This document shows positions 1 through 64,000 of a stretch of DNA of 64,000 nucleotides, one piece after another. Location: NCBI RefSeq assembly GCF_932294415.1, contig NC_065545.1, positions 41,888,327 to 41,952,326 on the forward strand. The letters are read 5' to 3'. Source of the stretch: Quercus robur (lineage: Eukaryota > Streptophyta > Magnoliopsida > Fagales > Fagaceae). The first letter of the stretch is position 1; every line of letters starts with the position of its first letter. The notes under the pieces are model-generated. The model searched no databases. It saw nothing but the letters and a program-made list of their open reading frames with translations, and was not told where the DNA came from. Position numbers and translations under genes: made by a program.

Positions 1-59
1 AAAGTAGGATTTAGATATGCAAATTTACAAAAATTTTGCATCAACTAATGCAAATGCTC
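1..59. mobile_element. Right end of a Harbinger-like MITE cut by the window edge
   Basis: Seen: bases 22-59 end in ATGCAAATGCTC followed by TAA. Read in reverse they begin GAGCATTTGCATTAG, which resembles the ends near 36012 and 39767. A 3-bp TAA/TTA target site and a GAGCA terminus suggest the PIF/Harbinger superfamily. The left end lies outside the window, so size and class are uncertain. Confidence 0.4.
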
Positions 60-691
60 TAAGACTAGGTTTGTTTTCCCTCTATTTCTCTAATTTCCTC
101 TCTTTGGCAATTCTCTCTCGAGCAACAAAGCACAACAATAACTTTTGGAAATTAATCCCTAGGAAAAAACTTTTGTTTTACAGTTTCTCAAGTAAAAGAC
201 AAAATATGAATACTTCAAAACCAAGTCCTACAGAAAGCACAATGGTAGTCACAAAATTTTTCACAACCTTTATTACAACTTATTAAGGTGACTATATGTT
301 AAAAAAAGTAGCATCACTTTTAAATAAATCCACCGCTAATAACACATATATAATGCACCAGTTGTGAAAAATTACTATTACCACATATATAATGCACTAG
401 TTGTGAAAAAATTTGTGACTAAATTTGTCAACCTGAGAAACCAAGGATGCTGCATACCAACAAAGCTTTGTTTAGGTGTTTAGTTCTTTAATAAAGAATG
501 AGGCTTCTCAAATAAAAAACGAATCATAGAAAATTCAATTGCAGGTCCTTTTATATAGTGAGCTCCATAAGTTAAAACCTACGAAAAATTGCAGCATCAA
601 TGGCAAAGTCTAGTAATGGCAATAACTACTTTATGGCCAAGTCTAGTAAAAGTCCAAGGAACAACATTACAAAACGCCCATAGATTGCAAT
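60..691. other. 3' flank of DAD1, no gene seen
   Basis: This AT-rich stretch lies downstream of the DAD1 stop codon and probably holds its 3' UTR (minus strand). A short near-repeat, ACATATATAATGCACYAGTTGT in form, occurs twice around 345-405. Nothing else was recognised. Confidence 0.4.
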
Positions 692-3600
692 CTATCCAAG
701 GAAATTCATAATAACCAAATGAAGCACCAAATTGCAGAGAACAAAATCTGCAAATGCACGCTCTGGTGGTAAATCCTGCAAGTTGATGGAACAGATAAAC
801 TAGTAAGAATGAATATTATCAAGATTATGATAGTGCTCACTTTTTTCTGCTCTATAATTGCATTCAACAAAACTTAGGTGTTGTCCCTTATGTTCCCAAT
901 GCACTTGGGCTTCCAAAGCCATATGGTTGAATTTAATTTGGGAAACTAAAGTACAGAACCTAAGGAACTATATATAAGTTTGAACAAATTTTGGTTTGAA
1001 CAAATTTTGGCTTCAAACTAGTTTAGAGCTATCTTTCTCCAACCCTTATGTAACAATTTATAAGACAACAAGATAGCTCCAAACTAGATTGGAGCCAAAC
1101 TTTTTCCAATAAGTTTTACCCTTTTGCATTTGTTGGGAATTGCAAGAGGGGTAAGGGAATGGGAGGAGGGGACCGAGGAAGGACAAAAAATTCATGCCAT
1201 TTGCCTTTCTATGTTTGCAGCAAAACAATAGTACCAATTACCAAAGCCAACAAAATTTAAATTCTTTCAGCAGGTTGTTTCATTACCTTCTGAGCAACAA
1301 TCAGAGCAGAAGAGAAAAAAAATGTAGTGGAAAGGAAATTTACCTTGAATTCCTTGTTTTCTTTGTTCACTTGGATGCGGAGACAAACTGCAGTAAAAAA
1401 CAAGCCTATCAGCCACAAATTCATTCTCTCCAAAAACTACATAATCAGTCAGCAAGTACGCAGATTGGATGCCAAGAAGTATATACTAGCAAAAAGAGGG
1501 GCCGGCTTAGAAAAAGTATAACGGAAATCAGTAACCAACATTAATTCAACTTATTTAGAATTATTTGGTGACATGGTAGTTATAAAGCTAAGTCAGAGTT
1601 CAGCATGTGTCATGTGATTTGCTCCTACACAAAATATTAAACTAAAAATCCAGCTTACCAGCAAGGACCGCAGTCCCTATGCAAGAAAGTACTCCTGACA
1701 GAAACGAGTTGAATGGAAATGATCCAACAATAGCCATGTATACTACCTGTTCATCAGCAAGAAGGCAAACTACTTATCAGAACTGGACCAGGTAAGATCT
1801 GAAACCAATTAAAATATTCTTTATTCAATGAAACACACATGCATAAAGAATTAAAAATAAATGGGGAATCCAGAACCAGTCTCTAATTAGTTAAATTTCT
1901 AGTTGAGATTGATCTTCTAGAAATAAAACCTTCCTAAACCAAGGTTAGATTCAAAAAGGCAGATTATACTGATAGAACTTGAATGTAAAACTAAGAGGCC
2001 AAAGAGAAAGTTATATTCCAGGCACAATAAGATATAGAACTTATGACCAAACGGATCGCAGACCAATAATAAAGCAGCAAGGAAACTAAAATATAATAAT
2101 CAGCCACAACCATATCAAAAATCATTTAGTGAATCCAGCTGCTCATAATGTTTTAAGTAACAATGTGGCAAAATCATCTCTCTTACTCCAATGTCAGGTC
2201 TGACTCAATAATGGGCCTTAGGAAAAGAAACTTATTGTCAATAAATTCCGCTTTAGTGAGCAAAACAAGTTTGTTCAGGGAATATATGAAAACCAATTTG
2301 AAGATGAGATAGAAGAGCTGCAACGGGTTCTGAAGGAAAAACAGAAATGGGCACAGAATACTGACTACTGCCATAAATGATCTCATGTTAAAGTTGCTCA
2401 ATTACTGGGCACCAGCGAAGAAAGTAATTTATTAGCTTAAAAGCATCAAACAAGGTTCACGGTTCACCATAAGATAACCCACAGGAAAAACCTCAAAAAG
2501 AAGCGTCAGAATTGAGGTGCTAGTACAAGAAATATAGAAAACTATAATTGGTAAAGGGATGGGATAAGGTTGGAGTGAGTCTGAGGTACAAATCTAACCA
2601 ATCGAGAGAGCGAGTAAATTTTAAGCTAGCCAAACAACAAATATTAAAGATTTAAAAAACAAGTGAAAATTCAAAATTGCTGATTGTGCAAAGCAAGACA
2701 AAGCTCAAGATCACCAAAATCAAAAAGGTTTTGCAAATACAATGATGAAGAAGATATCAGAGAATCAATTACACCACACTACATAAAAAGATATCAGGTG
2801 AGGATCAAACACCCAAAGTAGAACTTTGACAATGCTAATTATGAGAAACTGGAAGAAGGTAAATCATTTATTCATAAGTTTGTAACTTGCTGATATACTT
2901 GTCAAAAAGAAAAGCCTGTATCTTGCTGATATAATTTTTTGTTTCTTTTTGTCACCATAAAGCCTAAGTTCTTACTATTGTTATCAAGCTGTCATCAATT
3001 CATGTGACAAGATCTTCTTGTCGAACAAGCTGCATCAGGATGCTAGATGCCTATATATATATATAAAATCAGAAGGTCAAAAATTACTTTACCATTTTGG
3101 ACCATACTTATCTTCTATGCCTAATTCAAAGAACTAATAAACACTGCAAAGCTTGTAAGCATCAGTTGTAGTGAGTAAAGTCACAAAATATTTGCAAATA
3201 TCTGTTGGCATCAAGACCCATTTTAAGGAGGTATTATATGCATCTATAAACCCAAATGACACGAACAATGATGCCAAAACATCCTTCCTTATTTTATAAA
3301 TTCCCAATTTCCTAAGCACAAAAAAAGGAGAAAAATAGTAGGATTTTTTGAGGGGCAGGAGCATACAGTTTTGCCATTCAAATAACGTTCCTTTACGAGA
3401 AACTGTACACAGACCGTTCATGGTGCTTATTCATCCACAGCATTTTTTAGTTCTCTTAATTGTATGAATATCAGATCACAATTCACAATTGCCAATGAGC
3501 TCTAGCTCAACCAGCACCTCCTCCCCTTATAAGCCGTAGGGGGTCGTGAGTTCAAGACCCATTCATTGGGTGCTTGTGTAACTTACCAATAAAATAAAAT

Positions 3601-4163
3601 ATAAATAAATAAATAATTTCAGATCATAATTCTTTAGGGCCTCATATTGGTAATAAAATTTCCATTTCTCGTTTTCTTTTCTTAATATATATATATATAT
3701 ATATCATTTTTTCAGGGAAACAAAACAGCTCATCAAATTGAATGCAACAACTGATCTACGATATTGATTTCAATTTTTTGAATCTAAAAACAACAACAAA
3801 ACATAATGTTTTAAATATTACATTCTACTTTCTCTTTTTTATTTTTCCCGCATTTTCTCATCAACCAAACAGAAAGGGAGTTTAACATAAGCATTTCAAA
3901 CGTTTTCCAGAGAGTAAATTATATAATGAAATGGTAAAATACCTGGATCAAAGCAGTGAAGACAGAGAAAACCACATAGAGATCGATGATCTGAAAAAAA
4001 AAAAGAAAAAAAAAAAGATTGGTGTAAAGATCTTAAATTATAGAGAGAGAAAAAGAGAAATTGCTAGAGAGAGAGAGACCTTGAGATTGGTGGGAGTGGC
4101 TGCATAAGCAGATCGGAGAGAGTGGAAAAGAGCCTGGGTGTCCTTGCTCGTCGACTTCACCAT
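692..4163 (-). CDS. DAD1: DAD1, oligosaccharyltransferase subunit
   Basis: Five exons on the minus strand join in frame: 4163-4080, 3990-3943, 1746-1659, 1387-1344 and 775-692 (348 nt, 115 aa plus stop). Every junction is GT-AG. The length equals that of plant DAD1, and the start MVKSTSKD and end VIMNFLG are typical of the family. DAD1/Ost2 is a small ER membrane subunit of the complex that transfers the preassembled glycan to asparagine in nascent proteins; its loss causes cell death in animals. Three hydrophobic segments are visible, around residues 29-52, 54-77 and 97-114. The ATG at 4163 is the only start that keeps the conserved N-terminus. Intron 2 (3942-1747) holds a SINE. No frame damage is seen, so the copy looks functional. 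Confidence 0.95.
3485..3618 (+). mobile_element. tRNA-derived SINE in DAD1 intron 2
   Basis: Seen: an A-box-like TCTAGCTCAACCAGCACC near 3501 and a B-box-like GTGAGTTCAAGACCC near 3546, ending in an A-rich AATAAATAAAT tail. It is flanked by 14-bp direct repeats, TCAGATCACAATTC (3471-3484) and TCAGATCATAATTC (3619-3632), with one mismatch. This is the signature of target-primed SINE insertion. It lies antisense to the host gene. Confidence 0.75.
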
Positions 4164-4513
4164 TGCAAAACCCTACTTTTTTCTTCTTCTTCTTTCTCGC
4201 TACCGAGCTTGACTATACAACAAATATATGGTAATGGGATGAAGAGTGAAGACCCTGGCCCCCTGACTTTTTTTCACGGGTCGTCGTAAAAATGGAAGTG
4301 GCAATTTCGTCATTTTCTTGCTGATCTGATGGGCCTCTAACTCTAATGGGCTTCTACTCTTCTTTTTTTTCTTTTAAAGGAAAAAATGGGCTTCTACTCT
4401 GGTTTAACATTAATATTTGGTGGATTTCTGTTAGTTTAATTCATAAAAATTTTGATGTTTAAATAAAAAATCTGAAATTTAAATCTTTCCCTACGCTAAA
4501 AATTTATTGTTGT
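4164..4513 (-). promoter_or_regulatory. DAD1 upstream region with site II-like motifs
   Basis: Three TGGGCY motifs lie at 4330-4335, 4347-4352 and 4387-4392, about 170-230 bp upstream of the ATG. TGGGCC/T site II elements are common in plant promoters of housekeeping and ribosomal genes, which suits DAD1. A GA-rich tract (about 4040-4079) sits at the start of intron 1. No clear TATA box was found. Function is inferred. Confidence 0.35.
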
Positions 4514-5330
4514 TGTAAGGACCTGATTCGCATTCCTTAGCCCAAAGGTTGGTGGACTTAAGCGCACAATGTCCAAAACAATGAATTTGTAGAGACTGGA
4601 TTGAAAAAACTGGGCTTTAATGATTCAAACCAATACTAAGGTAGATTGAAATGACAAAAGAATGAAAATAGACAGGTTTATGTTAAAGAAAAATGCCCTC
4701 GGCAATATCCGAGGAGCACAACTCTTATATATTGTTCTTAGGTTTGATTACAAAATTGGTTCCTGATTGCTATAGTATTTTCCCCTTGATTTCTCAATCT
4801 CTTTCCATGGTGGGTTCCTTCCATTATATGGTTCACTTTAAACGATCTCGGCCTTCCACTTGTTGACTATCCAAGCCTCCACTTGAGTGTTTGTCCCATT
4901 AGACACCCCCTCAGGCTCCTTTGTGTGTTGGGGCGGCCAATATAGCCCTGTTTAGGGGTCTTTTCCACATTAATGCAGCCAGAAAGTTAGCTGCAGAACC
5001 TTTAATGCGGTGGTATCAGTTTTGCCTCTAGATACTTTAGGACTTCCCTCTGCACTTTGTTTTTGCAATGCTTATCCATGCCTGCAGAATTTCCGAGAAC
5101 GTCCCCCTCGATGGCATACCACCTATTCGAACCTCGGATTTGTTTATCCAAGGTGACATTCGTCCTCGGCCTATTCTTCCGTGCCATTATGGCCAATACC
5201 AACCTCAGCATCTGCTAACATGGACTCCCTTCATAAGGTTTACCCTTTCTCAGATGATCTCAGTCCTCGACTCGGGCTTTAGGCCCAATTCGTACATGGG
5301 TAATGGGCTTCTGGGCCCAATATCCCTATA
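4514..5330 (-). mobile_element. Solo LTR, Tat-type gypsy relative
   Basis: The 817-bp block starts TGTAAGGACC and ends CCCTATA on the plus strand. It is flanked by a perfect 5-bp duplication GTTGT (4509-4513 and 5331-5335). Read on the minus strand it aligns along its length with the solo LTR at 56226-57075, so it belongs to the same family in the opposite orientation. The minus strand has a TATATAAG box and the CTACAAATTCATTGTT segment also seen in the LTRs of element 1. The terminal TGTGG has decayed to TATAG. No internal coding region remains, so it arose by LTR-LTR recombination. Small open frames inside are not genes. Confidence 0.85.
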
Positions 5331-5335
5331 GTTGT

Positions 5336-5908
5336 CTTGGTGGAATGATAAACAAAATAGTTCCTCAATATCGATTTTTTTTCCTAGTAATAGTCTAATT
5401 GAAAAATTCAACACACTCACAAATTAAATACAATAACCAAAACCAAAAATCAAAACATACACAAAAGAGTTCAAAATTTGAGAATAAAAAAAAAATTTAC
5501 ATAAGAAAACCAATAACTAAAATGGGTGTCCATTGTTTTATTTATTTATAGTAAACTTCCTTTAACATAATATATTGGACACAAATTCAGAAGCAAATAA
5601 CAATAAGTAAGATGAATTTATTAGATTAAAACATATATTATAGACTTTAATTATAGGGATGGCTTATTGGTTAAGAGGGATGGTATTGAAAAGCCATGAT
5701 TGAATTAATATGTATAAGTTCTGAAAATTTTGATAATAAACTTTTAGTTGGAGTATAATTTAAATTTCTAAAACTTAGATGATAAAACTTTATCTAAATT
5801 TATCCTTTGGTCAAGAGCTTTGTAGCTTAATATTATAATAAAATATTAATTTAATAAGATGCAATTTGAGAAAAAAAAACAAAAAAACAAAAACAAAAAC
5901 GTGGGTTG
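5336..5908. other. AT-rich spacer
   Basis: No gene seen. The stretch near 5741-5910 resembles DNA on the far side of gypsy element 1 (about 16455-16760), including AAACTTTTAGTT and AAAACGTGRGTT blocks. The element therefore landed in a locally duplicated AT-rich tract. Confidence 0.4.
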
Positions 5909-5913
5909 TATGG

Positions 5914-6675
5914 TGTGGGGGGTAAAATTCATCAGTCAACAGTGGGCCTTGGTGCCCATGCGGAGCCCAGCCATAACAGGAAGTGAAGACACAGCCAGAG
6001 GACTCCCAGCCCAATCCTGTTGGGTCGGGCTTGTTTAAGGGGCATCCGAGGAGGAGTGTCTCCTCGAACGCACCAAATGGGAGTCCAACTCACACCCTTT
6101 ACATGGTGAAAAATCGTCCTAAATCACAGGGAAATGCTAGACGTTCAGGGGGCAACCACAACTGTCGCATTAAATGCAAGGAAGCTACTTTTCCAGCCGC
6201 ATTAATGTAGAGAGGACAGGAGAACAGTATTATCTTGGCCAGTGCAACTCACAGAAAAGAAGGAGGATGTCCTATGGGACAGACACTCAAGTAGAGGCCC
6301 AGATGGTTAACAAGTGTAGGGCCATTATCAATTGAAGGATGCTATATAAGAGAAGAAAATCCCCATGACAAAGGGAGGAAAGAGGGGAGAGAAAAAGAAG
6401 TAAGGAAAAGAGGGGAGAGAAAAAGAAGTAAGGAAAAGAGAGAGAGAGAGAAAGGAGTTCTGTAAACATAGCATAAGATACAGCCCTATGGACTATTATC
6501 CCAGGAAACTTAAAGAAATATCCCCACGTTCTAGTGGTTGCATGGCTTACTAATAGTTACGTTTACTCTGTCAAGACCTAGTTCTGTGACCCACTCTCAA
6601 CAAATTCATTGTTGAGGGTCTTTTGGGCCAGAATTGCCTGTTTGCTGGGCTTGAGCCCCAAAAACCGCCCTTACA
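5914..6675 (+). repeat. 5' LTR of gypsy element 1
   Basis: The 762-bp repeat begins TGTGGGGGG and ends CCCTTACA. It has a TATATAAG box at 6343-6350 and a purine-rich tract with two copies of a 28-bp GGGGAGAGAAAAAGAAG-type unit (about 6387-6440). It keeps a 34-bp segment (near 6012-6046) that is missing from the 3' LTR. Open frames here are not genes. Confidence 0.92.
6343..6350 (+). promoter_or_regulatory. TATA box of element 1 5' LTR
   Basis: TATATAAG follows GGATGC about 330 bp before the LTR end. Both LTRs carry it. This is the likely core promoter of the genomic RNA. Confidence 0.6.
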
Positions 6676-6677
6676 AT

Positions 6678-6695
6678 TGGCGCCGTCTGTGGGGA
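6678..6695 (+). other. Primer binding site of element 1
   Basis: TGGCGCCGTCTGTGGGGA lies two bases after the LTR end. TGGCGCCG-type sites are common in plant gypsy elements and pair with the 3' end of a host tRNA that primes minus-strand DNA synthesis. The exact tRNA was not established. Confidence 0.75.
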
Positions 6696-6836
6696 GAATT
6701 TGTGTCTCGACAAGTGAAACAGTAAGAAATGGAAGGATCAGGCCCGCGTCAAACCGGACATGTAGATTCTCAACGATAGGACAATTTTTTAAATATCGAA
6801 CGAGGGAAAGACCAAGATAATCAGCGAGAGGGCAGC

Positions 6837-8092
6837 GTGAACACCTCTCATACGAGTAAAAGCCGCTCAAAAGGGAAGGATCATGCATCCCATAAGCAAA
6901 ACGATCGAAAGGCTTTACAACAAGAGATTGATGATTTGAAAAAAAAGCTGCGCCGAGCACAGCAGCAACGTCCTTCACCCGGCTCGGGCACTAGCAGTGA
7001 CGAGGATAACGAATACCGGCGAAGATCAAGAACCCCTCCGAGCGAGACATTTTCCTATGAGGAAGAGAGGACTCGCAAACGCAGCCACAAAAGCCCATCT
7101 TACCAAGGCCTGGCCAACGATGCCATGAACAAGGCCCTGGATCGCATTTCCCAGTCGCTGTTCACGCGTAGAATAGAGAGGGCAGTGCTTCCTCGGCGGT
7201 TCCATCAACCAATGTTTGCCATATACAAGGTCGGTCCGACCCAGTAGAGCATGTGAGCCAATTCAATCAGAGGATGGCCATCCACTCTAGGGATGAGGCG
7301 TTAATGTGTAAGGTATTTCCATCCAGCTTGGGACCTATGGCGATGAGATGGTTTGATGCCCTCCAGCCGAATTCCATAGATTCCTTTAGGCAGCTGACGC
7401 AGGCCTTTGGTTCCCGTTTCATCACCAGCACTAGAGTCCCTCGGCCTCTTGACTCCCTCCTTTCCTTGTCCATGCGGGAAGGAGAGACGCTGAAAGCCTA
7501 CTCGGACAGGTACTGGGAAACATATAACGAGATAGAAGGGAATTATGATGACGTCGCCATCAGTACGTTCAAAAGGGGCTTGCCGACAGAACATAGCTTA
7601 AGAAAGTCCCTCACTGGAAAGCCAGTCACCAGCGTGCGCCAACTCATGGACAGAATTGACAAGTACAAAAAGGTCGAGGAGGACCAGCAGATGGGGCAGG
7701 GTAAAGCGAAGGTCGTCCCTCAAGAGAGGAGGGACTTTAGGTCGGAACGATTTAACAACAGTAACAGGCCGAGAAGGGACTATATAGAGCAGCCCGGATC
7801 TACTGGGGCTCAGGCAGTCCATGTTGTGTTCCGAGAACCTCTTCACAAAATCCTAGAGAAGGTGAAGTATGAACCTTTCTTTCAGTGGCCGAACAAGATG
7901 GCTGGTGATCCTTTGAAGCGCAATTAGAACCTGTATTGCGCGTACCATCAGGAGCCAGGTCACACCACTGATGATTGCAGGAACCTGAAGAACCATTTAG
8001 ATTGGCTCGTCCAAGAAAGGAAGCTGAGACATCTGCTGCATCGCCCTGAAGGATGGCAGGAACCATCAAACAATGAAACCAGACAAAGTACG
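6837..8092 (+). pseudogene. gag of gypsy element 1
   Basis: The gag frame opens at ATG 6837 with a charged, coiled-coil-like N-terminus (heptad-like LQQEIDDLKKKLRRAQ), then RS/RR-rich sequence. The retrotransposon-gag core (AMRWFDALQPNSIDSF and following) sits at about 7253-7600. A single-base frame change near 7233 separates the two parts. A TAG at 7925-7927 breaks the frame just before a zinc-knuckle-like C-x2-H-x4-H-x4-C motif (CAYHQEPGHTTDDC, about 7942-7983), the spacing also seen in element 2. Gag would package the RNA into virus-like particles. It reads on into protease in the same frame, so gag-pro-pol was originally one long frame. Confidence 0.85.
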
Positions 8093-8722
8093 TTGAGGCC
8101 ACCCATTGGCACAATTAATGTCATTCTCGCCGCACCTGGAAGGACAGGCTCTGTCCCCTTCAGGGTAATGTCAGTGAGCAGTTTCCCGACTGAGCCAGAC
8201 GACAGGGAATCCAAGAGAGCTAGAATGAGTACCACGCCATTAATCGGGTTCACGGAGGAAGACAAACAAGGAACTATTCAACCCCACGACGATGCCCTAG
8301 TCGTCACGCTCAGAATAGGAGGTTATGACGTGAAGAGGGTGTTAGTTGATCAAGGCAGTGTTGTGGAGGTAATGTACCCTGATTTGTATAAGGGGCTGAA
8401 CTTGAAGCAGGAAGACCTGTCGCCATACGATTCCCCCCTGGTCAGCTTTGAAGGAAAAATCGTCATCCCGAGAGGCATGATTAGGTTGCCTGTGCAAACA
8501 AACTCGGATGTGGTAGAAGTGAACTTCATTGTTGTAGATGCATACTCCCCTTACACAGCTATCGTGGCCCGGCCATGGCTTCATGCACTAGGGGCTGTGT
8601 CGTCAACCTTGTACCAAAAAGTGAAGTATCCGTCAGGAGGTCAAATCAAAAAAATAATAGGGAACCGGGGAATGGCTAGGCAATGCATGGTGTCGGCGAT
8701 CTCACGACGGCCGAATAGCTAG
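8093..8722 (+). pseudogene. Protease region of gypsy element 1
   Basis: A 209-aa open segment holds a retropepsin-like fold with active-site segment VLVDQGS (near 8340-8360). Canonical DTG/DSG is replaced by DQG, as is common in this lineage. The second fold half (TAIVARPWLHALGAV) follows. The segment ends at TAG 8720-8722, with a second stop at 8750-8752 before the RT frame resumes in the same phase. The enzyme would cut the polyprotein into mature parts. The stops make it a pseudogene. Confidence 0.8.
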
Positions 8723-8758
8723 CCTTTCACTTCAACTGAGAACGGTTTATAGCAATTA

Positions 8759-9712
8759 ATGACTACGGTCCCAACTGCGGGCAGTGGAGGACCGGCCATG
8801 GAGGTGAACTGTGAGGAGTTGGAGAAAGTACTTGTCGGATCTGACCTTGAGAGGTTTTTTCAAATTGGTTCGGAATTACCGCCCCAGGAGAAGTCAGCAC
8901 TGATTGCCTTTCTCAGACAGAATGTAGATGTGCTTGCTTGGGACCCCTATGAGGCCCCCGGGGTCGATCCAGATTTCATCTGCCACCACCTTAATGTGAA
9001 CTCGGCTATAACACCTAAGAGACAGGCTCCTCGACGACCGTCGAAAGAACATACCGATGCCATGAGGGAAGAGGTCGCAAGATTGAAGAAAGCAGGGACT
9101 ATCAAAGAGGTCTTCTATCCCGAGTTGTTAGCCAACACGGTGGTGGTAAGGAAGAAGAGCGGGAAATGGCGGGTCTACGTAGACTTCACAAACCTAAACA
9201 CGGCTTGCTCTAAGGATCCCTTCCCTATGCCCCGGATAGACCGGTTGGTAGATTAAACTGTCGGACACCCTAGAATGAGTTTTCTAGACGCCTTTCAGGG
9301 TTACCACCAGATACCCTTGGCTGCCGAAGATCAGGAGAAGACTACTTTTGTCACCCCATTTGGGAATTATCATTATAAGGTGATGCCCTTCGGCCTGAAA
9401 AATGTCGGGTCAACCTATCAGAGGATGATGACAAGGATGTTTGAACAACAGATGGGTAAAAGCGTTGAAGTGTACATAGACGGCATGGTGGTTAAAAGCA
9501 AGTTAGTTCCTGACCATATTGAAGACCTCAGCAACGTTTTTCAAATACTGAGAAATTACAAGCTAAGACTAAACGCAACCAAATGTTCATTTGGAGTGGG
9601 ATCAGGGAAATTCTTGGGTTATATGGTAACTCACAGAGGCATAGAGGTTAACCCTGACCAAATAAGAGCCATCCATAGCTTGCAGCCTCCTCGGAACCCT
9701 AAAGAGGTCTAG
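8759..9712 (+). pseudogene. Reverse transcriptase of gypsy element 1, inactive
   Basis: RT blocks occur in order: LKKAGTIKEVFYPELLAN, WRVYVDFTNLN, then after an in-frame TAA (9254-9256) FLDAFQGYHQIPL, FGLKNVGSTYQRMM and VEVYIDGMVVKSK. The catalytic YIDD box reads YIDG, so one of the metal-binding aspartates is lost; element 2 keeps YIDD. The first block has Y where relatives have C (RVCVDF). A TAG at 9710-9712 ends this open segment. The copy is dead both by stops and by active-site change. Confidence 0.9.
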
Positions 9713-10740
9713 AAGCTTACCGGTATGATAGCTGCCTTAAACCGTTTCATCTCGCGCTCAGCAGACAGATGCAGGCCATTTTTCTCCTTTTACACAAGTG
9801 GAAAGGATTTGAGTGGAATGAAGAGTGCGCTATAGCTTTCCAACAGCTAAAGGAATACCTCGCCCAACCACCAATTATGTCCAGTCCCGATGCCGATGAG
9901 ATTTTGTTTGCTTACATCGCAGTAGCCCCACATGCAGTAAGCTTGGTGCTAATCCGAGAAGACAACGGCATACAGCGGCCAGTCTATTACGTTAGCAAAT
10001 CGCTGCAGGAGGCAGAAACCCGTTATCTTCCCCTCGAAAAGGCAATCTTGGCCATCATACAGGCCACACAAATGCTTCCCCACTACTTTCAAGCACACAC
10101 TGTAGTAGTGCTAACTCAACTCCCTTTAAAGTCCTTCCTGCGCAGCGCCGATTACACAAGCAGGATTGCAAAATGGGGAACGATTCTGGGCGCCTTCGAC
10201 ATTAGATACATGCCTCGCACCGCTGTAAAAGGCCAGGTCCTCGCCAACCTAGTGGCAGAATTCGCTGAGCCCACACTAGAAGGAAAAGAAGTGTCGGTAT
10301 TACTAGGGGCTGATGAGAAGGTGATCAGCACAGTTTCTCCGCATGGACACACTTGGTGGAAAGCATACATTGATGGCGCAACGAATCAAATGGGCTTAGG
10401 GGTAGGACTTGTCCTGCTCTCACCTGAAGGGATAACCATAGAGAAGTCATTAAGACTAGGATTTCCGGCCACGAATAATGAAGCCGAATATGAGGCGCTA
10501 TTGGAGGGAATGTGGATGATCCGGAAAATGGGGGGGAAATCTGCGGACATGTTCTCGGATTTGAGACTCATCATGGGACATGTAAATGGAGACATGGAGG
10601 CAAAGGACGAAAGAATGCAAGAGTATCTGGTTTGGGTTAAGCATTTACAGACTCATTTTCATCACTTTCACTTAACGCACGTACCCAGAAGTGGGAACAC
10701 TCATGCTGATTCTCTCGCAATGTTGGCTACCTCCTCGGCT
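9713..10740 (+). pseudogene. Dual RNase H region of gypsy element 1
   Basis: After a frame change near 9785, an open frame from 9769 carries a degenerate gypsy RNase H (YVSKSLQEAETRYLPLEKA) and then a second, archaeal-like RNase H (YIDGATNQMGLGVGL, TNNEAEYEALLEGM, FSDLRLIMGHVNGD, NTHADSLAML). The D, E, D and D catalytic positions of the second domain are all present. Possession of this additional RNase H is an established mark of the Tat lineage. The domain removes RNA from the RNA-DNA hybrid during reverse transcription. The frame continues into integrase. Confidence 0.85.
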
Positions 10741-12078
10741 CAGCCCCTCCCTCGAGTCATTTTGGTAGAAAAGCTCATCCGTCCACTAACGGAGAAGACC
10801 AACGGGACTGGAGTGCATAACATCAGGGCAGGACCGAGTTGGATGGATCCTCTAATGCTGTACTTAAAGCACGACACATTGCCAGTTGATAAGGTTGAGG
10901 CTGACAAAATCAGGAGAAAAGCTACTCGATTCTGGTTGTCGGAGGACTCCAAGCTTTACAGACGCTCGTTTTCGGGGCCGTATTTACTGTGTGTGCACCC
11001 AGAGGCTACTGAACTCATCCTGGAAGAGTTACACGAAGGAGTTTGCGGAAGTCACACGGGGGGTAGGTCTTTGTCTCACAGGGCTTTAACGCTGGGTTAT
11101 TAGTGGCCAAGCATGCATAAAGAAGCCCTGGAGTATGTGAAGAAGTGCGACCAATGCCAGAGATTCGCCCCGAACATACATCAACCTGGTGGAGAGCTGA
11201 ACCCATTGTCCAGTCCGTGGCCATTTGCACAATGGGGCCTAGATATACTTGGCCCTTTCCCCAAGGCAACTGGGAACAGGAGATTTCTTCTCATCGGCAC
11301 AGACTACTTCACCAAATGGGTGGAGGCTGAGGCGCTGGCAAACATTAGGGACGTCGATGTCAAGAAGTTTCTTTGGAAAAATATTGTCACCAGGTTCGGC
11401 ACCCCACACTCCCTGGTGTCGGACAACGGGCTACAGTTTGATAGTAAAGCCTTCAGAAGGTACTGCAATGAGCTGGGAATCGTTAACTGGTACTCCACAC
11501 CAGCTTACCCACAGGGTAATGGACAAGCAGAAGCCGTTAATAAAACCATTGTGAATGGATTGAAAAAGAGACTAGACAACGCGAAGGGAAGATAGGTTGA
11601 GGAGCTGGCCTATGTCCTGTGGACATATCGCACCACACCTCGAAGGTCCACAGGGGAAACCCCTTTTTCAATGACCTATGGAGCCGAGGCTGTCATTCCA
11701 CTGGAAGTGAACTTCCCAACACAGAGGACTACCGCCTTCTGCCCCAATGCCAATGACAAACTTCTGGAAAAGAGCTTGGACCTCATCGACGAAAGAAGGG
11801 AAGCCGCGATGGTCCATTTGGCTTACTATCAGCAGAAGCTCAAGCAAAGTTACGACGCCAAGGTAAAAACCAGACCATTGGCGCCAGGGGATCTGGTACT
11901 GAGGAAGGTCCTGGGCACTACGAAGAACCCTGCATGGGGAAAGCTCGGACCAAACTGGGAGGGACCGTACCGAATCACTTCCGTAGCCGGCATAGGAGCC
12001 TACCTTTTGGAAGACTTGGATGGACATGTAGTGCCACGCCCTTGGAATGTAAACAACCTGAAAATGTACTATTATTAA
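10741..12078 (+). pseudogene. Integrase of gypsy element 1
   Basis: The HHCC zinc finger is visible (LHEGVCGSH..., CDQCQRF, about 11028-11165). The DDE core follows: WGLDILGPFP, VSDNGLQFDS and GNGQAEAVNKT. A C-terminal GPY motif (GPNWEGPYRI, near 11950) is present and there is no chromodomain. In-frame TAG codons at 11101-11103 and 11593-11595 break it; the second replaces the W of a KGRW-type motif. Integrase would join the DNA copy to the chromosome. The frame ends at TAA 12076-12078. Confidence 0.88.
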
Positions 12079-12123
12079 TGAAAGATACAATTCTTAATGC
12101 CGTATTACTGCGCAGCCACTTAA

Positions 12124-12511
12124 GCTAAGTGTTAAACAAAACCCAAGTCCTGCCTGGCTCTTCGAACCACAGACTTGGGGGAAATTAACCGTTAAGCCAT
12201 TCTCGCTAAGTGTTAAACAGAACCCAAGTCCTGCCTGGCTCTTCGGACCACAAACTTGGGGGAAATTAACCGTTAAGCCATTCTCGCTAAGTGTTAAACA
12301 GAACCCAAGTCCTGCCTGGCTCTTCGGACCACAGACTTGGGGGAAATTAACCGCTTAGTCATTCTCACTAGGTTTTAAACAGAACCCAAGTCCTGCCTGG
12401 CTCTTCGGACCACAGACTTGGGAGAAATTAACCATTAAGGGATTCTCACTAAGTGCTAAACAGAACCCAAGTCCTGCCTGGCTCGTCGGACCAAGGACTT
12501 GGGGAAAATTT
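12124..12511 (+). repeat. 81-bp tandem repeat with internal hairpin, element 1
   Basis: About 4.8 copies with an exact 81-bp spacing start at 12124, 12205, 12286, 12367 and 12448. Each holds CCCAAGTC and GACTTGGG about 22 bases apart, an 8-bp perfect inverted repeat in most copies (one mismatch in copy 2). The tract lies just after the integrase stop and before the 3' end of the antisense gene. Tandem repeats in the 3' untranslated region of Tat elements are known and can seed satellites. Confidence 0.9.
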
Positions 12512-12765
12512 AGATTCGCAGCTATTTCGCCTAATTATTAACTATCGTTCTTTTCACGTATTCGTTCGCTTATGCTTGGTTCTCAACAGTTAGTGACGGA
12601 ATAGACGTCCATTCATGATGAAAACAAAAGAGAAGAGAACAATAATATTTGAAGGGAAATAACCTTTATCATTAAAACTCAAAAGCGGTTTTGTTTACAA
12701 ACATTAGCAAGGCAAAACAAAAAAAAGTACAAAAGGTAAAACAAATAAAATCCTACACTACTTTC
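12512..12765. other. Untranslated interval between pol and antisense gene
   Basis: AT-rich, no gene seen. It probably holds the 3' UTR of both the sense polyprotein and the antisense transcript, which converge here. Confidence 0.4.
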
Positions 12766-15242
12766 CTAATAGCCCTGAGTAGGGGCGGGCTGATCATCTG
12801 CTGCTTGGGTCCCCGGGGCAGTCTCTTTGGCCTGTGCAATGATCTCACTAATACGAAGACTGTTCTCAGGTAACTTGCCCTGCGCGGCCTACTCCGTACC
12901 CCCAGCCTCGGGAATGGAGGAGTCCGTTGGAAGAGGCTCTTCGGAGGCAACTTCGTCAGGAATCTCACGTATGTCTTCCTGGAAAAAAACGTTCTCGGCC
13001 TTCCTAAGGTCGGAGTCTGCCGGGACAGCTGCCCGATCCAGGGCTACACCCCAGGACGTGGTGATGTATTTCCTGCAAACGGTGGCCACTTCCTCGGCCA
13101 GCCTGACCTCAGTATCATGGACTCCTCGATCATATGAGGTCGCCACAGCCTTCTCGGCAGCCTCCCTGGCCAAACGGGCCTCCTCCTTGGTTCTTGCAAG
13201 CTCAGCCTTGAGCGTCGAAACCGCCTGCTGCTCCGCCGTGAGTTTCTCCTCAGATTGGCGGAGCTGTATGCGCATGTCGTCAGCTTGCTTTGTGGCATTC
13301 TTAAGGCCAGCTTCCGCGCTCGCATGAGCCTTCTTCACCTCTTTTATCTCATTATTCAAGCGATCAAAATCCTGTTTGAGATCGCCAGCGGTCTTCTCGG
13401 CGGCAGAGCGGGACTAAGCCTCCCTATGCAAGTCCTCACGAGCCTTCTCGGCCCATTCCACGGCAATATAAATTTGTTGAGTGACCTGCACCCAAAAGGA
13501 AATAAAGACCTTGTTAAAACTTGACGATAAGAGGGTAAATAATATGAGAACGAGATAGAAGATTCCATTTACCATTGCCATGTTCCTCTTCAATGACATG
13601 AAGAGATCTGGTTGCCGAGTATTTCTGAGACTCTCCATATCATGAGGCAAGAGAAGAGGCTGCTGCAGGGCCTCAGCTAAAAATGATGCCTGCCCTCGTT
13701 GGGATTCCCACAAGGTCGCATCCCAGGAGATCGGAGCGCCGTTTAATTCGAGCCGTGGCGACGATGTTCGTTGTTCCCTCCGAATGGCCGCCTCATCTCG
13801 GCTATTGACGGACCTAGTCCTCTTGTCTCGGGGCTCCTTCGTCTCCTTGCCCTTCTTCTGAGGTTGGGCCTTTTCGCGGCCAACCTCTCCCTCCTCCGGC
13901 TCTTCTACAGGCTTTTTTCGCCTTAGATTGGGCATAGGCTGTAGCGCCGCATCCGATATGGGGGGGAGAGGGGGAGTAGGAGCCTTAGGGGCAGTTTGTT
14001 CCTTCGAGACGTGCTTAGAGGATTGCCCTTTGTTCCTGTTGGATAGAAGGCTTCTGAGGCCAGACCTTGGTTTCAAGTCCATTCCTTCTTCCTCGGTCTC
14101 TTGGCTGGTGTCAACTTGTGCGACGACTAAACCAGGGTCAGGAGCTGCTGAGGCACGGTCTAAATCTGTGTCGGAGTCCGAGAGCTCTACCACCCTGGCC
14201 GACACTTCTCCCTCCTCGGTAAATTGAAACTGGTCTATTTGTTCTTCTAAGGATGAATGCGAAGAACTAGCCTCCTCCTCCGAGATAATCACTGCAGGAA
14301 AGGCGCATTGGGCAGGCAGCTGAACGAGAGGTAAGTCTGTTGAAGCAAGAAACCCTGGTATGGATACGTCAATACGTGCCAATCTTGGACTGCCAGCCCT
14401 TATAGCTTGACCGGCGTCTACCAAGGATCGAGTGAGGGGAACAAAGTCCAAAATTAAAGGAGCCGACCTTAATTGTCCGTCCTCGTTTATGAAGATCTCA
14501 GATCTCAGGAGGTAATTTAGAGCCGGGACGTTGACCAAGCTCAGCCGAGGAGATGTTCGCTCCTTATCTGCAAAGATCGTTAAAGGGGTTACGTTAGTCC
14601 GAGGAGGCATGCAACCAAACCAATAATTTTAAAAGAAAGAGAGAATTGGGGGGGGGGGGGGGGGAGAGAGCTCAAAACTAAGGTCCTCTCCACGGAATCT
14701 AGTTTTATGACACCTCACCTGGCGTTCCTACCCTAGTCGGACAGTGAATGCCGTCGTGCCATGGTCCGGAGACGATCAAATGGTCGTCCTTTAAGCCTTT
14801 GCTGGACTTGGGAAGGCAGGATATCAACCTCACTTCGTCGGTCCTGGACTTTAAGTAGTATGAGTCGCCGAGCTTATGGCATTCATAGAGATGAACCACG
14901 TCATGCCATGAAAGGCCGAGGTTCATCTGGTCGTTTAAGACGTCTGTGCACCCCAAGATCCGGAACAGGTTCGCGGTGCACTGGTGGGGGGCCAATCTAT
15001 GACCACGTAGGTAGTCCCTAGTTATTCTCCCCATTGGAATCGTCATTCCTCCTTCCACGAAGGCTATCATTGGAATTACGACTTCCCCTGTTCTCCTCTT
15101 GAACAAAATTTCCTCCTGGTGGCAATACTCTAAACCTACCTCCGGTGGAATACGATACTTCGCCCTGAAGCCCGCCATACCAGCCGGAGAGTCTACCAGT
15201 TTTTCAAGCCTACAAATCCTAGACAACGTGAAGGCAGTTTGC
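12766..15242 (-). pseudogene. Antisense gene of element 1 (putative gypsy-type transposon protein plus coiled coil)
   Basis: Three blocks on the strand opposite to pol form a spliced gene: 15242-14716, 14610-13573 and 13485 to 12766. Donor GCCAG/gtgagg lies at the end of block 1. An 87-bp intron (13572-13486) with GT-AG ends separates blocks 2 and 3. Block 1 (KYRIPPEVGLEY..., HLYECHKLGDSYYL, IVSGPWHD) is homologous to the element 2 antisense protein. Block 2 is acidic and low complexity. Block 3 is a long alanine/glutamate coiled coil. A TAG inside block 3 (about 13414) and another at 12889-12891 interrupt it; the frame then runs on to a TAG at 12766-12768. A clear acceptor before block 2 was not found. 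Function is unknown; antisense 3' genes are reported in several Tat elements. Confidence 0.7.
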
Positions 15243-15407
15243 CTAAAGAAGAGTAACGAAGAAAAAGCACGCACTTACGGGTAAGAAACTCGACGGAATC
15301 TTCAAGAGAATGACGGCAAAGGTAAGAGCGTGCTGAAGGAAAAGGCACTGAGATGTTCTGAGTACTGGAGTGTTCGTCAAAAGTGAGGAATGAACGCCTT
15401 CAAAACC

Positions 15408-15414
15408 TTATATA
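15408..15414 (-). promoter_or_regulatory. TATA box for the antisense gene of element 1
   Basis: On the minus strand GTATATAAGG lies about 165 bp upstream of the first recognisable antisense exon and about 280 bp inside the 3' LTR boundary. Element 2 has a TATA box at the matching place. The promoter role is inferred. Confidence 0.45.
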
Positions 15415-15680
15415 CTTAGAGGGAGTTGGACAGACACACTCCCGCCTAGAGCAAATAAAACGTTGTCCACCGTTGATTTGGTCTCCAACCGTTGGATTGA
15501 AAGAGCGTAAAACTCCAAAAAGCTGCAATTAATTCCCCTCGGGTCATTAAATGCCTTCAGCATTAATGAGGCACGTGAGGGCACACCCCCGCACGTGTGA
15601 AGTAGGAATCCGCAACAAACCATCCAGTAGGTATCAAAATCCCGCCTTTCCTCCTCGGACCAAGAAGAAAGAGCCGGAAT

Positions 15681-15693
15681 TTTGAGGGGCTAT
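15681..15693 (+). other. Polypurine tract of element 1
   Basis: TTTGAGGGGCTAT immediately precedes the 3' LTR. It matches the form typical of Tat elements and would prime plus-strand DNA synthesis. Confidence 0.75.
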
Positions 15694-16449
15694 TGTGGGG
15701 GGTAAAATTCATCAGTCAACAGTGGGCCTTGGTGCCCATGCGGAGCCCAACCATAACAGGAAATGAAGACACGGCCAGAGGACTCCCAACCCAGAGGAGG
15801 AGTGTCTCCTCGGACGCACCAAATGGGAGTCCAACTCACACCCTTTACATGGTGAAAAATCGTCCCAAATCACAGGGAAATGCTAGACGTTTAGGGGGCA
15901 ACCACAACTGCCGCATTAAATGCAAGGAAGCTACTTTTCCAGCCGCATTAATGTAGAGAGGACAGGAGAACAGTATTATCTTGGCCAGTACAACTCACAG
16001 AAAAGAAGGAGGATGTCCTATGGGATAGACACTCAAGTAGAGGCCCAGATGGTTAACAAGTGTAGGGCCATTATCAATTGAAGGATGCTATATAAGAGAA
16101 GAAAATCCCCATGACAAAGGGAGGAAAGAGGGGAGAGAAAAAGAAGTAAGGAAAAGAGGGGAGAGAAAAAGAAGTAAGGAAAAGAGGGGAGAGAAAAAGA
16201 TGTAAGGAAAAGGGAAAGAGAGAGAGAGGAGTTCTGTAAACATAGCATAAGATACAGCCCTATAGACTGTTATCCCAGGAAACTTAAAGAAATATCTCCA
16301 CGTTCTAGTGGTTGCATGGCTTACTAATAGTTACCTTTACTCTGTCAAGACCTAGTTCTCTGACTCACTCTCTACAAATTCATTGTTGAGGGTCTTTTGG
16401 GCCAGAATTGCCTGCTTGCTGGGCCTGGGCCCCAAAAACCGCCCTTACA
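15694..16449 (+). repeat. 3' LTR of gypsy element 1
   Basis: The 756-bp repeat has the same ends as the 5' LTR. It lacks a 34-bp segment after CCCAACCCA and has three rather than two copies of the 28-bp purine unit. About twenty substitutions separate the LTRs, mostly transitions. Confidence 0.92.
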
Positions 16450-16454
16450 TATGG

Positions 16455-16656
16455 GATTTAAGTTTATAAGGTTTTTTTATAATAAACTTTTAGTTTGAAT
16501 ATAATTTAAATCTGTTTTAAATTATTGTTAAATCATGCAACTTGAGGAAAAAAAAACAAAAACAAGATAAATTCTTTATAATAGAATTTTAATCTGAAAA
16601 GAATTTAAATTTGTTTTAAATTATTGTTAAATATTATGCCTTAGTCAAAACATGGT

Positions 16657-16702
<46 letters not shown>

Positions 16703-16761
16703 AATAAAACGTGAGTTATTGTGTGGGATTTAAGATTATAAATTTTTTATAATAGACATTT
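16455..16761. repeat. AT-rich duplicated spacer with (AT)n microsatellite
   Basis: No gene. A block with TTTTAAATTATTGTTAAAT occurs twice (about 16512 and 16614). An (AT) run of about 40 bases lies at 16659-16700. Similar blocks precede the 5' LTR at 5741-5910. Confidence 0.6.
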
Positions 16762-17520
16762 TATGGCTTTTGAGAACAGGACAATGTCGTCTGCATACAT
16801 CACGTGGGTGATTGTCAGACTGTTGATGCTTGTTTTAATATCGTTTATGTTCTTTTGCTTTAGCTTATGATCTAACAACATTGATAGGATTTCTTGCCCT
16901 ATATTGAGTAGGTAGGAGGAAAGGGGAACCCCTATTTGAGGCCTCTGTTGGGCTTGAAACTCTCGGATTTTCCACCGTTGACTAGCACCTCAAAAGAAAT
17001 AAGAAGAAACACTTGCTAGAATCTATTATGCGAACACTTCATTGAAACGAAGGTAAAGGAGGAAAACTTGAATGAATTTCCAGCTAACTTTATCACATGC
17101 CTTTTGTAGATCCAACTTTATAGCCATTAATCTAGGTTTTGTTTTTCAAGAATTGAAGCCATGAAGCACTTCTTGCACAATAACCTGGTTCTCGTCAATC
17201 TAGGGGTTGGGAATGAATGCAGACTGAGCTAGTGATATAATCTTGTTGAGAAGGGGTAGAAGCTTGGCAACAATAATACTGGAGATGATTTTATAGATGA
17301 CATTGCATAGGATTATAGGCTTGAAATGATTCACAGTTTATGGATTATAAATTTTAGGGATGGGGAGAATTAAAGATCTGTTTACCTTCTCAAGCATTGA
17401 GCAAAATCGAAAAAAGGATGTGACCACTTTGATTACAATGTTCCCTACCATGGGCCAAAGCTTCTTGTAGAAAATCACAATATATCCGTTTGGTTTGGGG
17501 GCTTTCAAATCCTACATCTG
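16762..17520 (-). pseudogene. LINE (L1-type) reverse transcriptase fragment
   Basis: On the minus strand the conceptual protein contains LILPIPKIYNP, IILCNVIYKIISSIIVAK, SLAQSAFIPNP, AIKLDLQKACDKVSW and MYADDIVLFSKA in that order. These are the fingers and palm blocks of a plant L1 RT, with the YADD active site intact. Several in-frame stops interrupt it. Endonuclease and 3' end are missing, so it is an old internal fragment. Confidence 0.85.
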
Positions 17521-17574
17521 AAACATAGTGTCTTTAAAGTCTTATCTTATAGGGATGAGATTTTTAAGAGCTTA

Positions 17575-18041
17575 GAGCATTCTCATCAGCTCTCTCAAAT
17601 GTGCCAAATGCTAAATATTTGGCATATTTGGCACACCAAACACAAAAATGGACCCTCATCAGGTATGCTAAATGTGCTAAAAATATTAAACATGCTATAG
17701 TACGCTCTCTTTTTTTAGAGCGTACGAATCCAAATGCCATTTCCATTTATTGTTTGTTTATTCATCTTTCTCTCTCCTCTCTCATCACTTTATTCATTTT
17801 TTTTTCTCTCTCCTTTCTCGTTTTTCCTCAGACATTCCTATTAACCCATCTCTTCTTTCACTCTTTTTTCTTCTCATTGTTGTGGCTTTTCTCTCTTCTG
17901 TTCAGCCTCACCGATCTCTGTTGCTGTGGGTTTTTTTTTTTGGCAGTGATTTGATGGGTGGGTTCGGCAGTGGGTGGCTTCTCTCTTTCGTTCAGCCTTG
18001 CTGTGCCACCTGATGTCGATCTCTGTAGCTGTGGGTTTTTT

Positions 18042-18093
<52 letters not shown>

Positions 18094-18823
18094 GATTTGA
18101 TGGGTGGGCTCGGCAGTGGGTGGCGACCTCTCCTCCGTTCAACCTCGCCGCGCCACTTGATGCCGATCTCTGTTGCTGTGGGGTTTTTTTTTTTTTTTTT
18201 TTTTGTGTGCAGTGATTTGATGGGTGGGTTCGGCAGTGGGTGGCTTTTCTCTCTTTCGTTCAGCCTTGCCGCATCACCTGATGCCGATCTTTGTGTTTTT
18301 TGTTGTTGTTTTTATTTTTCCGTGGTGGTGGTTTTGGTGTCCTGCTGTGGTGGTTCTAGTGTGAGACGGTAGTAGGGTGGGATGTGGGGTGTTGATGGGT
18401 GGGTGGGTCGGCGTTGGATGGGTTAGCGGCGGCAGTGGGTGGGTGTGTGGGATGCGGTTGGATTGTGTTTTTTGTTTTTTTTTTTTTTTTTTTTTTTCTG
18501 TGGTGGTGGTTTTGGTGTTCTGCTGTGTTATTTCTAGTGTGAGACGGTGGTAGATGAAATATGGGTGGGGTGTTGATGGTTGCTAGCAGCGAGGGTGGGC
18601 TGTGGGTTGTGGCGGGGGTGGTTGGTTTTTTTATTTTGTATTTTTATATATTGGTGGTTTTTTTAATGTTATTTTAATATTGAAATATATTATTTTAATA
18701 TATAGAATTGGAGAATAGAATATGTGATAAATGGTGAATTGTAAAATGATGTGCTAAAATGATAAATTAGATTTTTAACGTATCAAAATGACATTTTTTA
18801 TGAGAGAGCTGATGTGAATGCTC
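17575..18823. mobile_element. Non-autonomous Harbinger-like element
   Basis: The left end GAGCATTCTCATCAGCTCTC matches the reverse complement of the right end, GAGCATTCACATCAGCTCTC, as terminal inverted repeats of about 25 bp. TTA flanks both sides (17572-17574, 18824-18826), as expected of PIF/Harbinger. No transposase is seen. The inside has repeats of about 110-130 bp built on CAGTGATTTGATGGGTGGG (about 17943, 18089, 18210), with long T and GT runs. Small open frames inside are repeat translation, not genes. Confidence 0.75.
18047..18089 (+). repeat. (GT)n microsatellite
   Basis: About 21 GT units lie in one of the internal repeats of the Harbinger-like element, where sibling repeats have only poly-T. 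It may vary in length between individuals. Confidence 0.95.
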
Positions 18824-18826
18824 TTA

Positions 18827-19453
18827 GTGTTTTCATCTTCAGTGACTCACGACAAAATTAGGTAGCCAAGATGAGTGGGGAATGAGACATCTTCTTCTTG
18901 GAATAAACTCTTGAAATTGGCGAGAAAGGATTAGTAAGCCAAGAGCCGTCGTTGTGCTACAATTATGATGCAATTGACTTTGAGTAGTTGTGAAAAAGTG
19001 ATAAGTTTATATGAAAATGATAATCAATTACTCACCATCTACCACATAAAAAATAATGACAAAAAATGAAAAGAAGTTGTAATCTAAAAATAATTATATA
19101 AAAAAAAAAGACAAAAAAAAAATAAACTTGTTTTATACAACCGTGAAATGATGATTTTAAAGTCAAATTGTCAGTTATTTTCAAAAAAAAAAAAAAAAAA
19201 AAAAGAAGTTGCCAATTATTTTAGGCATTGGTTGGTGGGTCAAGTCACGTTTTGAGGTACAGTTTGGAGTTGACAGAAATTTCGGAAGCTATAAAGGAAT
19301 GACAAAACACCTTGCTAAATACTGTATTATCCTTAAACTTTGAAAAACTTGGTGTAAAAAATAACCTTTCTCAAAAATAATAAAAAAAGATTCGTTATTA
19401 ATATATATATTTATATTAGTGTGAGTGTGGAGCACTGAGAGAGAGTCTCCAAT
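18827..19453 (+). promoter_or_regulatory. Upstream region of the SDR gene
   Basis: An AT-rich stretch with an A20-type run (about 19183-19204). AATATATATATTTATA at about 19400-19416 could serve as a TATA box about 40-55 bp before the ATG, with a GAGAGAGAGT leader between. No other gene was seen. Confidence 0.35.
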
Positions 19454-22400
19454 ATGGCTTCGTTTTCGCCCTTCTCTGCAATTAGCTCCGCTCCCACTTC
19501 CCTTACCACACTTCGTACCCGTCCTCCCACCTCCCATTTTCGCAACCGGTCAGCTCTCTCTCTCACACACAACACTTTTATTCTATTGATATTGTGAGGT
19601 GATTATATGTGTATCTTTTTGTACAGGATTTATGCAGAAGCAGCAACCATAAGGGATGATTTGAAATCTGCTGCAATTGATGTTGTAGCTGATATTAAGA
19701 CTGAAAGGGTACCCATTGCACACTTATTACCAAAATTCTTAATAATAATTCATACATCTCATGATTGAACGTGCTTTTCCCTTTGATTATTATTAATAGG
19801 TTGTAGTCTTGGGAGGAAGTGGTTTTGTTGGTTCTGCTATTTGCAAGGCTGCTGTTTCCAAGGGCATAGAGGTCATAAGTTTAAGCAGGTCTGAAAATTT
19901 TGTTAGTACATTTTACTATTATTATTTTTTATTTGCTTTTCTTCACTACATATGCGCACCACCTCCTTGCCATGTTGCAGGTCAGGGCGTCCTACTTACC
20001 CAAATTCGTGGGTGGATCAGGTAAATTGGGTGACAGGTACATACAAATACAATACATATATTTATTTTTTATATTATAACTATCCGCGTATTCTTTGTCA
20101 CAATGGTCACTCTATAAGTGTTTGTGGGCGGTAGGGGTAAGAGTCGGGGTTCAAGTATTTAGAGGGAGTTTCAAACATATATATATATATATATATACAT
20201 TTAAATTAGGTTAGAGTAAAATTTTTATTTTGTAAAAAAAAAAAAAAAAAAACCTTGGTCTAGGCCATGGATGCAGACTGTTATATTAATCTTCATTATT
20301 ATATGCAGGAGATGTTTTCTATGTAAACTGGGATGAAGTACTGGTTGGAGCTACTGCTGTGGTTTCAACCCTTGGAGGTTTTGGTAGTGAGGAACAAATG
20401 CTAAGGATTAATGGAGAGGCTAATGTTGTGTCAGTTAATGCTGCAAAGGATTATGGTAAGGAAATGTTTAATTCTCATTCTTTGCAACAAACTATATGAT
20501 TGAGGACCTTATTGCTTCATTGTTGTTGTTTGTTCTTTCTTTCTTGCTGATGAACCTGTTGTTGGAACATTTTTTTTTGGTAGAGACCTAATAGGAAACA
20601 TATATCAATAGAACTCAATCGCCTATGCTCCACAGAATTTTGTGTTCATTCCCATTCTAATCAGTAATCAATGTCAACCCATCTTCTATTGATGCAAAAG
20701 AGCTTTCAAAGAGCTTGCTAATAGTTCTTTATTATAATTTTTTGGATAACTACTTCTCCTTCATTTTAATTATGGTGGATGACTTACATTAGACGGGTAT
20801 GCTATTCACTTAGTTGGAAATCAATACTGAATAAGAATGGATAGCCTCAAGGATTTAAAGAGAAAAAGTTCCTTAGGCTTTCAGCTTTTTGAATATCTCG
20901 TCCATCAGGAGCAGGAAAGGGAGCTGGGGGATTTTCACTGATCTTATATTCTTTGTGATTTTTCACACATTTTTGTTTCACTAGGAAAGGTTATGATATT
21001 CAATTAGTGTTGATTAATAACTTGATATGTGATTAAGTTTTTTGTGAAATTTTATGTAGAAACCCCAAAGTATCTGGGCTATAAAACTTAGATTTCTGTA
21101 AAGGAGGAAAGGTTGCAGTATCCTTAGCTGAGTTTATCATAAACGTATGGCCCTAATCAATCTTTTTATCTGAAAATGCAGTCTTATGAAACTTACTTCC
21201 CAATCTCCAGCTGTGTTAGCCACGTAGGAGCTACCTTAGAGAAATCAATTCTTCATCTCATGATTTCAAGGGAATACTGCAAAGAAGCATAACAACTCAT
21301 ACCAAATATTAAATTATTAACAGCAACAATGTTGGTGTGTCTTCATCTGTTCAGTAGCCACTTCCCTTCAAAATTTGATCTGTCATTGCAGGGAAAACTC
21401 ACGAAAGAAAAGGGACAGGGGAGAACTGTGAGTGAACTGGAGACAAAGAGGGGAACTGTGAGTGAACTGGACACATTGTGTTTTGACCGGTGATATATAA
21501 AATCATGCTTGAAGTGCATGATTTCTTGAAATTGTGGTTTCTAATTACAATTTATTTGTTTACTTTGGGTCTTAGTGGGATGGAAAGTGCCTTCAACCCT
21601 AAGAAGCATGTCGTAGGTTCGAGTCTAGGAACCAACCTCTCCCAAAAATATTTGTGGAGTAAGGCCACCCACCAATTATCTCTCACTGACCCTGCAAAAG
21701 TGGGAGCTTTGTGCATTGAATATAGCCTTTTTTATTCTTGGTCTTAGGATCTTTTTTATTCTTGATCTTAGGATCTATGGTTAAGTCTTGCTTTCCAAAC
21801 ATGATTTTAAGTTGAAGACACAACTACTTTGAGGTGGCTCCTACACGGCCAAAACAGTTGTCGAATGGAGAATTAAGCTCACAAGAGCTGTATTCTTTTA
21901 AAAAAAAAAAAAACTAATAGGGCCTAGTCAAAATGAAAAATAAAATCATCCTTAGCTGTTTTGGCTGGATTCCAATCTTCAAGCTTTCATCCACAACAAT
22001 AGTCAAGAAGATGAAACCTCTTGTTGTTATAAAAAATTCAACTTTTTTAGCTAACAGAACCCTCAAAGTTCCTGAAAACTTCTGTATGTTTCTGGTATTA
22101 TAGTTGGTACCAGGAATGTGTATATCGTAGAATTTTTAAACTTGATATGTTGGAGAAGATAATTAAGATGTAGACAATAATGCATCATGATTTATGAGAT
22201 AACAAGCTTTCACAGGTGGTACGATACAAGGATATTTACTTGGTCACCTTTAACCTTTTTTGATTTCCTTCCTCGTGTATGTATAAGATCGAATCCATTC
22301 AATTTCTAAAAAGGATTCCTAATCCTTACCGAAGGATCAAAGAAAAATGGGTCCAGACCTCCTGCAAGAATGATTTGGAAGATCCAAAACCAAAAATAGT

Positions 22401-24864
22401 GGTATTGCTAAATATATTTGAATAATATTTAAAAGATTTTATGAAATGGTGACTCAAATGAAATTATTCGAAGTGGATATTATTATTTTATATCTAACCA
22501 ATTAGATGAATTACTCCTAAAATAAAAGTTCACATAACAAAGGCGATTTCTATTGGCTTTTCTTGAACGAATTTCATAATCCTCTACCACATGTTCTTCC
22601 TTGTCCTGTTGTTTATGAATTGTGGTCTATGGTGTTCACGTCGTTTGGTATCCACTAGGCGATGCCAAAGATTGTAGTTGAGCTCCTTGCTTGTTGGCAA
22701 GGAAATTTTGGTCATCATCGTAATGGTGTTATTTTGATGGCTGTCCCTCATTGTTTGATGTGGTGCATTTGGCGGGAGAGAAACAACCGGTGTTTTGAAG
22801 ATTCTGAAAGGACTATAGCCGATTTAAAACTTTTCTTCTTTAAAACTCTATCGGATTGGATGTCTATCATAGGAAGTCATTCTATTTCTTCGGTCTATGA
22901 TTTGTTGGATGCTTGTAATTTATGTATTTGATAATGTTGGTTCCCGGCTGTATACTTCCTGTATACTCTGGTGACTCATTATTAAGTTCTTGAATAAAAT
23001 TTCCTTTACTTATCAAAAAAAAGAAAAAGAAAGTGTTCTTCCTTGTCTCTTTCCTGATGTTCCAACTTGTTGGAACCCCCGAATATTGGCAAAACTACAA
23101 CTATTGTTAATCAAGGAAATTTCATCTCTATCGAAAGATCCAGAGTTGATCCAATTTGAAATAATTCTATCATTTATGTATCTGCAATTCAGTATAGATA
23201 TATATTATTTATACCACTATAGATTATGTATGCCCCTCTAAGCTAATATCCTGTCATGCGGGCCTCCCGCCAGGGCCCACTATGCCAAAAGCGAGAGAAA
23301 GCCATCCCTCTCTTTCCTTTTTTACGGTCACATGTCCCTCCCATGTGGCGACATGGGAATCTTTACATTATTGCTAATTCGATAATAGTTGGTTTTTAGT
23401 TGAAACTTTCACTTTCACAAACTTGGGAAGTCCGATATATATTGAGTTTCTCTTTTATTTGTCAGCAAAGGTGCCACTAATTAAGATTGGGAGACATATT
23501 AAAGCCAATGATTGTATAACAACATTATTCATTTTATAGGTTGTTGCTTCCATTCAATTAATTCACTGTCTGCCTAAGAACTGTTAAATAACAGAACCCT
23601 AAACAGGGCATGATTTGACGCTTGTGCCATTGTGTAGCCTAATTCTTTATTTGAAGGCAGAATATATCAGATGATAACTGAAATATTTATACCAAGCAAC
23701 AGGCTGGAGTTGGAATAATAGTTGTATATTACCAGTTTTCTGGTCTGTCTTTTTTTTTTTTTTTTTTTTTTAATAAAATTTTATATTACAGTATTATTAT
23801 TATTATTCTAGGCAATAATTTGGAGCGTAATAGATTACAGAAGTAGTGGAAATCTACAACCAGAAATTGAATAGAAATAAAATTTAATTTTCTTCAAATA
23901 TCTCCAGTATCATCAAATATATCATACTGCCATATATTTCTTTTTATTCTAATGTCTCTGGAATTTCTCAATTATGTACAAGGGCATATTGATATTGAAA
24001 GTATCATGCTAGGAGGGATATTATCTCTTATGTTTTCTTCGTTTCTCCTGGCAGGGACTCCAAAGTTTATCTTGATCTCAGTGCATGATTATAATTTACC
24101 ATCATTTATACTTTCGACTGGATACTTCACTGGAAAGAGGAAAGCAGAGGCAGAAGTTCTTTCCAAATATCCCAACTCTGGTAATTTACCCATCATTTAC
24201 CTTTTGGGAAAAAATTAAAGATTCTCTCATTAGGAGCAGTACATATTTGGCTTGTCAGTACTTTTGGTGCAGAAGAAATGAAAGTAGGTACCAAAGTAGA
24301 AACTTGTTAGGCAAATATTTGTGACTCAGTGGATGACAATCATCTTTGAACCCTTCATTTAGGATGATCAATGAGTTTGCCAGATGTTGCTAATCTTCAT
24401 ACCTGCCTATTGATCTACTTAGTCAGTGCTCAATTAATGGTAAATAAATACCAGAATTTTCTTAATACAGAGATCAGATATGTATACAACAACATTCCCC
24501 CCAACAAAAGAAAGAAAAATCCCTCATTATTTCATTATTTTGACGTTATACTGAAATTTTAATTTCAGGTGTTGTATTAAGACCGGGTTTTATATATGGT
24601 AAAAGGAGGGTGGATGGTTTCGAGATTCCTCTGGATTTAGTAGGGGAACCAGTGGAGAGAATTCTGCGTGCTACTGAGAGCTTTACCAGACCTTTGAGTT
24701 CTCTTCCAGCATCTGATCTGCTCTTGGTTCCTCCTGTTAGTGTTGATGATGTTGCACTTGCAGCTATCAATGCAGTCTCAGATAATGACTTCTTCGGCAT
24801 TTTTACAATTGAACAAATCAAGGAAGCTGCAGAAAAAGCGAGGGCAGAAAAAGTGAGGGTCTGA
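19454..24864 (+). CDS. Chloroplast NAD(P)-binding atypical SDR, At1g32220-like
   Basis: Seven exons join in frame: 19454-19548, 19627-19708, 19800-19888, 19981-20036, 20309-20455, 24055-24180 and 24569-24864 (891 nt, 296 aa); all introns are GT-AG. Residues 1-32 are rich in S, T, P and R with almost no acid, like a chloroplast transit peptide. The dinucleotide loop GGSGFVG is at residues 64-70 and a Y-x3-K pair (YFTGK) at 180-184, as in extended/atypical SDRs. [19 protein letters not shown] and [19 protein letters not shown] are typical of the At1g32220 family, plastoglobule-associated proteins of unproven substrate related to NDUFA9-like proteins. Intron 5 is 3.6 kb and carries a SINE and a LINE tail. 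No frame damage is seen. Confidence 0.92.
20098..20255 (+). mobile_element. tRNA-derived SINE in SDR intron 4
   Basis: It has B-box-like GTCGGGGTTCAAGTATT, then GAGGGAGTTTCA, an (AT)n run, TTAGGTTAGAGTAAAATTTT and a poly-A tail. The same body occurs at 58891 and 63831. Its duplication could not be fixed. Confidence 0.6.
21571..21735 (+). mobile_element. tRNA-derived SINE in SDR intron 5
   Basis: A-box-like TTAGTGGGATGGAAAGTGCC and B-box-like GTAGGTTCGAGTCTAGG are followed by CTCACTGACCCTGCAAAAGT and GGGAGCTTTGTGCATTG, a body common in plant SINEs. A possible imperfect duplication is TTGGGTCTTAG / TTGGTCTTAG. Not a tRNA gene: there is no cloverleaf 3' half. Confidence 0.6.
22606..23033 (+). 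mobile_element. 5'-truncated LINE in SDR intron 5
   Basis: A perfect 14-bp duplication, TGTTCTTCCTTGTC (22592-22605 and 23034-23047), bounds it. The coding remnant (about 22662-22931) ends in [20 protein letters not shown] and [10 protein letters not shown], the C-terminus downstream of the LINE RT. A short 3' UTR ends in TTTACTTATC and an A-rich tail. This is a clear 5'-truncated insertion made by target-primed reverse transcription. Confidence 0.9.
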
Positions 24865-25206
24865 TTTAGCTTATCTACATATAATCAAAGATGGTAATTA
24901 GACAGGCAGGTTTATGGGTATCACATAAGACCTTGTATGGAGACAAAATACATTGAACCATTGTAAGGTTTGGAAATGGCTTATACAAACTGGCTTGAGG
25001 TAAAACATTTACATTTTCGTATTATCGGCATATGAAGTCCCATAGTTTTCTGGTTTTTTAAACAAAATGTATCAATTTATAATGTTACTGGTACCCACAA
25101 CCACCAATCCTACTACTTTGTTCTTAGTGTGCTGACCAGATACCATGCCTATAAATGACTTAAGAGCCATAGGTATTGTGTAAAGGGTCTTTGTGAAAGG
25201 CTTCCT

Positions 25207-25362
25207 GAAACCTTTTTAGGTTTTTGTACAATGTCCTCCTACCATTATCTTGTAGTCCTAGTAACTAGCATAATAATGTATCTTGAAACCTTTTAGGTTT
25301 TTTCTACAATGTCACCATTAGATCTTGTAGTTCAAGTAACTTGCACAATGATGTTTGAGCTT
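25207..25362. repeat. 78-bp imperfect tandem duplication
   Basis: GAAACCTTTTTAGG followed by CAATGTC, ATCTTGTAGT and AGTAACTWGCA occurs at 25207 and again at 25285. It lies in the region just downstream of the SDR gene. Confidence 0.65.
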
Positions 25363-25510
25363 TCAATTTCAGCATTGGGCCGTAATATTCATCTGGGAGG
25401 CATCGGCCTCTAAACTTATTTGTCCCAAAAAAAAAATGATGTTATCTGGAGAGCTAAGCAAGGAGATCATTAACTTAAGCTTATAGTTCCCCCCGCGCGG
25501 GAGGAGTTTA

Positions 25511-25646
25511 GATTCGATAAAATAAAAGATAAGGTACATAGTCAACAAGCTTAGATTAGTGTATGAGAAAGGATATTAGATTTGATAAAATAATAGATAA
25601 GGGAACATAGTCAACAAGCTTAAATTAGTCCATGCGAATGTAGCTG
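25511..25646. repeat. 68-bp imperfect tandem duplication
   Basis: GATTYGATAAAATAAWAGAT and CATAGTCAACAAGCTTARAT occur at 25511 and again at 25579 with few differences. Confidence 0.7.
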
Positions 25647-27879
25647 CTGAACATCCTAAATGTAATCAAAATGCAAGTGATTTGGACAAGCGCAAAAGGT
25701 ACAAAGAGAGTGTATATCATAAGATCCCATAATCCTCAGTTCATCAGTACATTTATTTGCTTCACGATGGATGTGCTTCACAGAAATTTGTCATGACCTA
25801 GCGACTGGTGGGGATGTTCCTGCAACTGGAGACCAAAACGAAAATGAGGAGGAATATTAGCTAGTAACAAACTTAGATACTTGAAATTTTGAGAATTAAA
25901 TTAATAAAGCCTTCATTCCATGCCAATAATAATCCTTTCCTGCAGTTAAACTAGTTGAGGTTCCTATGGACTTAAATTACCCAAACGATCACGTATCAAT
26001 CCTCAGCTGGAGTATACTATTTCTTGTACAACTACCCTACCATCAGTGTCAAAGTTTGACACTACCACAGGGCACAGGTGGAGGATGATATTCAATTAGG
26101 GTGTTTGTTAATTGTTACGAGTATCCTCTAGCTGATAAATTCAATAATAAACCTATTCAGTAAAAAGCCAAATATTCCCTAATGGCAAAAATGAAGATCA
26201 GGGACAATGGCAATCCATGGGTAAAAATAGTGATGGATATATATATATATATATATATAAATTCAATCACTAATAAAAAATATCAGCTAATATACTAGTC
26301 TAGGACTCTCTAGTCCAATGGCAATTTCTTAGTAAGAAAAGTAGAGCGATTGTGGAGCTTGGAGTTTCCATATCCAATTCCAAAAGATTTCGAGTTCTAG
26401 AATGAGTGGTGTTCAGTGAGAAATTTGTAGGTAGAAGACATCATACAAATGCCAGATTTCAAGTTAAAAATAAAGAGTGTCAGAAAGTTTTGTATAAAGG
26501 AAGAAAATGAAGTAGCATGTATGAGATGAGATTGAGGAACTCAAAGATGAGTGTTTCCCGAATTAGTAGGTGAAATCAAATGAGGTCTGCTAGAATGAGA
26601 GATATTTCATTTTGTATCTTACCTGCTCTTAGTCTTAACCCTAAGTTGGTTATAAAATCAATTAGCGGGTCAATCAAGCCTATAAAAATCCTAAGATTGG
26701 TGGCAATTTCACCGTGTCCATCCAAACTAGAGTATCTACGGGCTAACTATTTCATAACTTCTTTGTCACAATTTTGATGTGACAGATTGTGAGTAGTTGT
26801 TTATTACTTACACATAGACCTACCATTTTTTCTCCACCATTCACACTCTGCCACATCAAAATTGTAAAATAATTTGTGGTCCTAGTTTTTTATTTCTTTT
26901 TTTTCATAAGATAAGAAAAACATTTCCTTGCACCAAACTCTAGCATAAATTCAGGTGGATTATTTCAAGTTCACACATGGGATGTTCCATGAATTACACT
27001 CAGCTTCCAAATCATAACCCCATGAGAAACGCATGACCTAGGTTCATATTTTCGTTACACCATAAAAAACACATGACCTCAGTCCATATTTTGATTTTTT
27101 GTGCACTATAAGAAATTAAGAATAAGATCACACCGGTTCCTACATAGGTGTAAAAAGAAATTGCTCTCTCTGCACTTTTCCATGTAACCTATCTTGGTCC
27201 AACGTGGGCTGGACTTTATTCTTTAATTGGGAATAATCTGGGCTTGGTTCGTTCAATCTGCTTACTATAGCTTGGGTAATCTTTTATCCCAAGCGGTCTG
27301 AGAAACTGGTCGTCAGTTCATTATTTTGCCCTATCTGATTATTGAGCAGATTAAAAAGCTTAACAAATTATGAGCCGTCATTTGTCACCTTTTGGAGATT
27401 TTTTTTTCTTTTATTTTTGGAAAATATAACCTTTACCAATTGCGACCTGTATTTTTAACATCTGAACCGTTCAAAGAACTAAAATAAAATGAGAGGTTTA
27501 AGGCTTTTTAAGGTCTGGCCATAATGATGTCATAAATAATTTAATAATTAAATAAAATACAAAAAATGAATAAATTTGTAAAAATGAACAATCTTGATCT
27601 AAAAAATATAGAGAAATAAAACCAATTCAAAATCTATCTTCCAAACTCTTATAGAAGAAAAAATAGAAGATTATAAAGCATAAAATAAAAGATATTAAAT
27701 CACAATTAAACTTTCAAGTATATTAGCTATTCTAAATATCTTTCAAGAACAAAACATAATGATAAATGCTAAATATATTACTAAAAATAAAAATAATAAA
27801 AGTTTAGTCATTTTATTGGTTGGTGCTGTAAACTATTTTAATAGATTTGATCCTTTAAACTGTTTTTAAGTATAAGAGA

Positions 27880-28000
27880 TCTGATGATTGAATAAGAGAA
27901 TTGTTGTTCAATCTTCAACTACACTAAAAACTGATTGATGTTTTAGTCTAATAATAAAGAGTTATCATTAGAAGTAAACACTATAGGTTGAAACTATATA
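27880..28000 (+). mobile_element. Degenerate tRNA-derived SINE
   Basis: CTGATGATTGAATAAGAGAA, AAAACTGATTGATGTTTTAG, AAAGAGTTATCATTAGAAG and TATAGGTTGAAACT line up with the minus-strand SINE at 31532-31693. This copy is older and has lost a clean tail. Confidence 0.6.
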
Positions 28001-28194
28001 TACCATTCCTTACCATTTCAAAGCATCCAGCCCAGTGGTTATAAATAAAAAATAAATAGGTAGTCTAAACTGTAGTAAAGGTTTAGTGAACGAGCCGGTT
28101 CCCACAGTTTAACAATCGTTCTATCTCTCTATAAAAAAGCTAATTTGCAGTTAACACAATGCTGGTTGGAAATCGCAAAACTAACGTCCAAAGC

Positions 28195-28278
28195 TAATAA
28201 AAATACAAAGGGACTAAACGAAAAGCTCTGAGAAGGTAATAAAAATACAAAGGGACTAAACGAAAAGCTCTGAGAAGG
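28195..28278. repeat. 42-bp perfect tandem duplication
   Basis: Two identical 42-bp copies (TAATAAAAATACAAAGG... to GAGAAGG) lie in the 3' flank of SMN. The identity points to a recent duplication. Confidence 0.9.
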
Positions 28279-28510
28279 CATTCACTGTAGAACACAGCAA
28301 CGTTTTATTTCTCCATGAGAGTGATGTTTTCATACAGTTTTGCACAAGCTCAAGCTCAAGCAATCAGATGCAATTCAGCCCCTGCACAAATTTGATATAT
28401 AATATTATTGGTCCTTCTATAAAGAAAAGTTACATAACCCACTCATACAATTGAAAATTTTTAACACCACGGATTACCTCTGCTTAATGTTGCCAAAAGC
28501 GTAGCAATGC

Positions 28511-31500
28511 CTAGCTGTGCTGTTTCTTCGCAATAGATTGCTCCGTAAGGTACCTGCCAAAATGCCAGTAAGGCACTTAAAAATAGTCGTAACAACATAC
28601 TTTTTTTTTTTTTTTTGGGAGAGGGAACAACATAATGAATTGCTGTACTACTAAATTTAGGAGGACCAATGAAAACCATTACTAATGCCAAAACCAATTA
28701 GAGAAGCACCATTATGGCGTTTAGATTATTAAAAGTGAAAGATGACCAGTCACAGGCTGAACGACTTGGGTTGACTGTCAATGCCATGACTTCACTTCAC
28801 TCACACTCTATTTGTTTCGATGTAAACTTTGTGTAAAGATAGTTTTTCGTGTTTTCTAGTGTTTGGTAGCATCAGAAAAAATGAGTTAAAAGAAAAACTA
28901 TCTTTGGTCAACAGAAAAAATATGGCTCATTAGAAGATGAGATAGTTTAATAGAAAACACTTTTTGAAAAACGACTCATTTTCTAGAAAATATTATCGAC
29001 AAAACAAATAGTGTCAATATATAAAAAATGTGCTTATGGCTAAAGTGGATTTAATTGGAACAAATCATGGCACTAAGTAACAAACTATAAATATATTAGG
29101 GCTTAAAGAGGAACATCAAGAAAAAGGTAAGCAAACTAAATTGCCTCAAATTTGTGAGGTTGACTCATAAAAAAATAGTTTTTTAGCATTGTGATCCATT
29201 GTGTGTAAGAAGAGAGATATGAAAAGTGACATGTAGCTCAAACCTGGAACATGAAGTGGCTGCATTATAGACAATCAGTATCAATTGAAACAAATCTGTG
29301 TTTAATAATACTACTGAACGGAAACTTGATACTTACTTGCCAGTGTAGAAGCCTGCAGAATACCAAGCATTTAAAACAACAGCCAGATCTGTTTCAGAGC
29401 TAGTACTTTGAGCTGTTTCTCCATCAGTTTTTTCTTTATCTGCATTCCGTGAAAAAAAATTCGAAATATGATAAGACATTAGATCAGCACCCTGTTTATA
29501 TCTACACAATATACATAGTAAAAAAGAATGACAGCTAAACCATCAAAATAAGTTGGTTAGGCAAAGCACAAGTGGGAGCGGGGGATTCAGTTCTTATCAT
29601 GAACCAAAGGGACATCTTAACAATATGCTTTATATGACAAAAAGCAAGGTCATGACATGTAAATAAAACTAAAGCTACTGAGTTTTAAGTCCAGACTCCA
29701 GAGTGTGTTGATATGTTTTAAGTAAGGGATAACAAGTAGAAAAGTAATAATATATAGTACAAGCTTGAAGAGCCCCTCAATTGCACATGTGAACAAATAG
29801 AAAAACAAGTTATCCACAGGGAAAAATAAATAGGGTCCAACAAACGATACAAGCAGATCAACCAAGCAGAAAAAACTACATACCCCAAAGAAACAAAATT
29901 GAGAAATTAGAAAAAATCCAAGTTAAAATGAGGTAAAAGGGGGTCGTCTAATCATCAATGAAAAACAGAAAGGTCAACTTTGCAAGGCAAAAGAAACTAG
30001 TTTTCACATTTCCAAATAGGACCTTTTAACCCAACATTCTAGCTATTTGCATGGCAGCACCATTGATAAACCATCATAAAACTACCAACAAGCAAAATTT
30101 TCATGCAAATCTCTTCCTTTAGGAAATCCATGCTCACCTTCATTTATATTAGAATCACCAGAAATTTGTGGCTTCACGGAAGATAGTGCCCTTTCTGCAG
30201 CTCCCATTGCTGCTTGGACAATGTTACCATCTTTGAGAAGGCAAGATATTTCACTTCTAGGAACCGTTGCCATAGAACCATCAGTGCAAGTCTTGCCCAC
30301 ACATGTCCCACCCAAAGAACAGCCAGGACATGAAGTACATGGGGCCGCCAAGCATTGGTAAACATAGGGGCAACATGAACAGACTACATTTGGATGAGAA
30401 TCTAGGCTTGCAGGGATAGCATGTTCTTGAGAAGTAGAACAGCTACCCCACTGTACACCAGAACCTTCACCAGAATATTGATAGTTCCAACCACCATATT
30501 GATGAAGCTGCTCCAAAATCTTTTGCCTATTCTCCTCAAGCTCATAATACGAGTTGAGTAACTTGTTATAATCCTCTGCACCATGATAATATGAACTGTC
30601 TTTACTGGCATCTTGCTCGAGTAGACTATTTGATGAATTTATATAGGGTTCAGGTGCATGTGAATCTACACAATGATTTTCTTTAACTTCTGAAAGATTA
30701 CTAGTCTCTCCTGAGTATATTGCAGTACTTGATGCAACAGTGCTTTTCTCATCTGCGTCCCTAATTTTTATGATTTAAAAAATATATATATTTGAGAGAT
30801 GGTAAAAAATTTACACTAAAAATAAGCAAAAGAATATAAGCCCAGAAGAACAACAATTGCTTTGCATGCAATACTAGAATTTATGCAATGATCTAGTTTT
30901 GAGGAATTTATGCAATGATCTTTTTGAGCTTATGTAATTTTTTTTTTTTTTTTTTTTTTTTGATAGGTAATAGAAAGTTTTATTGAATAAAAGTACATCA
31001 TGTTCACGATGGTGAACAAATTGTACTTGAAACAATTACAAAAAAATCAAAGAGAAGAAATAAGATTTTGAGCTTATGTATGCCTGCATGACCTGTATGC
31101 AACTATTTTCGGTTAATTTTGACCCACATATTGTGACTTAACCCTTTATTTTGCATTAGTATAAAATAAAATAGTTCTCATGCACAATATCAATACAAAG
31201 CATAGAGACAAAGAATGATAGTGTACATTCACCTTCTTTCTCCTCCTTTTAATAAAAAAAATAACATACTCTTTGCATAATATCAACAAAAAAATGTAGA
31301 GACAAAGAAAGATGATAAGGTCTATTTTATTTTTATTTTAAATTATATTGCTTTTATAGGATCAGCACACTTTCCCCTCATTTTAGATAAAAGCTTTCCT
31401 ATGGTGGGGTTTAGCTTGATAAGCAAGTATACTGCGAAGACACAATATTCAATTCATAATTCAACATGAAACAGAAAGCATGGTGCTAATACTTCTTTTT

Positions 31501-34500
31501 CAAATGACATGATATCCATAAATTCAAAATCTTTTTTTTTTTTAAAGAGTTTTAACATATAGCATCCGCTCTTGATGATAGCTCTTTATCATCAAACCAA
31601 TACACCAATTGGTTTTTGGTGTAGGCGGAGATTGAAATCCAGGTCTCTTATTCAACCATCAAAAACTTTATTAGTTGAGCTAATTGGAACTCACAAAATC
31701 ATAAAGTTATGGACTAATAATTTGTATAGTCTTTTGCCTAGGCTTTATGGCAATCCTAAGCCACCTTATTGCAAGTAAAACCTACATGGCATTTTGCAAT
31801 ACCAGTAGCCAACGGAACTAAGGGTCTGTTTGCTTTAGCTTATTTTGTTTATTTGGTTATGTATTATTTTTCAAAGCCTCCGTAAAAGCATCTCTCTCTG
31901 TGGCACATCCACACACTTTTTTATTTATTTATTTAATATTCGTTTTCAACAAGTTCATCTCAATTGAAAATTGCTGATAACAGTAAGATTTCATAATTTT
32001 TTTTTGAAATGAAGTTATAGGTTCCAAAATTCCAATTAAGATATGCAACCCATTCCCTCCATTAAATTACTGGTATCTTCAAAATGAACCAACTAAGAAC
32101 ATTTTATTAGAATGTATGCAAATATATTTCTGTTGTTTGAAATGAAACCAGGCTATGCCGACAATACAACGTGATTATCTATATTCAATTACAAGTTATA
32201 TCCCTTTATGTATAAAAAGTTTAAAGTCCATGATGCATTACTTAAAATTTTCCAAGAGAAAAAGGTAGGTCAGAGGTGGTAAAGGTATTGATGCCAAATG
32301 CTTTTAAGACCTCTGATCTTCTTGTAAAGAAAGGCCACACCTCCTTTCTTGCAGATGAATAAAGAGGTGCACAGAGTTGCCCGGATTATTCTATAAGGGA
32401 TAGGTAATTTGCAATAGAACACAACTTAGTTAAGAAAGATTTTGGTGATCAATTATGTCCTTTTCAAATGTGCTTTTTAATAATAAGTGAATAGAATTCC
32501 ATTAAAAAAGAGCAAAATAAAGCCCTATGGAGGTGATGAATACTATCTTCAAACTCCCAAAGATTATCATTCTATGTGGATGCATATGCTTCAATTGTTT
32601 GGGATGGATTGGGTCATGCCAGGTTCTGTTGCAGACTTATTATTTTGTTGGCACCATTGGCTTGGGAAACATAATTCTAATATTTGGAATTTGGTTCTAG
32701 GCTATTTGATGTGGACTATTTGGACAGAACATAATCGACGTTCTTTTGAGGATATTGAGAAATCACTAGTTCAATTGTTAGATTTGTGCCAATGGACTCT
32801 CTTAGATTGGTCTCGGTGTTGGGGTCTCTCGGATTGCTTTGTTCTCATTTATTTTCTTTTGTCTCATAAAATAGTTTTATGATTCCTTTATTTCTCTTTG
32901 TTTCAGTGTTGTCCTTTGTTCACTATTGTGAACTCTATGTATTTTTTCTTTTATTCCTTTTTTAATAATATTACTCTCTTACCTATAAAAAAGAAAAAGA
33001 AAAAAAGATCTTCCCAAGTGTTAAGGTTGCACTTTTTTTTTATTATAAATAATGAAACTTTACTGATACAAAAAACAATCACTCAAGTATACAGGATGCA
33101 TACTTAAGGTTGCACTTTTTTTTTTTTGCATTTTTTCAATGAAATATCACCTTTTTAAAAAAAGGCTTGTGCATGTGGACCTCAAAAGAGCTCATTACCA
33201 TTGCAAACTCTGGATTTTATTCCTTTTTTTTTTGTATAGTTTAAAAATATTTACACTTGTCTCTCACACTGTAGTAATAAATTCTACAAATTGGAAATTG
33301 TGAGAAAGTATGTTCCCTGGTTGACTCTCGCCTAAACCACCACAAGAGTTAAAGTGTTCCTTTTGGGATCAGCTTAGTTAAAAACAAAAAGGCACATATT
33401 TTAGCCATCTACCCTATCTTCAATAAGGGTTAATTGCACAAATCCACCCTAAACTATGGGGTGCTTGCACTTTGCACCCCAAAGCAAAAAAACTTGCAAT
33501 TAACACCCCAATTTGGACAAAGATAGCAATTTGCATCCAATTGTTCAATTGGCTGTTAACTTTAACAGTCACATGCTATGCACGTGACCTCTAAACAAGA
33601 AAAAGATGAACTACGTTTTCATAACAAGATTTACTAAACTACCCTCCTTAAACTATAATGAAAATTACAGCAGTAGAATGCCCCAAACCCCAATCACCCA
33701 TATCTATTTGATTCAGGCTAAAGCATGGCAATCTTAAGCCGGCTGAAACACAGTGAGAAGCAAATGTATTAGGAACAGTCGTTAAAGGCGATGCCCTACA
33801 CCGAGCTGAGGGCTCCATCAAATTGCTCAATTATAGGCCTTGTATCAGAAACAAGAAGACAACCTTCGCAAGCCATTGATGAGAGCAGAATCATCCCAAA
33901 GTTGTAAAGTGAAAACACCCCATAATTTAGAGTGGATTCGTACAATTAACCCATAATTTAATTGGTAAGTTATAAACACACCCTCTAGATCTTTAACCCA
34001 GGACCTGATCCTCCACATTGCCCTTACAACCACAAGAAGTGTTACTTGAGCCATGGCTTATTGACACTATCATATAGAATATTGTTCCAAAAAACCAAAA
34101 AAAAAAAAAAAAAGACTGACTCATTTCTCATATATTACAGGCTCCAAAACATGAAAATACCATAACAAAACTCAAAACATTCATTATCTCTTCACACTGC
34201 ACATTAACATTTCCAATAATTTTATAGAAAATAAATAGCATATATTAGATCACAAATAGGCAGTAGCATAATAAATTTACCAACCTTCTAGCCTCATGAG
34301 TTCCGTTAACATTAGCAGAGACATTTTCCTCGGTGCTGCCAACAGCTTTTCCTCCCTCAGTTGAAGTTTCATGACCTTTTTTGCTATGCATTATCTGGAA
34401 GATGAGGCAATTGAAAAGATGACAATGTTACTACAACTAAAAAATTGTGAAGATTTTTAATAAAAAAATATTTATTGCAAAATACATGCATGATCATATG

Positions 34501-35485
34501 TCAGTTATCACTGTATTTAAAGAAAAACAAATTAGTAAGTCCTATTCCACAGTTCTCTTATTTGTATATTTTTCAATAACCAATCAGTATCTATTTTCCA
34601 TTTTTGTTTCGGGTTTGATCAATGTTTCTTTTCACTCCATTTATCATTATATTGTACATGCATGTGCGTTTGCATGCCTGTTGTTTGTCTATTTACTAAG
34701 TAACTTTCAATCTTTTATGTCCTTTATTTTTTTTTATTTTTTTTTGATAAATCAATCTTTTATGTCATTAATATACATTGATCATAAGGAACCTTTCTAA
34801 AGAAGATCCCTTTAGACTCGCCTCTAGCCAATAAAACTTACAGACAACTGACCCCACCCGCCAAAACCAGTAGCCAAATAATCCAGGGTCATTCATTCCT
34901 AATAGGCTAAGAAGTTTATACTCATGCTCATGCCCGGGAGCTATACATATATAACCCCAAGGGGGACTAGAAATGGGAGATTTGAAGCTAGTGACCTCAG
35001 CTTCATGAGGCACAGTCCGCAGCCAATTGTGCTCTCCCTTATTATGTTCCTAAAAACAAGAAAGCTAATAACAATTAGAACCTCTAGTAATTTGATCCAT
35101 CCCAAATTCACCAAAATATTTTTCTATAACATTGTTATTGTTTTGATACCCATAAGTACCAAGAGAATCTAATACATGCCAATACAATGAACATGTAGTA
35201 AATTTAGATTTTTTATCCACTTGTTAAAATCAAGCAAAGAATGTAAACTTTCCAACTCTTTTTTTTTTTAAACTAACAAATGCTACTTCTAAATTCTAAC
35301 TCTAAACAATTCACTAATACATTTAATTCTTAATTTTTTTTTTTTTTTTTTTTTAAGTATAGCCAAGTGAAGTAATGCCTCAGCCAAGCTTATGTCATAA
35401 ATAAAACAAGCATAAAATTTGAACTAATTCAGATACAGAACTGGCAAAGCAGAATCAGTGTAATAGAATAGAAAATGTTATATAC

Positions 35486-35516
<31 letters not shown>

Positions 35517-35601
35517 CAGAGAGGACCTTGTACTTGGATATGGCGGCGTCGAAGGCGTTGATGAGAGCGGAATCATCCCACAAGTCGCCTTCCTTCCCCA
35601 T
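28511..35601 (-). CDS. SMN: Survival motor neuron (SMN) homologue
   Basis: Five minus-strand exons join in frame: 35601-35527, 34394-34285, 30760-30138, 29439-29337 and 28553-28511 (954 nt, 317 aa); all introns are GT-AG. Residues 7-24 (LWDDSALINAFDAAISKY) match the Gemin2-binding segment of SMN. The C-terminus LNAWYSAGFYTGKYLTEQS (from 292) resembles the YG-box used for self-association. SMN assembles Sm rings on spliceosomal snRNAs in cytoplasm and Cajal bodies. No Tudor domain is evident; the middle instead has an acidic/serine stretch, YYELEENRQKILEQLHQYGG and a cysteine-rich run. Intron 2 (3.5 kb) holds several transposable elements and a copy of part of exon 1. The gene converges on the SDR gene. 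Confidence 0.9.
28803..29012. mobile_element. MITE in SMN intron 4
   Basis: CACTCTATTTGTTTCGATG at the left and the reverse complement of CGACAAAACAAATAGTGTC at the right form inverted ends. The inside is AT-rich with inverted copies of AAACTATCTTT / AGATAGTTT. Exact ends and duplication were not fixed. Confidence 0.5.
30937..31065 (-). mobile_element. Short 5'-truncated LINE tail in SMN intron 2
   Basis: A perfect 15-bp duplication TTTTGAGCTTATGTA (30922-30936 and 31066-31080) bounds a block that begins with poly-T and TTGATAGGTAA. Read on the minus strand it ends TTACCTATCAAAA, the LINE 3' end also seen at 32980. Only about 100 bases of the element were copied. Confidence 0.85.
31532..31693 (-). 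mobile_element. tRNA-derived SINE in SMN intron 2
   Basis: On the minus strand: an A-box region TTAGCTCAACTAATAAAG, B-box region GATTTCAATCTCCGCC, CACCAAAAACCAATTGGTG, then a poly-A tail. The 7-bp flank CAAAATC is present at 31525-31531 and 31694-31700. Confidence 0.75.
32487..33006 (+). mobile_element. 5'-truncated LINE in SMN intron 2
   Basis: The open remnant to 32882 includes LMWTIWTEHNRRSFEDIEKS and QLLDLCQWTLLDWSRCW, the LINE ORF2 C-terminus. A 3' UTR ending CTCTTACCTAT is followed by an A-rich tail (32986-33006). The 5' limit and target duplication are unclear. It lies opposite to the host gene. Confidence 0.8.
33033..33103 (-). mobile_element. Very short retroposon insertion
   Basis: TTAAGGTTGCAC occurs at 33021-33032 and 33104-33115. 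Between them lie poly-T and about 60 bases including ATTATAAATAATGAAACTTT. The layout is that of a tiny antisense poly-A retroposon insertion beside the LINE above. Confidence 0.65.
33427..33952. mobile_element. MULE-like MITE carrying an SMN exon 1 fragment
   Basis: The left end GGGTTAATTGCACAAATCCA pairs with the reverse complement of the right end (GTACAATTAACCC) over about 47 bp with several mismatches. Just inside the right repeat, 33862-33904 matches SMN exon 1 on the minus strand over about 30-35 bp; the core TGGGATGATTCTGCTCTCAT differs by one base. The open frame 33845-34054 reads LWDDSALING there. No 9-bp target duplication was found. The class (Mutator) is inferred from inverted-repeat length and gene capture. 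Confidence 0.5.
34722..34751 (-). mobile_element. Poly-T/TGATAA micro-insertion
   Basis: A 15-bp duplication TCAATCTTTTATGTC (34707-34721 and 34752-34766) surrounds only poly-T plus GATAAA. Read in reverse this is TTTATC plus poly-A, the last bases of the local LINE family. It lies in SMN intron 1. Confidence 0.7.
34800..35040 (-). mobile_element. Possible degenerate SINE in SMN intron 1
   Basis: On the minus strand CAATTGGCTGCGGACTGTGC and GTCACTAGCTTCAAATCTCC resemble the A and B boxes of a tRNA-derived SINE. Tail and duplication were not found. Confidence 0.35.
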
Positions 35602-36008
35602 TTTTTTGTTGTTTATGCGGATGCTCTATTCTCTGTCCCAACTCCAACAAAACCCTTCTTCCCTCTTTCTCTTTGAGTCTTTGTGGACTGGGTTTACTTT
35701 TCTTTTCTACGCAACCCCTATCAACGAAAATATTAAAGTTTATGGTAAGTGGAATGTTTTCAAAAAATTTTGAGGTTTAAACTTTAAAGTTTAAACAAAA
35801 CAATTTGACCCTTTCAAAAAAAAAAAAAAACAAAACAATTTGATATCCAAGTTTGGGCCTGTAATTTACCCAGTATTTTTTTATGTTCAAATTTGGTGTT
35901 TACTGTTCAGTATCTGGAATTGCATCAAATATGCTATTTTACCACTAAAAAGTAGTAGTACTTTTTATCTATTATACCATACTATACCACTTTACATTAT
36001 AATACACT
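35602..36008. other. SMN upstream region
   Basis: No gene seen. It holds the SMN promoter on the minus strand; no clear TATA box was recognised. An A-rich run lies at about 35815-35832. Confidence 0.4.
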
Positions 36009-36837
36009 CAAGAGCAATAGCATTAGCGGTTGCAAAAGTTTACAAAATACAAAAAGTGTTTAATTTTGCACATTTTAATAATAAAAAAAATCCACATCAT
36101 CGGTGCTTGTAAAAGTGTGCAAATATGCAAAACTACTATAGTAATCATGCATATATGTACGGTTACAGTAACTTTGCAAATCATTATTTTATTATATTCT
36201 CTCTCACATAGTCAGACTCTATCCTTTCTTCTTCTCTCTTCTTTTTCTTCTTCATCTCACGCGCTCTCTCTTCACCTACACAGCTGATCAACTATCTGCC
36301 CACCACCACTCAACCGACGCAACCCACCACCACTCAACCAACGCAACCCACAACCACCATTTTACAACACATAAAAATCCAACCACAAATTCAATAGAAA
36401 ATCAAAGCCAAAATCAATGGAAAATCCAAACCCACCCAACGGAAAAGCCAAAATCAACAGAAATCAAACCAAAAATCAATAGAAATCAAACCTAAAATCA
36501 ACCCCAACATATCAAATGAAAAACCCAAACCCACCCGAAGCCCTCTCCGATCTCACCCTCACCAAAGCACTCGTCGCTTGCCACTACCACCTCTGTGGTG
36601 GTTTCACTTCTTCTATTTTTTCTTTGTTTGATCAATGGGTTTAGGGATTTTGATTTGGCTTGCCTGTTAAGATCTGATGTTGCTTGTATATTGTAGACAC
36701 TCAATTTTGCACCCATAATTTAATCAAGGAAGATGGGCTAGAGTGACCGTTCATATACCCAAAATTTAGAGTTGCATTACATGCATTAATTCATTCATTG
36801 CATTTCATAAAAATGATCTTGAGGTTTTAACGGTCAC

Positions 36838-37291
36838 AACGGTGTGTTCAATTTCCAAATCGGGTTGTCAGATTGAAAGATATCACATGATCAAGTTTGC
36901 ACAATCTGCATGCATTTTGTTTGGGTGGAACCAACCACGCATGATCAATTTAAATTAATTATGATTGGCTAAACAATTAAAATTAATTAAATAATTTTGT
37001 GATTGGTTGTTGGTCAATGTCAAAAATAGACTTGCTTGCATGGGAATAAAGTGGATAATCAGATAACGGTGTGTTCGATTTCCAAATTGGGCCATCAGAT
37101 TGAAAGATATCATATGATTAAGTTTGCATGGTCTGTATGCATTTTGTTTGGGTGGAACCAACCACGCATGATTAATTTAAATTAATTATGATTGGCTAAA
37201 CAATTAAAATTAATTAAATAATTTTGTGATTGGTTGTTGGTCAATGTCAAAAATAGACTTGCTTGCATGGGAATAAAGTGGATAATCAAAT
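36838..37291. repeat. 227-bp tandem duplication in the long LTR
   Basis: AACGGTGTGTTC begins copies at 36838 and 37065. The copies share long identical stretches such as GGTGGAACCAACCACGCATG and differ at about a dozen positions. Confidence 0.9.
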
Positions 37292-38066
37292 AACAACGAA
37301 AGTGTGGATAATCAAGACTTTTTTTGGAATATTTATCTACAAGATAATTATCACTTTAAAAACCTAAATATCCAGAAAAGTGATTAATTTTTAGAATATG
37401 GATTAAAAATGCGTGCAAATACAATTCCCGGCTTAAAAAACCTCAAAAAATGAGTCCAAATTAGACCAAAATTCAAACACAAGCTCGGTACCCAAGAGAG
37501 CCATTTGGCACAAATGCGTGGCTCAGCCCAGCAGCTCCCTGATTGAGATAAGGCCTATCTTTTACAATTTTTTAAAGATAAGGACGTATTCCAATTCATA
37601 TCTGATCATTCAACTAATTTTTCGAAGCATTCCAACCTTTATAATTAAGGGATGCCTCTCAAAATTCAGCACACTTTCTGACCCCCCCCCCCCTCATTCT
37701 GGCTCTTCTTTTTTGATTTTTCAATTCCCCTGACGTTAAAGACGTTCTGGAGGCTTTTGCTTTAGGAACTTCTTTTTTGTAAGTAAAGTATTTTAGGCTT
37801 CAAAGAGTTGAATCCTAAAATATTCTTTCATTAAAAGAGCAAGCTCATGCAAGAGGTATCTCATTTTTTCTTCTTTCTTTTCTTCTTTAATTGATTTTTG
37901 TTATTGTTGTCGCATGAGTATGTTAGCACGTTTTTATTATGTTCTGTTCTTGATATATAATTGCCATGCTTGAATACATTATTAGAATTTTCTTTAAAAT
38001 GTGCTTAGGTAATTGGGTATTATAATTCTTTTTCTTAAGTTTCAAAATTTGCAATGGCTAACAAAA

Positions 38067-38440
38067 TTCTTTTTCTAAACACAAAAACTGATCTGTATTT
38101 TTCAGATCTGGTTTTCTCTAAACAAAAAAATTGATCTGTATTTTCAGATCTGATTTTCTCTAAACTAAAAAAGTGATCTGTATTTTCAGATCTAATTTTC
38201 TCTAAACACAAAAAACTTATTTGTATTTTTTAGATCTGATTTTTTCTAAACACAAAAACTGATCTGTATTTTTCAGATCTAATTTTTTCTAAACACAAAA
38301 ACTGATCTGTATTTTTCAAATCTGATTTTTTCTAAACACAAAAGCTGATCTGTATTTTCATTAAATACAGATCTGATTTTTTTTCTAAACACAAAACTGA
38401 TCTGTATGTTTATTAAATACAGATCTGATTTTTTCCATAA
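38067..38440. repeat. About 42-bp tandem repeat with GATCTG/CAGATC hairpins
   Basis: About eight copies contain GATCTG, a short T-rich spacer and CAGATC, then ATTTTYTCTAAAC. The copy at 38347-38373 is a perfect 11-bp inverted repeat with a 5-base loop. Decayed copies of the same unit continue at 38575-38960. Confidence 0.88.
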
Positions 38441-38574
38441 ATAGTTTTATTTGTTACAAAATTGCAGATTTTGAAATTTAAAAGAAGGGATTGAAAGTTA
38501 GGTTGAACTTTTTTTATATGTGATGCGTGCATAATAAATTTATTGCATGAGTGTGGATCCTCTTTCAAAAAGTC

Positions 38575-38960
38575 TTTTCTTTTAATTTTTTTTGTTTCTA
38601 AAAACAGATCTGATTTTTCTTTTACAAACCTAAAATTATTTTTTTACTTTTCAAAACAGATCTGATTTTTTTTAACAAAATCTTATTATTTCTTTTACAT
38701 AAAAACAGATCTGATTTTTCTTGATAAAATCACTTCTTCTTTTTTTTTTTTTTACTTTACACAAAAACAAATCTGATCCTTTTTAACAAAATCTTATTAT
38801 TTCTTTTACATAAAAACAGATCTGATTTTTCTTGATAAATTCATTTTTTTTTTTAACTTTACAAAAAAATAGATCTGATTCTCTTTAGCAAAATCTTATT
38901 CTTTCCTTTACATAAAAACATATCTAATTTTTTTTACAAATCCAATTTTTTTATTCACAA
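38575..38960. repeat. Diverged ACAGATCTGATTTTT tandem repeats
   Basis: About eight spaced copies of AAACAGATCTGATTTTT with AT-rich spacers of 40-60 bases. They look like an older part of the hairpin array just upstream. Confidence 0.75.
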
Positions 38961-39770
38961 AACATATCTGAATTTTCTTTAAAAAGAGGACATCATTCAT
39001 AAGGCAAATTTATTTAAATTAATTTTTGTCAAGTGTGTGTCGTGTGTGTTCAACATATCATTAAACATCATGCAAAAAGGGTATATTGGTCAATAGAGTC
39101 TAGAAGACCAAACTCTGTCTGGGCGGAACGGGTGCCTAACACCTTCCCATTCCGTAACCTAGCCCCCGAACTTAAGATTTTTGGATAGGTAGATTAGTGT
39201 TTTGTCTTTTAATTTTGGTAGATTGTAACTAGGACCAAAGTTTTGTATTCTTTTGCATAGATTGTAACTAGGACCCAAAGCCTTGTAAGGTTAATTTACC
39301 AAAGTTGTACTTTTCTTTATTCAATCAATGACAATAAAGTATTTTGATCATATTATTTGTATTTATTTTTTCTTTTCTTTTTTTGTATAAAAAATAACTA
39401 GCAACTCTACACCACTTACTCAAAAAGAGGGGTGCCCTTAAAAGCTCCAAAATCTCTCTTTTGAGAGCACCGAGTTTCCCAATCTCACACATATGCTTGG
39501 GATTTTGCTTGATTTCATATGTAGCGTTTTGGGATTTTGCTTCTAATGTTAAGATCAATGGGTTTTGGGTAGCGTTGGGTCTGTGAAAGAGAGAGGGGTA
39601 GTGAGTGAGGAAATAATACAAATGTAAAAGAATGAATATTTTATTGAATAAATGTATAGAATAGATAAACTGATGTGGGTGTTTTGTAAAAATGGGTGTG
39701 TAAAATAGAAAAAGTATATTTTTTTTACAAATAGACAGAAATTTTGCATTGACTGATGCGGTTGCTCTAA

Positions 39771-40426
39771 CATCCCAAACTCTACTCTTTGCCAATTCAT
39801 TTAAATATTATTATTTTATTCTTTATTTCCTCTTTCTTTAGTTTTTATTAACTCTCTCTCTCTTCCTCTTACAAGCAACCACCACCCCTTACAACCCCAC
39901 CACTACTGCATCACACACACCACCCAAACCAAACCAACACCACCAATTCAAATGCAAGCCACAACCACCAATACTAAAAGCAACCACCAAATCCCCAAAC
40001 CAAGCCAACACCACCGAATCCCTAAAACCACAGCCACCAAAACTAAAAGCAACCACCGAATCCCCAAACCAAGCCAACACCACCAAATCCCCAAAGCCAA
40101 AGCCACTAAAATTGAAAGCAACCAAAGCCTCCAAATTTCCACAACCCAAAACCCTTAGACCCTTTTTCAAAGAAACCCCAATCCTCAAACCTACGTAGGA
40201 TCCAAAATAAAACAAATAAAAAAAGGGAATTAGAGATAGAGAGGGATAGGGGGGTGGCCACCAATGGTGGCTTCACTGTCGTGCATCACTTCCGATATCG
40301 GTGATCATGGGTTCGGCCCTCATGGGTTGCGCTTTAGAAAGATATGGTGAGATAAAAAGATAGAGAAGAGTCATGAGGTGGTGGCTCGCGGTGGCATGTC
40401 ATGGTAGTGGCTCATGATGGCACATG
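39771..40426. other. Spacer with CCA-rich 69-bp duplication
   Basis: No gene. A 69-bp unit containing AAAAGCAACCACC and CCAAACCAAGCCAACACCAC repeats at 39976 and 40045. Complementary open frames here are translations of this low-complexity repeat. Confidence 0.55.
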
Positions 40427-40431
40427 GTGGC

Positions 40432-41028
40432 TCATGATGCCGAAGAAATTACCAGTAAGTCACACAATCCTTGCGCACTCGAAATAGCACCTGCACGACA
40501 AAAAAGAGAAGACCTAACAGAGGGCACTGGTGTGGTGCCGGCCAAATACCCTCCGAAGGTCAAGTTAGAACTATTCTCACAACTCTAGAGTGCTAGAGAG
40601 GGTAAATTATGCGTACCTTGGTTTGCGAGGGTGCTTGGGTTTTTATAATAGTAGAGGGTTGACCTCTTTTCCTTGGAATAGAAGTCCTTTCCTTATAGGA
40701 GTCTTCTTGGGTGTATTTCGCGGGATCCTTTCCATATAGGAATCTCTTTGGGTATCACTAAACGTGGAGAGAAAGACATTTCATTATATACGCAATCATG
40801 GGTGGCAAGCAATCCTTTACTAAGGTCGTCAGCTTACCCTACGCCTTCAGCCTTAATCCAGTCAGCTTCATGATCCAGTCAGCCCTTGGGTATGCCTTGC
40901 CGGTGCCTCTTTCTAAACATCCCTTTCATTGATACCTATCAATGAAGGCTAACGGGTTTAATTGTATCCATCCTCTCTTAACCGTCGACTTGTCTTATTG
41001 TAAGTAATCTCCATTTTTATCCACATCA
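40432..41028 (-). repeat. 3' LTR of gypsy element 2
   Basis: The 597-bp LTR reads TGATGTGGATAAAAATGG at its start on the minus strand. Its last bases are GCATCATGA, where the 5' LTR has GCATCATCA. A TATATAA box is present on the minus strand (near 40785-40792). Confidence 0.85.
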
Positions 41029-41045
41029 GTTGCCCCCTACTCTAT
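41029..41045 (-). other. Polypurine tract of element 2
   Basis: On the minus strand ATAGAGTAGGGGGCAAC directly precedes the 3' LTR. Confidence 0.7.
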
Positions 41046-41247
41046 ATTCTCGTCACTTTTTATACTGACGGGATATGGAGTTAAGTTTTTGTTAACTGAT
41101 TATTATTATATTCTTCGTAGGAGCTGGAAAATCATTTACGGGGAACCCCTCAAGCCGCCGTACATTTAATGCTCTAGACAAATGGCGCGTTCTCATTGGC
41201 TCCGCTTCTGACAAAGGCGTCACTTCGTCTTCCACGCATTTCTATTC

Positions 41248-41257
41248 TATATATAAG
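41248..41257 (+). promoter_or_regulatory. TATA box for the antisense gene of element 2
   Basis: TATATATAAG lies about 245 bp upstream of the antisense ATG at 41501. It has the same relative place as the minus-strand TATA box in element 1. A CT-rich leader with TCCGTCAGC-like blocks follows. Confidence 0.5.
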
Positions 41258-41500
41258 TGGCACCTCCTCCTTATTCTCTCTATTTCATCCTTGCTGATCT
41301 TAGAGAGAGAAAGCCCGTCGTCCTTAATTTCGTCAACTCATTCCTTACTTCCGTCAGCTTGTCCGTCGCTATCCTTGAGGCCTTTCTTCTTTAGAAAGCT
41401 AACTTACTAGTAAGTTCCATTTTCTCTTCTTCTTTTTCTTTTGCATTTTTTCTTATGACTGAATAATTCCCTAGTGAGGACATTAGCTTAGGTACTTAGA

Positions 41501-43763
41501 TTGGATCCGTCACTTGTAGGTAGTCAGATGTCAAGTGACGCATCGTGTGAAGAGGCGTCAGTCCGCGAAGGAGCGGGCTACGACGAGGCCTTTGGTTCAG
41601 ATGATGAGTCAAAGGACTTCTCACCTTCGTCAGAGAGAGAGACGTCGGCCCAATCTCCCAACGGTGATGGTGAGAGTTATGCTGAGGGGGGTGAGGAGGC
41701 GGAAGACGAAGGAGAGGACAAAGTAGAAGAGGGAAAAAAGAGAAGTGGAAGTGGCGGGGATGATGTTGATGGTGACGAGGAATCCAGTGAAGGGACCTTA
41801 GAGGGTCCCGGGGATAACCGTCCTTTCATTCTTCCTGAGGATTAGGCCGTCAACAAGTTCTTACCTATGATGAGTGATAAGGTTTTTAAGGAGTTGCATA
41901 CTCGTTATCGAATTCCAGACCATATCCCAATCCGTCTTCCTAGAGAGAATGAGAGATGTTACTCAGGGAGAACTGCTGACGTTGGCATGTATGATGCCAT
42001 GTTTGTTGCGGGGCTTAGATTGCCGCTGACGGCCTTACATCGTCAGCTGGCTGATTTTCTGGGTCTGTCCGTTACTCAAATTGCTCCGAATGCCTGGAGA
42101 ATTTTTATAAGTGCTAAAATCCTATGGGGTCATCTTAGTGGAGGAAATCGTCAGCTTACCTTGGACGAGTTCTTTTATTACTACAGACCCCATCACATCA
42201 CGTTTTCAAAGGGGACATACCACTTTAATGCCCAGGAGAAAGGTTTGAGGCTAGTATCGGATATGCCAGATTCCAATAGGAACTGGAAAAGTAGGTATTT
42301 CTTTGTTAAGGGGACGGATTGGGTATGCCGTCAGGAGGAATGGGAGACAATGCCCCATGGTTACTTTGACAATACTTGGGTTTTTGTCAGGGATTCAGGT
42401 TAATCTCGTCAACCATTTTTCCCTTGTTTTGTGGTGACGCTTCTAACACTATCTTTCCCTTATTTTCAACTAATACCTGTCCCCACATAACTAACGAACA
42501 TGAGGAGTTTATCCGTCGGGTTCTTGACGTTCCATTAGAGTAGCGAAAGTGCAGGGACTTAATCACCCTTGACACCCTCCATTTATACTGCGGGGGCCCT
42601 GAACCGATGCCTGAAGCTCGAAGATTGGACGAGTATTCTCGTCGTCGTAAGTAGATTTTCCATCATTTCCGTCAGGTTTTCTTCTACCGTCTGTTTTTCT
42701 AACGAACGTTTTCTGTCTTTCGCAGAAATGGATATTGCTAAGTAAAGGGTGAGGGCGACTGCCGCCTGTAAGAAAAAGGAAAAGAAAGCTAAGGAGGCAG
42801 AGGGGGGGACCTTGTCAACCCCCAAGACCATCACCAAGGCTCCAAAAAGGAAACCCGACGGGAGTGACGACCGTCCGTCTAAGAAGGCTGCCATCACTCC
42901 TGGGGACATTTCTCCCAAGGGAAAATCTCCCTTTAAGCCAAGCCACGGTGCGAGCAAGGGGGTAATGACTTCCTCAGGTCCCATCATCGAGGGTCCTTGT
43001 TGCCTCTTAACCCACAAGGACTATGCCGTCGGGGAGGTTGGGTCCTTCATAAAGCCGACGAATATAGGGCCTTGCGACTTGTTGGGGACGGAGGACTTAG
43101 GGGCGTCGGCTCTTTTTGATCTTACTAGGGTATGCTTGCTGCCTTTTGGTCAAGTTGGTTTCATTTCGTTTTGATTTACTTTGACTGATGCCTGTGTTCT
43201 TTCCTCAGGCCTTGGTGCGTGTCAAGGCCCTTCAGGATCGTTGTGTTGCCAAGGAGGGGGTTGTCACCCAGGTCCGGAAATATAATACAAATTTGATGAA
43301 TGAGCAGGGGCAATACAAGGAGGTTGTCCGCACGCTGAAAAATGAGCTGAAAGAAGTTAGGGGGAAGCTGGAGGAGGCTGACCGTCAAAAGGAAAAGCTG
43401 CAGCAAGAGGTGACGGATCTGAACAAAAATGTGGAGATGGCTGGGACTGACGCCGTTCGAGAATTTAAAGCGCTGCAATCATTCATTGACTCTTGTGCCA
43501 AGTATTATGGCACTGGGTTTGATGATTGCCTCAAACAAGTTACATCAGTTTTTCCAGAGCTGGACTTATTCGAAATTACAATGGACGACGAAGGTGACGG
43601 CTCTCCTGAGTCCAACCCTCCTCCAAAGGATGACGATGTCGTTGTTCTCGCCCAGCCTGCTGCCAATCCTCCTCCTACTCCTGCTTCCAACTCTCCAACT
43701 GTGTTCATAGATGTTGAAAATCAGAACGATGACGGGAACCCTGCTGGCGCCCCTGCTACTTAG
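41501..43763 (+). pseudogene. Antisense gene of element 2 (putative gypsy-type transposon protein plus coiled coil)
   Basis: Opposite to pol, likely exons are 41501-42402, about 42480-42649, 42726-43131 and 43210-43763, with donors ATTCAG/gttaat and ACTAG/gtatgc and acceptors tttcgcag and cctcag. Exon 1 has an acidic N-terminus, then the conserved block TRYRIPDHIPIRLP... GLRLPLTALHRQLADFLGLS (about 41900-42390), homologous to the element 1 antisense protein. Exon 2 has the RDL..LDTLHLYCGGPEP type motif. Exon 3 is lysine-rich and could be nuclear. Exon 4 is a coiled coil (LKNELKEVRGKLEEADRQKE) with an acidic, proline-rich tail. In-frame TAG codons occur at 41843-41845 and within exons 2 and 3. 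The role is unknown. Confidence 0.72.
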
Positions 43764-44803
43764 TTTCTTTATTTGTATTTCAATTATTTTGTAAACAATC
43801 GTTTAACGTGTATTTCAATTACTTTTCAAACAATTGTTTAAGTGCCCCTCTGGTTTTTGGGCTTTTATTTGTATGCAGTTTATTTTGTTATGTGGCATGT
43901 TACTCATGTCGTCTTTATATATATATATATATTAATCAGTGATTGTGCTAGGCGAAGTCCTTGGCCGTAATCCCGTATGATTTGGGAAACCCATCAGCTT
44001 TTTAAGGGTGGACTGGTTCGAAAAATATGATGATATAGGCTTCGTGTGACTTATAAGCCTGTCCACCTCATTGATAAGCTTGTTGGTTTCATAAGCTTTA
44101 CCTTTTGGGCATTTAATTGCGTCACTGACCCCATAACCTCGTCCATTTCGTAAGAGACGTTATTTTTCTAGGCCCGTCAGCTTTGTGGCTTTTATCCATG
44201 TTAAGTGCCTAATGGTTCTGTCATTTTTAATAGCCTGTCGGCTTCATAGCTTCGTCCATTGAAATTATTATTTTCATAATCTCACTTGCTTTAATGAGAC
44301 CATTGGCATTTCCAACTTCCAGTCGTTTTACGGACCTAATGACCTTGCCATCTTGTAAGCCCGTCGGTCTTATAACCTTGTTTAGGTGAGTCTCATCCAT
44401 TCGGTGAGACCGTCAGCTTTTTTGCTTCCGTCCATACTATGGACTAAATAACCTTGTCTCTTTATAAGTCTGTCGGCTTTATGGTGGTCTCATTCATTTG
44501 GTGGGACCGTCAACTTTTTTAGCTTCCGTCCATGCTGTGACCTTTCATTCTCGTAGGCTCGTTGGTTTTATGTAATGATGGTCTCATCCATTTGGTGAAA
44601 CCGTCGACTTTTTAGCTTCCGTCCATTTTATGGACTTCATTTAATTATCTCATCCATTCACTGGGACCGTCAGCCTTATAGCCTTGTCCACTATAAGGAC
44701 TTGACGAACTTGTCACTTTTATGATTTCCTCTTTTTGAGGGAATTTAACAGCGTTTTATCCTTTTTGGGGTGGGTTCATCCACCTTAGAATTGTTTACTT
44801 TTT
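43764..44803. repeat. Degenerate CGTCNR-type repeat region of element 2
   Basis: No gene. Diffuse repeats of blocks such as CCGTCAGCTTTTTAGCTTCC and TCATCCATTYRGTGRGACC appear. They seem to be old relatives of the ordered minisatellite that follows. An (AT)n run is at 43917-43932. Confidence 0.55.
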
Positions 44804-45300
44804 GTGAACTCAAGGCCGTCCGTTTTAGAACCGTCCACTTTGTGTGAACTTAAGGTCATCTACTTTATGGACTTAGGATCGTTCACTTTGTGTGAACTTA
44901 AGGTCGTCCATTTTATGGACTTAAAACCGTCCACTTTGTGTGAACTTAAGGTCGTCCACTTTATGGACTTAAGGTCATCCACTTTATGGACTTAAGGTCG
45001 TCCACTTTGTGTGAACTTAAGGTTGTCCACATTGTGTGAACTTAAGGTCGTCCACTTTATGGACTTAAGGTCGTCCACTTTATGGACTTAGGATCGTCCA
45101 CTTTGTGTGAACTTAAGGTCGTCCACTTTGTGTGAACTTAAGGTCATCCACTTTATGGACTTAGGATCGTTCACTTTGTGTGAACTTAAGGTCTTCCATT
45201 TTATGGACTTAGAACCGTCCACTTTGTGTGAATTTAAGGTCGTCCACTTTGTGTGAACTTAAGGTCGTCCATTTTATGGACTTAGAACCGTCCACTTTTC
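44804..45300. repeat. 23-25 bp minisatellite of element 2
   Basis: About twenty units alternate between two types, GGTCGTCCACTTTATGGACTTA and GGTCGTCCACTTTGTGTGAACT. The first contains the inverted pair GTCCA...TGGAC. The tract lies between the antisense gene and the integrase end, matching the 81-bp tract of element 1. The open frame over 44804-44995 is repeat translation. Confidence 0.9.
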
Positions 45301-45520
45301 GTGGACCATAAACTTGTAGAAAGAAACTTCAGTCAATTCTGAATAAACTCCTCTTATGCATTCATAGAAAAAGTAGCTCTTAAAAAAGAAAAAAGGTCTT
45401 GCCCTTTGGACTTTAAAAAGATATTGTAGCAAAAACTAAAGAAAATGATAGAACTGAGGAGTATAAAAATTAACTACGGTGAGCTGTAAAAAGAAAGGGT
45501 TGGTATTCATGTCGTTATCT

Positions 45521-46658
45521 CTATTGGTAATACTTTCGCAAGTGCTCGATATTCCATGGATGTGGCAGCTTCTATCCGTCTAACGTCTCCAGATAGTAAG
45601 TGCCTTTCCTCTGTCATGATGTGATCCGGTAAGGTCTTTCCCAATTAGGGCCGAGCTTCCCTTGGGTGGGGTTTTTAGCAGCGCCCATGACTTTCCTTAG
45701 AATGAGATCTCCAACTTGGAAGTCTCTGCGTCAAACCCGTGAGTTGTAGTGCTTAGCCATGCGATCCTGGTATCATGCTAGCCTTTATTATGCTGCCACC
45801 CTGACTTCATCTACTAGGTCAAGTTGTAGACGCAAGGCCTCGCCGTTTTTGCTGTCATCGTGGTTATGCACCTTGTAGCTTGTAAGTCTGACCTCAGCTG
45901 GTATGACTGCTTCGTTCCCATACGTTAGCCAAAATGGTGTCTCTCCTGTGGGCATCCTCCTTGTCGTCCTGTATGTCCATAGTATGCTTGGCAACTCTTC
46001 AGGCCATATACCCTTTGCCCCCTCGAGCGGAGTCTTGATAATCTTGAGTAAGGATCGGTTCGTGACTTCGACCTGACCGTTAGCCTGAGGGTGGGCAGGG
46101 GAGGAGTAGTGGTTCTTTATCCCTAACTGCGAGCAAAAATCTCGGAAGGAGTTGTTGTCGAATTGCTTCCCATTATCCGAGACAAAAACTCTAGGGATGC
46201 CAAACCTGCATATGATGCATCTCCAGACAAAACTCCATACGTTCTTCTCCATAATGGTGGCCAAAGCTTCAGCTTCCACCCATTTTGTAAAGTAGTCAAT
46301 GCCACTACCAGGAACTTTAGTTGTCGTACTATTGTAGGGAATGGTCCCATAATATCTAATCCCCACTGAGCGAACGGCCATGGGGCCATCATCGGGGTCA
46401 ACTCTTCGGTTGGTTGTCTAATAATATTGCTGAACTTTTGGCATTTGTCACAGGTCTTAAATAAGCCTCGGTATCCTTCTGCATGGTAGGCCAATAGTAC
46501 CCTGCTCGCACAAGCTTGTGCACTAATGACCTTGATCCCGAATGGTTTCCACAAATCCCCTCGTGTACCTCCCTCATGACGTAGTCCGCCTCTTCCGTAC
46601 CCAAGCATCTCAGATATGGACGGGAAAAGCCTCTTTTGTACAGGACATCTCTTATCAA
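45521..46658 (-). pseudogene. Integrase of gypsy element 2
   Basis: Minus-strand blocks in order: HHCC finger (VHEGICGNHSGSRSL, then CDKCQKF), DDE core WGLDIMGPFP, VSDNGKQFDN and NGQVEVTNRS, and a C-terminal GPNWEGPYRI. Frame changes occur near 46450 and 46310. Stops lie around 45780 and in the C-terminal part (45521-45780). The three acidic catalytic residues are present. Confidence 0.87.
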
Positions 46659-46799
46659 GACGAATCTCGCCGCTTAGACCTTCAGCTTTCTTGCAGCCTC
46701 CTTTCTATCTGGCAGGACCCGCTTTTTAAGTATGAAACTAATGGTGCGGTCCAGTTACTTTTAGAGCCTATCTCCTGTATGTCGTTGGAATCTACTAGT

Positions 46800-47711
46800 G
46801 GAGAAAGCTGAACAAAAGAGAGTACATTACTAGGGATGATCATATGCCCTGTTGAAGTGGCCTTGGCAAGGCAATCAGCTTGCTCATTTTCTCCTCCTGG
46901 GGATTTGGACGATTTTGGCCTCTAGGTCGTCTACTCTTGTCCTTACTTGATCAAGGTACCTTTTCATCATTTTGCTATTGCACTCATAGTCTCCATTTAC
47001 TTGGTTAGCAATGACCTAAAAGTCGCAGTAAACGACTACGCTTGCGGCTCCTGCTGCTTTGGCGAGGTCGAGGCTTGCTACTAATGCTTCGTACTCTGAT
47101 TCATTGTTGGTAGTAAGGAAGTCGAGATGGACCATACATTCAACCGTATCTCCTTTGGGTGACAATAGCACGATGCCGGCCCCCTCGGCTTGTCTGTTGG
47201 ATGATCCGTCCATATATATGCTCCAATGAGGGGACTCTTCTGCCCCCTTGTCTTCGTTGTGAGTGAACTCTGCTATGAAGTCCGCGACGACCTGTCCTTT
47301 GATGGCAGTCCGTGGGCGATACTGGATATCAAACTCGCTTAACTTTATAGCCCATAGCGCTAGTCGACCCGCGGCTTCAGGATTGCTTATCGCCCGTCGC
47401 AAGGGTTTGTCGGTCAGAACGTTCACTGTATGGGCTTGAAAGTATGGCTTGAGCTTGCAAGCTGCAGTTACTAATGCAAATGGGAGTTTCTCCATAGGTA
47501 GGTATCTTTCTTCGGCACCGCGAAGCACTCGGCTCGTTTAGTATACAGGCTTTTGCACTATTTCTTCTTCTCTGACTAAGGCAGTGCTGACGGCTGTGGA
47601 GGAAACGGCCAGATAGAGGAAAAGCTCTTCCCCTGGCTGCGATGGGCTTAGCAGCGGTGGGGAAGAGAGATAAGCCTTCAACTCCTCAAATGCTTGCTGA
47701 CATTCGACTGT
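46800..47711 (-). pseudogene. Dual RNase H region of gypsy element 2
   Basis: The first RNase H is degenerate (LRGAEERYLPMEKLPFALV). The archaeal-like second RNase H has WSIYMDGSSN, NNESEYEALV, VVVYCDF and, past a TAG at about 47016 and a frame change, NEQADCLAKA. All four acidic positions are traceable. A further TAG separates it from RT. Confidence 0.82.
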
Positions 47712-48809
47712 CTACTCAAATGATCTCTTCAGCGTGCAGAAGAAGGGCAAACATTTATCCGTTGCCCTCGACATGAACCTATTTAGTGCCTCTATTTTTC
47801 CGTTGAGGTTTTGTACTTCCTTCACATTTCTCGGCGATGCCATCTCCATAATGGCCCGGATCTTGTCCGAGTTGGCCTCAATCCCCCTTTGAGACACCAA
47901 AAATCCTAGGAATTTTCCTGCCGTTACTCCGAAGGCGCATTTTCCTGGATTGAGCTTCATGTTGTAAGAACGAAGGGTGTCGAATGTTTCCTTGAGGTCT
48001 CCCAAGTGATCCTCCTCCCTTCGGCTTTTTACCAGCATGTCGTCAATGTAGACTTGGACATTCCTCCCAATTTGCTGCGCGAACATTTTGTTCATAAGCC
48101 GCTGGTACGTTGCGCTCGCATTCTTTAGGCCGAAGGGCATTACTTTATAACAGAAGAGGCCTTGATTGGTTACAAACGAGATTTTCTCCTGATCAGCGTC
48201 GTGCATTCGGATTTGGTTGTAACCCGAAAAAGCGTCCATAAAGCTTAACAGCTTGTGCCGAGCCATAGAGTCTACTAGAATGTCGACCCTTGGGAGGGGA
48301 TAACTGTCTTTGGGGCAGGCCTTGTTAAAATTGGTGAAGTCTACGCACATCCGCCACTTCCCGCTAGCTTTTTTAACCATTACTACGTTCGCTAGCCAAT
48401 CGAGGTAGTAGACTTCCCTAATGAAATTTGCGTCCTGTAGTTTACGGATTTCTTCCGCTATGGCCTGATCTCGCTTCGAGGAGAACACCCTTTTTTTCTG
48501 TCGAACGGGTTGGAAGGAAGGCGATACATTTAACCTATGTACCATGACCGAAAGGTCTATCCCCGGCATGTCTTCATGGCTCTAGCCGAATACGTCCCGA
48601 TTACTCCAATTTTGGCGGATCGCGGGATTAGCCAGGGTTCCAATTTTGGTCGTTCGGTCAGGATTAGAATTGTTTAGGAGTATCTCTTCTACCGGCTCCA
48701 TCACCATCCGATGCTCTTCTATATTTATGGCCTGGACTTGATCCTCCATTTCCATCATGGCCATGTAGCATTCCCGTGCGGCCACTTGACTTCCGCGCAG
48801 CTCTCCCAC
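47712..48809 (-). pseudogene. Reverse transcriptase of gypsy element 2
   Basis: A 285-aa open segment (48569-47712) holds WRMCVDFTNFNKACPKD, LLSFMDAFSGYNQI, FGLKNASATYQRLM and VQVYIDDMLVKSR. The YIDD active site is intact, unlike element 1. The upstream linker (48809-48585) is in the same frame but is cut off by a TAG at 48582-48584. The open part ends at TAG 47712-47714. If the stops were polymorphic the RT itself could be active; as read it is broken. Confidence 0.9.
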
Positions 48810-50706
48810 TCCGTAGTCGGTAGGTTGAAGTTACAACCCTCCACGAATTGAGCATGGGTCGTCCAAGGATAGCGCTGTAGGCAAACGAGCAATCGACCAC
48901 CAGGAATGTTACGTCCTTGATGATCTATTGCGGGTAATCACCTACCATTATGGGCAATGTGACCACGCCTAGGGGGAATACCCGACTCCCTCCAAAGCCA
49001 ATGTGCGGGGCGTTCGTCGGAATCAATCGTTCCTTGTTGATACTTATCTACTAAAACGTCGGGTAGTATAGGATATCTGCTAAGCTGCCGTTGTCGATCA
49101 ACACCCGGTGCATGTTGTAGTCTCCTACCCATATGCTGATAACAAGCGCGTCGTCATGCGGGTGGTGAAGACATCGCGTATCTTCTTCTGAGAACCTGAT
49201 AATGGGGCCTTCTCTCCGTACTATCTTTGGCACGGCTCCCGTCAGCTGAACATTTTGTACTATCCTAAGGTAGGTTTTGCTGGCCTTTTTGGACGACCCA
49301 GCGGCAGCTGTTCCTCCCACGATCATCCTTACGTCCTCTATGGGGGGTCTTGGTCGCTCATTATCCTGCCGGGGGTGCTGGTCTTGTGAAGGTGGATATG
49401 TTCTCTCCTTACTGACTAACTTCTGTAGTTTTCCTTGTCTGATAAGGGACTCAATCTGCTGCTTTAGGTCATAGCAATCGGCCGTGTCATGACCATGGTC
49501 ACGGTGGAAGCAGCAATATTTATCCCTTGACCGTTTGTTGGGATCACTCTTCAGCTTTCCAGGGAACGTCAGAGCCCCCTCGTCCTTGATTTGCATTAGG
49601 ACTTGATCTATCGAGGCGGCCAATGGAGTGAAGCTTGTGAATCTTCCTCCCAGGGGCTTAGGGCGTCTTTCATCCCTTCGGTTTCTTGTCCTTACCTTCT
49701 TTAGGCCTTGGTCCTGCCGTGTGTCTTCTTGCCTCTCTCTTTTCTTGGGTCTTTCTTTTCGGGCTAGCAGTGCGTCTTCAGCGTTCATATACTTGGTGGC
49801 CCTGTAAAGCACCTCTAACATGGTCTTCGGGTCGTTTTTGTACAAGGAAAACAAAAACTTACCATTCTTCAGCCCATTAGTGAATGCTGCTACAAGTATC
49901 TTGTCGTCGGCTTCGTTGATCGAGAGTGCCTCCTTATTGAAGCGGGATATGTAGGATTTCAGCGTCTCCTCCTCTCGATGCTTGATGCTCATCAAGCAAG
50001 CTGTAGACTTCTTGTACCTATGTCCCCCGATGAAGTGCGCAGTAAATTGAGCGCTTAACTCCTTGAAGGTGCTGATGGAGTTGGGCGTCAACCGGCTGAA
50101 CCAAATTCTTGCCGCACCCTTTAGTGTTGTAGGGAAGGCCCTACACATGATCGCATCTGCTACTCCTTGAAGGTGCATCAAGGTCTTAAAGGTCTCTAGT
50201 TGATCTAGAGGGTCCTTGACCCTGTCATAACTATCTATCTGTGGCATGCGGAACTTACTCGGCAGGGGGAAGGAGTTGACGGAGGCGGTGAATGGCGAGT
50301 CAATTCGGTTAACAAGGTCGTCAAGATCGCTGGACACTCGTCCCTTTAGAGCGTTCATCATAACTTCCATTTGTTCCTTCTTTGCCTGCATCTGCGCGAT
50401 AATAGGTGGCAGAGCTGTATTTGCGAGGGAAGGGAGGCTCACGTTTTGTCGCTCCGGCCTACTTGGGGCGTTACAGGCCTATGGCCCCTCTTGATTCTTT
50501 CTTTCAGCGCTGGTTCCTTCTTGATCTGCTCCTTGGTTGTCAAGTGCTGCGTTTCTTTGGTGTAGTTGCTCTTCTAGGTCGCGATTTTGTTTGGTGAGAC
50601 ATTCCACGACAGCGGCGAGAGTTTTAACTTGTCTCTCGAGGGCAGTCGTGGGTGGTTCTTCTTCTTGAACGTCGTTAGTGGTTGCCATTGAGCGAGTGAG
50701 CACCAT
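48810..50706 (-). pseudogene. gag-protease of gypsy element 2
   Basis: Gag starts at ATG 50706 with a short coiled-coil segment (LERQVKTLAAVVECL). A TAG near 50479 interrupts; the same frame reopens at 50442 for 463 aa. The gag core (IWFSRLTPNSISTFKELS) and the C-x2-H-x4-H-x4-C knuckle CCFHRDHGHDTADC match element 1 in spacing. The protease site VLIDNGSLADILYY follows. After two stops near 49051 the second protease half is seen as FAYSAILGRPMLNSW (about 48840-48890), then a frame change. Confidence 0.87.
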
Positions 50707-50750
50707 GCAACTCTTTTGTCCGGGAAGCGATAATATGGCTTACAACTTCC

Positions 50751-50766
50751 CCCACAGATGGCACCA
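50751..50766 (-). other. Primer binding site of element 2
   Basis: On the minus strand TGGTGCCATCTGTGGG lies two bases after the 5' LTR. It matches the element 1 PBS except at two positions. Confidence 0.75.
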
Positions 50767-50768
50767 AC

Positions 50769-51365
50769 TGATGATGCAGAAGAAATCAGCAGTAAGTCAC
50801 ACAGTCCTCTCACACTCAAAATAGCACCTGCACGACAAAAAAGAGAAGACTTAACAGAGGGCACCGGTGTGGTGCTGGCCAAATACCCTTCAAAGGTCAA
50901 GTTAGAACTATTCTCACAACTCTAGAGTGCTAGAGAGGGTAAATTATGCGTACCTTGGTTTGCAAGAATGCTTGAGTTTTTATAGTAGTAGAGGGTTGAC
51001 CTCTTTTCCTTGGAATAGAAGTCCTTTCCTTATAGGAGTCTTCTTGGGCATATTTCGTGAGATCCATTCCATATAGGAATCCCTTTGGGTATCACTAAAG
51101 GTGGAGAGCAAGACATTTCCTTATATACGCAATCATGGATGGCAAGCAATCCTTTAATAAGGTCGTCAACTTACCCTACGCCTTCAGCCTTAATCCCATC
51201 AGCTTCATGATCCCGTCAGCCCTTGGGTATGCCTTGCCGGTGCCTCTTTCTAAACATCCCTTTTGTTGATACCTATCAATGAAGGCTGACGGGTTTAATT
51301 GTATTCATCCTCTCTTAACCGTCGGCTTGTCTTATTGTAAGTAATCTCCATTTTTATCCACATCA
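50769..51365 (-). repeat. 5' LTR of gypsy element 2
   Basis: A 597-bp LTR of the same length as its partner at 40432. The minus-strand start is TGATGTGGAT and the end is GCATCATCA. A TATATAA box lies near 51121-51127. Confidence 0.87.
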
Positions 51366-51370
51366 GTGGT

Positions 51371-52961
51371 TGAGCCTTGGATGTCTCAAACATGGAGGAT
51401 CTTGGCTAGGTTGGTTTAAGAGAAGAAAAGAGAAAGTGAGAAGATACAGAAGACAGGAGATAGAGAGGAGAGAGTGTGAAAGTTTAATAAAATATAAGTT
51501 TTTAAGTTTAGCATCAATGAACAATAGTTTTTATATATAAGACATTATTGTAGCTAGATTGTATTTTTTTTTTTTTTTAAACTAGCCTTCCAAATAGTGC
51601 CCACTTTTTATGGTTTGATGCTATGAATAGCAATTTGAGGGATTCTACAACCCCTAATGCTAATGATCTGAGAGAATTGTTGGTTTTTTCTAGTTGTTTT
51701 CATTAAAATCTTATAGAAAACCTCTTTAAAAATATCCTTATAATCACATTTGAAACAAGAGTTCAACATGAAAAAAAAAAAAAAAAAAACTAGTATTGAT
51801 TAAACTTACCAAAAATATAAATTATCAACTAAACAATAATACCCACATTAGTGGTGTTTGGTGTCCACATGTCAGGTTTTGTCGAATTGATCACCAACCC
51901 ATACTCGACCTAATTCTATAGGGTCTTAAAATCTAAGACCCACTGCCAATTGTTATGAACGTGAGTCGTCGATTGGAAAAGTCATTCGATTTTCGACAAT
52001 CATATTGATCAAAGTCATCGTCCTCCTAGACCATGGTGGCTCTTGGCAAAGATATTGAGATCTTCATTGGACTTAGTAGGATCTTATCAAATCGATGAAG
52101 ATCTCGCCAAATCTGGTAAGGTCTTCATTGAATCCAATACCTTCATCACAATGGTGAGTAGCGGTATGCTAGAGAAGAATGAACAAAAGCAATATACTTG
52201 TTGGGTTGATCAAAGATTTGGGAGGAGAGAATAGTCATTTGAACCAATATTGATTGGTTGGAATGATATTCACCTGTTGTCATTCGTTGCACCACTTAGA
52301 TCAAGCAAATCTCAATTCATATGGCTTCAAATTGGGCAGTTTTGTTGGGTCAAGGTTAGACCTGGACAACCCTAATCCACGTAATCCATTAATTTAGAGC
52401 AAGAGTCAACCCGCCCATTCACCTAATTTCACATTCACATTCATAATTATAAATTCTCGAAACCTTTAAATTGATACTTGAAAATTATATTTTTGCAATT
52501 TTTAAAAAGTTTGGGGATGATTCCCAAAATTTTTAGGTAAATTTTGGAGATTTCATGAGGTATTTTCTTCATTTTAATCGCTTTGGGAGGTATTTTTGTC
52601 ACTTTTATGGATTTAAAAGTTTTTCAATCATATTGGAGGTAAAGGTATGTTTATTTTGAGGTTTCAAAGTTATTTTGTTGATTTAGGGGTGTTTAAGTTA
52701 TTTTGAAGGATTTTTTGAGATTTTAGGGGGGGCATTTATATCATTTCAGAGGTTTTATTTATTTATTTATTTTTAGGCCATTTTGATATATATATATATA
52801 TATATTTATTTATTTATTTATTTATTTATTTGAATATTTTAGGGGAATGGGAAAGTTTTAAGGATATTTTGGTTTTCTTGGATTAGGAATATTTTTGTTA
52901 TTTTAGAGGTTTAAGGGGTATTTTGATCATTTTGGATATTTGGCTGTTATTTATATTTTGG
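51371..52961. other. Non-coding region, old repeats
   Basis: No convincing gene. A possible Harbinger-like right end (reverse: GATCATTAGCATTAGGGGTT) lies near 51653-51672. (TA)n and (TTTA)n runs lie around 52785-52830. The open frame 52043-52234 has no recognisable features. The remainder is AT-rich. Confidence 0.4.
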
Positions 52962-54309
52962 CGAAAATACTGTTTTAGTCCCTACATTTGGGGGTCACGG
53001 TTAATTTAGTCCTTACACTTTGGAAGCAGTCAATTTGGTCTCTATTATTTTCAACTTATAATCAATTTGGTCCATACCATTAACTCACTAATGGAGCATG
53101 TCTACATGACAAACGGTGTGTTCTGTTGGCACAATTAAAACTTATGTGGCAACTAAATTAATTATAAAAAAAAATTATTGACATTAAAAAATGCCACATC
53201 AAAAACTAAATAATTAAAAAAAATTAATTAAAAAAAATATTACAAAAGAACTAAAAAGAAAAAGAAATGATAATGATAATCTAGGTTATTTAGAATATGT
53301 CAAGAAACTTAGAAAGTTAAAATTCAAACCCAAAAATATAGAGAAAAAAAGAAAAAGAAAGAGATGAAGAACAACGTCGTTGCTGAGAAAATGGTGCTGT
53401 AAAAAAACAATGTCCCACCAAATGGTTTTTACAAAAAGACCGTTATCATTGATCACCAAACTCATCTCATTCAAACCAAGAGGAACTTATTTCAAGAGAA
53501 AAAGGGTAGATTTAAAACTTCCCTAAACCTGAAACTCTCTATTTCTCTAGCTTGTTCTTTCTTCTCTCAATGATTTCTATCTCTTAACATTAGCAACCTA
53601 GCCACTCGCCAGCCCAAAAACCACCACCACAACACCAAGGGTGGTTCTCACACTCTCTTCCCTCAATTTCTCTATGAGTTCTCTAAGTTGGTTTAGTCAA
53701 GTTGACCCAGACCCACACCCCCACAATCTCTCTCCTTCGTCAAAATGGGTGCTTAGAGATGGAAACAAATATGTTGTGTTTGCGATTTTAGATCTAGCTT
53801 TTGTCTCTTGAAAATGAAATGAAATGTGAGATTGCGATTTGTGTTTGTTTAGATTGTGTCAAAATTTATGTTTGAATTTTTTAATTTGATTTGTGCTTTT
53901 GTTTTTGGTTGCCAGAAGAAAATGGAAGAAAATCTAAGAATGTAATTGGTAATTTTTTTTTTTTTTGATAAAGTAATTGGTAAATTTGATTTTTGTGTTT
54001 GGTTACCAAGAAAATCTAGGAATGTAAAACTAAAAAATTAATTTTTTTTTGTTTTTTTAATTTAAATGCTGACGTGGTATTTTTAAATATTTATTAAAAA
54101 AATTTATTTTTATAATAGTTGCCATGTAAGCCTTAAGTGTGCCAACAATGCACACCGTTTTCCATGTAGGAGTATTACATTAGTGAGTTAACAGTAGGAA
54201 CCAAATTGATTGTAAGCTGAAAATAACAGAGACCAAATTGATAGTTCCCAAAATGTAAGGACTACATTGACTATGATCCCAAAATATAGGAACCAAAATA
54301 GTGTTTTCG
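52962..54309. mobile_element. Non-autonomous MULE-like element with long inverted ends
   Basis: Left CGAAAATACTGTTTTAGTCC and the reverse complement of the right end, CGAAAACACTATTTTGGTTC, begin inverted repeats of about 200 bp, with shared blocks such as TCAATTTGGTCTCT and GTTAACTCACTAATG. The inside (about 53170-54110) has no transposase. Long inverted ends suggest a Mutator-like element. A 9-bp target duplication was not identified. Confidence 0.65.
53953..53972 (-). mobile_element. Poly-T/TGATAA micro-insertion
   Basis: GTAATTGGTAA occurs at 53942-53952 and 53973-53983, with only poly-T and GATAAA between. It has the same form as the insertion at 34722 and lies inside the MULE-like element. 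Confidence 0.65.
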
Positions 54310-55063
54310 TAAGAGGGAGGGGGGATTCCGAGTTTTTTCTTGGGAGGTTTATAATTTCAGCCTCAGAGAGGTTGTTTTTCCTTAATTAAAGAAAATGATT
54401 TTGGTTTGACCAAGTTTTTTAGCTACCACAGACATATGAAAAATTAGAAAAATTATTTTAGATCACACCATATCAAACATCTTTAATCCCTACCATAGAT
54501 GAGATATCCTAAATGATGTACTATATTAATTACATGGTGACTTTAAATAGTGTTCCTACCCATGGTTTTAAAAACCGAATCGAAAACAGGCCGGCTCAAA
54601 TGAAAACTGGGCACTAATAAGTCTGGTTCTTATCAAAAACCAAAAATTAGAGAAAAAGCAAGTTTAACCAAAAACCGCCGATCAAACCATGAAAACCAAG
54701 ACAGTTAAACCAGTTTCATCCATTTCAATAAATTGACCAAAATAAACAACTATCTTCCTTATTTTGACAGCAAAGTTGGTACTTGTCCCTCATTGAAGGC
54801 AACGTGGCTGCTTGTGAGTAAGATCTAAGATGAGATTTTAGGAAATCTGAAATTTGTGGGTAAAATAAGATTTAAAAAAGTGGGAGAAGCAATGTGAGAA
54901 ATGTGGTGCTTAAAAGAGTTAAAAGGAAGAATTTTTGGTTTTAGCCTTTTAGGTGATGAACTGGTCCAGCGAAGAGAGAGAGGTTTCGCGAAGAGAGAGA
55001 AAGAGAGACACCAAATGAGACTTGAGAAAATTTTTGAAATTGTGTAACTGAGGAGATGACTTA
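54310..55063. other. AT-rich spacer
   Basis: No gene seen. The minus open frame 54825-55250 crosses into a MITE and has low-complexity composition. Confidence 0.4.
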
Positions 55064-55519
55064 CACTATGTTTGGAAACAGAGAATGAGAAGAGAAAAGA
55101 AAGAAAATTGTGCTGACATGACACTTTCCCTTGTTTGGTTGGCATTATAGGAAAGAAAATAAGAGAAAAGGGAAGGAGAGAGCATCTATTGGGCCCACTT
55201 TTTATCATCCACCCAAATTGGGCAGAAATGAGAAGAAAGACAGGTAACATAGCCTACAATTTTGGAGGGTCCACTTCTAATGGCTTCAAAAATTTCAATT
55301 TTGTTCCTCACCAAAACAAACACTTTATTTTTAATTTTGGATATTTAGGTAAAAACACATGTCTAAATTAAATATATTATTTTCTTTTCTTTTTTTCTCT
55401 TCCCACACTTTTTCCAAACATTTAAAAAGGAAGCATATTATTTTTCATTTCTTTTCCTATCTTTTCCCTCTCTCCCATCTCTTATTTTCACTTCCCCTCA
55501 TTTACAACCAAACACACTG
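55064..55519. mobile_element. Tourist-like MITE A
   Basis: Left CACTATGTTTGG and right (reverse) CAGTGTGTTTGG are inverted ends, flanked by TTA at 55061-55063 and 55520-55522. The 456-bp body has purine- and pyrimidine-rich halves (AGAAGAGAAAAG / CTTTTCCCTCTCT) able to fold back. Confidence 0.7.
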
Positions 55520-55526
55520 TTAGTTA

Positions 55527-56023
55527 GGACATGTTTGGTAGACTGTAACGATAATTACATAGAAAAATGAATAGATATTACAAGGAATACAAGATGTTTT
55601 AATGTAATACTTTTTATTATTCATTTGTTTGGTGACAACACAAAAATAGATCCTTGAAGACAATGGAATGGAAATATTTTAAATCAAACTTAAGATATAT
55701 TTTAGGAAATATCTTACTCATATAATTATATATCCTAAAATATAATATTTTTTAAATTTGAAAGAGAGATTAATTATTTTTTTATGATTTTTTATTTTCA
55801 TAATTGTTATGTGAATATGGAAAATTTGTCTATTTTGAAATATATTAATTTTAGAAATTAATACACCTACTAAGGAATAGTTATTTCAACCCTTTAGAGA
55901 TAAATAGCTATTCATAAGGAATGACTGTTCCTTTTAATAAAAGCATAATCAAACTACTGAATAGGTAAACCATAAGAATAACTATTACATCACAGTGCCT
56001 ATTACAGTCTATCAAACGTACTC
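55527..56023. mobile_element. Tourist-like MITE B
   Basis: Ends share GTTTGGTAGACTGTAA (left) and, reversed at the right, GTTTGATAGACTGTAA. TTA lies at 55524-55526 and 56024-56026. The element is 497 bp. Its right end (from about 55928) is also part of every unit of the downstream array. Confidence 0.7.
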
Positions 56024-56225
56024 TTAATCTAATAAGTGAGGGAAAGCGGGTGGGTGGGTAGGTTAGTAGGAACGGGATAAAAGCAAAATTAATGACATAA
56101 AAGACAAAACATTAACAATGGGTGGGTTTCAGAAGATTAAAAAAACAAAAATACTACAATGTGGCTTACGTTTTAAAGCCAACAAAAGTAAAAATCAAAA
56201 ATAAAAAAACAAATAAAATAATACT

Positions 56226-57075
56226 TGTGGGGATATTGGGTCCATGAGCTCATAATCTACGTACACATTGGGCCCGGGAGCTCACTATCTATGTATACAC
56301 TGGGCCTAGGGCCAAATTCGAGGACATAAGGTTGTCCGAAGAGGAGTAAACGTTGTCAGGGGAGTCCGTGTTAGCAATTGGGAAAGTCAGTTTTGGTTAA
56401 TGGGGCCCGGGAGGGTAGGTCGAGGATGAATACCTCTTCGTCTAATCAAAGCCGAAGTTAGAAGAGTCAGTCTGCTGTCTAGGGGAGCACTCCAGGAAAG
56501 TTTTGTTGATACGAATATGCATTACAAGAACGCAGCATAGAGAGGAATTCTAAAATATCTAAGGAGAAAGCTGCTACCACCGCATTGAATGCTCTACAGC
56601 TAACTTTCTGGCTGCATTAATGTAGAGAAGACCCCTAAACAGTACTGCATTGACTACCCCAACGCACAGAGGGCCTGAGAGGGTGTCTGATGAGACAAGC
56701 ACTTAAGTAGAAGCTTGGATGGTCTACAAGTGGAGAGCTAAGATCATCTAAAAAGAACTGTATAATGAAAGAGACCCTTCATGAAGAAGGGATCGAGAAA
56801 TTGAGAGAGAGACACTACATCCAATAGGAAAAAAACTTGTAACCAAACTTAAGAGAAATATATAAGAACTGATCTTCTCCAACCCTGCCAAAGACGATTT
56901 TCTTTAGTTAAAATCAATCTATCTTTCTGTTATTGTCATTTGAATTCACTTTATTTGTCTTCCAACTAATTTTAGCCTAGTTTTCCAATCCACTCTCTAC
57001 AAATTCATTGTTTTGGGTTTTTTGAGCCTGAGTCCATCCATCTTTTGGACTGAGAACTCAAATATGGTCCTTACA
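56226..57075 (+). mobile_element. Solo LTR inside array unit 1
   Basis: The 850-bp LTR runs TGTGGGGATATTGGG to GTCCTTACA. A perfect duplication ATACT flanks it (56221-56225, 57076-57080). It is the same family as the minus-strand solo LTR at 4514-5330 and related to element 1 LTRs. The array sequence is continuous across it. Confidence 0.93.
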
Positions 57076-58890
57076 ATACTAATTGTAGTTACATAGGAAT
57101 TGGGAACTTTAGGTGATGCACCAAAATGCATGGCAGCCTTGTGTCCTTGTATGTTTTTTATTTTTTATTTTTTTTGGTTAATATTGATAGGTAATGATAT
57201 AGAACTTATTTATTAAATATAAAATAAGAGTTTAAATCTTAAGTCATTAACATCTAATTTAACACACTTTTATTTTAGAATAGATATCTTCAAGGAAAAT
57301 ATATAAAGAAATTAAATTTAATAAGGATGCTATGCAAAAGCATATGTTTACGCCATCCAATAATATCCTGCCACGTCAGAAATTTTAAAATAATTGCACA
57401 TAAAATATTAAACCATAATACACACAATTACTACTTATTTCAGTAGATTAAAACCCTAAATTAAACTTCCTTTAGAACCAATACACCAAGGGAAGTTGCC
57501 GGGAGCAAATCATTCTCAACCAAGCATCAAGGTCGTCGTGCAAGCCAATATTGATCAATTGATTCCATTAGCGCAAGTGGCAAAGCAATCATGATTTTTG
57601 CCTAAAGGTGCATCAGTTGTCTCCATTGAAACAGGACTTCAAACACATCAAGTTTAACAAATGCTCATTGACCAAGCCACCACAATCTGCACTTCAATTG
57701 AACCTTTGAGGATTTTTTATTCCCTTTAATAAAAAGATAACCAAACTGCAGAATAACTAAACCATAAGAATAACTATTACATTATAATGCCTAGTACAGT
57801 CTACCAAACGTACCCTCATTCTAATGAGTGAGGGAAAGCGGGTGGATGGGTAGGTAGGAATGGGATAAAAGCAAAATAAATGACACAAAAGACAAAACAT
57901 TAACAATGGATGGGTTTAAGGAAAAAAATATACAAAAATACTACAATGTGGCTTACGTTTTAAACCCAATAGAAGTAAAAATTTTTAAAAAAAAAAATAC
58001 TAATTGCAGTTACATGGGAATTAAGAACTTTGGGTAATACACCTAAACGCATGGCAGCCATGTGTCCTTGTATGTTTTTTTTTTTTGGTGTGTTAATATT
58101 GATTGGTAATGACATATAACTTTTTTTTTTTTTTGGACGAACTGACATATAATTTATTTATTAAATATTAAAGAATAGTTTGTATTTTAAGTCATTAACG
58201 TCTAATTTGACACTTCGTTATTTTAGAATATATCTCTTCAAGGAAAATATATAAAGAAATTAAATTCAATAAGGACGCGGTGTAAAAGCCAATGTTTACG
58301 CCATCTAATAATATTATGACACGTTATAAATTTTAAAATAATTGCACACAAAATATTAAACCGTAATACACATAATCACTATCTATTTCAGTAAATTAAA
58401 ACCCTAAACTAAACTTCCTCTAGAACCAATACACCAAGGGAAGCTGTCGGGAACCAATCATTTTCAACCAAGTTTCAAGGTCCTCGTGCAAGCCAATCTT
58501 GATCAAGTGATTCCATTAGCGCAAGTGGCAAAGCAATCATAATTTTTGCTCAAGGGTGCATCCATTGTCTCTATTGAAACAGGACTTCAAACACATCAAG
58601 TTTAATAAATGCTCATTTGCTCATTTGCCCAAGCCACCACAATCTGCAGTTCAATCGAACCATTGAGGATTTTTATTCACTTTTATAAAAAGATAACCAA
58701 ACTATTGAATAACTAAACCATAGGAATAACTATTACAATACAATGCCTATTACAGTCTACCGAACGTACCCTCCATCTAATGGGTGGGGGAAAGCAGGTG
58801 GGTGGGTAGGTAGGAATGAAATAAAAGCAAAATTAATGACACAAAAGACAAAATATTAACAATGGGTGGGTTTAAGAAAAAAATACACCA

Positions 58891-59045
58891 CCGTACACCC
58901 TTGGTGCGGTGATCACTTCACAAGTATAAATGCTGAAATGCATGTGGGGTGTTGGGGGCAAGGGCCGGGGTTCAAGTTTCCAAGAGGGAGTTTCACATAC
59001 ATATACACTTAAATTATGCTAGAGTAGAAATTCTATATTGTATAA
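58891..59045 (+). mobile_element. tRNA-derived SINE in array unit 3
   Basis: CTTGGTGCGGTGATCACTTC (A-box region), GCCGGGGTTCAAGTTTCC (B box), TTAAATTATGCTAGAGTAG and a poly-A tail. It interrupts TTTAAGAAAAAAATACAAAA at about 211 bp from the unit start. Confidence 0.8.
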
Positions 59046-62000
59046 AAAATAAAAATAATAAAATAAAATACAAAAATACTACGGTGTGGCTTACATTTTA
59101 AAGCCAACAAAAGTAAAAATAAAAAACAAATAAAATAATACTAATTGCAGTTACATGGGAATGGACAACTTTGGGTGATGCACCTAAACGCATGACAGCC
59201 ATATGTCCTTGTATGTATTTGTTTTTTTTTTTTTTTTTGTCTGTTAATATTGATTGGTAATGACAGATAACTTTTTTTTTTTTTTTTCGTGAATTGACAT
59301 ATAACTTATTTATTAAATATTAAAGAATAGTTTGTATTTTAAGTCTTTAACATCTAGTTTAACACTCTTTTATTTTAGAATAGATCTCTCAAGGAAAATA
59401 TATAAAGAAATTAAATTCAATAAAGACGCAGTGTAAAAACCTTTGTTTACGCTATCTAATAATATTCTGCCACGTTATAAATTTTAAAATAATTGCACAT
59501 AAAATATTAAACCGTAATACACACAATTATTATCTATTTCAATAGATTAAAACCCTAAACTAAACTTCCTCTAGAACCAATACACCTAGGGAAGTTGTCG
59601 GAAACCAATCATTCTCAGCCAAGCTTCAAGGTCCTCGTGCAAGCCAATCTTGATCAAGTGATTCCATTAGCATAAGTGGCAAAGCAATCATGATTTTTGC
59701 TCAAAGGTGCATCAGTTGTCTCTATTGAAACAGGACTTCAAACACATCAAGTTTAACAAATGCTCATTTGCTTATTTGCAAAAGCCACCACAATCTACAC
59801 TTCAATTGAACCATTGAGGATGTTTTATTCCCTTTAATAAAAAGATAACCAAACTACTAAATAGCTAAGCCATAGGAATAATTATTACATTACAGTGTCT
59901 ATCACAATCTACCAAATATACCCTTAATTTAATGGGTAAGGGAAAGCAGTTGGATGGGTAGGTAGGAATTGGATAAAAACAAAATTAATGACACAAAAAA
60001 CAAAACATTAACGATGGGTGGGTTAAGGAAAAAAAAATACTACATTGTGGCTTACGTTTTAAAGCCAACAAAAGTAATAATAGAAAACAAATAAAATAAT
60101 ACTAATTGCCGTTACATGGGAATTGAGAACTTTAAGTGATGAACCTAAACGCATGGCAGCCATGTGTCCTTGTATGTTTTTTTTTTTTTTTTTGTGTTAA
60201 TATTGATTGGTAATGATATCTAACTTATTTATTAAATATTAAAGAATAGTGTGTAATTTAAGTCATTAACTTCTAATTTAACACTCTTTTATTTTAGAAT
60301 AGATCCGTTCAAGTAAAATATAAAAAGAAATTAAATTCAATAAAGACGTGGTGTAAAATCTTATGTTTGCACCATCAAATAATATTTTGCCACGTCATAA
60401 ATTCTAAAATAATTGAACATAAAACATTAAACTGTAATACACACAATTACTATCTATCTCAGTAGATTAAAACCTAAACTAAACTTCCTCTAAAACTAAT
60501 ACACTTAGGGAAGCTGCTAGGAACCAATTATTCTCAACCAAGCTTCAAGGTCCTCGTGCAAGCCAATCTTGATCAAGTGATTCCATTAGCGCAAGTGGCA
60601 AAGCAATCATGATTTTTGCTCAAAGGTGCATCCATTGTCTCTATTGAAACATGACTTCAAACACATCAAGTTTAACAAATGTTCATTTGGCCAAGCCACC
60701 ACAATCTGCAGCTCAATTGAACCATTGAGGATTTTTTATTCACTTTAATAAAAAGATAACCAAACTACTGAATAACTAAACCATAGGAATAACTATTACA
60801 ATACAGTGTCTATTACAGTCTACCAAATGTACTCTATCTCTAATGGGTGAGGGAAAGCAGGTGGGTGGGTAGGTAGGATTGGGATTAAAGCAAAATTAAT
60901 GACACAAAAGACAAAACATTAACAATGGGTGGGTTTAAGAAGAAAAAAAAAATACAAAAATACAACGATGTTGCTTACGTTTTAAAGCCTACAAAAGTAA
61001 AAATAAAAAACAAATAAAATAATACTAATTGCATTACATAAGAATTTAGAACTTTGGGTGATGCACCTAAACGCATGGCAGCCATGTGTCCTTGTATGTT
61101 TTTTTTTTTTTGTGTGTTAATATTGATTGGTAATGACATATAGCTTTTTTTTTTGGACGAACTGACATATAGCTTATTTATTACATATTAAAGAATAGTT
61201 TGTATTTTAAGTCATTAACTCCTAATTTAACACTCTTTTATTTTAGAATAGATCTCTTCAAGGAAAATAAAAAAAGAAATTAAATTTAATAAGGATGTGG
61301 TGTAAAAGCTTATGTTTGCACCATCAAATAATATTCTGCCACGTCATAAATTTTAAAATAAATGAAAATAAAATATTAAACCATAATACACACAATTACT
61401 ATCTCTCAGTAGATTAAAACCTAAACTAAACTTCCTCTAGAACTAACACACTTAGGGAAGTTGCAAGGAACCAATCATTCTTAACCAAGGTTCAAGGTCC
61501 TTGTGCAAGCCAATCTTGATCAAGTGATTCCATTAGCGCAAGTGGCAAAGCAATCATGATTTTTGATCAAAGGTGCATCCATTGTCACTATTGAAACATG
61601 ACTTCAAACACATCAAGTTTAACAAATGCTCATTTGCTCATTTGCCCAAGCCACCACAATCTATAGTTCAATTGAACCATTGAGGATTTTTTATTCACTT
61701 TAATAAAAAGATAACCAAACTACTAAATAACTAAACCATAGGAATAACTATTACAATACAGTGTCTATTACAGTCTACCAAATGTATCCTTAATCTAATG
61801 GGTGAGGGAAAGCAGGTGGGTGGGTAGGTAGTATTGGGATTAAAGCAAAATTAATGACACAAAAGACAAAACATTAACAATGGGTGGGTTTAAGAAGAAA
61901 AAAAAAATACAAAAATACAACGATGTTGCTTAAGTTTTAAAGCCTACAAAAGTAAAAATAAAAAACAAATAAAATAATACTAATTGCATTACATAAGAAT

Positions 62001-63830
62001 TTAGAACTTTGGGTGATGCACCTAAACGCATGGCAGCCATGTGTCCTTGTATGTTTTTTTTTTTTTGTGTGTTAATATTGATTGGTAATGACATATAGCT
62101 TTTTTTTTTGGACGAACTGACATATAACTTATTTATTACATATTAAAGAATAGTTTGTATTTTAAGTCATTAACTCCTAATTTAACACTCTTTTATTTTA
62201 GAATAGATCTCTTCAAGGAAAATAAAAAAAAGAAATTAAATTCAATAAGGATGTGGTGTAAAAGCTTATGTTTGCACCATCAAATAATATTCTGCCACAT
62301 CATAAATTTTAAAATAAATGAAAATAAAATATTAAACCATAATACACACAATTACTATCTCTCAATAGATTAAAACCTAAACTAAACTTCCTCTAGAACT
62401 AACACACTTAGGGAAGCTGCAAGGAACCAATCATTCTCAACCAAGGTTCAAGGTCCTTGTGCAAGCCAATCTTGATCAAGTGATTCCATTAGCGCAAGTG
62501 GCAAAGCAATCATGATTTTTGCTCAAAGGTGCATCCATTGTCACTATTGAAACATGACTTCAAACACATCAAGTTTAACAAATGCTCATTTGCTCATTTG
62601 CCCAAGCCACCACAATCTATAGTTCAATTGAACCATTGAAGATTTTTTATTCACTTTAATAAAAATATAACCAAACTACTGAATAATTAAACCATAAAAA
62701 TAACTATTACAATACAGTGTTTATTACTGTCTACCAAATGTACCCTCAATCTAATGGGTGAGGGAAAGTAAGTGGGTGGGTAGGTAGGATTGGGATTAAA
62801 GCAAAATTAATGACACAAAAGACAAAACATTAACAATGGGTGGGTTTAAGAAGAAAAAAAAAATACAAAAATACAACGATGTTGCTTTCATTTTGAAGCC
62901 TACAAAAGTAAAAATAAAAAACAACTAAAATAATACTAATTGCAGTTACATAAGAATTGGGAACTTTGGGTGATGCACCTAAACGCATGGCAACCATGTG
63001 TCCTTATATGTGTTTTTTTTTTTTTTTTTTTTTGGTGTTAATATTAATTGGTAATGACATATAACTTTTTTTTTTTGGACAAACTGACATATAACTTATT
63101 TATTAAATATTAAAGAATAGTTTGTATTTTAAGTCAGTAACTTCTAATTTAACACTCTTTTATTTTAGAATAGATCTCTTCAAGGAAAATATAAAAAGAA
63201 ATTAAATTCAATAAGGACGTGGTGTAAAAGCTTATGTTTGCACCATCAAATAATATTCTGCCACGTCATAAATTTTAAAATAATTGAACATAAAATATTA
63301 AACTGTAATATACACAATTACTATCTATCTCAGTAGATTAAAACCTAAACTACACTTCCTTTAGAACTAATACACTTAGGGAAGCTGCAAGGAACCAATC
63401 ATTCTCAACCAAGCTTCAAGGTCCTCGTGCAAGCCAATCTTGATCAAGTAATTCCATTAGTGCAAGTGGCAAAGCAATCATGATTTTTGCTCAAAGGTGC
63501 ATCCATTGTCTCTATTGAAACATGACTTCAAACACATCAAGTTTAACAAATGCTCATTTGCTCATTTGCCCAAGCCACCACAATTTGTAGTTCAATTGAA
63601 CCAATGAGGATTTTTTATTCACTTTAATAAAAAGATAACTAAACTACTGAATAACTAAACCATAGAAATAACTATTATAATACAATGCTTATTACAGTCT
63701 ACCGAACGTACCCTCAATCTAATGGGTGAGGGAAAGCGGGTGGGTGGGTAGGTAGAAATGAAATAAAAGCAAAATTAATGACACAAAAGACAAAACATTA
63801 ACAATGGGTGGGTTTAAGAAAAAAATACAC

Positions 63831-63990
63831 CACCGTGCACTCTTGGTGCGGTGGTCACTTCACAAGTATAAATGTCTGTAGGGTGTTGGGGGCAAAGGCC
63901 GGGGTTCAAGTTTCCAGGAGGGAGCTTCACATACATATATACTTAAATTACGCTAGAGTATAAATTCTATGTTGTATCAAAAAAAAGAAA
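63831..63990 (+). mobile_element. Same SINE at the same position in array unit 8
   Basis: It has the same body and the same insertion point (about 210 bp from the unit start) as 58891. The tail runs to the window end. Confidence 0.8.
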
Positions 63991-64000
63991 AAAAAAATAC

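Follow-up and report, generated by a model that had tools for sequence, protein, structure and literature searches.

The 64-kb window, the whole stretch of DNA analysed, is plant-like judging by the two Ty3/gypsy retrotransposons it carries, and contains an antisense gene within one of them (element 2). The gene runs opposite to pol in the region separating integrase from the 3′ LTR, as the initial annotation had proposed; this placement is borne out by the LTRs, Pfam matches and open frames, and the observation is confirmed. The copy in element 2 is, however, a pseudogene. It probably represents a decayed antisense accessory gene of the Retand lineage (aORF-3R, the Transposase_28/TRP28 gene), which in intact relatives would encode a nuclear, trans-acting regulator. 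This reading builds on the observed element, its open frames, a weak domain match, a homologue in a second element of the window (element 1) and the decay of the copy. The Retand antisense accessory gene is already known and the element 2 copy is another, broken member; the part worth following is the spliced layout shared by two elements.

Element 2 is a minus-strand Ty3/gypsy element of the Tat/Retand type, whose 3′ LTR (40432-41028) and 5′ LTR (50769-51365) were delimited by comparison of the LTR pair and their flanks. The LTRs differ at 39 of 597 positions, and the flanking GTGGC and GTGGT resemble a 5-bp target duplication with one change. A primer-binding-site-like stretch just inside the 5′ LTR and a purine-rich stretch are found at the inner LTR borders, one at each. 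The gag-pol region (45527-50478, minus strand), comprising gag, RT, RNase H, a second RNase H and integrase, was traced by Pfam and by tblastn with pieces of element 1, with Pfam matches in four of its five pieces (gag, RT, RNase H, RVT_3 and integrase). RT_RNaseH and then RVT_3 are found in the piece preceding that of the integrase, and the Pfam domain order in element 1 is likewise RT_RNaseH, RVT_3, integrase. With RVT_3 taken as the second RNase H (aRH), an aRH is located between RNase H and integrase, an arrangement which marks the Retand lineage but is common to Ogre, having been reported for both (PMC6317226). A further mark of the Retand lineage, a long region between pol and the 3′ LTR harboring an antisense ORF, is found in both elements; the corresponding distance is ~4.5 kb for element 2 (45527 to 41028) and 3.6 kb for element 1 (12078 to 15694), compared to a published Retand range of 2.9-6.6 kb (PMC11963269). 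Frame changes and 20 stops, the latter counted by eye in the tblastn segments and partly situated in a frameshifted-looking stretch, interrupt the gag-pol of element 2, making it very probable that the entire copy is dead. A tandem array of short-hairpin units (44784-45326) is located between integrase and the antisense gene, where the 3′ ends of pol and of the antisense gene converge; the RNA of its minus strand has a folding energy of -169.9 kcal/mol, compared to a mean of -119.7 for shuffled sequences (z -8.4; 0/100 shuffles as good).

The antisense gene of element 2 is encoded on the plus strand. The TATA box placed at 41248 by the initial annotation is indeed present, as TATATATAAG (41248-41257), 220 bases inside the 3′ LTR, with the octamer TATATAAG starting at 41250. 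A promoter-like TATA box upstream on the antisense strand, as would be expected of an accessory gene of the Grande gene23 type, is present in the sequence of both elements, that of element 1 being TATATAAG at 15414, 279 bases from the LTR. Across the 64 kb, nine copies of TATATAAG were counted on both strands compared to 3.26 expected, a number reached by 2/100 shuffles. Five of the nine belong to the two elements: three of the four LTRs carry the octamer in sense (at 6343 and 16089 in the LTR pair of element 1, and at 51120 in the 5′ LTR of element 2), and each antisense leader has one copy, at 15407 (read from 15414 on the minus strand) and 41250. A candidate 5′ UTR intron with a GTAAGT donor and a TTGTAG acceptor can be predicted at 41410-41519. 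The single other ATG between the TATA box and the presumed start codon at 41528 is found at 41455, within this intron, and as such splicing of the leader intron would be required for the ATG at 41528 to come first.

The multi-exon layout that had been claimed for the gene holds in the sequence. Four exons (41528-42398, 42470-42646, 42726-43129 and 43209-43763, the last with a stop codon at 43761) join in frame over 2,007 nt, or 669 codons including the final stop, and no frameshift is required within any of them. The longest plus-strand frames, measured from stop to stop, are 192 and 185 codons in length; among 2,000 random sequences from a first-order Markov model, a longest frame of at least 192 codons occurred in 0.85%, and a second-longest frame of at least 185 never occurred. 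The three putative coding introns measure 71 (42399-42469, phase 1), 79 (42647-42725, phase 1) and 79 nt (43130-43208, phase 0), and their T contents of 0.451, 0.443 and 0.481 place all three above every exon window of their own length (maximum 0.380; 1,727 windows of 71 nt and 1,695 windows of 79 nt). The plausible GT-AG borders that had been ascribed to the introns stand for the second (GTAAGT...CGCAG) and third (GTATGC...CTCAG), but not for the first, where the donor is present and no AG is found at the frame-keeping acceptor position of this copy.

Several features of the predicted protein likewise agree with the initial annotation. Its N-terminus is acidic (residues 1-105; 35 D+E against 8 K+R) and residues 350-484, encoded by an exon 3 with a PKRK-type nuclear signal, are basic (24 K+R against 15 D+E). 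The conserved domain reported after the acidic N-terminus, also in exon 1, was recovered in an HMM search as a match to Transposase_28 (PF04195; E 0.00039; 21.0 bits), while the corresponding match in element 1 is weaker (E 0.24; 12.1 bits). Both scores fall below the curated Pfam cut-off of 26.2 bits, and the block is therefore referred to as Transposase_28-like. The long coiled coil is placed at the start of exon 4, ahead of the tail, by many weak family matches and a heptad count, the best match being to Tropomyosin (E 0.0012; 18.8 bits, under the cut-off of 38.6). A structure prediction from a two-sequence alignment reached a pLDDT of 34.8 and a pTM of 0.27, and searching this alignment against solved structures yielded nothing meaningful (best E 0.64). 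A helix-turn-helix reading of the TRP28 block, made by eye, was rejected, as the pattern is missing from element 1 and the structure model is unusable.

The initial annotation also considered a working gene, an idea not supported for this copy in view of defects it had left unreported. Premature stops occur at 41843 in exon 1, 42541 in exon 2 and 42743 in exon 3, so that an uninterrupted spliced frame is lacking, and together with the missing intron 1 acceptor they break the gene. That the element 2 copy still yields a working protein is thus highly improbable, even though its four exons need no internal frameshift. Based on the divergence of the LTRs (K 0.069, half assigned to each copy), between 1.9 and 2.5 stops, depending on the transition weight, would be expected under neutrality since insertion, against the three observed in 669 codons. 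The count is compatible with neutral decay and the antisense gene was therefore probably whole when element 2 inserted, and has drifted since.

A homologous antisense gene occupies the same place within element 1, which is located on the plus strand at 5914-16449, with LTRs at about 5914-6675 and 15694-16449 and TATGG on both sides, as judged by eye. This gene (12889-15414, minus strand, with an uncertain 3′ end) has its TATA box at 15414 and its first ATG at 15178, followed by exons at 15178-14719, 14567-13573 and 13485-12889; position 13416 holds a premature stop. The first blocks of the two products share 24% amino acid identity (pairwise BLASTP E 3e-4) and a Smith-Waterman score of 98 against a shuffle maximum of 61 (0/5000 shuffles as good), and on this similarity they are homologous. 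The coil exons are weakly similar (4/2000 shuffles as good), while no similarity between the elements was detected for exon 2 and the pre-coil exon (1899/2000 and 1136/2000 shuffles as good, respectively), comparisons in which the middle exon of element 1 was represented by its first 120 and last 130 residues only. Full-length blastp of the two products gave nothing significant (best E 0.90). In element 1, an 81-nt tandem repeat (12124-12510; 4.8 copies) lies in the region separating integrase from the antisense gene, and a stretch of 91 nt at 56580 resembles part of the LTRs of this element at 70%.

Both antisense genes show a similar order of TATA box, ATG, TRP28-like block, phase-1 intron, PKRK/RRKK-type signal, phase-0 intron and coiled coil. 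The acidic N-terminus is present in the product of element 2 and absent from that of element 1, and there are three coding introns in the former gene and two in the latter. In both, the first block is followed by a phase-1 intron and the coil is preceded by a phase-0 intron. In a global alignment, the phase-1 introns are offset by 30 columns and the phase-0 introns by 8, in poorly alignable stretches, and as such the positions can be called comparable but not demonstrably homologous. T enrichment is evident in the second intron of element 1 (0.437, where exon windows reach at most 0.333) but not clear in its first (0.325, with an exon-window maximum of 0.318).

The precedents in Grande and Retand that had been invoked for the gene find support in the literature. 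Antisense TRP28 ORFs have been reported in 97% of recently active Retand clusters (Vicient 2025, PMC11963269), while by other criteria Transposase_28 was found in 23% of Retand elements (Neumann 2019, PMC6317226). Retand elements furthermore harbor SMC-like antisense ORFs and tandem repeats in the same region, and a DNA-binding capacity has been predicted (PMC11963269). Element 2 resembles the Retand TRP28 ORFs (PF04195) in the position between pol and the 3′ LTR, antisense orientation, TRP28-like domain and tandem repeats; the published ORFs are, however, listed separately and are mostly at least 600 bp, whereas those of element 2 are read here as exons of one spliced gene (PMC11963269). In maize, Grande gene23 is transcribed in antisense from its own promoter and yields a nuclear product (Gomez-Orte 2013, per PMC7264820). 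Element 2 shares with it the antisense orientation and a putative promoter of its own, but contributes a signal-like stretch alone where Grande has a nuclear product, and the likeness is one of description (PMC7264820) rather than of sequence comparison. Common bean Ty3/gypsy families such as pvRetro13 similarly carry an opposite-strand extra ORF2, in some cases with an SMC domain match, of the coiled-coil type, which is listed as a single ORF and is again compared by description (PMC4093653). Relative to the Retand TRP28 ORFs, the element 2 copy is old and broken, with a Pfam score under the cut-off. The HBZ gene of HTLV is spliced, and its product has a basic leucine zipper. HBZ and APH-2 of the HTLV group are also antisense genes with nuclear products, a likeness of layout for which no homology is claimed (PMC11963269, PMC7264820), and the HTLV antisense promoter is situated within the 3′ LTR whereas that of element 2 is inside the element (PMC7264820).

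From these features we infer transcription, splicing, nuclear entry, self-association and a regulatory role for the gene in intact relatives. Its transcription would run opposite to gag-pol, starting at a TATA promoter that belongs to the gene itself and lies a short way in from the 3′ LTR, and the antisense transcript would be spliced into an mRNA. Translation would yield a nuclear protein that combines a Transposase_28 domain with a basic nuclear signal and, for self-association, a coiled coil; the most likely role of this protein would be to regulate, in trans, the transcription or the nuclear steps of the element. Counted against this accessory-gene reading are the Pfam scores below cut-off, the dissimilar exons, the lack of a significant full-length blastp match, the offset intron positions, the unequal intron numbers, the missing acidic N-terminus and the not clearly T-rich first intron of element 1, the ATG in the leader and the poor structure model, as well as the high divergence of extra-ORF proteins, for which having any function has been questioned (PMC6317226).

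Roles as a protein or as dsRNA have both been proposed for the antisense gene (Vicient and Casacuberta 2020, PMC7264820), and the main rival is that the antisense transcript itself is the working product, pairing with the 3′ genomic RNA and leading to small-RNA silencing or interference with reverse transcription, with the protein being secondary. The gene is situated opposite the coding strand between pol and the 3′ LTR, where its RNA would overlap the 3′ genomic RNA, and antisense control has been described for yeast Ty1 (PMC12786077). Pairing would, however, need neither the homologous protein domain nor the long open frames kept in two diverged elements, and we consider control by the RNA unlikely, although the strongest of the alternatives; the protein reading is preferred.

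A host-derived passenger, as put forward in the initial annotation, would account for the introns and own promoter, which are host-gene-like. Its recent capture by element 2 alone is nevertheless very improbable given the homologue at the same place in the diverged element 1, the domain's presence in 97% of recently active Retand clusters and the reported absence of TRP28 similarity outside transposable elements (PMC11963269), while capture of a host or viral gene in the distant past may have taken place. Chance can hardly be credited as the source of the frames and splice signals, in view of the frame lengths, the intron T content, the homologous domain (0/5000 shuffles) and the Pfam match, even if a TATAWAR motif alone is not rare, occurring in 15% of random leaders for element 2 and 3.5% for element 1.

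Within the accessory-gene reading, the two copies in the window suggest a single gene that is spliced and has a promoter of its own, instead of a set of separate frames. The introns of such a gene would survive reverse transcription, as splice signals on the antisense strand would go unrecognised in the genomic RNA template. The proposal that introns persist on the antisense strand only was rejected, given that Ogre carries a sense intron between gag-prot and RT which is spliced from part of its transcripts (PMC6317226). Ogre and element 2 are thus both intron-keeping Tat-clade retrotransposons, the intron being in sense in the former and the introns antisense in the latter (PMC6317226), while reporter assays use the reverse arrangement, with an intron in sense to the element that is then spliced out (PMC12786077). 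Survival through antisense placement would in turn suggest entry as genomic DNA. Tentatively, and with the balance falling just short of even, the separate Retand antisense ORFs (Transposase_28 and the SMC-like coil) could be exons of a single ancient gene that is spliced and has a conserved arrangement of promoter and introns; antisense placement would have kept its introns, and the gene would have entered as genomic DNA and not by way of a processed transcript. This interpretation may be less described than the ORFs themselves, and we do not claim that it is unpublished; the word "intron" does not occur in PMC11963269, PMC7264820 and PMC4093653, and both mentions in PMC6317226 concern the sense intron of Ogre. 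If there is one spliced gene, surveys that list ORFs split its protein, the protein to test is the complete one that unites TRP28 domain, nuclear signal and coiled coil, and the introns provide a clue to its origin and to its placement on the antisense strand.

Database comparisons were performed against contig collections comprising viral, bacterial and archaeal records, and as such the absence of plant relatives there says little. The 185-amino acid frame had no match in the viral contig collection, while the two-sequence alignment gave 22 pattern matches among viral contigs and 28 among genome contigs, none of which was confirmed. Rfam and tRNA scans of the 64-kb window found none. Elsewhere in the window, a 230-codon open frame (30082-30774, minus strand) without a Pfam match up to E 1 is possibly part of a host gene, and a satellite-like array of seven copies, with a period mostly near 955 nt (911-1152), extends from 57177 to 63858.
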